NCBI RefSeq assembly: GCF_000189635.1
Contig: NW_002476481.1
Coordinates: 806,001 to 870,000, forward strand
Direction: 5' to 3'
DNA from: Tetrahymena thermophila SB210
Lineage: Eukaryota > Ciliophora > Oligohymenophorea > Hymenostomatida > Tetrahymenidae
DNA length: 64,000 bases
Under the pieces are notes generated by a model. That model made no database searches, was not told where the DNA came from, and saw nothing but the letters and a program-made list of their open reading frames with translations. Below are positions 1 to 64,000 of this stretch, one piece after another. Every line of letters starts with the position of its first letter. The first letter of the stretch is position 1. The translations under genes were made by a program, and so were the position numbers.

Positions 1-1901
1 AATTTAGCATCTTATAATTGTAATTTCTCTCAAAAAACTTTACTTTATATATAATTAATTATATTTATCAGTGTCTATTTTTATCATTAATTTTGCTGAC
101 TACTTTACAATCTTTCAATATTAGAAATTTCATTTTTAAAAATGTGCAAATTTGTAAATTAATACATTTTATTTATGCAGGTAATAATATTTTTTAATAC
201 AAAAAAACATCAAATAGAATAATTTTAAATTAAAATAAAAGATTATTTCAATATATTTGATTAAAAACAATCATCTTAAATATTTAATATACTTATTTTA
301 TATGGAATCATGATTGAAATAAACAATCTATCTAAATAAAATACTTTAAAGAATTAATTTAATTTAATAAAATGAAATTTTTATTTAGCTTGATTTTTTT
401 GAAATATTTAGCTGATATTAGATTAATTTTTATGTTTGTAGAATTGGCATATGATAATCATTTTTTTAAATCAAATTTAAAAATCATAAGGGTTGTTTTG
501 CCTTTCTAAACAAAACAAAATTTATTGTAAATTAAAAAAATAATTAAAAATGGAACCATTTTTCTTGTTAAAATTATTTTTTTAATAAAAATAATTAATT
601 TAAAAACAAATAATTTTTCAGTAGTCTTTGGAAGCTTTAAAAGTGATTATGATAAGCTGTTTAAAACTATTTAGTATTTTTATTTTTTTGTTTTCATAAT
701 TAGCATATTTAAATATATTTATTTTTAAATGAATAAATAACAAATAAATTTTAAAACTAATGGTCATCAATTGAGAAAAAATATTATATTAATAAATCTT
801 TTTCTTAACTAAACTCTGTAAAATATAAATTAAGTTTACAGGAAAATTAAAAAATTAGATTTGCTTGAGGAACATCAAATATATAAATTTACAGTAATGC
901 CATCTGAAAAATACATATTTTGTTTAATTTTTTTAATGGATGAATAACAAATAAATTATAAAAATTAATGGTAATGAATTGAGAAAGAAATATAAAATTA
1001 ACAAAATTTTTTTGTAAAAAACTTAAGTAAAAATATAAACTAAGCTTACTGAAAAATTATAAAATTTGGCTTTGTTTGAGGAGCAAGGAAAATATTAATT
1101 TGAAGTAATAACAATCAAAAAATTAAATCAGTCCTTTGATATATAATTTTTAAAAATAAACATAATCTCAGGTATAAATAAACTTTTGTGTCTTTCATTA
1201 TGTATGAATCTAGTTATTTGTGTTAAATTTTTGTTTGCAAAAATTAAATACGGATTAATTTCTTAATATTTAGATTCTTTTTGTGTTTTTTTTTTTGCTA
1301 GTTTATATGTTATTATGTTTCTATGATTCTTTATTGATTGATTTATTTTTTCATTAATTTATTTATTTATTAATTAATGAGTATAGTTTAACCCATTAAG
1401 AATAAAAATTAGTGATGATTTTATCAAATTATATTGATTTTACGATCAAAAGAAAAAAAAACAGAAATATTAAATTTAAATAAAGATAACTAAGATACTC
1501 CTTTGTTATCAAATAGTGCACTTGTGCAGATAATAAATAAGTAAAAAATTAAAAGTTAGTCTTGCTTACTCAGTTTAAAAGATAAGTAGCAAAATTTAAG
1601 AATCTTTAGCAGGTTTTAGAAAGAACATAGGCATCTAGTCTTACAAAAAAGAAAAGAAATCTTCATTTCAATTTTTAAAGACAGACTGTAGTATATTTAT
1701 TGAAATTAGATTATAGGAGAAGTAAAAATAATAAAATAAAGTGGCTTTAGAAGTTATTAGGTTTAGAGTAAATAAAAAGGGAAAGTTGGTTTGTTTGCTT
1801 AAAAGGAAGTTGCTAAGGGATAATATACTAAGTAATTAGGTTCAAGATAAAATATAATAAAAGCAAGTAAAAGGTTTTGATTAAATCGTTTTAGGCAAGA
1901 A
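1..1901. other. non-coding upstream region
   Basis: No gene was found in any frame when TGA alone is taken as stop. The first 1.45 kb is almost pure AT and holds a diverged direct duplication (separate entry). From about 1.5 kb to 1.9 kb the base composition is less extreme, which fits the transcribed leader of the OSCA/TMEM63-like gene that starts at 1902. A TGA in frame with that gene lies at 1878-1880. Confidence 0.6.
729..1126. repeat. diverged direct repeat, two copies of about 200 bp
   Basis: Copy 1 (about 729-920) and copy 2 (about 937-1126) share an ordered series of blocks: gaataacaaataaat, aattgagaaa, taagctta/taagttta, a ttgaggag/ttgaggaa block and a terminal agtaat block. Spacing is about 210 bp. 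Many substitutions separate the copies, so the duplication is old. I see no coding sense in either copy. Confidence 0.6.
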
Positions 1902-4900
1902 ATGAATAATCTTTATGTATTTCTGGCCTAGTAGGGATTAAATAGCTTTATATTAATCTTTGGTCTTTGTATTTGGAAAATTGTTTGGGTTGATAACTTT
2001 GATAATTATGTCCCAAAAGGAAATATTCAATCTGATTGTTAATCCTTCCTTCATAATAGAAAAGAAGTCTACAAAGCTGAAGGCTTTAGAGATATTATTT
2101 CATTAATGTTCAAAGCGATATCTGATTTTCACCCAAAGTATTGGATAGAAAACATAGGATTTGATGGATATTGCTATCTGTATTTATAGAGAAAATTTTT
2201 ATAATTTTTAGGGTAAATTATATTGCTAGGATGCCTTATTTGGGGAGCAGGAACTTTGCTATATTCTTTGAATCTAAATCCTTATATTTATTACTATATA
2301 GATTCGATATTTCTCCCTTACAAACTCTCAATTTTTATGTTTACAATCAGTGCTTTATTCATCAATAAGCTCATTTATATAAGGAAGCATCTTTAAAACT
2401 AATTAATTGATACTCTTTTTGGAAAGACTAGTAGTAAAGGTGTTGATTGGATGAAATTGAGGACTATAATGGTAGAGGGAGTGCCATTAAATGATTTAAA
2501 TGGGGAGATGTTAAGGCATAAAATAGACAATGATCTTCAAGATGAAGGAAAATATGCCAATGTTGACTAAGTTATGATAATACCTGCTTATTCAAGAATG
2601 CTTAAACTCATTTAAAAACTTAGAGACCTTGAAACTGGATAATAAGTCATGCATGGTGAAGTTCCTTTCCTAAGAAAAATATTTTTAAAGTTATGTGTAC
2701 CAAGAAAGTATTTAGACAAACTCAGTTTTGAGAATAAAAAAATTTCAATTAAATAAAAGGTAGCCAGATTTTACTTTTTTTAAAACTTTAAATAGAACCT
2801 AAAAGCAAAAATTAATTATAATTTTCCAAATTTAAAGTACAGAATTAATTTAGTGTAATCGTGTTTTTAGGGGTATATATTAATTACAAATTAATGTAGG
2901 TAGAGTAATGCAAACCCTCGAATGTTACACTAATATTAGTCATATCAAATCATATTTTTTTGAGATTTAGAACTTAAAAAACTAAAACAAATTATGAAAT
3001 CAAGGTTATATTAGTTACTAAGGATAATTAGTATAAAATTTATTAGAAAATATCATTTACAAGATACTAAAAGTTCATCTTTAACTGAAAAAAAATTTTT
3101 ACTCATATAAATTAAAAATATTTTAATAAATATTTTTTTTTTAAATAGATTGAGCAAGAGACAAAAAAAAAATATTCAGGCTCTGGATATGCAATTGTAA
3201 ACTTCGAAAGTATTGAAGCAGCTAAATTTTGTCTTGAGAAATATAGGTAAATTAAATAATTAAATAAATAAATACAGTTAGTAAACCTTAACAAAATGAT
3301 TGTTTTAAATTATTTTTACTTTATTTATTTATATATTTTTTTATTCAGTAAATATTTATTTTGTATTTTTTAGGAATAAATTTTATTTTATAAAAATAGT
3401 CCTAATAAAACATTTCTTTAAGTTGCTTTTGAAGCAGTCAAAAATTGCTGCACAAAATGCTGCACTTCTACACATATTTCTAGAGCAAGAACACAGAGTA
3501 TTGATAGCGATATGTTGGCTAATTATAAAGAGTATTCATACTTTGTTATTAAAATATTAATTTAAATAAAAATAAATTTTTAATTAGTTTTTCTATTATT
3601 TGCTATGAGATTCCAGATCCTGCAGATATTGCCTGGCTTAATTTAGAAGGTGAGCTAAGAGGAATTTAGTTTTGGAGGAGAATCTTGATAAATATTTTCT
3701 TTATATTTATGCTTTTGTTCTTTTCAACTCCAGCAGCTATTTTTGCATTCATTTAAAAGTATTTTAGAATAGATTTCTTCTAATTCGGATGGACTGATTA
3801 CATCCCAAAACCTTTTGGTCCTCTACTTAAGCTTTATCTTCCTGCTCTAGTTATTGTGATGTTAAATCAAGTTGTTATCTTATTTATTGATTTAGTTAGT
3901 AAATTTTTTTCTTTTAAAATTATTTTTATAATTGCTAAAAATAAATAAAAGCTTACCAAGAAAAGTTTTAGAGACATTCAGTATTTCAAATTAGTATTTT
4001 CCGTAAATATTATCTCTATCTCATTTTCAATGTAGTTATTGTACCAGCTTTCTTTATGGCATCTCAAGGTATTTCTTAAAAATATTTTTATTTTTTTTCT
4101 TTCTATAATATTCTTTTATTATTTTTCTAATTTATTTATCTTTCATTTTTATTTGTTCATATTTTTTTATTATTTTACTCTTTAAAAAAACACTTTCGTT
4201 TAAGCTGTTTTTAAATCCCAAATTAATAATTTTTTTTCTCAAGTTCATTTAATTTTTTTTTTTTTGAAGTGTTTCTTAAATTTTAAAATCACATTTTTTA
4301 AATATGAAAAGATTCTTTGTACGAAATATTAATGGGAAATATTAAGGTTGATTTTAGACAAGCATTTGATAGATTATATACCTCAGATCATGGTATGGTC
4401 TACTCGATTATTATTTCTCAAAGTGCAGCAGTATCTGTTTTTGTTTACATAAACAGAATCGGAGACTTAGTCATGAACTATTTTAGTCCTTACTTGACGT
4501 ATCACAAGAGAATTTTTTAAAATGATGATGAAAGCTATCTTAGAACTGGAGATGAAGTATTTTAGTATGGGTATTTCTATTCTTAGATGCTAATGGTTTT
4601 ATCAATCGTTCTATAGTTTATGTAAAAAATATTTAGATTTTACTTATTAATGTATTAAATTATGATAAAAAGGCTTTCTTCTGGATGGGTTTTGGGATCT
4701 GGATACTTGTACTTCTTTTTAAGGCACTGTTTAGACTCGTATCTATTACTTACTATTCATACAAGGGAGATTGAAAGCTCTGGACTGATGGTAAATTCAA
4801 TAAATCTTAAGCAAATTATCAAAATTAAATTATTAATCTAAAAAAATAGGTTAACAGTGCTTTAAGATATGCTATGATTGGTGTCTTTCTTTTCTAAATT

Positions 4901-5455
4901 TAATTTCTAATAGATTTTTACTTAAAGCAAGATTGGTACTAAATGGTGATAGCAGGAATACTGATTATGTTTTCATTTATTATATTCTTTATTTTAAGGT
5001 AACCTCTTTTCAAGATAGACTTAATTAAAGATGACTAAATTGATTATGCAAGATACAATAGAACTGAAATAAAACATGAATGGAGAAAATTGTATAAACA
5101 TCCTTTAATTTTAAATCCATCTGCTTCATCTAGTTCCAAAGAAATAAGAAAAACAGGATTTAAGTTAAATAGACCCAACCCTAGTTAAAATAAAGGAGAT
5201 AAGGTTTCAATTAAAAGCAGTCGTTAGAGCAGTAATTAAAATTCTAAATTATCAAGCAACATAAGAAACCAACAAAGAAATAGCTAATTTTCTTAAAATC
5301 AGTAATCTCAATTAACAGCTGCCAGCTCCAATAAATAAATAAAAAGTAAATTCTCTCAAGTTAAAAATGGTGGGTTTGCCACTGATACCGATAATGGAAT
5401 TAATACTAGAGAAGATACAGAGATTTATTATAATAGTAAACAAAAATTATTTTGA
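1902..5455 (+). CDS. OSCA/TMEM63-family mechanosensitive cation channel
   Basis: Predicted integral membrane channel of the OSCA/TMEM63/CSC1 family (known as calcium-permeable, stretch- or osmotically gated). I see eight exons: 1902-2759, 3149-3246, 3349-3531, 3588-3898, 3952-4068, 4312-4621, 4673-4790, 4850-5455. They sum to 2601 nt, an exact reading frame of 866 aa ending at TGA. Family signatures are EIPDPADIAWLNL before the channel core, YQYGYFYS-like FQYGYFYSQMLMVLSIVLQF, then GYLYFFLRH and TREIESSG near the C-terminal membrane spans. The N-terminus has a first span after MNNLYVFLAQQ; a cytosolic RRM-like segment contains SGSGYAIVNF. The tail after the last span (about 160 residues) is Ser/Asn/Gln-rich and likely disordered. 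The start is the first ATG after an in-frame TGA at 1878. Exon 2-3 boundaries are the least certain. Confidence 0.9.
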
Positions 5456-6540
5456 TAAAAAAATCAAGAAAAACTTAATAAATAATTTAATCTATTTCAA
5501 ACCTAAAATTAAAATTTCAACAAAAAAATTAACAACACAAATAAAATCTTAAATTCTTTGCTTATCAAAAAAAGTATCGTCTCATCAGAAGTTTAATAAT
5601 TATTTATATAACTTTAGCAAGTTTTAAAATCTTCTGTCTGCTATTTTCTAACACTCAATAAAAAATTAAATCTTAAGAATTTAAACTACCTCTATCTATA
5701 ATAAATTTAAACAACAAAATAAATGCAAAACAATCAAAAAAACAAACAAATAAACAAATAATAAATATTTTTCCTTTGTTTTTATATGTAAATTTTATAA
5801 TTTAATTTTATTTACTTTTTGTTATTTTAAAATAGATTGTTTATAATTTAATTTTAGTTATTTTTATCATTTTAAAATGTCTTTTAACTTTTTCCATTTT
5901 ACATAATTTTGGTTTATTTTTACAATTTATTTTTTAAAGAATAAGTTTATTTTATATATCGATTGGATTGGTATGATTATATATTAAGTTTAACAATATA
6001 CTTCAATTAAAAAACTTTATTTAATAATTTTTCTGACTATAATGTATTAAATTTATATTTTTTTACTTGAAATTATTCTATCCCTACAATCATTCTTGAA
6101 AATAATAACAAATTTTAGCAAATTTAAACATTGTAAGTTTAATTAGCAAAATCAAAACATAGATTTTCAATCTTTTCTTAAAAAACATAAAATACATTTT
6201 AATCAAAAAATTTAAAAGATGAATATAAAGTCAAAAATATTGATTTATAAATTACTTGAAAGAATGAAATTTAAAATCAATTTCTATGTTTTCATTTGAT
6301 GAAAAAAAGTTTAAATTTGGAAAGTATTAATTAAACACAATTATTTACTGACAAAAATGGATTTAATCAATGAATATTTCATTTAATAAAATATGTGTTT
6401 GGTTAATGAGAATGGATTATTAATAAAAGACATGTAGAAGCAATTTTTGTATTTTTTGATAAATAAGTAAGTTAATAAGTAAGTAAGTTAGTAAATAAAT
6501 AAATATATATAATTTGACATTAATATAATTAGTAATTATT
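5456..6540. other. intergenic, nothing recognised
   Basis: About 1.1 kb of AT-rich sequence between the 3' end of the OSCA/TMEM63-like gene (+) and the 3' end of the LRR gene (-), so the two genes converge. It contains only simple A/T runs and short taagtaagt-type repeats near 6460-6500. Confidence 0.6.
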
Positions 6541-8587
6541 TCATATTATAATTTTATATGCTAAAAAGTGTTTAGATTTAAATAGTTTATTGATTAATTG
6601 TTTTTTATTCTATTGGCTAACTTCGTTTTTACTTTTTAATTAAAAAATTAATAAGTTTATTTATCTTTAGAATAAATTTTATACTTTGATATATCTAAAT
6701 GTAAGCTTAATAGGTTTTTGCAAACACTTAACTATTTGCATAAACTAAAGGCTCCTTAGTCTTATATCCAATTAAACCTTTGCAATAAAAATAAAAACAA
6801 AAATAAATTTAAATTAATTAAAAGTAATTAAACAATAAATTTATTGCTAAATATTTTGATTGAAGAACTAATCAAAAAAATTAATTTTACTAGAGATTTA
6901 TGCTTAAATGTTTAAGGTTTTGACACTTTGATAACTCTTTGCCTAAATTTTCAGCATCTTATGGACTGATAGAATTACCACTTAGTTTTATTCAGTTAAA
7001 GTAAATTAATGCATTTAAATTCAATAATTAATTTTACGATAAATCTAATTTTAAGGTTTTAAGGTTTTAAAACTGAGATATTACAAATGCTAAGTCTTTT
7101 ACATCTTCACTTATAAAATTCGCTCTATTTAAACATATAAAAATTTTTTTAGTTTTAACCAATTTCAATTAATTATATTTGGTAAGCAATTTTACCTGAG
7201 ATTAAGAGTCATAGTTGTTATAGAAGCGCATTATTTTACTTGATTTAAAAATTCAATAACTTAATATGAGTTCGTAAAGCCATTTCTGTTAATTAAAATA
7301 TTTTATCATTTAGTCAAAAAAGTATCTTGATAAAGCTAATAATATAACTATTTATTTCAAAATATTACTTCATATTAAGTTCTAAAGTTGTAAGGTTCAT
7401 TTATAGTTTAATAGAATCTCCAAACTAAGATAAACCATAATAACAAAGTTAAGGATTCCTACAAATATTTAATTAAATTAAAAAAAAGATATAATGAATT
7501 GTTAGTTACTCTGATATATCTACTTCTAAATATTTGAGATATCTGAATTATTATAATTTATTAGTTATCTATTTAGCAATTTAGGCACTTACGATTTTTT
7601 ATCTTTATTAAGAAATTAAGAAAGAAAGTAAGTAAGTAAATCAATTTAATTTGTTTTTAATTAAATTCTAATAAAAAAATTGAAAATTACTTAAAGAATA
7701 ACTGAAGTGATTAAACCTGAGTATTTTTTTCATTTAAGAACTAATTTATTGAAAATTGTTAGTTAACTTATTTCTTTAAAAATAAATTTACTTAGTCTAC
7801 AGCACCAAATTTCATTTGTTTTGATTTTATTTTTTGAATTTAAGTTATTTTAAATTTTTTTATTTTGAATTAATTATTAATTTTTCATAAGCTCAAAGTT
7901 AGTGTTAAATAGAAACTCTAGGAATGTTTTAAATTAAGATAAAAATTTTCTGATAAAAATTAAACAATATCTGCAAAATCAAAATTTTACTAAGAGATTA
8001 AATTTTACTGATGTAAATTAAGTTAATTATTTTCTAATTTATTAATAATTTCTGGTAAGGCATCAAAAAAAAAAAATTTTAATGTAAATTTTTTATCCTA
8101 TATAAATTTGTTGTTTTTTATTCATTTTTCTGACTGATATCTTATGTATATTAAATAATTATAATGCTTTAGACCTCATTTTTTATTGAGATTGCGAAAA
8201 ATTTACTTGTTAATGGAAATTGAATACCTAATTGATCAAATTCATCATAATGATTGATAAATATTAAAAAATTAATAAATTTGTTTTTTTGTTAAAGAAA
8301 AAAATAAAATTAGCTTTAAACAGAAAAATTTAATTAATTTTCTGATAAAATTTAAACAAATTATTGTATCTATTTTAAATTATTTATTTATTTAATAATT
8401 TCCATAGAACATTTATTTTAGATTAAATATACAAATTCTTGATATATTGAAATGAATTATACTTGTTTTTCTTCTTTATTTTCTCAATTTCCTTAAAAAC
8501 TCTTTCAAAATTATTTGATTTTATTTCTTCGAGAAACTCTTTAAAAAATAGATTCAAGATAAAACTAATTTTCCCATAAATTGTCAT
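6541..8587 (-). CDS. leucine-rich-repeat protein, one repeat per exon
   Basis: Function unknown; an LRR protein of the expanded ciliate type, probably a binding scaffold. Seven consecutive exons are well supported: 7510-7602, 7369-7458, 7196-7285, 7038-7124, 6891-6980, 6685-6777 and terminal 6541-6631 with a TGA stop. Lengths are 93, 90, 90, 87, 90, 93 and 91 nt, all introns are phase 2 and short, and each inner exon encodes about one LRR. Examples are QQFRYLKYLEVDIS, QMNLTTLELNM, SQFQNLKTLKLDLS, KCQNLKHLSINL and VCKNLLSLHLDIS. The last exon is Lys-rich (NKLFKSKHFLAYK). The 5' part is weaker: exons near 7691-7796 and about 7900-8100, and a helical charged exon starting MTIYGKISFILNLF at 8587. 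Exon joins between 7602 and 8587 were not resolved, so the true start may differ. Confidence 0.65.
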
Positions 8588-9441
8588 TCAATATCATTTT
8601 ATTTTGCTTATTCGATTAAATTTAATGATTTTATTCATCTTGCTTAATAAATATTAGGTGATTAATAAATTTTTTGTTTGAAACATTAATAAAATTAGTT
8701 GTAAGTAGAAAAAGTTAATTAGTTTTTCTAACTAAATTTAAACAAATGATCTCATCTATTTTAAATAAATTATTTATTAAATTTTTCTTTTGATAATTTA
8801 TTTTAGGGTAAATAAATCTAATTAATTTCCCCATATGCTAAGATTCAATTGAATATCATTAAAATTATATTTCCACTATATTATTTAAATAATTTTTATG
8901 TTTTAGCCATAAATAAAGCAATAGAAAATATTTGAAAAAGAATTTCTAAATTATTTTTCAAGTCTTATTTACATTAAATTTTATTTATTATTTTATAAAT
9001 TTTCCTATTTTTTTAATCAAAGTGTAATAAATACACTTTTCTTAAAATATCTTTCAAAATTTGAATGCAAGAATAAATGGATTAAAAACCTAATTTTTTG
9101 TTTAGATCGATTAACAAATAATTTTAAGCTTGGTAAATATTTATTAAAGATAAGAAATAAGGATAAAATATTAATTGATATGAAATTATCTTTGAATAAA
9201 AATACATATTTGATTTAAGAGAGTTATTATCATTAAAAATAAAAAAAGTGATTTTTGTTAATTGATATGAAATTATCTTTGAATAAAAATATATATTTGA
9301 TTTAAGAGGGTTATTATCATTAAAAATAAAAAAAGTGATTTTTGTATTACATTTAATAAAATTAGAAAGTTATTAAATAAATAAATGTAAGTTGAAAAAA
9401 AAATTATTAGTAATTAATTGCTCATGATACAATTTTATATG
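8588..9441. other. intergenic with a recent tandem duplication
   Basis: AT-rich stretch between the LRR gene and its decayed paralogue. It holds the 87-bp tandem repeat listed separately. A block near 8690-8788 resembles 8310-8403 inside the 5' part of the LRR gene, another diverged local duplication. No gene was recognised. Confidence 0.5.
9172..9345. repeat. tandem duplication, 2 x 87 bp
   Basis: Copies 9172-9258 and 9259-9345 differ at only about three positions (for example acatattt versus atatattt, gagagtt versus gagggtt). The near identity marks a recent event in a region where every other repeat is strongly diverged. Confidence 0.9.
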
Positions 9442-10988
9442 TCAAAAAGTATTTTGTTTAAATAATTTATTAATTAGCTGTTTTTCAATTTATTGGTTAA
9501 CTTCATTTTTACTTTTAATTAAAAAATAAATATTTAATAAATTAAAAGCTATTTTTTGTAAAGCCAATTTAATAATTAGATATATCAATGTTAGATGTAA
9601 ACTTAAAAGACCATTGCAAAGACTCAACCATTTACATAAATTAAATGATCCTTGGTCTTATATCAAGTTAAACCTTAAAAATAAAAAACAATTAAAATTA
9701 ATTAATTAAAAGCATTTAAGAATAAGTTATCTATTATAAATTTGAAGAAGAATTAATTTAAAAAAGTAAATTTTACTAGAAATTTATGCTTAAATGTTAA
9801 AGATTTAGGTAGGCAATCAGATAACCCTTTCCATAAATTTTCCGCACCTTATGGACTGATAGCATTCCCTCTATTTTTTTACAATTAAAGTGAATTTAAG
9901 CATTAAAAGTCAAAATTGTAAAGATAAATCTAATTTTAATGTCTTAAGGTTTTAAAACTGAGATATTAAATATGCAAAGTCTTTTACATCTTCACTTAAA
10001 AAATTTGCCCTATTTAAATACAAATAAAAAGTTTAAATTTAATACTTCAATTAATTAAATTTGATAAGGTATTTTACTTAAGTTTAATGATCTTAGTTGT
10101 AATAGAAGTACATTACTTCACTTGATTAAAAAACTCAATAATTTAATATGAGTTCATAAAGCCATTTCTGTTGATTAAAAGTAATTAATTATTTATTATT
10201 CAGTCGATATATCTCTTGATATAAGAAAAAGTATATTAATTTAAAAACATTACTTTAAATTGAATTCTAAAGTCGTAAGATTCTTTTGTAGCTTGATAGA
10301 ATTTCCAAACTAAGATAAACCATAATTACAAAGCTAAGGGAATAAATAAATAGATAAAATTTATTGAATTAAATTTAAAAGGAGTTTAACCAATATTTAC
10401 TCTGATATATCTAATTCTAAATATTTGAGATATTTAAATTATTATAATTTATTAGTTATTTATTCATCTACTTAGATGTTTTGAATTTTTTATCTTTTTT
10501 AAAAAATTAAGAAAGTAAATACTATCAATCCTCATTAATTAACACCAACCCCCCCCCAAATTTTAACCCTCTGAATGGGTCCATATTGACCTTGGCCTTG
10601 GAAAAATATTGGTAAGGGAAGTATTAATTAATGAAGATTTACGATAGTTATTTTTTCTTTTAACTATAAAAAAATAATTTAAATTTACTTAAAGAATAAC
10701 TAAAGCAAAGAAATTTTTTATCATTTAAAAACTAATTAATTTAAAATAATTATTTATCTTATTTCTGTAAAAAATTAATTTACTTAGTCTAAAGTACAAA
10801 ATTTCATTTAGGATTATATTTTTTTGAAATTAATTATGTGAATATAGATTTTTATTATTTTGTATTAATTCTTCATTTTTCAACAATTAAAAAAGATTAT
10901 TTATTTAAAAACTCTAAGAGTATTTTAAGTTAAGATAAAATTTTTCTGATGAAAATTAAACAACATCAGCCAAATCAAAATTTACTAA
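9442..10988 (-). pseudogene. decayed paralogue of the one-repeat-per-exon LRR gene
   Basis: Exon for exon this matches the LRR gene at 6541-8587: QQFKYLKYLELDIS, GNSIKLQKNLTTLEF, NQVKQCTSITT, SQFQNLKTLKLDLS and the Lys-rich terminal exon ending near 9442 are all present in order. It carries damage its neighbour lacks. The 5' splice site after the LDLS exon, TC-GTAAAA in the intact copy, reads TC-TTTACA here. The following exon is frameshifted: the intact KCQNLKHLS segment becomes DCLPKSLTFK, with an extra base near 9810. The HLDIS segment also has an insertion. An upstream exon has an in-frame TGA, and a 128-bp inverted-repeat insertion sits in an intron. A functional shortened product is possible but I consider it a pseudogene. 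Confidence 0.65.
10521..10648. mobile_element. MITE-like inverted-repeat insertion
   Basis: A 128-bp element whose ends are imperfect inverted repeats: actatcaatcctcattaat at the left, and at the right a stretch whose complement reads actatcgtaaatcttcatt. The inside is unusually GC-rich for this window and includes a run of nine or more C and gaccttggccttgg. The same intron in the intact paralogue (about 7610-7690) lacks it, so it behaves as an insertion. It is too short to encode anything. I could not define a clear target-site duplication. Confidence 0.55.
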
Positions 10989-12085
10989 GATCATAAATTT
11001 TACTAATGAAATCAAATTTTTTCTAATTTCTTAATAATTTCTGCTCAGGCAACAAACATTTTTATTCTAAAAGAAAAATTTGTTTTATGTTTTATGCTTT
11101 ATGAAGTATCGATTATATTATTTGGTTTTTCAAAATTGAGTAGAAAATAATTATTTTGGATAAATTTACTTCAATTTGCTCAATTTATAAAAATCTATCT
11201 TATTCTTAAAAATGCTAAATAGAAATTGAATAATAAATTCACTTATTTTTAAACATTTCTTTTATATTTAAATGGTATTACCTGCTAATTCTTCGTAAAC
11301 TGATATTATTTTGATAATTAAAAAATATTATTAGAATGTAATTTATTTTTTAAGAAGAAAGAAAGATTGATAAAATTTTTAAGTATTTTAACAATTTAAT
11401 ATAATAAAATCATTCTATAAATTTACAGCAGTTTATTGATTTTATGAAAATTATTCTAAAAAAAGCTAAATGAAAATTTATTAAATTCATTTATAAAAAT
11501 TAAAATATCCTATCTTATTTGAATAAAGTTACTACATGTAATAAAATGATATACATATTTTAGTAATTAGTGAATGCCATGAGAATATAATTAGTGGTTT
11601 ATATAGAATCAATTATATTGTTTATTTTTTTAAGAATTTAATAGAAAAAAAAGTCTTAAAAGATAAATTTTCATAAATTTGCTTAATTTATAATTCTAAA
11701 TTAAAATTTATTTATAAGTTTTAAAATCTCTTATTTTAAATATTGATGTAAATTGTCTTATTTAATAAGCTGATACATTTATTAGCAGTTATAATATATA
11801 ATAAGAATATTGTATATGTTTTATGTAGAATCAATTATACTAATTAGTTTTTTTTAAAATATAATCGCATAAAATCATATTTAAGTAAATTATCAATTTT
11901 ATGAAATGCAAATTGCTTAAATTGAGTAAGATATTGAATAAAAAAGAATGCAATTAAGATTAATTTGAAGACTTAAAAAAAATAGAAACTACTTTAAATT
12001 GATAACTTAATGCATTGCATATTTATGTATCTTTTATATTAATTTATACAAATATATCTTTGTAAGCTGCTCATGTGTTTATTTA
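10989..12085. other. intergenic, diverged repeats
   Basis: About 1.1 kb with three or four weakly similar blocks (near 11150-11250, 11420-11520, 11650-11750 and 11870-11940), each containing an aaatttac..aatttataaaa core followed by a ctatctta or ctctta motif. No open gene in either strand was recognised. Confidence 0.4.
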
Positions 12086-13333
12086 TCATTCATCTTACTG
12101 TTGCTAATTTTAGGCAGCTGCTGCTTCTTCTTCTTTTCTTTATCTTTCTTCTTCGAGAAGTCTTTCTCTTTCTTCTTCTAATAACCTTTGTCTTTCTTCT
12201 TCTTCAGCTTTTAATCTTTCTTATTCTTCTTCGTACTGTCTAACTAGTTCTTCATCCCTTTCTTTTCTTTTATTAAGTGCTTCTGTAACTTCTTCTTCTT
12301 CAACTACTTCTTTGTTGATGTGTTTGAGTTATTTATTATTCATAATTAATTCTTCTTTGATTGAATGCTCAGTAGATTCTGCTAAGTCAGTACCCAGTAC
12401 ATTAATAGAGGTCAAATTAGGGAATGCTTAAAACAAAAAAACTTCTTTCACATCATAAACTTTAGTTTCTCTAAGATTTATATAATGCAATAAAGGTAGG
12501 TGAGGCATTTATTTTAATAGCTCCTTTTCTATTTAATCTTATTCAGGTCTTAAAATAATTCTTTTCTTTTCTTCTTTTTGTTAGTTTTCTTCTTCTGCTC
12601 CTTCTTCCCCTTCTTCCTTTTGCACTTCTTGTGGTTTAGTTGTATCCAAATTCTTAATCTCAGTCTTTCTTAAATGCAACTTCTTTAGATGTGGAAGATT
12701 ATTTAAGTCATAAAAATTTGTAATTGGATTTTCTGCAGCATAAATCTATTCAAGGTTTCTCATATTCTGAATACCCTTCAGATTTTTAAGTTTATTCTTC
12801 TTCAAAATGAGAACATTAATGCTTTGATGTCCTGTGAAATTTTCACAAGTTGTAATCTCATTAGAGCTAAGGTTAAGTCTTTAAAGATTTTTTGCTTCAA
12901 TATTTACAAGCTCTTTTATTTTATTTCCAGTTAAATTTAAATCCTCCAAGAAAGTAAGAGTATCAGGTACTCTAAATGCATCCAAATTCTCAATAAAATT
13001 GTTAGTTAAATTAAGATGAGTGAGATATTTAATACTAGTGACAGTGGAAATGTCTGAAATCCAATTATTGCTAAAGTTAATTTGACGCAGATGAGGATAT
13101 TCGAACAAAATATTAAATAAATTTTTTATCTTCTTTTTTTCGCAGTTCATATTTACAAGTGCATAATTCTTTCCTGTCCAAATCTTGCCAATTCTTTCCA
13201 ATCCTTTTTTTAATATTTCATGAGTAAGTCTTCTTTATTCTTCTTCTGGAGGATAAATATCATCTTATTCCTCATCAACTTCCTCTGGCTACACAACTTA
13301 ACCTTCTTCAGCTTCGATTTCCTACTCTGACAT
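12086..13333 (-). CDS. LRRC23: LRRC23-like radial spoke leucine-rich-repeat protein
   Basis: Predicted axonemal protein; LRRC23 is known as a component of the radial spoke 3 head region in motile cilia. Single exon of 1248 nt, 415 aa, ATG at 13333 and TGA at 12086-12088. The order of parts matches the family. There is an acidic N-terminus (MSEQEIEAEEG), then the LTHEILKKGL motif and a series of LRRs (YPHLRQINFSNNWISDI, LTHLNLTNNFIENL, LEDLNLTGNKIKEL). A short acidic/Lys insertion (KEEGEEGAEEENQQKEEKK) follows, then a capping region (FPNLTSINVLGTDLAES) and LKHINKEVVEEEE. The C-terminal tail is about 70 residues, Glu/Arg/Gln-rich and probably helical (ERLKAEEEERQRLLEEE). The acidic insertion within the repeat domain is not something I recall in the vertebrate protein. 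Orthology is inferred from overall layout. Confidence 0.75.
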
Positions 13334-14524
13334 GTTGACTTTTAATAAATATTTAGTAAAATTTGCCTTCTTCTACTTACTTACTTTTAACTATTCTAAT
13401 TAAAATTTTATTATTATTGATTGCAAAGTATCTTATATGGTAATTCAAAAAAAATAATAATAAAGCTAAATAATTACTAATATTGCTGTTTCATAGATAT
13501 TGTTTCTAATTTATTTTTTGGAGAGTTATACAATTTAGATATTTTCAAACGAAACCACAACAAACAATCAGTCTTCATTTATTGACTCATTCATTCATTA
13601 ATTACTTATTTATTTTTAATGAAAATTATTTTTAAAATCTATTACCACTTTTAATATTATTTTTTTATATTTAAAAAAAAATGTTTATCAATTCAGTTAT
13701 ATTTATCTATTTAAAATACTTTCTAAATTTTCTTTTTTTTTAATTTATAAATAAACAAACATGCATCAATTTAATTTATTTATTTATTACTGCAAAAATA
13801 TTTTTTTTAAAATTGAAATTTTTAATAATTTATTAATTAAACATTTATAAAAAATTTTACTTTGATTTATTCTATTAGAAAACTAAATATTTAATTTGTA
13901 TTGGAAAGGAAACACAGTAAAAATTAAACTTTTATTAAAATTAATTATATATATTTGTTAATTTATAAAATGAATACTAATTAAGTTAAAAATATTTTAC
14001 TAATTATTGAATATTTATTTGAATTAATTTTAATAATTTCATATTTGTAAATTTAATTTCGTTTTTTATACCTTTTTAAACACCAACTAATCTTAAAAAT
14101 GTGACTAATTTTATAGCTAATTTGTAATCAATTTTAATCAAATAATAAATTATTTTAAATAAATTACTAAGTATTTTAAAAATTGTTTATCATAAATATA
14201 AGATTTTATGATTTTAATACAAAAGGATTAATTTAAATCTAAATTTTTATCGAGGATATTTTTTTTATGAAAGTGGATAATATTTTTGCTTAAATTGATA
14301 GAAAACTAAATATTAGACTTGTGTTGGTTGGAAAGTAAAGTCAATAATAGTTAAATTTATAATACAACAATATAAATTTTTAATATATTTATTTGTTAAT
14401 ATACATTATTAATGCTAATTATTTTAAATTATATAATTGAATGGAGGGAATATAAATAATCAAAATAGTGTTTTTATTTTTCATTAAGCAAAATTTGTTT
14501 ATGTTAAAAGGATAAATGGATCGA
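13334..14524. other. intergenic, nothing recognised
   Basis: About 1.2 kb, extremely AT-rich, between the start of the LRRC23-like gene and the end of the coiled-coil gene, both on the minus strand. It should contain the LRRC23 promoter and the 3' region of the neighbour, but no motif stands out. Confidence 0.6.
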
Positions 14525-17500
14525 TCATAAGCGTTTTAAGCCAATGAATCCCTCTCCTTTGTCTCCATTTAGATAAACAATGCTTATTCTTGCTCTTGGA
14601 GGTAAGGTAAAGAACTCATTAACAGAAGTACCAACGATAGTACTTTCTTAATATTTACAATTTTCCTTTACAATTACATTGCCACTTATTGTTCTACAAT
14701 TTATAAATTTAAAAATTAATATAAGTTGTTAAATTTAACTTTTTTACTTATAATTATCGTTTCCACAAACTAATACTGGTTCCCCATTTACTAATAATTA
14801 AATTGTAGGTCTATTTGAACTAAAGAACCCTAGTTAAATCTATTTTTTTAAAAATCATATCATAAAATATATCTATTTCATTATATAAAAGTACCTAATA
14901 AAGCCCAGGAGATACTGTTAATATGCTAGTTTTATTTTATTCCCACAAGAAATTATCCTATAAGGTGTTTACTATTTCAACTTCCCAAGGTATAGCATTA
15001 CCAGATTTAAGCTATCCACTCTTCCAAATCCATCTTCCAACAATATTTTCTATGCACAAAGATTTATTTATAATCATTTAATCATTTTTTATCTTATCAA
15101 CATCTTCAACAGAACTTTTTATATCTAATTCGTTATGGATTTCTTAAATTGAGTTATTGACGTCCTTAATGCCTAAATTTATTAAAAGTAAAAATATTAA
15201 ATTTCATTTTTTTCTTTGAATTCTAAATCTATTTAAATTATAAAATATTCTTATCAATCATTCAATTAAAATTCATTAATCTATTTAAAATTAATATCAT
15301 CAAGTTATTATCGTTTATGAATTTACTTGCTTTGGTATCAACGATTGAGATTACGTCTTTTATATTTGCCTTTAGAAGGATGTCTTTCTACATACGATCA
15401 AAAGTATCTTTGATAGACTTTATATTTTCATCAAAATCTGATCTATTTAGTTTAGCATCAGTCTCACTTACTAAGTTGTTGATAAGTTGTCTCATGACTT
15501 CAACCTCATATTCAGCGAACATCTTTTAAATTAATTGTTCTGCTTAATTGAGGTTTATTTTAGAGGAGACTGTCTTTTGATATTCTTTAAAATCTGCTTT
15601 CATCGAAATAGATTCTTTAAATTCTAACTCAATTTAATGTATTGATTAAAATATGTCTTCCTTAACTTAAACTAATTTAGATAAAAAGTCATTCGATAAT
15701 CTATTAGCAAATTCAGTGAAGTCGTTTTTAGATTCAAATTATTCGTAGAGAGACTGCTTTAATTCAATAACTTCAGATTTATCTACCTTTTTTTAAAGCA
15801 ATTCTTCGACAGATATTTTAAAACTCTCAATTTATTCTAACAGATTATTAACTTAGTTCTAGTACTAGCTAAAGATTTTCGAAGATTGAGCCCTCAATGC
15901 TGTTGAAGTGTCTTGATTATGAGTCTGACTCTCTACTCTTAATTCTTCTATTTATTATCGAATATTATCAATCTACTTTTCCACTCTCCTTTCAACAACT
16001 GTATTAAACTACTCTTCCTGAGAAGTGAGCATCTCTTTAAATTGTTTAATTTCTCTCAATAATTCGCTTTTAGTCTTTTATAAGTTGTCCCTCAAGTGCT
16101 CATTTTCTTATTTGCTTGAGTAGTTTTCTTCTTTCACCTTATCAAATTCCTATTAGAATTAAGTACTTCTTAAATTGAACTCACTGACATTAACCCTTAT
16201 ATTTTCTATTTCCTTTTTAAGATCCTAAATTTGCTATAAGTAATAATCTTGAATTCCTTTATTTTTATTCTTCTATTTTGTAGCTCTATTCTATTTTTTA
16301 TATATGCCATCATCACTTTCATCATCTAAATCTTAATATTTATTTTCTAATTCATCATCATCGTTATCATCATATTCACCTTCTTAGCCTTTGTAATTTC
16401 TTAAGTGTTAGATACCTTATTCTTCATCATTGTCATCGTAGTCATCTTGATCTCTATTAGATTTTTTGTGATTTTATTTTTTGCCCTTTTGCTAATTCTA
16501 TTTATTTTTACCGGCTCTCTTCACTTGTGTATCTTATTCAACATCGGCTTATTAGTCTTTTTTAACCTTCTCAGATATAACAACAACCAAATCTTCTACT
16601 TCATTTCTATCAAGTTTATTATCCAATAACTCAGTTATTTATTGAGCTATTTTGATATCTGCTTTTTAATCTAATAAAAGCATAATGTTTTACAATTCAG
16701 TGACATCTACTTTCTTTTCAATCAATACATCAATATCTGTTCTATTTGCCTTACGATGAAGAGCATTTGCAACACTTTATTTATTTGCTTTTGTTTCTAA
16801 TGCTTCCTAAACATCGCTAATATTAGCTTTTGTATCAAGTTATCCAATAATAAATTCAACATCTTTCATAACCTAATTCTAAAAGTTATTATTAATCTAG
16901 CTTTTAGCATATTCCCTTTAAAATTCATCTAATCTAGCTCCTAAAACTTAAATTTAATCATTTAATTCATTATCTACCTAAGAATTAGATACAATCCTTT
17001 TTACATCATCTTCATTTGTCTAAAATTAGTTAAATAGTAAAAACATTTTAATTAAGAATTACCACAACCTTAATAAAAAATAAATTAATAAAATAAAAGT
17101 TGTTATTTTTTTACTAAACTATTTTTTTTTGATTCTAAAACTGCTTTAAAACATTTTAATTGTTTAATGTATTTGTTCCCCAAATAAACTTCAAAAAATT
17201 CAAACAAAAAATATTTAGTTTTGAATGAAATAAGTATATTTATGTAATACCTTTTAAGATATCTAAAATGCCACTTCCGACTTGAGAGCGTAATCCCTCA
17301 AGATAAGTTACACATCTTCAAATGCTATTTTATTGTCAACAGAAGTTGCCAGAGCAGAAACTTATCTGCCTACTTCTGAAACATTTGCTTTTAGAGATAG
17401 TCCAGTATTTAATTCATTTTTAGAAGCCTATTATTTAAATTTAGATTTTAGAATATGTTTTTTGGCCTTTTAATATAAAATTTATAAATTACTTTAGAAG

Positions 17501-17947
17501 AAATTTATTTTTCGAATTCTTTAATCATTTTTCCTTGTGATTTTAAAACATCTTTTACTGCTTTTAGAGTTAATTTAACAATTTCAGGAACTGCTTTCCA
17601 TTCCTTTTAACCCTAACATTAATATCAATTAATGATTTTAAAATAATAAATTTAAAATTTTTATATTACTGCCATTAAGTCTTCAATAATAAGAGTTGAA
17701 GAAGGATCTAAATCTCCATCTTTTTTTTAAAAAAACAGTTATTTATTAAATAATACAATGATTATTTAAAAGCAATATTTTTCTAGCTTTTTGAAAATAT
17801 CAATTGATATAAGTTACTTTCATCCTCATTTTAATATCTATAAGCTTGAAATGACTATTCATCCTTTGGCTAATATATGTTTTCCTATCCTTTTAAAGGT
17901 GAAAAAGTTTATCCAAAAGCAGGATTGCTATTAGATTGTTAAACTGC
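14525..17947 (-). CDS. large coiled-coil protein with C1q-like C-terminal domain (5' end incomplete)
   Basis: Not assigned to a named family. Multi-exon gene ending at TGA 14525-14527. The first secure exon is 17818-17947, low in complexity (QQSNSNPAFGQTFSPLKG). Next come helical segments with a recurring KA..-DV pattern (LKANVSEVGRQVSAL, DTKANISDVQEALETKAN, HRKANRTDIDVLIEKKVDV). An acidic Gln/Asp/Lys-rich linker follows (DDYDDNDEEQG), then several hundred residues of coiled coil. The last roughly 140 residues look like a C1q/TNF-type jelly roll: NIVGRWIWKSGQLK, PWEVEIVNT, VSPGLYQV, LLVNGEPVLVCG and LPPRARISIVYL, ending GEGFIGLKRL. Such proteins usually trimerise, which would suit a trimeric rod, but that is inference. 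No in-frame ATG precedes the first secure exon, so a further 5' exon is needed; a 15-nt candidate (MDTQI, then GTATAA) lies at 18226-18240. Confidence 0.75.
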
Positions 17948-19632
17948 CCTAGCTTCTTTAATGGAATTACTTCTCATTATTCTTTTATTTATAATAACTA
18001 AGACTATTCCTCAGTATTTGTAATTTATTAATTTATTGGTTTTTTATTTTTAAATGATTGAAAATTGCAAATGATTTATTAATAAAAATATATCTTTAAA
18101 TTATTCGTTTGATTCTTAGATGAATAATATTCCTATATTATTTAATTTCAAAAAAAAAATTAATAAGTTTTATGCATTTTACATTTAAATAAATGCTTGC
18201 TAAATATTATAAAAATCAATTATACAATCTATGTATCCATCTCTTTATCAACCTATATTTTTTTTCAATTAAAAAAAGAGGCATTACTGTTTTAAAATTC
18301 AAAATTTTCATCCACAGATGAATTATTATTTATTTTCAAACTTTTATTGTGTTCAAAAATTAAAATAAATCTCATCAAATAAAACTAAACTAAATAATTT
18401 TAATTAAAAAAAAATATATTTTTTAACTTAGAAAAGTAAAAAATGTTTATTTATTTGAAACTAAAATCTCAAAAATAAACTAAAATATTTTTAAGTCAGA
18501 TTTAAAACATGAAATTTTAAATATTTAAAAAAATAATTTACAATAATAATTAGATTTTAGCCTATAAAATTGTTATTTTAATTATAAGCGATGAATAATT
18601 TAAGATTTTTTTAATTAGTTAAATAAATTTGATTCTAATTTAAATATTGATTGGGATTTCTTTTTTTAAATATTTAATACATTTTAATTTGAAAATAAAT
18701 TGCTTTCTTATTTGAGAAATTGATTATTAAAAGAGTTAAATATAATACTTTAAATATAAAATAATCATTTAATAAAAAATAATAAATTCAATATTTTCCA
18801 ATAGCAAAATAATTCTAATTTTTTTCAAAATTTAATTTTTAGAAGCAATATTTTATTTGAGAAGCTTTGAGAAACAATAATGTATTCAATATAAAGAAAG
18901 TTTTAAACTTTGGAATGAAAATTCATAGTTTACTGGATATAAATTTGTATGCAAATATATTTATTTATTAGGTTTATTACTATAAAATGAATTTTAAAAT
19001 AGTTGAAATTAACTAGTTTTTAGTATAATTTAAAGCAACTTAAAACAAAAATAAAGAAATAGATCAATTTGAATATTGCCTAGAATTTTAATTATTTACT
19101 TATGAATTTATTTCTGTATGAAATTATTTATATTTCTTAGTAGAACATTTTTGGTGTAAATAGTCTGTGTAATAATTATACTTATAAAATTAATAGTATC
19201 AAAGAGGTAACTAACATTTGTTTATCATATCAAAGTATTTAATTTTAGAATTCAGCTTTCATACAAGAAATTGATATAATTACCAGAAATTAAAGCAATT
19301 AATTAATTAATTTTCAGCACTATAAATATCATGAAAACATTTTTGATGGTTTACTTATTTATTTATTTACCTCTTATTCTTCTTCTTATTAATTAATTTT
19401 TTTTTGAAAATTTTTATTGGCTTTGAAATGATAGTTGGTTTGCATGTTTGTTAATTTCCAAATAGTTTATCTTGTTTCTAATATAAAAAATTAATTTGTT
19501 CTATTCGCTGGATTATATATTATTTGTTTATTTATATATTGTGTGAATTACTAATGTATGTTTATAATGTGCTAAGTTCAAACTGATATCGATTTCTTTT
19601 GCATAATTATTAAAATATTTTATATTACAATC
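17948..19632. other. intergenic, probably includes the first exon of the coiled-coil gene
   Basis: About 1.7 kb, AT-rich. The proximal 300 bases are expected to contain the missing start exon and leader of the coiled-coil gene. The rest shows no coding frame and no strong repeat. Confidence 0.5.
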
Positions 19633-21261
19633 TCAGCGAGTGGCTTTATTTACAACTATTTTAGGTCCATTATATGTAGAAGGTTAGTTATTTGCATAGC
19701 TTGATGGGAATCCGTTAGACTCTCTTTTACCATATGAAAAACGATTTGAACTGCTTATTGGGTTATGGAGTGATCCTCTGCTTGTGCCATATATGTGATT
19801 ATTGCCTCCAACTTAATTATTCACTTGATTAGAAGTATTTGGTGTACCACTCTTTAGCTGTTAATTTCCTGGTGTTTATTATTTAATGTTCTTTTAATCG
19901 TTTGAGGCACTTGGTTTGTTTTGTACTGCAGAAGTTAATACTGCTGTATTTGGAGGTATACCTTTTTAGCTGCTTTGGGTTTAAGCTAGTCCTGTCCCTT
20001 ATCTTCCATATCCATTGTTATTTGCATTATTTGTCTATGGTTACTAGATGCCTTTTGAGTTTCCTATTTATTTTGAATTGCTCTAGCCTAGAGGTGGATA
20101 AGCTAATTTCTTTTGAAGATCTTTTTCCATTTGTTGAAGTTGTTAGTATTCCAATACAGCGTTCTGTGAATCTTTTCTTTCTTCAAATTCGTTTTGAGTT
20201 CCATTTCGTTAGATAGGTGCATTTTCAATGACTGGCTAAGGTGATTTTGCTACCTGCTTATTGTTGTTACCTGTGTTATGGATAGAAGCAGAATTACCTT
20301 TTTTAACTAAATCTTTCCAATCCCACTCAAAGTCGTAATCCCAACCATTACGAGTCATAACTTATTTAAATAGCTAGCGACAGTGGGAGTAATCTGGCTT
20401 GTCTTCAAAGCGAAGATTTTTACAGTATTAGAGATAAGTGGCGAATTCAGTGGGAAAACCTTTACATAATACTTCTACTGGAGTTTGCATTTTTTTCTCC
20501 ATAATGCGCTCGTATTTGTCTTTCTTTCCTTCTGCTTTTAAATTTTACCAAGGTAAAATACCCCTCAAGAAATACATTATTACATATCCAAGACTTTCTA
20601 AATCATCTCTTCTTCCTTGTTCAATACCAACATGGGTATTTATGGAAGCATATCTCGCAGTTCCTGTTAAATTTTTATTTTCGCGATAAGGAATGTGCTT
20701 GCCAAATTTATCTATATAGCGCTTTGCTAAACCTAAATCTATTAAATAGCATTTGTTGCTTCTTTTAGGACCACCCATCAAGAAATTATCAGGCTTTATA
20801 TCTCTATGTAGGAAATTTCTGGAATGCATGAACTCTATTCTCTAAATCATTTGGTCGACCAACATCAAAACTGTTTTTAATGAGAATTTACGGCCAACTT
20901 TTACAAAAAGATCTTCTAAAGACTCTCCTAACAAATCCATTACCATAATGTTATATCCCTAATCTTATCCGCAAAAATATACACGAGGAATACCCTTATC
21001 AGAGCTTGAATATGAAGAGGTTCCACTGATACTATTATTTAAACCACTTTCAGAAGAGCTTCCGTTATTTAAATAATTGTAAAGCTTTGCTTCGAACATG
21101 ATTTATGGGTGGCGACTATTTGCTTCTTCCACTTTTACAGCATATTCTTCGCCATTTTGGCGATTGATAGCTAGAAAAATCTCACCAAAAGCACCGCTAC
21201 CTAATTTCTTTACTATCTTATAATTCTTGGACAAAGTAGCGTTTATAAGTTTGCTTGTCAT
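19633..21261 (-). CDS. casein kinase 1-family Ser/Thr protein kinase
   Basis: Intronless, 542 aa, ATG at 21261 and TGA at 19633-19635. The kinase domain occupies roughly residues 10-310. It shows a Gly-rich loop [13 protein letters not shown]-binding Lys in EYAVKVE, catalytic [10 protein letters not shown], activation segment [10 protein letters not shown], and the CK1 signature [17 protein letters not shown] with [11 protein letters not shown]. Two oddities stand out: the magnesium-binding DFG is DLG, and a Ser/Gly/Asn-rich insert of about 30 residues ([17 protein letters not shown]) sits in the N-lobe between [10 protein letters not shown] and IPRVYF. The C-terminal 200 residues are Gln/Asn/Ser/Pro-rich and probably disordered, as in CK1 delta/epsilon relatives. 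CK1 kinases phosphorylate acidic or primed Ser/Thr sites; a CK1 acts on inner-arm dynein in flagella, which is suggestive next to CFAP57, but CK1s have many roles. Confidence 0.93.
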
Positions 21262-22497
21262 TTTCTTGTTTTATCTATGTTTTGAACTAATAAATGGTTG
21301 TTTTCTTATTCAGTATTGATTGATTTATTAATTATGTCTAAGTCAGTTTAAAAACTTTTCAAAATATAATCACAGGTTTCTAGTTAAAAAATTGAAGATG
21401 AATTTGACTCTAATTTTAGTGCTATCCTAATATTTGCTTATGCTAGCTAGCTATCTATCTATCTCCTATTTCAAGTTTTTGATTTATTTTAACTTCGGAG
21501 TTGTAAACCTTTTTTTGTAGAATATATTCTATCCTTACTTTTTACCTCTTTATAAAAAAAGTAGTTAATTTTTTTTTTGCAAATGAAAATTTTTTATTTA
21601 AAAAAACAACTTATCAATCTGACTTATCATCTATCTTTTTTAAAATGATCATAGAAAGATTGATTAATCACAAGAAAAAGTGAACAAAAAAAATAAGAAA
21701 AAAATGAATGTGAGCAAACATAATTAAATAAGAAGTGTTTTCAATCAATTAATTGATCCATTTAGTTAATTATCTTCCAAATTAATAAATAAATGAATGA
21801 AAATAATCAACCAAATTTTAAATTCAAGGTTGGTTACAAGCAAACCTTGAAAAGGAAGGATAATCAAATGTTATTAAATTAATGAAAATAATACTAATAA
21901 GATTTTATTAAATTTTTTTAACAGCTGCTATTTTGCATTTGTGCGTTTTTAATTTTCTAAAAATATATTATTTCATTATATTACTTACTAAATATTTCTA
22001 AATGTTTTATTATTTATGTTTAAATTTTTATAGATTTTATAAATTTAATAATTGTAATTTTTTTTTTTAATAATATTTTTTATGTGAGTGATTAAAAATT
22101 TTTATTAATTATTTACGTCAATATCTATATCGTCATTTATTCATTCATTCATTCATTCTCACAATTAATAAATCAAACTTTTTTATTCGTTAAATATGAA
22201 ATTAGCTCTTTAAAAATAAATTTTATTTTTATAATTAATACATATTAATAAATAGTTTTATAAAATTAAAATATTTCAACAATAACAAATAAAATATAAT
22301 TGAAATAAATCTTTATAAAAAAATAGATGGAAAAACAATTAAGATAATATTTATTATTTTATCGATTTTTCAAATAAAAAGTAGAATCAATTAACTAACT
22401 GATTATGTATGAAATTAAAATTGATAATAAGTAAGTGACATAAGTATTTGTTTAGTATATAAAATAATTAGTATGAAACAGCAGTTTTCAATTGTCT
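21262..22497. other. intergenic, nothing recognised
   Basis: About 1.2 kb of AT-rich sequence upstream of the CK1 gene and downstream of CFAP57. It contains only short tandem tetranucleotides (agct/atct runs near 21440-21465, attc runs near 22138-22157). Confidence 0.6.
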
Positions 22498-25326
22498 TCG
22501 TCATCGTCTTACTGATTCTAAATTTATTGTCTTAATTGATCTAATTTTTAATAAAAAATAACATTTTAGTAAGACTAAAAAGATATTTCATTACTTTTAA
22601 TTTAATCGTTGTATTATCTTAGTTTTTCAATGTCTTCCTTCAATTTTCTCTTTTCATCTTCGTTCTTTTAGATCTCTTTTTCCAATGAATCGATATCCAC
22701 TCTCGATGTTCCGTCTTATTTCTTCTTTTAAGTAGCTTGCATGAGCATTTTAGCTTTATCTTCCAAAATTTTCTTCTTTTCTCTCTTCAAGTGATTAATT
22801 TCGAAGATTAAGAAAGTATTGTGTTTCATAATTATAGTAGTATCCTATTCATAGTAAAAAAATAATTAAATTTTGCTATTTAATCACTTTTAAATTTACT
22901 GATTTATGGACTGATTAGTTTTTATCGTGCTTTATCTTCAAGTTATTTACTGATGTTTCTAAGTGAGCTCTTTCTTTCATAATTTCCTTCTATTAATCGT
23001 TGTTCTCAAGTCTCTTCTTCTTTGAATCATCTCCTTAGACATATTAGTTGTATAAATTGAGTACTTTTTATTTGAGTTTTTTGTAATCCTTTTGATTTAA
23101 TTAATTAGAATTCAGATAAGAATCAAAATAAGCATTCAAAAAAAATTTAATTTTATATTATTGAATAAATTTATTACAGCAATATGTTGGTGACAGTCAG
23201 ACATATCTTGTTCGAATGCTTTAATGTATTGGTTGTTTTATTAGATGACTTTTGATTAATCCTCGATTTCTTTTTTCATGCCTTCTTGTCTTAATCTGAG
23301 ATCGGTAACAATCAGTTCTAAATTAAAATTCATTTAATAAAATTATAAGTAATCAAACAACACATTTATTTATTTAATTATTTACTTAAGTTGGCATTGG
23401 TTCTCTTAAAGTGGAGAATTTCAGAGTTCATATTTGCTATTTATTCTTTCATTTTAGCAATTTCTTCTTCTTTTGGTCCAATATCTCTCTTAAGTTCTTT
23501 TATTTTGTAATCAAGTACGAATTTGAATTTTTCAAGCTCCTAAGTTTTCTTCTTCAATTCATAAATTCTTCTGCCCTTATCACGAATAGTTTTTTCTCTT
23601 TCGTCAATTTCTTTTGCATGACTCTCTTTTTCTTTCTAAAGCATCTTATTTGTCTCCTAAATAGAAGTAATATCTTCCATAGTTCCTTTAAGTTTGCTCT
23701 TTTATTCTTCTAATTTTTAAGCTTCAGTATCATAGTCGTTTCTTCTGTCCATCTTTTTAACTAATTTGATTAAAATTAAATAAATCTAAATTGTAAAAAG
23801 AATTAATTTTCTTACTTTCAGCTTTCTCAAGGTTTTTAAATAGAACCTGCATCTTTGACTCATTTTCTTCTTTAAGTTGATCAATTAATTCTTCTGCCTC
23901 CATCTCTAATTTATTTCTCTTTTAATCAAATTTATACGCTAATTCTTCTCTTTTTAAGTGCAAATCGTTGTAAAGCTGCTTTTCGATAGCCAACTATTCT
24001 TCATAATGTCTTCTCTTCTCCTCCATCTATCTCAAGTGCTCTTCTTAGTACTACTAAATTTCAGACTAGAATCTTTTTTCCTCTTTTTCTTTTTCTCTTG
24101 CTAACTCTTCATTACGAGACATTTCCAAAGCAATCTTCTTCTTATACTCATTTTCTATTGTCTAATTAATTTATAATTTTAAAAGTAAATTTAAAATTTT
24201 CCTAAAACAAAATCAAATTTTTATTTAAACAAACTTTAAAAAAAAAAATTTTCAATTAAAAATTTCTCTATAAAAGCTTAAATAAAATATTTTATAAATT
24301 GAAAAGTTTTTAGAATAAAAAATATTTTTATTTTAAAATTTACTCTTTTGTTGTTTTCATGTTGCAATTTCATCATGCGTTTTTTTTCTTCGTATGATTC
24401 AATCATTTCATTTTTCTCCCTTTCTAAGAGTTAGTATTTATTAAGATCTCTGTTATCTGAGTCTTTTTGCTAGTTTTCAAGCTAGTTTATTTTATCATCT
24501 CTGTCTTTCATTTTTTCCTTAATTTATTGCTCTTACTTCATTCTTTCTTCATTTAACTATCTCTTTAATTTTTCAATTTCTCTCTTTTGATCATTATATT
24601 GGTCTCTAGGAATCAAGAATTCCTCTGCTGCAGCCTCTACACTTTCATTTTCGATTTTTACCTAGTATTCCTTTTCTTTGTTTTCATAAATTATCAATGC
24701 TCCATCTTCTCCTGCAGTAAAAATGTAATTATCTTTAAAAGAAATTCTCATGCGAGTAATTGGTCCAAAGTGACTCTATATTTCCATAATTTCATTAGTA
24801 AATGGATATTTAGTAATTCTAATAGCGCCTGGTCTGTCTTCAGTAGCAAAGAAAAATAATTTTTTAGAATGGGAAATAGCTATTTAAGAAACATTTGTCC
24901 CAGTAAATATTTTTTATTCGGGTTAGCTTACATAATAAATTTTTTTAAGAGTATTATCAGTAATCTCTCTTCCTTCTTTATCCTAATTTATGATAATAAA
25001 TAATTATTCAAATTGTAATAATATACGATTAATATGCTTTTTACTTATCTACAAGAAATTACTAGTTTGTAAACACATTTCTCGCCTTCATTTTCTTAGC
25101 TTGAACTTACACCAGAAACAAAAAGAATTCTCTCCAAACCTTAGGTTGTAGTATCAGGATTGTATAATCCAGTGATTGAAGTAATTATCAAATTATTAAA
25201 TTATGCAATCTAAGTTTTTTAAGGACCGTTATCGTCTACTCTCCAGTAAATTACCAAACCATCTGTGCTACCTGTGTAAAAACCTTAATCATCTTCTTCC
25301 CAGAAAATAGCTATATATAAAAACAA

Positions 25327-25377
<51 letters not shown>

Positions 25378-28271
25378 GTAAATATATGAATTAATTGATT
25401 ATTTTTTAATAAAACTAAGTGTTACTTCTAACTTTTCCTGACCCTCTAAATACTAAGTTGGAAGGATTTTCTCCTGTGTAAAATTAAAATACTTGAACCA
25501 TGGAAACATTTGTAATGGCGAAAAAGTGACCACCGTTACTGAATTAAATTTCACGGCAATTCTTTACACTTAATTCTTTAAATGAAATTAAATCATTTTC
25601 AAAGATATTCATCAATCTAATTTTTTCAGTAAAAGCTACAATAATATGGAAACCACTAGGATGGAATGCTACTGCATAAGCTTCTTCTTCAAATTCCTTG
25701 CTATTTTCAAGTTGGTTATCGCTGTAGTTCCAAATTCTAACAGTTTTATCAACGCTACAAGTAGCTACTAATGATTTTCTGATACAAACATCAAGTCCTG
25801 TAATCTAATTTTGTTAATTGTTTATTAAGTACTAATTTATATCATAAATAAATCAACTTTATCTGAATGGAAAGGCATGAAGAGGGGCTCACACTTAGAG
25901 TTTTCTTCATTTAATTGCATAGAATCTGATGTAAAAGGTACTTACAATAACTACCCACTATCAACACCGACAATTAACTTTTCTTCGTTAGGAGTGAGCA
26001 ACAATGAAGTTATCATAGCTTTCATATCTCTAAACTAGTAATAAAAATACATCAATGATTATCATTTTAACTTTTAATTTTAAATTTACTTAAATTTTTT
26101 TAGAACAAAGTTTGTATGGATTTTTTAAATCAACATCCTTTTCATAAAAAAGAATAGTGCATTCTTTTCCTCCAACTAAGAAACCTTTAGAGTAAGGCTA
26201 AATGCATTGAATTGCAAATTATTCGTTTTTTGGGGAAGAAGCAAGGATTGTTTTAAATTCACATGAAGGCTGGAATAATAGAATTTCACCCATGTCTGTA
26301 CCAATTACCATGTAACCATCTTGCAAAATGCAATAAGAAAGATAATTAGGAGAATGTGCTTGATCTTTGCTTTCTTTCTTTACAAATGGAGGATCTTTCT
26401 ATTTGAATTAACCGTCAGCTCCAAGTTTGTAAGGTTTAATAGCTCCTGTACCAATTGCAACTATAAAATCTTCTTCTTTAGGATGGAAGAAGCAGTGAGT
26501 ATATCTCATATTATCCCCAACCTTTAAAGGTACTTGATTAATAATGACAGTTTTTTACTTATCAAGCTAGAAATATATCAACTACCAATCCGGAGCACAG
26601 CTCTACATAATTATTAATAATAATACATTAAATAACTGCTATATTAATATTTCAATTCATTTTTTGCTTTTGAAAAAATTATTATCGATAATCCTCCTTT
26701 TTATCTGTTTAAAACTGTTAAAGTTATAAATTTAATTATGCAGTATTTTACTAATTTAAATGTATTTTAATCCTACATTTTTATAAATTTTAACTATGCC
26801 AATTATTTTTTTTGATAAAATGTATATTTATTTTTAATACATTGATAAAAGATAGTCTCAATTTCTTTTTTTTGCTTGAGTTGCTTTTTAAATTTTAATT
26901 GAAATAAAATAATTCAATTTTTTATAATCGTATTCATTGTATAATAATATTTTGATGCTGAATAGATTTTTGATTTTTAAATATTTGTTGGAATTTACTT
27001 TTTAGTGTCATTTTATTGTAAAATTCTGCTGTATATATTTGATTATGTTTTTAAGTGAACTTAAAAAATTTCTATTTAAATTAATCTTATTTTGTTAATT
27101 TTTAAAAAATCCTATCTATCTCTATTCATTTGTGTTATGTTATAAATTCTAGCTTATATTGACATTTTTATCGTTTTTGCTTTCATTTTAAGTAATTTAG
27201 GTTTTTTCAAAAATTTTGGTGTTTTAATTATTTCAAAGCAATAATAAGATTTTATAATTATTAATGGCATATATTATGATTACCAATGCAACAATTCTTT
27301 TTTCATTTATTTTATTGAAATCCAAAGCAACATAATGGCGAGATTTACAGTCTAAAGTAGTAATTATACGCTTAACTTCTTTTTGAAGCTTATCAATTTT
27401 TTCTCTTTTTTCCTTTTCGAATCTATCTCTTCTATCTTTTTCAGCTTACTTATCTAATTTATCCTTGTCAGATGGCTCCTAATAATTCTAATTTTTAGCC
27501 TTTTCTAACTTATCTAGCTTGATTAAGTCGAAAACTACAATAATACCTGAATCGCAATCTTCTGACCAAGCTAATAACCTAATCAATTTATAAATAACAT
27601 CTTTTTTAAATTTGAAATTTGTGATCAGCTTGTTATTTTTTCACAATCGTTTCTTTTTCAACTGAAATGATTTGTGCTACTTATAATCTAGTAGGTAGCC
27701 ATAAAAATTAAAAGCTAATTTATTATTTACCTTTTGCTTGGACTCAAAGTCATGCAAGTTATACCCTTGGTACCTGGAATGCAATTAATAAATTACTACT
27801 TATTTTCATTGTTGCTAATAACTATCGTATTTCCTGCTGGATATATTATGCGATTTTAATCATTCATAGTATACTAAAAAATGTTATTCTTAAAGTCGCT
27901 TCTATAGCCTAAAACATACCTGTTAAGTTAAATCAAAAATTATAAATAACATTTTAAAACAAAAAGAAAGTAAAAAAGATAAATATGAGATTATATGAAA
28001 TGTATAAATGCTACTTTCTATTAAGTTAAGATTTAAAAAAATCAATATTTATTTATGTAACTAATTAAATATTCTTTAAGCGAATAATTCATTTTTGAAA
28101 ATGATATTTTTTACAATTCGCATAATCTTATGAGCAACATAATTAATTGTTTATCATATATCTCATGATTTTTTTATGAACTATAAATGCTAATTATTAC
28201 TTCATGGAGAAGTCTAACTTTAAACTTTAGGTGCCTTCATCCTAAAGACTTTATACTATTTGTTAAGCCAT
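22498..28271 (-). CDS. CFAP57: CFAP57 (WDR65), WD-repeat coiled-coil axonemal protein
   Basis: Ciliary protein; the family is known to help dock or regulate inner-arm dyneins at the 96-nm repeat. Many exons. Exon 1 is 28201-28271 (MAQQIVQSLQDEGTQSLKL), ending in phase 2. A 281-bp intron follows, and exon 2 begins at 27919 with [14 protein letters not shown], matching the family opening. WD-repeat motifs follow ([30 protein letters not shown], and blocks through about 24.6 kb), then the hinge [19 protein letters not shown] and a long coiled coil to the C-terminus. The end is an acidic tail with QDDDEDN and TGA at 22498-22500. Several introns, one holding an (AAAT)n tract, interrupt it. Tetrahymena species carry more than one CFAP57 paralogue and I cannot say which this is. 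Inner exon boundaries were not all resolved. Confidence 0.87.
25325..25378. repeat. (AAAT)n microsatellite
   Basis: About 13 copies of aaat in a CFAP57 intron. Likely length-variable between strains. Confidence 0.95.
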
Positions 28272-30597
28272 GACCTAAAGCTATTTTAATATGTTGAATT
28301 AATAACTTTTCTTTCAAAATTGAATCAATATCTTGCAAATCGTTTAATTTATTTAATATAAAAATCAAAAGCCTTTATTCTCTTCCTTTCTTTCAATTTT
28401 AATTAGCAAATAATAAATCAATAATAAAAACAATGCATTTCACAATATTACTTCTTAAAATTAATATGTAAATAAATAAATGAATGAATATATGATTCAG
28501 CCAAAACAAAGTTTTAAATTTTTCAAAAATGTGATTAAATAAATGAATGGTTTCTTTTGATTGATTGATAAGAGCAATAGGATATACTTTTAAGTTTGAA
28601 TTATAAATATGTATTTGCTAATAAAATTGTTTGAGATTGTGTCAAATTTATATTTTATATAATTTATAAAAGCCTTCTATTATAAATTCAATACAAATTT
28701 TTTTTTGGAAATAACTAAAATTATTTCAATAGTTCATTTTAAATTTATCTACTAAATTGTCATCAAATACTGAATCTATTTAAAATATTTATTAAATTTA
28801 AAAAATTAAATTAAACTTTTTAAATTATCTAATTGATAATTATTTATAAAATTGATAAAAAATTACAATAATTGTTATTTTTGAATTGATTTTAATTTTT
28901 TATGCTAAGGAAACCATTTCTTAATTTTTTTAGTCTATTTTAGTTTAAAGAAACTTTTTTAAATATTTTTTTAAACTTTGAATGATTTTAATTTAAATTC
29001 CAGAATTTGAATATTTAATAATAATTTTTGCTTTTATTTAAATTGATCTTGTTTGGTAATTGATTAAAAGCTATTTTTTATTTAAAATATTTTTTTGAAG
29101 GAATGCATCTTTAAAATTAAATATTTAAGAAATTGAAAATGTTTGATTAAAATTTATTAAATATTAATTCTAAAAATCCATGTGAATAAAAATATTATTT
29201 AACGGATATTAGATAATTTGTAAGATTTTTATAAATAAAAAAATTATTTATAATTAACATATTTCTTTTATGGATAAACTATCAAATAGATCTTATAAAA
29301 TAAAAGTAGTCTTCATAATATGAGATAATATAGATTAAGGTTTTTTAAGATTTTACTATATTATTCTTTTGTAAATGACAAATGGTACAAGTTAGATCAA
29401 TTAATTAATATTTTTTTAAATGTGTATTAAAAAAGCTAATCTTGTAGTTTATCTCTATTAATGGGGGAGAGAATGGAATAGAAAGGATTTTATTTCTTCA
29501 AAAAATTAATCAAGGATTTATCAATCCTACCCTATTTTAAATCTAATTTATTCTATTACATCCTATTCCATATTAAAGGTTTTAATAAAATAGATTAGTT
29601 TATGGAGAATATTGGCAGAGGTAGACTCTACTAAGACATACCAAAAGAAAATAAAAAGGGTTTAAATATGTTTAAATTTTATTTAAATTTAAATTGAGTT
29701 TAGTGATTGAATCGAGGTTATTTTAAATTTAAAATAATTTTTTGTAAGCAAATTTCTTAAAAACAATTTACTAAAGAAATTTAATATGCTTATTTTAGAC
29801 TGAAAATGTTTAAAATTCAATTTTAGAGATTAAATTTAAAAAAATTATTAATAAACTGATTTAAGATAATTTAGGAAGAGCAATATTTATAAATAAAAGA
29901 ATTTGAAATCAAATACTATATTAAAAATCTTTATGTTATTAATAAAATATCAAATAAATGTCATAAAATAAAAAGAAATCTTCCTGAATTATTTTGATAT
30001 GGACTAAGGTTTGTTTAAGATTTTACAATATTATTGTTTTGTAAAAGACAAATATTACAAGATAAATAAATAAATTAATTTATTTTTAATGTGAATCAAT
30101 AAAATTAAATAAAAATAAAAAAAGTTAATCTTATAATCTATCTATATTAAAGATTTTAATAGATTACCATATGGAGAATATAGGTTGCAATAGGCTCTGC
30201 AAAGACTAAAAGAAAATAAAAAGGGCTTCAATATGTTTGGTGATTTGATATCAATGAAACACTCGCTCACTCACTCATCAATCGATTATTAATGAATTTT
30301 TTTTTTTGCTTATTTATAAACTAATAATAATGAAAGATGAATAAGATTATTAGAGAAAGAAACAAGTAAATAAATAAATTAAAAAATAAATAAAAAAGTA
30401 TTGATATATAAAGGAATAATCAGCGGCAATGAAAGTAAATTATTAAATAAAATATTGAAAAAGAAATATAATAAGTATAGCTAACTAAGGTTAAGAAGAT
30501 ATTAAAAGCGATCATAAAAAGAAAGATAAAAAAATAAATAATATTCATCAAAGCAAAGAAATAAATAAATTAAATAAATATAAAAATTATTAAGTAA
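28272..30597. other. intergenic between divergent genes
   Basis: About 2.3 kb separating CFAP57 (-) from V-ATPase subunit C (+), so both promoters lie here. The middle carries a diverged direct repeat (separate entry). No gene was recognised. Confidence 0.6.
29190..30238. repeat. diverged direct repeat, two copies of about 400-480 bp
   Basis: Copy 1 (about 29190-29672) and copy 2 (about 29860-30238) share ordered blocks: ttataaataaaa, atcaaata, taaggtttgtttaagatttt (copy 1 taaggttttttaagatttt), ttttgtaaa, a taatctt block, and tatggagaatat, ending in aaaagaaaataaaaaggg. Copy 1 has extra sequence around 29460-29575 that includes ggaatag and its complement ctattcc, which could be an insertion. 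Confidence 0.65.
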
Positions 30598-33227
30598 ATG
30601 GTTTACTTTTTGGTTGGTGCTGAAAATCTTTTTGGTGATAGTGATAAAACCTTTTCAAGAATCACCACAGAATTAGGCAACTTGGCTACCATTAAGAATA
30701 GGATTGATGTAAAGTCTAAACATTAAAAAGAAATTAGTTTTAATTTAGCGAATAGTTCCATCATCATACAATAAATTAATAAATATAAGAAAGAGAGGTT
30801 CATTTTTAATTTATCATGCTTTTGAAAGTTAGTTTCAACAAGCAAAATATGAATTTTAACATAATTCAGCATTTTATTAATTAGCAAATTTATTTTACAA
30901 AGCAAAGTTAAGAGTAGTGACACAGCAATATTATTATTAAAAAATATAATGCAGAACAATTAAAAAATATAATTTTTTGAAGCAAATTTATTTAAGTGAA
31001 ATTTAAAAGAGCAATTTTAAAGGGAACTGCTAAAAATAAAACCCTGCAGTCAAGCGATTTATAAATTAAATGATTGTTCAAATATATTAAATAGGTTCAA
31101 ATAAGGGATTTCAAGTTGAGCAATGTTGATTAGTTAATTTCTTCCAATGAAGCTATGCTTAAAATGGAAACACACATTGAAAGTATCTTGAAGAAAATCG
31201 AAAGAACATATATGGATATTACTGAATCTCAACACGCTGAATTCCAAGTTAATACTAGAAGTAGTTCTGGTAATTAATCACTTTTATAAATGAATTTGAT
31301 TTTGCTAAAACAAGGAAGAAAAATAATAAAAAGATAAAAAAATAAGTCAAAATAGCTAAAGAGAAATATATTAACTATTCAATCAATTATAATTCTTAAT
31401 GGATTTTTGATAGAAATTATTTATAAATTATTAAATAAGTCAATTTTGATGAAATTAAAGAGATATCAATATCTCTCGAGCATATTTTATATTTTATTTT
31501 TTTAATTATAAAATAAATAGTTTCCTTGAGTCAATATGTTCAAGATTTTAAGTGGGATAATAATATTTTCTCCAGAAGTTAACCTTTAATGGAATTGTTG
31601 AAGAGTTTCTAACAAGTAAAAAATAATTTGTTTTATTGTATAAACTTTATTTATTTTCAAGTTAAAAATGCAAATTATTCAAGGTAGAAATTTGCAACAA
31701 CAAAAAACTTATCTATTTTTAAATAAAATAATGAAAAATTTGAACTTTTATAAGTAATTTTTTATCTTAAAAAACTTAGAAAGCAACTACCATTGATAAC
31801 GATATTCGTTAAAAGCAACAAGTTCTTTAAGAAGCCAAAAATAACTTGAACAGTGTCGCCCTCAAAGAGTAAAAAGCCCTTTTTAAAAAAATAATCAAAC
31901 AATATCTAAATTTAAATAAATAAATAATTAAAGAGGAAACTTATTGGTTAAGGATTTGAGTGATGTTTTTAGAAAAGAATATGTCAAGGAAAAGGATTTC
32001 ATTTATACTGAAAATTTAACTACTGTAGTAGCTATTGTTCCCAAGTAAAGCAACACAAATTTTAGCAAATATTCATTAAATTTAATAAAAATAGCAATGT
32101 TTTAGAACACTTTTAATAACAATATGAATTGATGCACCACTGTGTTGTCCCTGGATCTGCCAAGTAATTTATATATAAATAATCATATAAATTAATAGAT
32201 AAACTTCATTACATTCTTTCTTTTCTATTTTTACTTTAAATGATATTATCTTCCTTTGCATAAGGCAATTTTATTTAACAAAAATGGTTGATTTGTTCAT
32301 TTATTATTTTAAGAAAATAAGCTTAGAAACTCTAAAATATTTTTTATAATAAGTGTTTATGTTTTTTTGAGTTTTTATTTTTTAATTTTATCTTTTTAAA
32401 TGTAAATTTCACAAAGATAATAAATATTTGAAAATGTTTTTTATTTATTTTATAATCAATCAATTGAATTGACTTAATATTTAATTAATAAATAGGTAAT
32501 TTGAAGGCATTTAAGACAAAGACTATACCGTTTGGAGAATCGTTATATTTAAATTAGACTATAAGAATTTAAAGAAGATTTTATTAGAAGGCGAAAAGCT
32601 TGATGAAAATGGCAAGCGCCAAAAAACTCCTGTAGAAGAATTCATTTCTGCAAGCAGAGAAAAGCTAAAAGTCACTGTTAAGGAATTTTAATATAATGAA
32701 AACGACTGTGCTGAAAGAGAAAGACAAAGAACAGCCTTCTAGACTCAAGCTAATAGTTAAAGCGTAATTTTACATAATTAAATTATTTATCCTTATAATA
32801 AATTATATTTTTTTTTTAACTAAAAAGGGAAAATTAAGACAAACTTGTGAAAAGAGTTTTGGTAATCTTTATGAAGTTTATATCCACCTTAAAGTAAATA
32901 AATAAATTGAATCATATCAAATTGCTTTAATAATTAATTTTAATAGTTCCTTAGACTTGTTGTTGAAATAGCTGCCAAATTCGGTTAGAAATCTAACAAT
33001 ACTACTTGTTTGATTCAACCTGCTCCAGGAAAAGAAAAATAAGTCCAACAAAAGTTGTTAAAGCTTTTTGCAGACCGTGCTTAATTGGGTATAAATATTT
33101 ATTTTTTTAATTCTGAATATTTTAATTAATTTCATTTAAACTAGATGCTGGTATGTACGGTACTAAGGAAGAATTAGAAGATACTGAAGATTTCTTCCCT
33201 TATGCTTATGTTCCCATTACTGTCTGA
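30598..33227 (+). CDS. V-type proton ATPase subunit C
   Basis: Peripheral stalk subunit of the vacuolar proton pump; in yeast (Vma5) it controls reversible joining of V1 and V0. Multi-exon. Exon 1 is 30598-30708 (MVYFLVGAENLFGDSDKTFS) and a 386-bp intron follows. Exon 2 is 31095-31269 (FKLSNVDQLISSNEAMLKME, ESILKKIERTYMDI) and exon 3 is 31521-31615 (QYVQDFKWDNNIFSRSQPL). Later exons give GNLLVKDLSDVFRKE, then FQQQYELMHHCVVPGSAK, VWRIVIFKLDYKNLK, VKEFQYNENDCAERERQR and the stretch FLRLVVEIAAKFGQ. The end is FFPYAYVPITV with TGA at 33225-33227. Order and motifs match the family throughout (compare the conserved VREFQYNEEE and YYPYVY elements). Length is near the usual 380-390 residues. The large first intron produces spurious antisense frames. 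Confidence 0.93.
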
Positions 33228-34232
33228 GAAAGATCATACATACATAAATTAATTCTTTTAGAAGATATTTATTATAGAATCAGTTTATGAAAAAAGAAAG
33301 GCTGACTCAAATAATTATAAATAACTTAATTTGTTGCTTTAGCAATTATTTTTATATATTCTTACAGGTATTTGTGTTTTTTAGTTAGTTCATAGTATAA
33401 TGATATTATTAAAATACTAAAAATTAATTAACTAAATATTTATTGCATAACTTAAAATTAATTTTTATCATTTTTTATAATTTAATATTTTCATACAGTT
33501 AAATAATTTTAATTAATTTTATTATTAGCTTTTAAATCTTTATTTTTTAAGTTATATTCTGAGAGCTATTTTTAGATAAAGTTTTTACTATTTATTCATT
33601 CTATTAAAATATTAATTTAACTTTAAAAAATAATTAATGTTTATCTATATATCTTCCTTCCATTTTTTAAACCTTCTCATAAAAATTAGATACAAAATTT
33701 AATCTTATTAAAATAAAAAAAATAATTAAAGATCATCAAATAAATCTTCATCTTATTTTTCAATTTAAAATCTAAGAAAAAAAATTTGATTTATTTAAAA
33801 AATATTTTTTAATCTGTTTACTAAAAAATTATTTTAAAATAGATTAAAAACAGAATAGTTTAAAATAGCAATTTTTCTTTTTTAAATTTTAAAGTATAAA
33901 AGACAAAAAATAAATGCGAGTTTAGAAGAAAAGAATAAGGAATACAGAGAAATAATAACAAAAAGTTAGGAATGAAATGAAATGGAATAAAACGAATGAA
34001 TGAAGCAAATGGAGTGAAGCGAGTGGAATAATAGATTTAATAGAAAGAAATGAGTTTGAAAGATAAAAAATTAAATATCCAAAATAATTTGTAGAAAAGG
34101 ATCAATTATATATCAAATTAAAGGGATTAAAGAATTTTAATGCTTAGGAAAACTATCCAAAGGATAATTAAAAACAAAAGAAAAAAAACACAATTAAAAA
34201 AAGTAATAAAGAATCAAAATATTTGAAACAAA
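33228..34232. other. intergenic, upstream of eS28
   Basis: About 1 kb. The last 300 bases before the eS28 start are purine-rich (aaagaaa, gaatgaatgaagc), consistent with a promoter/leader of a highly expressed gene, but no defined element was identified. Confidence 0.5.
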
Positions 34233-34778
34233 ATGAATACCGAAGAAACTACTAAGGCTAGAATTATGGATGTCCTCGGAAAGACTGGTAATTAATTTAA
34301 GATATGAATCACTTCAAATAGTGAACGCGAAAAATTTCCTGAAAAGTTTAGATGAAATTTTTGAAAATTAGTTGCCATTTCTCCATTTGAGGAGGGAGCA
34401 TTATTAATTCATAATGCTCAAAATATATATTCATTTGAATACAAATAAAAGCGACTTTAATATGTTCAGTGATAGAAAAATGATTGAATTATCATAAAAG
34501 GAATAAAAAAATAAAATGGTTTTTTGGGAATTTTCGCTTATCAACTAGATTTTGTGATGATTTTATTGATGAAATTAAAGAAATGAAAGAAGGAAATTTT
34601 AATAATATTTTTATCTATTTTTATAGGTTCCAGAGGTGGTATTACCCAAGTTAGAGTCGTATTGATCAGTGGTAAGGAAGAAGGTAGATAACTTATTAGA
34701 AACGTCAAGGGTGCCTGCAGAGTCGGTGACGTCCTCGAACTTATGGAATGTGAAAGAGAAGCCAGAAGATTAAGATGA
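34233..34778 (+). CDS. RPS28: 40S ribosomal protein S28 (eS28)
   Basis: Small-subunit ribosomal protein near the mRNA exit channel. Two exons, 34233-34287 and 34627-34778, joined across a 339-bp GT..AG intron in phase 1, give 68 residues. It reads MNTEETTKARIMDVLGKTG, then GSRGGITQVRVVLI and the family's invariant C-terminus MECEREARRLR with TGA at 34776-34778. Length and sequence fit the family almost end to end. This gene anchors the genetic code: one TAA is read as Gln (position of Q in GRQLIRN) and TGA is the stop. Confidence 0.98.
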
Positions 34779-37700
34779 TTTCTTTTCTTACTTAAGACAA
34801 TATAATTATTAAATTACTAGCTAGCTATAAATTAAGAATGTAGTAAGTAAGTATATGAAGGATGCAATGTATAAATTAGTCCTCATATATTGATTAGCTG
34901 ATAATAATTTTAAATGTTGCTGCTTTTCATTACATATAAAAGTATTATCTTATTTAATATGCACTTTAAAATTATTGCAGTAAACTCATTCTATCATTTA
35001 AATAATTTAAAGTTATTTCTATTGTCTCCATTTCTTTATGTTGATTTTTTCTAACTATTTATACTTCTTAAGTTATTTTTGATTCTTTTCTCTTCTTCAT
35101 AAAGTAAATAAATAAATGAATAAATGCATTCATTCATTATGTTATTATTAATAACAATCTAACTGAGTCCTAATTTTTATGTAAGAATTAAACAATGGTT
35201 AATCGCTTCAAATAATAAAGTTAATAAGTATTTGTATTTAAAATATAATCAAAATTAATTTTCAGTAAAATATTTCATATAATAGATTATTTATTTATAT
35301 GCATTTATTATTTTGAATAATAACTGCTAAATTAAATCTAAAAAGGATTTATATTTATTATAATTTTTGCTTCTTAACTTGCAAACAAGTTTTTAATTAA
35401 ATTTTGCTTGAAAATTCATTTTTAGCTTTTTTTATTCTTTAAAATTAGCCTTTGCATTAAAAAATCTTGATTATGTTTGCTTTATTATTTAGATTAAACA
35501 ATCAATCAATCATATTTCTTGTAAATTAATTTCAAAAAAATTTACCAACTTTTTAAATAATTTTAAAATTATTAATTATCATTTAATAAAATTATTTCTT
35601 TACTCATAAAAAAACAAATATTTTTTGAAAATTTTTTTGTCAATTTGTTAATTTTTAATTCTAGAAGAAGCTTTTAATTATCTCAATAAATTTTAATTTA
35701 TTCATATAAAAGCAGCTTTTATCAAATATTATTATTATTCCATTGTTCAAATTCAAACGCTTTAATTTTGATTGAAAGAAAATACTTATAATAATTAGCA
35801 ACAAATAATTAAATACCTAAAATTAAATAAATATTAAATTATTTCATAAAGAAATTATAAAAGATTTATTTTTTTCATAGCGATTATGAAAAAATATTTA
35901 ATTCAAGAGAAAATTATTTGTTTTTATTCGAAATAAATTTGAAAAATAAGATTAAATTAATTTATTTTTTATTTTTATTTTATTAATTTATGTAATTATA
36001 AAATAACAAAAAAAGAAATATACTTTTTAGATTAAAATAAAAAATTGTTTATTTTTGGATAATCATGAAATAACTTGATTTGAGTTTTTTAAAACAACAA
36101 AAAATATTAATCTAAATTGAAAATTATAAAATAAACATCAAAATCAATCTGTTGATTATATTATTTAATTTTTTATTTTTTGAGTTAAGGTTTATTGAAT
36201 TAGAACAGAATTTAATTAAAAAAAGCTAATTATTTTTAAAAGTAAGTAAACATTTCCCAAGTTGTTGAAATAATTAATTAAAATTTTGATAAAAAATAAT
36301 ATTTAACCTTTTAATCAATATAAAGAAGCGATAGTATATTTATTGATTACTGTTTACTTATTTTAGGAGGTTATAAAAATTATTCAGAATTATTTTAAGT
36401 AAGAATCAAAAATTTTAATAGAAATATAATTTTATATTATAAACATCGAAATCGATCTGCTATTTATTTTTGAAAACAAAATTTAGCCAACATTATTTTT
36501 TTGAGTTATGACAAGAACAGAATTTAATTAAAAAAAACTGATTATTTATTACCTATTATGAAAAATAAACATTTCCCAAGCAGTTAAATAACTATTTAAA
36601 ATTTTGATAATTAATCAACCGCTTTTTAACATTTTAGATTATGTAAAAGAACACAAGTAAATTTTTTTGATTACTGTTTACTTACATTATATACGATATA
36701 AAATGAAATTTTAAATAAATACTTGTTTTATGTTTACAAAATTTTGAGGAACATATTTAAATATTTCAGAATTATAAAAAGGAATTTAAGTTGTAAAAAT
36801 TATTGAATAATCTCTACTTTTTTTGAAATATATTTAAGGAATATTAGATTCCACTAAGATTAGATAAAAAATTTCTTTTATTGTTCAATCAATTATTAAT
36901 AATTTTGTTTACATTCTTTAAGATTAACGATTATTAAATCGACATATTAATTTACATTTTTATACTTAAAATCATCAAATATTTAGAAAAATCGTTGAAA
37001 TAATTAATTTTATATTAAAATATTTATAGATAAATTTCCTTAGTACTGGAAATGGCAAAATGATTTTGTAATTGAAAAGTGAAACAAAGACTTAATAATA
37101 TTTTATAACATTAATATTAGATTAATAAATGCATAGATCATATTAAATGGAAAAGAAATTCAAATAAAATTTATCGAAGTAAAAATAAGGTTTTGAATAG
37201 TGATAAATTAAAAACAAGAATATCTAATTATATTAATTTAAAATTTGCATTTTTTATGGTAGAATTAGATCATAGCAAAGTGAATACATCGACCGAAACT
37301 TAACAATTGTTAAAATACCTCTAAATTCTAAATGCCTTTCCTATTAAAAATAATAGTATAAAATGTATTTAAAAAAGGAATTAAATATTAAATATATTTA
37401 AATTGAAAGATTAGTAGAAAAATAAGATTAAAATGCTCATGGTGTATAAATGTAAAAAAAAATATGTATTTTTACAGAATTTAAGTTTATTAGCTTAAAT
37501 AACTTAAAATATCTTTTATTAATTTAAAATAATTTATAAATAGTAATTTTATTTTTTACATAAAAAAAAGATAATTCAATTTATTGATATGAATTAAAAA
37601 TTCTTGTCTAATAATTATTCATAAATATTATTTTACATCTCTGTGAACAACAAAATCAAAATACTTAAAGCTTTAAAAATAATTTTAATTTTTAATTTAT

Positions 37701-38602
37701 TTACAGATAAAATTTTAAAAACAATAAGTTAACTCATTTTTTAACTTAAAAGAAGCAGCAATAAATAATAAAAAATTGTTACAAATGAAATAGAAGTACA
37801 CTTGTAAATATATTCAAAATTTGTAATTTAATAAAAAGAAATAGAAAAAGCAATTACATCAAATATGAAAATTGAAAAAAAAGTGGATTAAAAACCTTAT
37901 AATCATATAAATTAAGTAAGTAGTAATACTTCAGGATAAGTTAATTATTTTTACTGAATTAATTTTGTAATATAATTAATTGGTTGAAAAATTTATATTG
38001 ATTTATTACAAATTTGAAATATGAATTTTTTATTTCTATTATGATTAAATTGTTTTTAAATACTTTGAAATTAATTAATTTTCATGTAAATTTCCAATTA
38101 GTTTTCTAATATTATCTTGTTAAGATCATTTAAAAAAAAGACTTTTCATACATTTTATGATATTATTTATGTATATATACAGCATAAACTATACAAGTAT
38201 AGTGATAATGTAATATAATGTAATCAATAAAATTTTTTGGTTTTTCTATTAAAATATGTATTTTTTAAATGTATTAAAAGGCTGATCTGAATTCTTTAGT
38301 ATCAATAATTTACAAATTATATTTTATTTGATTAAATTAACATTATAAGTTGAAAAGATTATTAACACTATAAATTAAAAAGATGATTTTTTAACTTATC
38401 TGTAAAAATAAAAACTTAATTAATGTAAATTAAACTTATTTCTTTTGTTTTTTGAAAAATTTTTTTCCAGAACATAAATTCATTATTATTTACATATTTT
38501 ATTATAAATTAATTAATACAACAAATAATAGTAAATTTGAAATAATTTAATTAAAATAAAACAAGTTAGCAAACAAAAAGTAAGAACAATATTTTGAGTA
38601 TA
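34779..38602. other. long intergenic region, no gene recognised
   Basis: About 3.8 kb, extremely AT-rich. No frame longer than chance was seen with TAA/TAG read through. A diverged direct repeat lies at 36110-36690. This region separates the conserved housekeeping block from the giant membrane-protein block. Confidence 0.6.
36110..36690. repeat. diverged direct repeat, two copies of about 260 bp
   Basis: Copies 36110-36370 and 36430-36690 share aaacatc-aaatc-atctg, ttttttgagtta, gaacagaatttaattaaaaaaa, aaacatttcccaag, aaattttgataa and ttgattactgtttactta in the same order. Strong conservation of separate blocks with variable spacers might reflect either age or constraint. Confidence 0.75.
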
Positions 38603-41600
38603 ATGAAACTAAAAAAATAAATAGATTTTATTGTCTTTCTCCTGAAAATTTTTACAATTCTTCAACCTATTGAAAGTTAGACATCTCCGTGTGACCCTTA
38701 AAAAAATTCATGCTGTGACTAATCTTGCTTTAACTGTTCACAAAATTAAATTTCTTAATGCTTGGCTTGTAATTCAAATTACTTCTACTTAAATATCTAA
38801 TATCAATGCTTGAAGACATGTCCTTAAGGAACTTACTTAGATTAGAATTCTAATCAATGCATCGCATGTGCTAGCTAATATTGTAACCAGTGTTCCAGCA
38901 ATTAATGTTTCTAATGCAAAGATGGCTTTTATAAAGACTCAAATGATCCTGTAAGTATATTTTAACAAAAAGAAATCTATTTAAACAAACGAATTATTTA
39001 AATCAGCAAAATTGCATATCTCAATGTAGCTAGCTTGGGCAGATTCAAGATGAAGAAGGTTAATGCAATTATGGTTGTGACAACGATTAGATATACAATA
39101 CCGATTACTAATCATTTAGCTGTTAAGTTAAAATTTAATGTCCCCAAATATAGTAAATACCTTAAATTTAAAATTAGAATAATATTGTTTCGTCTTTGCT
39201 TGATAAAACAATGAGTAATAAATAACTTATTCTTGTTTTTATCATATTCATTTAAATACAAATAAAAAATAATTAATAGCTATATTGACTCTAATAGATG
39301 TTTCAGGAAATGTAGTTTAATATAGTTATCCACAACTGCAAATACAATCAGGATATTTACTTAACATAACTTCTTACTAAGTAAAACTAACTTACTCTCT
39401 TTTTTTAAAATTTGATATTAAAATCAATTTATTAATCAGCAAAATGTTAATTCAAATTATTCAAATCAAAAATGAATTTTTTCAAAATAACTATTAATTT
39501 TAGGTATTTATTTTTGTTATTATCATCATTTTTTATAAGTTATTTGGGGTAGGGACAGGGGTGATCATAAGTGGGAATGGAATTTATTTTCAATGAAATG
39601 AAAATTATCAGAGAATAGCAATACTATAAATCCTACTCCCACCTATGATCATCCCCTCCCCTCACTTCCCTCACTCTTCTTCACCAAATTTTTTTATTTT
39701 TATGCAAAATAAACTGCATTTTTTTATTCGATTTTATAGTTTAAATATAATATTTTCCATTTTAATGTGAAGAAATAATTAAGTATGCTTTCTTTTAACT
39801 CAAAATTAATAAATTTTTTCTTAAACTGCAAACAAACTTATATTTTTTTACTAATTTTATTAAATATTCATTTTTATAGTTTATAAACATTAACAAAGTC
39901 TTTATAAACAAAAAATATTTCGAAATTAAATAAACTATTTATTTGTTTTATTTTATTTTTTAAAATTGTTATAACCCATAAAAAAAGTAATTATCAGAAA
40001 GAATATTTTGAAAAATAAACTGAAATGATCATACATAATTAACCAATTTATAAAAATTAAAATAATTTATTATTTAATAAAATTAAAATATTTTAGGTTG
40101 TAGATTGCTAATATTAGAATTAGATAGAACTATCTAAGGATATAGTAACATGCTTGCTGCAGCCTTTAAATCTTCTCAAATTTTATAATGTAAATGGGAC
40201 AATAATCTCGCAATCTTTTCTTATGTCCTAAAATAACACTTAAAACACAGGAACTTTTATCCAAAGTTTTTATAAAGGAAACGATTGGAATTTTATAATG
40301 GCATAAACCGGTAGTTATGAAATAGACCTCTTGTTTTACTCGAACTTAACCTATTTTAAAATAGATACAAGCCCAACGAATTAAATTCAGCTATTTTAAA
40401 TACAATAATACAGCAATCAAACTTCATTTTAGTCTTTTTGTTTGAATTTTACTAGCTAATCAATTACTTTTTACTAGGTTTCTCCTTACTAAAAGGTGCC
40501 TGCTTACAGTTCATCTATCATCGATCCAACAACAAAGCTAATTTAACTAAATCCTCTGTATTATTGGATTCTGTATACTTCAACGCAGGTTAACCTTCTG
40601 TACTTTAACCAAAATTTTAATACTATTACTGAGTTACAAGTAACCAAATTAAACAACTTGATATATTCAATTTTTTAGATTCCCTAAAATAATGTAATTT
40701 TTTAAAATTTAAATAAGTATTATTAAAATTAGCAATTATATTTTTAATAATAGTTAATTGTTATTGTTACAAGAAATAATACATAAAGTAGTCTATCGTT
40801 CAATTTATACAGCTTTGAACAATCAACCAGCCAAATATTACCTTCTTAGCCAAACTTCAATAACCAGATAAGCAATATTAATTAAGTTTATGCTATTAAC
40901 AGCTTGTTAATTATATGTACTACAAATAATATAGGATACTATTAATTTTCTTCTGGATACTCTTAATTGCAATTAGCTGGGTACCTATAATAATCAAATC
41001 CAGCTCTATGTGCCTAATCTATTTTCAGTGTGAAGAATATTAACTCTGAAGTACATTTTTGGCAAACTATTTAGAAAAACTTTATTGTAAATACATTCAA
41101 TTCTAATACTAATTAAAAAAATGTATATTTCGTTCCTCAGAATGCAGTGACTGCATAGGCATAGTCTAAATTCACTACAAGAAACGCATACTTTAATCTA
41201 CTTATTGAGTTTCCAGAGATTCAAAGAATTTGTGAAATTAAGCAATATGGGTTAGCTTATATTTATGACATTATTTCAAAGAAAATAATAAACTAAATAA
41301 GATTATGGTATCAAATTAATGAGCTGCCTACATAAATTCTATTTAACTATTAGATTTTACCAGATGGTACATACTTATTTACTGGTTTTGAAATGTATAT
41401 CTTTACAATCAAGATAATTAACTTAAAGACATTTGAAATAATATACTCACAGACCTTCCCAGAAATAAATATACAGCTCAGCAATATCAACTATGTTTAA
41501 AATCCACTCTACTATCCAAATTCTGATTCTATAATTGTAGTACTTTAATACTATAAATAGCTTGCCGACACTTAGAAAAACTATAATTTCCTATCTTTTA

Positions 41601-44600
41601 CTAGGAATACCGGTAATTTTATTAACTAAAATAATTTATTTTCAATTAAAATTTCAAATTATCAAGGATAAAACAGCAGCTCTAACAGGTATTAATTTGT
41701 TAAAAGCTTCTAAATTTATGGCTTCAACTACATCTAATCTGTTTCTGTAGAATACTTAATCTTATTTAACCTCACTGCTACTCAAAAATACACAGCCAAT
41801 TTTTACAATTTGCAAGGGACTAAAGTAAAAAATTTATATCAAGTATTCAATTAAAATATTTTTTTAAAATAGGTTTAAACTTCACCAAATTATTTACTTA
41901 TAGATCCAAACCGATAAGCGTAAATAAATGAGCAAACAAAGTAAGCACTAATATTTAGCTACTTTGGTATTTATGTATATAATTTAACAACTCTTAATTA
42001 TGTTATTTAATCTTTCAGTTGTGCAGGAAGCTTTTTTTTCGCACCTACATTTAAATATTATTATACGTAATCAGTCTGCCAAACTTATCAAGATGGAGTT
42101 TTTACTTACCCAAATAACACTTTAATAAGCGTAAATTTAAATAATTTATTGTTTATACTTGATATTTATTTATTTTTATATTAAAGTAAGGAGTTTCACC
42201 TAAAAATAAGTTTGTATATATTTACAAATCTTTTTACAATGGCAACTATTTAATGGTAAAGACTTCATCATCTAGTCTGATCTATTATGATAACATTAGA
42301 TAGCAAATGTTTGCTTAAACCACATAATATGGATCAAATAATGGTGGAATGATAGAATAAAACGAAGTTTTATTCTTTAACAGTTAAGCTGTTACCCACT
42401 ATGACTAAAATATGCTCAATTTGATATATTTAGAAGTAATTTATTTACCTTAATTGGTCAAAATTATTTGTGATAAATTCTTTCTTTCTTTACAGTTTGA
42501 AAATAGAAATAAATATTAAAAATAAAGAATTAAAACTATTTTTATATTTTTATTAATAGGATAGTGTTATCAACTTACCAAATATTCTTCAAACGCTATT
42601 TTTAAGATACAACTATGTGTAATCTTCAATAAATAATTTGATTTAAGTTAAAAAGGTTCAATAAATAAAATTGTAAGTCACAAAATCTTCATCTAATCAA
42701 CCTTTTTTTATAAGCTTTATCAGTGAACTTAACTATGTTGTTGAGATACTTCCTTAATCAATAAATATTTATAATGCCTTGAATAATTAACTTATTTATG
42801 CCATAATTCCTTAATATACAATTGAAACATATTTCACTATTTTTCCATATGATAATTTTTGGACATAAGAAATATTTACCAGAAGTATTCTTTATTACTA
42901 ACCAAGTAATTTAATAGTTATTGTCTATTTCAGAAACTTATTTTGTATTGATGCCTCAACGTTTCAAATAGTAAAATTTACTTATTTAATCTTCATACTT
43001 AAACTTATTTTTTTAAGCTATACTAATACAAGTATATTCTAGCGAATGCTTCGTTTAAAAGTATTATTGTTGATTGGGATAGAGGATATCTTATTTCTAC
43101 TAATTTGGATTAAGACTGCATATTAGATATGAAAGTAAATATTTATTTATTTAATTAAATTATTACTATTATATTTCTAACAATTTATAAAAAGACAGTA
43201 TAACGAACTTGCTTCAAAGATAATCCCCTTTATTAAGGACTACCAGATAAAGCATTTACCGATTATGTGCAATTTCTATTTATTAATAAATAAACAAATT
43301 AATTGATTATATGTCAGATAATTTCTATAAGAGTATTTGCTCTTGACAGCTTACGTTATGTGAAGTCAATTTATGATACACTTTTAGCTGGAGCCTAATA
43401 TTTTATGAATCCAAACTATAATTATTTGATTTACAGTAATGGTTATAATTACGTGTTTACTATGCTTGATTTAAATACTATGCAAAAGACTGTATTATCA
43501 TTGCCACCTCCAAGTACAGACACCTAAAGCATAAATTATAGAGTATATTTATTTATTTTTTAATCTTTAAATTATTTGTTTTTATTAAATCTTATTTTTA
43601 TTTTAAAAATAGTTTTTTTTCTTAGATGATAAGCAGAGTTACATATACTTAAATTCTAACTATCTTTTCATTTATGTATATGACTAAAGGACTCATTAAC
43701 TTATAAATAAAATACCATTAAGTGTCAACTTTTTCCCTTATTCAGATGTAATAGTTGACCAATCTAATAAGTTCATATTTTTATTTGACACTAACAACTG
43801 TGTTAACAAGTATTCTTACTCTGAAAATAAGCTTTTGTAACAATTCTAAGTAAATATAATTTTTCATAATTTTATACTATCACAAAGAATTCTGTTTTTT
43901 TAAAAGATCAAATTAATTTATTTATTATTTAGCTAAATTAAACAGATGCTTAAGCTTATTATAAGTATATGATTTGGGACAGTTACAAGCAGAGACTAAT
44001 TTTGTCTTCTAATACAACTGTTTATCTAATTAGTACAAGAAAAAATTTAATTGAGCTTAATCAAGTTGATACTTTTGTGACTGAACTGAGACTTTTTAAA
44101 AGTAGAAATATTATATAATACTCTACTTATTTACAGAATGTCCTCCTTGATTATGATTATCTCCTCAATGATAACCAAGACTTTTTCCCAAGTTAAATAA
44201 ATCCCAGATTTTTCTAAGTGAACAACTTTACATTTTTCTAATTAAATGATGTAAACTCCTAAGCTAATCTGTTCATCAACCAGACAATAACTTCGACATG
44301 GATCAGGAATAATTTGAACTCTGGGTACATCCGTATCGTAGAGAATGACCTTTCATAATTATTGGTTTATGCAATTTTTGATAATGAAATAGTCATTTTA
44401 GACTTGAGCACTGCAATTCTAATTTAGATCGATCAGGTTTTCTTGTCTCAGAATATTATAAATATACTTTTCTAAAATAATGACCTAATAATTTTACTTT
44501 CTTAATCACAATAACTGTTATAGCTTCAAAAAAGACAAAGATCAATTTAAGTAAATGAAGTGATTATTCTAAAACAAGGTCTTGCTTAATATTTTTTTGC

Positions 44601-47600
44601 AAATAATTTAACACAGCTTTTATTTACAGATTTTTCTGGAAATTAATAAAACATAAATATTGTGAACTTCATCTTTGATTCAAATAACAATATTAAATTT
44701 GTGTCTCAGACTTAAATTATGATGCCTTCTAGAATACTAAGTATTTAACAATTAAATAGTTCACAAGTAGTTATTTTAATGAGCAACTTGATTAAAGTTT
44801 ACGATTACATATAAGTATCAGAACTCGCAACAGTTGGTTTAGAGTTTAATGTCTCCTTTGGTAACATTTAAATTGACTATATTTACTAGAGAATATTCTT
44901 GCAAAACTAGCTTGTGGGAAGCTAAATCTATGATTTTAATTTAAAAAAATAAGCAAATTCATTTATAAACTCTTTCTCAACTAATTTGTATTTTGATACT
45001 AATTTTATTTATTCAGTGGTTTTTCACTCTGCTAACATTTATTTCAGATAAGATCTAAAGCTCCTATATAATTTTAGACATTTCGATACAACCTTAAAAT
45101 TAAAGAATATTAGTTATTTGGGTGTTGGGTACTTCTTTTTAGTTGAGTTTATCTCCAAATTTTCTATTTATGAGTTCTCTCCTTTTGTTCCTCTTCCAAC
45201 AGAAAAAGCCTTTGTGTAAATTAATTAGTATACAATTATAAATTTCCAGTTCTTGAAACTTTTAAGCTCTGAAGTAAATAGCAACAAATACTAGTTAAAT
45301 GTAATAGGATTGACTTCAGAAGGAATGTTTACATATAAAATTGATTTAGATATATACAGCTAGTAACAAACCTAAACTTGTTCTTTGAATTATTAATTAT
45401 AGAATTATAATTATCAAGATGATACATCTTTCAACTCAATGAGCTCTTATTTAAATAGCTAATAAAGAAAGCTAAATGGAATTACAATAAATATTTCTAA
45501 AAACTAAAACATACACATCCCATAGCTTTAACAAAATATTTTGAATCCTATTTTCTAACTGATTATAGCACCAAAAGAAGTAAACACGGTTGTTTATGTA
45601 CAAGATTCATTTAGGTAACAATAAGGGATATCTTTTATCTCAATAAAAAATTTAGAAATTCAAGTTTCGCCTCAAAATTATAATAATTACATTTAAAATA
45701 ACACAATCCCAACAAATCTCGTAATAAATAGCAAAATTTTCCCTGATATAAAATAGATTTTGCTTGAAAACATCATAATAAATGAAGCTAATTTGCAGAT
45801 TAATAACATTTAAAGTGTAGTAATTTAAAAAATTGATTTATAGCATTTTTCAAATTAAACCATGCCTACCCTAACTTAGCTTAATATAACAAACGTGAAT
45901 TTAGTTATAATCACAGAAATAAATTTAATTTCATGTAAATTTAATTTAGGAAATCCTTTAATAATTCTTCAAAATATTCAAAATCTACAAATCAATAATA
46001 TAACTGTATCTAACTGTGCTTGTAATGGACTAGATTAGCTTCTCTTTATACATTAAGTATAAAACTTGACTTTGTTGAATATTTTCATATCCTAAACTAA
46101 CTTTACTTAACAATCTTCTTTTACTATCTCCTCTTCCTAATTTATTTATATAGGCTTATTAAAAATGCAATAAATTCAATATAATAATGATAACTTACCT
46201 AAATATAGATCTTTATAAACTGAGTAGAGTAGTGTCAAAATTTTAAAAATATTTTATTTTTCAAATAATATTAACGTAAGTTTCAGTAACATAACAGTGA
46301 CTTAATTTAATATCAACTCTTTGAACGAGTTTGCTATTTTTAATTTCGAGCTTATCTAAGGAGTTCTTAGTATAAACTAAACAAATATTTAAGATACCTA
46401 AATAATTAACAAACAAATTGGAACTGTCTTTTCATATTCTGGAGTTTACAGCAGCTAACTTTCATAGGTATTTTTATAAGGAATAAACAATATGAGATAT
46501 TTAGTCCTTTAGTCATATCAAATTTCAGATGCACAATTATTTTAATGCAAAAATATAAAAATTACAAATTTAACAGTAACTAGCAGCTAAATTGCATTTT
46601 AATCTTTTATTTAAATTGTATCTGCTAATATCCTTTTAGACAATATTCAAGCAACAAAAATATATTTTTAAACAACAGATTAATTTTCATAAAATGTTCC
46701 ATTCATTACACTACTTGCTGCTAATTCACTGACACTTTAGAATTCATATTTTAGTACTATGGCTAACCTAACAAGTAGCTCTGTATTAATATAAAATTCA
46801 TTAAATGTAAATATTAAAAATACAAATTTTCTGTAACTAAGTACAAATGGAACTTCACCAGCTTTAGCAATTTTCGATTCAACAAATATTAATATATAAG
46901 CTAATACTGTATCTCAGTGTTAATCTTAAATGGATTCTGGAGCAATTTAAATTAATAACTGTTAAAAAGTAGTATTTAAGAATAATACTTTATAGAGCAG
47001 CTAAACTAAAAATGGAAACGGAGGAGCTCTTTATGTGTTAAATAGTTAAATTGATAGTTTAGACGATAATTAATTTATCTAGAATTCTGCATTATTAGGA
47101 TCAGGAGGAGCAATCTATTGTCAGAACACAAACCTTAATACATTGAATTCAAACACATTTGTTAAGAATTAGGCAATTTAAGGGTCAGGCGGCGCAGTTT
47201 AGCTAAATAATTGTGATGTTTTACAAATTTAAGGCAATTCATTTACCTAAAATTAAGCATTTATTGGAGGAGCAATAAGATACATTAATCTATAGCCATT
47301 AGCCATAATGCAGGGTGGAGTTAATTTTTTGAAAAAAGCTAATTCGTTTTACAAAAATAATGCAGTTTCATATGGAATGAATGTTGGCTCGTATCCTAAA
47401 ATTTTAGATTAGAAAAATTATTATGATAAAAACTAAATAAATTCATAACGTGTTGTGTTGAATGTATAAAGCGGATACAAGTCATCAACTCCCATTTTGA
47501 TGAGGTTTATAGATGAAGAAATGAGAGAGATGTCCTTCATTAACTTGTCTCTTTAACCATTAATAAGCTAAGATATTTTATAAGAAATGTCACTTTATAT

Positions 47601-50053
47601 TCTTTAAGCTGAAAGCGATAGCATTGGCTTATTGGGTGATTTAAAGCAGGCGTATTCTTATAAAAGTTTTGCATTTATATTTGACTTGTCATATTCATAT
47701 TAACCTTCATAAAGTGCAATACTAAATATAAAATCAGCATAGCTTCTTCCATAATTTTAACCAAATAGTTAAAAGGTAATACAATAATAATTTAACGTTC
47801 CAATTACAATTTAATTCAGAAAATGCTAAGTTGGAGAAATCATTTAAAAATCTGGAAATTACACTTTGTGCTAAACTTGTGAATAAGGTAAACAAAAGAA
47901 ATATCTTTTGATTAATTTATATCAACAAATTTATTTTTTTAAATAATTCTTCTTAATTTTTAAAATTAAAATAATAAATAAATTTTTCAACTTAAAAAAA
48001 AAATTTTTTTTTTCCATTCAAAATTAAAAAATTGTTTGATTTAATTTACTAACTAACTAAAATAATAATATAAAAATAAAAAATGTTTTTAATTCATAAT
48101 TAATTTTCAACATATTTAATTAACCTCAATTTAAAAATAATTAATTAATTCTAAATAAGGTACTTACAGCATAGTTGATCCATATTCTGAAACTTAAATA
48201 AATTGTAAGAGATGCCCTATTGGTTCAAAATCTTGCTATAGTTCTTAAATACAAGTTTAAAATGGATACTGGAGAATAGATAATATGTCTGATACAATTA
48301 TTTAATGCCAATAATCTGAATTCTGCAAACCAGAAGATTCTTCATAAAAAAATGGGTGCATTTAAGGTCATATTGGCCCAATTTGTTAAGAATGTGATGT
48401 TAGGGGTTAAGTATGGGGTTCTTAGTATTCAAAGACTAGTTAAGATTGTAGTAATTGCAACTAATTTTTATCCCCAGTAAATATTATTCTAATGCTACTC
48501 ATTTTAGGTTTTATTTTTATACAAATATTTATGAAAATTCAAAATGAAATAGTTCTAATTAGAAAATATATTATGGCTAAATATTTATCAAAATTAAGAT
48601 TTATTTCTCCTAACATTTAAAGAATTTAAACATCTTAAGCTTCTCTGGTTAAAATATTACTCAACTACTTTTAATTTTTAATGATAGTTAACAGCTTAAA
48701 TATAACTCTACCTGCTTTTTTTACTTTTTTTAATCTAACAGGTGGAGATACTTCTTAACTTACAATCTATTCTATGGATTGCTTACTATTTTCGAAAGAT
48801 ATAAATCTACCTAACTATATTGTTCGCTTATTGTGGATTAACTTTTAACCTTTAGCCTTGTTTATTTTAATAGAATTATTAAATTAACTTACTTCGTAAA
48901 AAAATATTGCTCATTAACAGAGATAAACTCTATACACAAATCTGATTGTTATATATATATTTTTCTAACCGTCTGTTGTTAAGGTCATAAGTTAATCACT
49001 TTCTTGTCAGCAAATTGGAGAACAAAATTATATCTCTTTAGATTTGAATTATGCTTGCTTAGATAGTTAGCATATCTCATATATACTGTAGTTTATATTA
49101 CCTCTGGGAGTTATTTGGATAATTTTGATTCCTCTCATGTTGTTTTATAGGATACGAATTTACAAGCCAAAAATGCATACAATCAAAATACTATTCAGAT
49201 ATGGATATCTTTATTAAGTAATATTTATTTTTTTTATAATACAAATCCATAAATTTTCTTAATATCATTTTAAATTTTGAATAGATTTATAATAATTCAT
49301 AAATCAAAATATTTTTTAGTTAAATTAACTCTTATTAAAAATATAAATTAGGAATACGAGTTTGATAAATATTATTGGGACTTAGCGAGAATATTAATTC
49401 GTTCAATAGCAATTATTGTAATTAATGTTTTTAACTTTTAGGTACTTTTTAAAGGTATGGTTTTGTTTGGTGTCATGTTTTTCTATCTTATTCTCTAGAA
49501 AAAATTAAAGCCATTCATTTTGTAAAAATTTAATGATCTTGAGCAATAATCATCTTTTTTGGTTATAATAACAATTTATTTGCTATTTATTGGAACTCTA
49601 TCAAATAATGATATTATATCTTATATAGTCACCATACTAATAGGAATTTTGAATATCGCTTTTATATTAAAGATGCTTTAGCTCATTCTGATAAAGCCTA
49701 TTCCAGTTGAAGAAAAAGATAGAAATAAATTATAAAACATTCTTGTGCATCTAAAATAAAGATTGCCTATATTGTTCGTATGGGTTAAAATGGGTAATCA
49801 AAATTCTAGTCGCCCTTTTAAGAATTGGAAAAAGGTTTCACTGATATATTAAAACTTAAAAAAACAATTTAATTCAGAAGATAATAATTTGTAAATGAAA
49901 AGATAAATGAGCTTTTCAAGTAATGCTATTTCATTAGCTGTATCTAAAATGTTTAAAAACCAAGATTTAATATAAAAGACATAAAGGACATTAAGAACAT
50001 AAAGTGTGTATAGAGAAAAGAAAGAATTCAAATTAATTCTTTAAGCCAAATGA
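38603..50053 (+). CDS. giant secreted-head, multi-span membrane protein
   Basis: Function unknown; architecture of a cell-surface receptor-like protein. Exon 1 (38603-38950) encodes a signal peptide (MKLKKQIDFIVFLLKIFTIL) and a Cys-rich furin/EGF-like head (SCFNCSQNQISQCLACNSNY, CLKTCPQGTYL). Exon 2 (39007-39214) continues it, joined through phase 0 and phase 1 introns. A long extracellular region follows through many exons, most of it unassignable. Around 46.8-47.3 kb come Gly-rich repeats typical of right-handed beta-helix/POMP-type proteins (NGNGGALYVLNS, LGSGGAIYCQN, GSGGAVQLNN). A Cys-rich stalk precedes the membrane (TQINCKRCPIGSKSC, IGPICQECDV). About eight or nine hydrophobic spans start at PVNIILMLLILGFIFIQIF. 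A basic cytoplasmic tail ends at TGA 50051-50053. The paralogue starting at 58691 shares exon structure. I treat it as one gene because the paralogue pattern supports that, but a split is not excluded. Confidence 0.75.
39546..39669. repeat. GC-rich imperfect inverted repeat inside an intron
   Basis: Left arm 39546-39580 (core ggggtgatcataagtggga) and right arm 39631-39669, whose complement has the core ggggatgatcataggtggg. Arms are about 35-39 bp with a 50-bp AT-rich loop. It lies in the roughly 0.7-kb intron between about 39390 and 40095 of the giant gene. Composition is far richer in G/C than the surroundings, consistent with a small inserted element or a foldback structure. Confidence 0.75.
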
Positions 50054-50189
50054 GTATCTAAAATACTTTTAACTAAATAATATATATATTTACTTATTAT
50101 ATCAAAAAGCAACAGCAAAAATAATATTTATTCGATAAAAATACTTATTAATTTTTAAATATTATTTATAAAACAAAGAGATATTTGAT

Positions 50190-51095
50190 ATGAAAGCAAC
50201 TTAGCACAAATAAGATTTATAAGTTATATTTTAATTTTTAAAAATTAAATTAAATAAAATTTTAAGTTTTTTGTTAAAAATTTATATTTTTTTTTAATTT
50301 AAAATATTATTTAAATTATTTTTTTTGAATTGTTTCTATATTTTTTATTGAAAAATAATTAAAATAACGTTTTTGATCTTTTTTGATTTAGAATTTTTCA
50401 GCTAGCTACTTTGAAATTAATTTAAAGTATATTTATTTAATAGTATATTATTTCAATAAAAATGTAGATAGATTATTTTAAAAATTAATTTAGATTATTT
50501 AATAAAAAAAAAATATGAAAGCAACTTAGCACATATAAGATATTTATAAGTTATATTTTAATTTTTAAATTTAAAATATAATTTAAATAGTTATTTTTTT
50601 TTTTGAATTGTTTCTATATTTTTAATAAATTGAATAATATTCAATTAAACTAATTTTTTTGATTTTATTTTATTTAAACATTTTTCAGCTAGCTACTTTG
50701 AAATTAATTTAAAGTTTATATTTATTTAATAATATATTTTTTCAATAAAAATGTAGAGAAATTATTTTAAAAATTAATTTAGATTATTTAATAAAAAAAA
50801 TATTTGATATAATAAATAGCAACTTAGCACAAATAAGATTTAATAATTTAATTTTCAAAATTAAGTTAAATAAAATTTTATGTTTTTTGTTAAATATTTT
50901 ATTTTATTTTTTTGAAATGTATCTATATTTTTTACTGATAAACAATTAAACTAATGTTTTTGATCTCATTTTGATTAAATGTTTTTCAGCTACTTTGAAA
51001 TTAATTTAAAGCTTAAATTTAATAATATATTATCCCAATAAAAATGTAGATAGATTATTTTAAAAATTAATTTAGATCATTTAAGAAAAATAGTT
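50190..51095. repeat. tandem repeat, three copies of about 300-325 bp
   Basis: The marker gcaacttagcac occurs at 50196, 50521 and 50819. Each copy continues with ataagat..ttta, a ttgttt/ttgaattgtttctatattttt block, tttttcagctagctactttg and aaaaatgtagatagattatt. The array fills the space between the giant gene's stop and the LRR gene's start, so it forms that LRR gene's upstream region. Confidence 0.9.
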
Positions 51096-51230
51096 TCAAA
51101 ATTATATTTTCATATTAGTCAATTAAAAAGATATAGTCCATCTATTATTTAATATATAAACATTTATATTTAATTTATTTATTAATATTTATTTTTAATA
51201 AATCAAAACTTTTAAATCAATAAAATAAAA

Positions 51231-52841
51231 ATGAAATAAAACAACAGCGAAAAAGAATATTCATAAGTAAGTGAAAATAACCAAATTGAAGAGAAAAGGT
51301 TTAAAACATGGGAGTATTTTTAAAAATAATTGCATGAAAGTTAGACATGCATAAATCATTTAGAGATAAATTTAAGTTACTAAAATTTAACTTAAACTAA
51401 ACATAAATAAATTGTTGATTACATATAATAATAATAAGATTTAAGTTGTTTGTCTTTTTTAATAAATGAAAAATAGAAAAAATTGAGATTATTAAATGCA
51501 AAACTTTTAGCTCAGATAGAAACAAATGTTACATATTCACCTTCTCTTTTAATATCAGACTCTTTAAAAAAATTAAAGAATTTATCATAATTATAATTAG
51601 GTATGAACTCTAACAATGTTAATAATGAAGGAATCATAGCTATTATATCTTCTATTGAAAATTAATATTAACTTACATCATTTTCTCTTGAATTAGAAAA
51701 TAATTAAATTGATTAGATAGGATTTAAAGCAATTACTAGTGCATTATTCAAATTGAAAAATCTAAATTTATTAAAACTCAACTTAAATAATAATAAGATA
51801 TTAGATGAATCTTTAAAAGATCTGGGAGAATCTTTGGTTGAGTTAAAAATGCTCAACAATTTGAATTTACATCTAAATTGCAAGCATAGATCTGATTATG
51901 GAATACTTTTCTTAGGCTAGGCATTAGAAAAAATGTCAAATTTAACTCATTTAGAATTAGATATTCACCAAAAAATTTATTAAAAGCTTGAAGATGGGCT
52001 TGTAAAATTGGCTTAAAGCCTAAAATATCTTGTTAATCTTTAATAAATTATACTTACTTTTTAAGATTTTTCTATATCAGAAATAGTGGCATAGAATCTA
52101 GGTACTTCATTTTCATATATGAATAATCTAACTGATGTTACATTAGGCCTTTAAAATTGTGAACTTAGTGATAAATCTGCTGAATTAACTTAATCTGGAT
52201 TAAATTAATTATAGTTTTTAAGAAAATTATATTTAAATCTTAGTAAAAATTAAATAGGTGATTCTTAGCTCAATCAATTTTAATTTATGAAAAATTTATC
52301 AAAACTAGAAAAATGCACTTTAAAGTTAGGTAGCTCCTTCATTTCAAATATAGGGGCTTTAAGCTTAGCAAATACCATACAAAATTTTACATAACTATAA
52401 ACTTTAGACTTGAATTTATCTAAATCAAAGATTGATAATGAAGGTATTTCCATGATTTCTAAGGCTTTGGAAAAACTAGAGAGCATTAATTAATTATCTC
52501 TTGATTTTGATTTTATTGAAGTAGAAGATTCTTCATTAAAATACCTCAGCTTTAGTATAGAAAAGATGAAAAAATTGTAAAAATTATCTTTAGTTCTTAT
52601 ATCTAGCAAAATAAGTGATGAATCAGTAATTTAATTAGGCCAATCTATTAAAAATCTCATAAATTTATAAAAAGTTATGCTTTTTATATTCTCTTCTAAG
52701 ACTACAAATTTAAGCAACAACCTTTTAATGTAATCATATTCTAAACTGAAGAATCTTAACACTTTAATAACTACTCCTAAATTATGGCAGAGATGTTCTT
52801 ATTTAAAATTAAAAAGGTTAGTCATTATTTAATTTTTGTGA
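51231..52841 (+). CDS. intronless leucine-rich-repeat protein
   Basis: Function unknown. One uninterrupted frame of 536 residues from ATG 51231 to TGA 52839-52841, with dozens of TAA/TAG read as Gln and no internal TGA. The N-terminal 100 residues are charged and Gln-rich (MKQNNSEKEYSQVSENNQ). From about residue 120 on come LRRs with the ciliate-style spacing: LKKLKNLSQLQLGMN, LFKLKNLNLLKLNLNNNKI, MLNNLNLHLNCK, LQFLRKLYLNLSKNQIGD, QLQTLDLNLSKSKIDNEGI and INQLSLDFDF. There is no signal peptide or membrane span, so it is probably cytosolic. It lies 1.2 kb downstream of the giant membrane gene in the same direction, and a damaged copy of its 3' end follows the damaged copy of that gene. The pair was therefore duplicated together. 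Confidence 0.85.
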
Positions 52842-53312
52842 TATATTTATTATTGGCTTTATTCATTTAGAGTATAGCAATTTGCTTGCTGTTTTAAAAA
52901 TGCTTAATCACTGTTAATAAATAAATAATAAATTAAATATTTTTTATTTTGAAATAAATTTTTAATAGAATGATTAATAGTTTTTATTAATTATGATTAA
53001 TTATTTTTTTTATAGATTTTAAAAAGCCAATTATTTAGTATTTATTCTATCTATTTATCAAGATTATTTACATTGAACTTATTAGTGTTAAATATATATC
53101 ATTTCTAATAGAATTAAATTATAAAAGAAAGTATAGTGTATATAGTTTTAATTTAACTGATTTTTTATTTAAATAAATTTAAACTTTTATGTTTTTTAAA
53201 TTATTATGTAGACTATTCAAAAATAGATAGAAGAAACAAATTTCAATAAAAGAGAATAGATAGAATTCAAATCAGAAATTGTAAAAAATCAAAAAGGCTC
53301 ATAATTTTTAAA
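52842..53312. repeat. LRR-gene 3' flank plus one copy of the ~350-bp repeat
   Basis: The flank after the LRR stop (ttattattggctttattcat, tatagcaatttgc) is repeated after the LRR fragment at about 56836. It is followed by one copy of the roughly 350-bp unit whose marker tagaattcaaatcagaaa begins at 53261. This unit abuts the N-terminal scrap of the broken giant-gene copy. Confidence 0.8.
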
Positions 53313-53450
53313 TTGTTGATTTTAATTTAACCAATTTTAAGCTAGTCTTAATGTGATCCTATAAAAAAATAATTTCTGTAACTAATCCAGTCTTAGTTTT
53401 TCTGAAAACTAAATTTATGAATGTAAATTATGTAGTTTAATTAAAAAATA
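53313..53450 (+). pseudogene. N-terminal scrap of a giant membrane-protein paralogue
   Basis: It aligns closely with the start of the intact paralogue at 58691, including signal-peptide residues (FKLLILIQPILSQSQCDP). The initiating atgttcatc is replaced by ggctcata, so no start codon exists. One extra A in the run after the CDP codons shifts the frame. The similarity ends at about 53450, within the Cys-rich head. Confidence 0.8.
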
Positions 53451-54215
53451 GAATTATTAATATATATAATCCTGTTAATTATTTTATTATAGATTTTAAA
53501 AAGAGCATTATATATTTAATTTATTCTATCTTTTTGTTAATAAATAATAAAAGAAATATTTATTATTTTGAAATAAATTTATAATAGAATCATTAATAGT
53601 TATAATTATGATTAATTATTTTTTTATAGATTTTAAAAAGCTCATAATATAGTTTTATCCTAAATCTTATAATAACTATGAACAAAATTAAATTGAGTTG
53701 TTTTTTTCATAAATTGGGGAGATCATAGCAGGGACTCATTGATTTTTTAATGAAAATATATATTTATGAAATTGATGCTAGTCACATGAAGGTTAGAAAA
53801 AAATTAGAATAACAAAATAATAATTAGATACAAATGGGTTTTAGAATATTATTTATTGGAAAAATATATTATTTCATTATTCAATTTGAATAAAAGTTTC
53901 TTTTAGACTGATACTATTTTAGAGGAGGGGTTAAATTACTAAGTGGAATAGAATATTTACAAAATTCAATGTACATAACTTATTTATTATCTTAAAAAAT
54001 TTTATCATTAATTAAAATCATACCTTACCTTTCCCCCTAGTTTTTTGAAAAAATAATGATATTTTTTTACATCAACATTTTAAGGGTACAGAGATCTTTA
54101 ATTAAAAGAAATAGTATAATTATTTTAAGGAATATTAAAAAGAAAAAATTTCAAATAAACAATATAAAAATTTTTGAAAACTGATTGATTTTATTATTAT
54201 ATTTATGAAAAAAAG
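53451..54215. other. junction region between pseudogene fragments
   Basis: It starts with part of the ~350-bp repeat (tatagattttaaaaag at about 53490 and again at 53625). About 550 bases follow that match nothing else I recognise here, with small G-rich and C-rich stretches (attggggagatcatagcaggg, acctttccccctag). The whole central part of the giant gene, about 9 kb in the intact copy, is missing from this place. Confidence 0.6.
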
Positions 54216-56173
54216 GTTTCTACAGTATTACAGATCCATACTCTGTTTAAAATATTAATTGTAAGAGATGTCCTGTTGGCTCAATCGCATGTTAAAGTTC
54301 TTAAATATAAGTTTAAAATGGATTTTGGAGATATGGCAATCTTTCAGATGTAATAATTTAATGTTAGTAATCTTAATTTTGCCAACCAGAAGACCCTTAA
54401 TCGAAAAACGGATGCTAATAGGGGCATATTGGACTAATTTGTTATGAATGCTATGTTAATTGCGAAATATGGAGTACTTAGTACTCTATGACCAATTAAG
54501 AGTGTAATGACTGCGTATATTTTTATTCTGCATTGAATATTATTTTAATATTTCTGATTTTTGCTTCTATTTTAATTCAAATCTATAGTAAAATTAATAA
54601 TGAAATGATTCTGATAAGAAAATATATCATGGCTAAATATTTATCAAAATTAAGAATTGTTTCTCCTAACCTTTAAAGAACCTAAACTTCTTAATCTTCT
54701 TTGACTAAAATATTAATTAATTACTTTTAGTTTCTAGCAATTGTTAACAGTCTAAACATAAAATTGCCAACTTATTTTACGTTTTTTAACTTAAGTGGAG
54801 GAGATACCTCTTAAATTACAATCTATTCAATTGATTGTTTACTATTTTCTAAAAATTTAGCAGTTCCAAATTATATAGTCCGCTTGTTATGGATCAACTT
54901 TTAACCAATTGCCTTATTTATAATTATTTAGCTTATAAACTATATTTTCTAAAAAAATAATTCTCACTCTTCGAGTTAGGCTGTTTACACAAACATGATT
55001 AATATATACTTATTTTTTAAGCCTTGTGTTGTTAAAGTTATAACCTAATCTCTATCATGCTAGGATATTGGTTTATAATCTTACATATCTTCTGATTTAA
55101 ATTATACATGCTTAGACAGAGAGCATAGGAAGTACATATACACCTGTATTTTACCTTTAGGATTAATTTGGATAGTTTTAATTCCTCTCTTTTTATTTGC
55201 AAGAATAAGAAATTATAAATAAAAAATGCATACCATTAAAACACTCTTCAGATACAGTTATCTATATCAATTATTTTTATTAAATAAAAACAAATATAAT
55301 ATCTTAAGTAATTTAAATAAAAGATTTAAAAAATCTAAATAAATCAACTACTTTATTTTAATTAATCCTTTTTTAATATTTTATTTTAAAGGAATATGTG
55401 GATGATAAATATTACTGGGATTTGGCAAGATTAATTATTCGTTCTACAGGAATTATCGCTATTAATATTTTTAACTTTTAAATTATTTACAAGGGATGGT
55501 TTTATTTGGAGTTTTCTTCTTATTTCTATTCCTTTAGAAAAAATTAAAGCCATTTATTTTATAAAAATATAATAATCTTGAGCAGGAATCTATTTTCTTA
55601 GTAGTAATAACTATTTATTTGCTTTTTGTTAGAAGTCTCTCAAAAAACTATATAATTTCTTACATAGTCACTTTCATTATAGGAATTTTAAACTTTTAGT
55701 TTGTTTTAAAAATGTTGTAGCTAATATTAATATAGTCTATTCCAGTAGAAGAAAAAGATAGAAATATATTTTAAAAACTTATTTTCAAGATAAAATAAAA
55801 ATTTCCTTCTGATTTTTAATGGATTAAAATTGGGTATTCAAGTAATAGTATTCCTTTTAAAAACTAGAAAAAAGTTTCAGAAGTGATGAAAACAATTAAA
55901 GAAGAGTTAAATTAAGATAAATTTGGTTTTAAGTAGAAAATAAGTCTTAGCACTGCAAGAAATAGAATTTCATTAGGAATGAGTTAAAAATTAAAAAACC
56001 ATAAAAAATTAATAACGTAAAATAGTAAAGGTTCATAAGTCTCTCATATTACCACAGTAATTAAATTTTATTTTAATAAAATATACAATTTTATATTTTA
56101 AAAACAAACTTTAGAAATCATAAACGAAAGAAAAATCAAAGTTTTAGATATATTATTTCAAATGAAATGTTGA
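54216..56173 (+). pseudogene. C-terminal half of a giant membrane-protein paralogue, frameshifted
   Basis: It corresponds to about 48160-50053 of the intact gene: Cys-rich stalk (INCKRCPVGSIACQS, IGLICYEC), membrane spans and tail. Most of the frame is intact and the changes are conservative (IRKYIMAKYLSKLRIVSPN versus ...LRFISPN; FNLSGGDTSQITIYS). That implies either recent decay or a formerly functional copy. A one-base deletion near 55494 (aaggg-atgg, where the intact gene has aaaggtatgg) shifts the frame inside a membrane span; downstream the old frame is readable again to TGA at about 56171. There is no signal peptide or start codon. Confidence 0.8.
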
Positions 56174-56399
56174 AAAGTACTATTTAGATTTGGATGTTAT
56201 TGAAAATAATTCTCAAGTAAAACCAAACTAGAATTAATAAGCTATTAATTTAATCAGTAATTTCTAGATTATAAAAAAATATAACATATTAAAGCTCATG
56301 ATTATAATAAAATAAAGTTAATTTTTTATAAGTTTGTTTGAATTTTCCTTGTAAAAAAATTATAAAAGCTAGGCCTTATAAAAAATAGAGTCAGACCAC

Positions 56400-56835
56400 A
56401 CTTTTCCAAATATATGAATTTATAAACTTTAGACTTAAATTTATCTAAGTCAAGGATTGATAATGATGGTATTTTTATGATTTCTAAGGCTTTTGAAAAA
56501 CTAGAGATCATTAATAAATAATCTCTTGATTTTGATTTTATTGAGGTAGAAGGAAGATTCTTTATTAAAATACATCAGCTTTAGTATAGAAAAGATGAAA
56601 AAATTATCTTTAGTTCATATATCTAGCAAAATAAGTGATGAATGAATCAGTAATTTAATTAGGCCAGTCTATTAAAAATTTCATAAATTTACAAAAATTA
56701 TGCTTTTTATATTTTCTTAAAAATACTTCAAATTTAAGCAAAAAGCTTCCTATATAATCTTATTAATACTTTAATAACTACATCTAAATAATGGCAGAGA
56801 TATTTTTTATTTAAAAATAAAAGGTAATTTTTGAG
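56400..56835 (+). pseudogene. 3' fragment of the intronless LRR gene
   Basis: Nearly identical to about 52393-52830 of the LRR gene (LQTLDLNLSKSRIDNDGI, INKQSLDFDFIEVE). A few-base insertion after the IEVE codons and the extra bases in agtgatgaatgaatcag create a frameshift and an in-frame TGA. Short deletions follow. Confidence 0.85.
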
Positions 56836-58690
56836 ATATTTATTATTGGCTTTATTCATATAGGGTATAGCAATTTGCTGTTTTAAAAATACTTAATCAC
56901 TGCTAATAAATAATAAACAAAATATTTTTTATCTTGAAATAAATTTATAATAGAATTATTAATAGTTATAATTATAATTAATTATCTTTTTTATAGATTA
57001 TAAAAAGCGCATTAAATATTATTTATTCTTTCTTTTTATCAAAGTTTTTTTACATTGAAATTATTAGTGTAACATATTTATCATTTCTATTAGATTTAAA
57101 TGTAAAATAAAGTATATTCAATTAATTTTAAGTAAACTGACTTTTTTATTTTTTTTTCAAAAAGAAAATTTAAACGTCTATGTTTTTTAAATTAAAACCT
57201 CTTGTTACTCAAAAATAGATAGAAGAAGCCAATTTTAACAAAAGAAAATAGGTAGAATTTAAATCAGAAACTTTTAAACAATAATAAAGGAAATATTTTT
57301 TATTTTGAAATAAATTTATAATAGAATTATTAATAGTTAAAATCATGATGAATTATTTTTTTTTAAGATTATAAAAAGTGCATTAATTAGTATTTATTTT
57401 ATCTTTTTATCAAAATTATTTTATGTTGAACTTAATAGAGTTGCATGTATATTATTTGTATTAGATTTAAATTTTGAATGGACTGTTGTCTATTAATTTT
57501 AATTTAACTGACTTTTTTATTTTTAATTTGTAATGAATATTTATTTAAACATCCATATTTTTTAAATTTGTATCTGTGTTAATCAAAAATAGATAGAAGA
57601 AACAAATTTCAACAATAGAGAATAGATAGAATTCAAATCAGAAACTTTAAATAAATAATAAAGGAAATATTTCTTATTTTGAAATAAATTTATAATAGAA
57701 TTATTAATAGTTATTATTAATTATTTTTTTTATGGATTATAAAAAGCACATTAAGTAGTGTTTAATCTATCTTTTTATCAAAATTTTTTTATATTCAATT
57801 TTTTAGTGTTACATATATATCCTTTGTATTAGATTTAAACGGAAAATAAAGTATTGTCTATTAATTTTAATTAAACTGACTTTTTCATTTTTTTTCAAAA
57901 AGAAAATTTAAAAGTCTATGTTTTTTAAATTAAAACCTCTTGTTACTCAAAAATAGATAGAAGAAGCCAATTTTAACAAAAGAGAGCGTTTAGAATTCAA
58001 ATCAGAAACTTTTAAAAAATTTAATTTAGAATTATTAATAGTAAAAATCATGATGAATTATTTTTTTTATAGATTATAAAAAGCACATTAATTAGTATTT
58101 ATTCTATCTTTTTATGAAAATTATTTTATGTTGAACATAATAGTGTTAAATGTGTATCATTTGTATTAGATTTAAATTTTTAATAGACTGTTGTCTATTA
58201 ATTTTAATTTAAATGATTTTTTATTTTTAATCTAAGTTTTTTAAATTTTTATCTTTGTTACTCAAAAATGTATTGAAGAAGCAAATTTTAACAAAAGGGA
58301 ATAGATAGAATTCAAATCAGAAATATTAAATTAATAATTAAGGAAATATTTATTATTTTGAAATCAATTTATAATAGAATTATTAATAGTTTAATTATGA
58401 TTAATTATTTTTTTTATAAATATTTGAAAAGTATTATGTAGTATTTTTTCTATCATTTTATCTTATTTATTTTATCTTGATATTATTAGTTTTACATATA
58501 TATCATTTCTATTAGATTTATATGTAAAATAATGTGAATAGTCTATTTAACTGATTTTTTTTTTCCATTAGAAAATTTAAACGTCAATGCTTTTAAAATT
58601 ATTATCTCTATTATTCAAGAATAGGAGAAACAAATTTCAACAAAAGAGAATAGATAGAATTCAAATCACAAATAGTAAAAAATACAAAAA
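56836..58690. repeat. array of five ~315-375 bp tandem repeats
   Basis: The marker tagaatt(c/t)aaatca begins at 57253, 57627, 57991, 58306 and 58655, giving spacings of 374, 364, 315 and 349. Each unit has gaaataaatttataatagaattattaatag, tttatagattataaaaagc, a ttattagtgt/ttaatagagt block, taactgactttttta and a caaaaatagatagaagaa block. Short frames inside the units shift between copies, so I do not think they are coding. The last unit abuts the start of the giant paralogue at 58691, and a sixth copy (marker 53261) abuts the broken N-terminus at 53313. Confidence 0.88.
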
Positions 58691-61600
58691 ATGTTCATCA
58701 TTTTTAAATTGTTGATTTTAATTTAACCAATTTTAAGTTAGTCTTAATGTGATCCTACAAAAAGCAATTGCTGTAACTAATCCTGTCTTAGTTGCGCTCA
58801 AAACTAAATTTCTGAATGTACATCATGTAGCTTAAATTACTTATACTTGAATGTACAATATTAATGCCTTAAGAAGTGTCCTTAAGGAACATATTTAGAT
58901 TCAAGCACTAATAATTGTTATTCATGTGTAAGCTAATATTGTAGCCAATGCTCAAGTACTCAATGCTTATAATGCTTTGACGGATTTTAAAAAGACCCTA
59001 ACGATCCTGTAAAATTTATTTTTTCTTAAAATAATCAATTAAAGCTATTATTTAAAATAGCAAAATTGTATATCTTAGTGTAGCTAAATAGGATAAATTT
59101 AAGATGATTAAAGCCAATGCAATTATGGGTGCTTCAATGATTAGATTTTCGATATCGACTACTAATCGTTTAGTTGTTAAGTAAAAGCTTAATGCCCTTA
59201 GATACAGCAAATACCTTAGTTGCAAAATTAAAACAATATTGTTTCCTCTTTGCTTGATTATACTATGAGTAATTAATGAACAATTTTCTTTATTATTTCC
59301 TTAATTTTAATATAATTACTTAAAAAGCTGCAATTACCTTAGTAGATGTTCAAGGATATGTTGTTTAATATAGCTATCCTTAGCTATAGACATAGATAGC
59401 ATTTTAACTAAATATATCTACCTACCAAGTAAAATGATTTTTTAGATTAAATTTTACAAAGAAAATTAAAATAAATTTAGATTTATAAATATTTTATTGT
59501 CATTTTAAATTCAATAAAATATTAAAATTAAATTTTCTTCAAAGTATTCCATTCAGCACTTAATTTCAGGATTAAAATTCTTCTGGTATCGCTATCTCAA
59601 GGATAGTAACCTTGGAAGTGCTTAACTAATTTAATTTTATGATTTTACATGTTTTAAAAAATTTAAATGATTTTTACACAATATAAATATGAAATTAGGC
59701 ATACAAAATTTAAAAAAAAATAAAATATTTTATAAATCAAAAATATGGTTCTTATTTTTTAGGACTATTATCCTACATTTAAAGTATCTTAAGCATATAG
59801 ATTTTACTTTTGATAATTTTGATGACTATTATAATAATAATAATATAAATAAATAATTATAATATTACTATTATGATAATTAAAATCTTTGGATAATACC
59901 AAGAATTGAAATAAAAATAATTATTATTATTTTTGCTATTCTTAAATCATTTTTTTTATTTTTAAATTTAATTAATTTTTATCAGGGATTTAAATCATTT
60001 ATATATTTTCATCTTGTCAGAATTTTACTTTTAATTTCAAAAAAAATCGGTCAATATCTCTCTTTCTGATATATCATCTCATCCCTAGTATTAATATTTA
60101 ATATAAATCAAATAAACTAATTTTAATTTAATTATTATAGATTTATATGTGTTGAATTTTGATAATTAATTATTTTATCTTATAATTCACAATCATATTA
60201 TCTGAATTAATTTTTATTTTTATTGGTTTAAATTGATTATGTTTTAAATATAATTGTTTACCCATTTGTCTTTTTCTTTTAAATCTAAATAATTAATCAT
60301 CTTAGTACGAAATATTTTAATTTCATTTTACTTTACTGATTATTATGACAAAAATTATTTAAAATATTCGATTTTTACATCTAATTTTTTCATTTAAAAC
60401 TTAATAAACAATAAAGGTTGTAGATTGCTAATATTAAAATTAGTTGGAATTAGCAAATAATATAGTCACTTGCTTATTATAACCTCTTAACTTACTCAAG
60501 TTTTACAACTCAAATGGAACAACTATCTTACAATCTTTTCTTACTTACAATAATACAAAAAATACTGGAAACTTTATATAAAGCTTTTAGAAAGGAAATG
60601 ATTGGAATTTAATATTATCATAAAGTTCTAATTATGAAATAGACCTATTATCTTACAAAAATTCAACTTACTTTATGATAGATGTCAGTTCTACTGCTTA
60701 AATTTCTCTGTTTTAAGTGAAATAATACACTAATTAAGATTAATATTAGTTTTTGAGTCTAAATCTGATTAGCTAATCTATAACTTATTATTAGATTTCT
60801 CCTTTTCAAAAAGTATCAGTCTACAATTCATCAAGCATAGACTCAACAGCCAGTTTAGTTCAACTAAATTCGTTATATTATTGGACTTTATACACTTCCT
60901 CCTAGATTAATTTACTTTACTTTAATTATGGTCAGATGTCTCTTAACCTACTGCAAACCATTTAAATGACTAGCTTTATTTATACCATTTATTTGATTCC
61001 ATAATCAGATGTAAGCTTTTAATAATATTACTTTTTAATTAAATAGTATTTTAATTTTAATAAAAAGCTAATTCTAATTGTAAGCTCTGAAACTCCTTAA
61101 AATAATTTAAAACTTAATATGTATAATTTTAACTAATAAAGTAACCAAATATAATCATCTCAAATCAAGCTCAATGGCTAAACAAGTAACACTACTCATA
61201 TATATTCTTTTGGTAGCTTATTGATTTTCTGTACTACAAATTATGTTGCGTCTTACTAATTTTCTGCTGATTATTCTTAATTAGAATTTATACAATAACT
61301 ATAACAAGTAAATCCTCAGCTTTGTGCCTCATCAATATTTAATGTGAATTACATAAACTAAGAAATACATGTTTGGTAGACTATTTAGAAAAATTTTATT
61401 TTAAATACATTCAATACAAAAAACTAGTAAAAAAGTATATTTATCATTGCACAAAATGCAGTGACTTCTTAAGTTTTATCTAAATTCACTGTAAGGGTTC
61501 CTAACATGAATTTGCTTATTGAATATCCTGAAATTTAAATGTTATTAGAGTTGAAAAGTAATGGATTAGCTTATATTCACAACACTATTTCAAAGAAAAT

Positions 61601-64000
61601 AGTGAATTAAGTAAGAATATGGTATCCAATCAGCGAGCTATCAACATAATTACTCTACAATTACAAAATTTTGCCAGACGGAACATATTTATTTACTGGC
61701 ATTGAAATGAAAACCTTTACAATTAAGATAGTTAACATGAAAACTTTAGAAATAATCTATGTGCAGTCTTTCCCTGAAATTATTGTAGCTTTGAGTCAAA
61801 TCAACTATGTATTGTAGCCATTCTATTATCCAAATTCTGGGTCTATAGTTGCTGTTATATAATACTATAAATAAATTACAGATACTTAAAAAAATTTCCT
61901 TTTCTTATTTTTTTCAAAAAGTATAGGTAAATAATTAATTATTATTTTCATATTAAATATAGTTTATTGAATAAATACTAATTAAATTTAGACTAAATTA
62001 GTGCTAACCAATATAAGTTATAGAAAAGCTTATAAAGTTTTGCTACAAATTACATTTAAACTATCTCTGTAGAATATTTAATTATTTTTTATATGACTTA
62101 AACCTCATATTACACAGCTTACTTTTACGATTTATAGGGAAGAAAAGTAAAAACCTAATTGAAAAAAAAATATATATATATTAATAATTTTAATAAATAG
62201 ATACAAACTTCTCCAAATTATAAGTAATTAGATCTAAATTTTTCAGGTAAAGAAAACTAATAAACTTAACAGGCATTAATATCTAGCTATTATGGTTTAT
62301 ATTTTTATAACTTAACAACTCTTACTTATACGGTCTACCCTTTCTAATGTGCAGCAAGTATATATTTCTCGCTAAACTTTTAATATTATTATACTCAATC
62401 TGCCTGCTCAACTTAATAGGATGGAGTTTTTACATATTCTAATAACACATTGATAAGTGTAAGCTTTCATCTTTAATTTAATTTAATTAAAATTTTTAAA
62501 ATATAAAAGTAAGGAATATAGCCAAGAAACAAGTATATATACATTTATAAATATAATGATGATAGATATTTAGTAATAGCTACAAATACACCAAATCAAC
62601 TTTTTTATGATAATGTAAGATAATAGCTATTTACAAAGCCTTCAATATATGGGGCAAACTAAGATGGAATGATAGAATAAGATGAAGTTATCTTTTTTAA
62701 CAGTTAAGCAACTACTCATTATGATTTAAATACCTTCAACTTAATTTACTCAGAAGTAATTTTTTCTATTGTTTTCTTCATTTTTTAATTGATAATTTTT
62801 GAGTTTTGAATAATTCTTCAGTCAAACACATACTGTATATTCTCAAAAAGCCAATAAAATTAATTAGCCTCTATTTTTAAAAATCACATAAAATCTTATA
62901 CCAACCGAAATACCTAAAAATTTATGTGAAAGGTAAGTTTGGTGTTTATTATGAACTATATAGAATTTAAATATTTAATAAAATTTAAATTTGTAATGTA
63001 AAATAATTGAACCTACTTAACTTTCAAAAAAATTGAAATAAAAGAATTTTTTTAATTATTTTCAAAATACTATTAAAATTATGATTAAATTTTTATGAAC
63101 ATTGTAAATATCTTAATTGATAATTTAACAAATAATTTACCCACGAAATTGAATAGAGTTTAATTGAAAACACTTAAAAATTTTTATTAAAAATTTGTAT
63201 TGAATTGTATACCTATTATTTAACTAAAATAATATTTATAGATTCTGGATTATACAATTACTAAAACATTTTTACTTTAGACATAGTTTCTGAGGTACAA
63301 CTATATTATTACTACTTTACTTAATATAGTTTAAGTAAAAAAAATAAAATAAATAACGATTTAGACAACTAAATCAATAAATAAATATTAATCTTATTTT
63401 ATTGATTTTGTTAGTGAACTAAACTTTGTAGTTGAAATACTTCCTTAATCTATTAATATTTACAATTCGTTAAATAATTAACTTTTATATTCTGTGATCC
63501 CTTAAGAAACCATAGAAACATACTTATCATCTAATGATAATTTTGCCATATAAGAATTATTTACAAGACAAATTCTTTACTATTAACCTAGTAATTTAAT
63601 TGTTGTAGTTTATTATTTAAGCTTGATTTGTATCGATGCAACAACGTTTTAAGTGGTAAATTTAATATGTTCTAGAAATATTCATATTTATTTTATTTTA
63701 TATAAGCTATATTAATACAAGTATGAGTTACCAAATCAGAGTTTCAAGGCAATTTAGTTTGATTGGAATAGAGGCTATCTTATCTCAACAAACTTAGATG
63801 AAGACTGCATCTTAGATATGAATGTAAATAATTTGTAAATTCAAATTAATTATTTTAAGATGTAAAAATAGACTATTCGAAGAACTTGCTATAAAGATAA
63901 TCCACAATATTTAGGTCTTCCTAATTACTCGTTTTTAGATTATCAATAATATCTATTTATTAATTAGTATACAAGCTAGCTAATTATTTGCCAAATGATT
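58691..64000 (+). CDS. giant membrane-protein paralogue, 5' part (runs off the window)
   Basis: Paralogue of the gene at 38603. Exon 1 (58691-59008) encodes signal peptide MFIIFKLLILIQPILSQ and the Cys-rich head (CDPTKSNCCNQSCLSC, CLKKCPQGTYLD), ending in phase 0 like its relative. Exon 2 ends at donor 59269 in phase 1, again matching. A large intron (about 59.43-60.41 kb) is followed by VVDCQYQNQLELANNIVTC and the extracellular region, with family-wide motifs (FIQSFQKGNDWNL; YYQISPFQKVSVYNSS). No damage was seen up to the window edge, so it appears functional. Its C-terminal half is outside the window. Confidence 0.8.

Follow-up and report, generated by a model that had tools for sequence, protein, structure and literature searches.

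Species-specific genes of Tetrahymena are often arranged in tandem (Xiong et al. 2019, PMC6564038), and that study counts LRR and GFR among the top domains of such genes, describes ectopic recombination and places its emphasis on LRR genes with 90-bp exons. A second point of reference is the mat locus (Cervantes et al. 2013, PMC3608545). In the T. thermophila germline it holds a tandem array of genes for surface proteins, which contain Cys-rich as well as TM exons and are arranged in head-to-head pairs. Incomplete copies are present too, in the form of truncated TM exons, and almost none of these carries a stop or a shift; the mat locus genes are rearranged in macronuclear development. The third is MRC2 of the mating-type recognition complex (PMC10901506), a large membrane protein with a pectin-lyase fold and about eight TM helices, in a complex whose members range from 92 to 212 kDa. 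Judged by titles and the beginnings of abstracts, no paper describing the array or the receptor family treated below was found, and a ciliate GPCR paper (PMC9960496) has no direct bearing on this family.

The array analyzed here, from T. thermophila SB210, is a case of the young-gene tandem inparalogue clusters, while MRC2 and the mat locus are alike only in architecture or outline. Like the clusters of Xiong et al., which come from the same genus and species, it involves tandem duplication and ectopic recombination, as well as LRR and cysteine-rich (GFR) families. It differs in that a giant beta-helix/TM gene has been amplified here, the LRR gene with its one open 1.6-kb exon being a bystander. 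In contrast to the mat locus, the copies are head-to-tail and three of them (R1, R3 and R4) are open in the macronuclear genome, while the incomplete copy is reversed, with the TM part kept and the ectodomain lost, and disabled. The combination of a beta-helix with 7-8 TM helices resembles MRC2, in architecture alone, and in this respect the studied copies match one component of the mating-type recognition complex, although the R1 and R3 models stand at ~360 kDa. The array is genuine, and it illustrates neatly how a large gene family, of a kind already known, undergoes birth and death. It also offers a well-resolved case of array growth, in which a breakpoint inside an unrelated neighbour would leave a scrap that mimics a duplicated partner gene. 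We consider it likely that this large family of Tetrahymena surface proteins has here formed a tandem cluster of the ordinary sort, grown by unequal recombination, an assessment which applies to the full account below, including purifying selection and working genes.

The window, i.e. the whole stretch of 64,000 nucleotides that was analyzed (contig C81, 806001-870000; feature coordinates are in window numbering), is readable only if TAA and TAG encode Gln: with table 6, 114 ORFs of at least 150 aa were obtained, as opposed to none with table 11. Two exon stretches of the telomerase gene, amounting to about 100 residues, are identical to T. thermophila TERT in the PDB, and the sequence is very probably from the macronuclear genome of this species. 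When the window, and also a 190-kb stretch of the same contig (756001-946000), were compared with themselves at the DNA level and gene models were built, the predicted gene order and location were reproduced. From left to right these are R1, the LRR gene, a 5'-flank unit, an exon-1 scrap, a scar, a C-terminal remnant, an LRR 3' scrap, five 5'-flank units and R3. The individual features are as follows, the structures of R1, R3, R4 and the remnant being computed models only.

38603..50053, plus strand: R1, giant surface-protein gene model, 15 exons, table 6, 3,194 aa, ~360 kDa, open
50274..51090, no strand: tandem repeat of ~289 bp in 2.9 copies, located after R1 and before the LRR gene, unrelated in sequence to the 5'-flank units
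51231..52841, plus strand: LRR gene, 536 aa, one open 1,611-bp exon including the stop, ribonuclease-inhibitor-like by PDB matches
52906..53295, plus strand: 5'-flank unit of the dead receptor copy
53296..53440, plus strand: exon-1 scrap belonging to the dead copy, without its start codon and with a 1-bp insertion, 88-89% identical to R3/R4
53441..54057, no strand: internal-deletion scar, with partial 5'-flank unit fragments to ~53704
54058..56345, plus strand: C-terminal remnant, consisting of a partial intron, two exons and 3' flank
54216-55270, plus strand: remnant exon, open, 1,055 bp (gene models)
55392-56056, plus strand: last exon of the remnant, with a 1-bp deletion near 55495 in conserved TM sequence
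56419..56826, plus strand: LRR 3' scrap, with homology to 52394-52838, containing TGAs and a broken frame
56899..58690, plus strand: five tandem 5'-flank units before R3
58691..64000, continuing to ~70790 outside the window, plus strand: R3, giant gene model, 3,185 aa, open

The underlying DNA alignments are far beyond chance, namely R1 with R3 (7,496 columns, 71.9% identity, 3,846 bits), the remnant with R3 (2,300 columns, 90.5%, 3,138 bits) and the LRR 3' end plus flank (959 columns, 80.4%, 861 bits). Extension past 64 kb, where further units had been anticipated, showed that the array goes on: in the 190-kb comparison a fourth copy, R4, follows R3, starting at 71629, with homology to R3 that stops at 83845. 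A gap of ~380 bp lies between the end of the R3 3' homology and the start of the R4 5' unit. R1, the remnant, R3 and R4 are all on the plus strand over a span of ~45 kb, and as adjacent same-strand homologues they constitute a tandem inparalogue cluster. The original prediction of tandem duplication with a dead middle copy, and of birth and death, is borne out.

Fourteen introns, GT-AG in all three genes, are found at positions common to R1, R3 and R4, and the R1 model is free of in-frame TGA before the gene end. These final exon structures replace models in which some introns had been read as coding or the long exon had been spliced too heavily. R4 is open as well, with a last exon that reads on to 84074 in the absence of a small 3' intron; assuming this intron, its stop coincides with the R3 end. 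R4 was also considered as a pseudogene, and this was rejected, as its 1-bp differences from R3 (73983, 76744 and 77140) all fall within short introns common to the copies. R1 and the R3/R4 lineage are separated by an old split, with an R1-R3 dS above 1, which is saturated and hence unreliable as a value.

The R1 protein begins with a signal-like N-terminus (recognized by eye), followed by a Cys-rich region, a long ectodomain, the beta-helix, a second Cys-rich region, 7-8 hydrophobic stretches (a count obtained by our own grouping of overlapping hydrophobicity windows) and a tail. The beta-helix is parallel and of the pectin-lyase-fold type (right-handed). No PDB sequence match was found for the long R1 exon at E <=0.1, and the chlamydial PMP repeat (PF02415) scored 15.6 bits in R1 and 14.9 in R3, under the curated cut-off of 20.6. 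Comparison of the TM domain with solved folds (GPCR, TRP and others) gave no usable match, although absence from the match list excludes nothing. The earlier designation receptor-like is plausible from the architecture alone, no Pfam family exceeding its cut-off in the receptor, and the giant proteins are probably cell-surface proteins.

What had been described as ~350-bp repeats are indeed found as five tandem units before R3, but they are copies of the receptor's own 5' flank: each unit, ~370 bp long, ends at a receptor start codon or its place. While R3 has five, the remnant has one plus fragments, R4 has about two-thirds of one, and none was found ahead of R1. The ~289-bp repeat at 50274-51090, behind R1, is a different sequence. 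Among the R3 units, the closest relatives are 1 and 3 (89% identity, supports 95/94) and 2 and 4 (87%, supports 100/99), a pairing which implies that a two-unit block was probably copied together.

The LRR gene is single-copy at the DNA level. As modelled, with one open exon, it has three DNA matches in the genome, i.e. the gene itself, the scrap and one 71-bp stretch elsewhere. At the protein level there were 68 matching rows, the top scorer outside the locus being distant, at 27% identity. Its PDB matches are generic LRR proteins, and the single 1,611-bp open exon sets it apart from the LRR class with tandem 90-bp exons and phase-2 introns. The homology of the scrap starts abruptly (52394/56419) and continues across the LRR stop, the 3' flank and the 5'-flank unit, a sharp left edge being expected if a duplication breakpoint fell within the LRR gene. 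Judging from these alignments, the simplest account would be the duplication of a block that began, on its left, at a breakpoint within the LRR gene, and the gene was probably just clipped as a neighbour. The original prediction was instead that the whole unit of receptor, LRR gene and repeat was duplicated, with the second LRR gene later cut to its 3' end. The receptor, LRR sequence and 5'-flank unit do occur twice in the same order, and the homology takes in the LRR stop and 3' flank, yet this reading is unlikely in view of the sharp 5' edge of the scrap, the single-copy state of the LRR gene and the searches of the remaining spacers. A duplicated unit needs an LRR gene or remnant after each receptor, and no LRR match was found in the R3-R4 spacer, nor any LRR protein match in the 56 kb behind R4 or in the 30 kb fetched around the paralogue on contig C267 (for which the gene models are rough). 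The absence of an LRR fragment after the third receptor copy is the very outcome by which the prediction was to be refuted. Seven short DNA matches to the LRR gene behind R4 (18-63 bp, E <=0.01, best 1e-6, 7-39 kb away within the 56 kb) were taken as AT-rich noise. Furthermore, the remnant is by its sequence a sister of R3/R4 and not a copy of R1 (90.5% identity to R3, 91.1% to R4 and 73.1% to R1), and the broken round therefore does not repeat the R1 round. The duplicated-block account has a point against it too, in that the scrap-free R3-R4 spacer requires either a later loss there or a different order of events.

The dead copy itself keeps less than the predicted C-terminal half: the remnant amounts to just the last two of 15 exons, ~550 of ~3,190 codons, and the intron between these two has lost its GT donor. 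In the 552 codons compared (from the last two exons, 14 and 15), the remnant has 37 non-synonymous and 16 synonymous private changes, against 36 and 37 in R3 and R4 together (one-sided P 0.017; multiple base differences occur in 10 of the changed codons). Set against ~3.8:1 sites at neutrality, 37:16 indicates changes that are not fully neutral, and the remnant may accordingly have been alive during part of its history. That it is still a functional short gene for a TM-only protein has the faintest of chances; the open 1,055-bp exon and the less than fully neutral ratio would agree with it, but the last exon carries its 1-bp deletion inside conserved TM sequence, splice donor and start codon are gone, and the non-synonymous share of the private changes is raised. 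It is also highly improbable that the middle copy is an assembly artefact, whether as a chimaera put together from real copies or through the collapse of a repeat. Long repeats of ~90% identity can be difficult to assemble and a single assembly was examined, but 114 private sites in the 2,309 remnant columns, disabling changes of its own, and ~395 bp of scar DNA (53662-54056) that in a DNA search of the genome matches itself alone, all argue for a genuine copy.

Under the preferred account, with a breakpoint inside the LRR gene, the history of the array would begin with the ancient divergence of R1 from the R3/R4 lineage. Edges and distances then suggest one burst that yielded the dead copy, R3 and R4 (dS 0.12-0.18), in which the tandem-duplicated block would have started within the LRR gene, taken in the 5' flank and the whole receptor, and stopped ~180 bp beyond the receptor end. 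A single LRR 3' tail would thereby have been carried along, the LRR gene never being copied whole. The distances are similar, at 0.12 for the LRR scrap, 0.06-0.13 for the LRR flank, 0.08-0.20 for receptor introns and 3' flanks and 0.17-0.25 for the 5' flanks, and the right-hand homology edges nearly coincide in three copies (56345, 70973 and 83845), as would fit a single junction at which recombination took place repeatedly. The first copy would subsequently have lost its start codon, a splice donor and everything from the remainder of exon 1 up to and including exon 13, and gained a 1-bp insertion and a 1-bp deletion, and the 5' flank before R3 would have grown to five units, partly as a pair; the anatomy is observed here, the order proposed. 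R1, R3 and R4 would remain as working genes, the ~360-kDa products of which have a large ectodomain on 7-8 TM helices and probably bind or modify surface glycans or proteins.

Identity between R3 and R4 varies between 83 and 97% in windows (switch test P 0.076), and longest-run tests for gene conversion gave P values of 0.47, 0.32, 0.035 and 0.24, where 0.035 refers to remnant and R4 and is uncorrected, one of four tests. Given these values, gene conversion between copies is not claimed, although a short conversion between the remnant and R4 may have occurred.

Diversifying selection, as initially suggested, is not supported by the R3-R4 comparison. Over 3,186 codon pairs, dN is 0.043 and dS 0.175 (dN/dS 0.25; 0.247 when repeated on the final-model exons), and the ratio in seven domains ranges from 0.17 to 0.31; as pairwise R3-R4 averages, none of these exceeds 1 in exposed domains. 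The per-domain values were derived with an early R1 frame in which a few intron codons were read through, with gapped codons dropped and codons with TGA omitted (0-4 per comparison). In 100-codon windows, four out of 62 reached 1.0-1.65, three in the ectodomain and one near the tail, with 3-4 synonymous changes each. In 30-codon windows pN exceeded pS in 24 out of 211, with 0-1 synonymous changes each. None of the high-ratio windows is convincing, though a few fast sites may exist, and purifying selection predominates on average.

A genome search with the R1 TM exon resulted in 122 matching rows, corresponding to at least 115 places, a lower bound as 115 of 732 first-look candidates were scored. 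These T. thermophila places are defined by a match to the TM exon, and not to the ectodomain, of the beta-helix/TM surface-protein family. Out of the 115, 64 were distributed over 23 same-strand tandem clusters (steps <=25 kb), where 35 of 41 steps measure 10-20 kb; at the remnant the distance is 6.1 kb. The array is thus one cluster of a large family, and its route of growth is common among gene families of T. thermophila. A far-reaching idea, to which we attach very little credence, is that the clusters could make up a large MRC2-like adhesion or recognition family, and that TM-only partial copies could serve as recombination substrates, as the truncated mat-locus copies do, so that in the germline or the developing soma a common membrane anchor would be combined with new ectodomains.

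One other cluster, on contig C71, also includes a short step, of 4.1 kb, between two TM-domain matches (274758-275804 and 278879-279733); a TGA interrupts the second of them, and this is perhaps another gutted copy. Upstream of the receptors, the low-GC DNA of the window contains a ~1.6-kb direct duplication (6472-8067 and 9353-11056, ~77% identical), and a ~400-bp direct duplication is found at 29032-29434 and 29677-30103 (71% identical). Two minus-strand genes lie in the same upstream region, namely an LRR gene of a different type (PF12799; 12086-13426) and a protein kinase gene (PF00069; 19633-21261). Lastly, a dense 5-kb array of direct repeats, 70-82% alike, is situated downstream of the receptors (C81:915787-921034, i.e. 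109787-115034 in window numbering).
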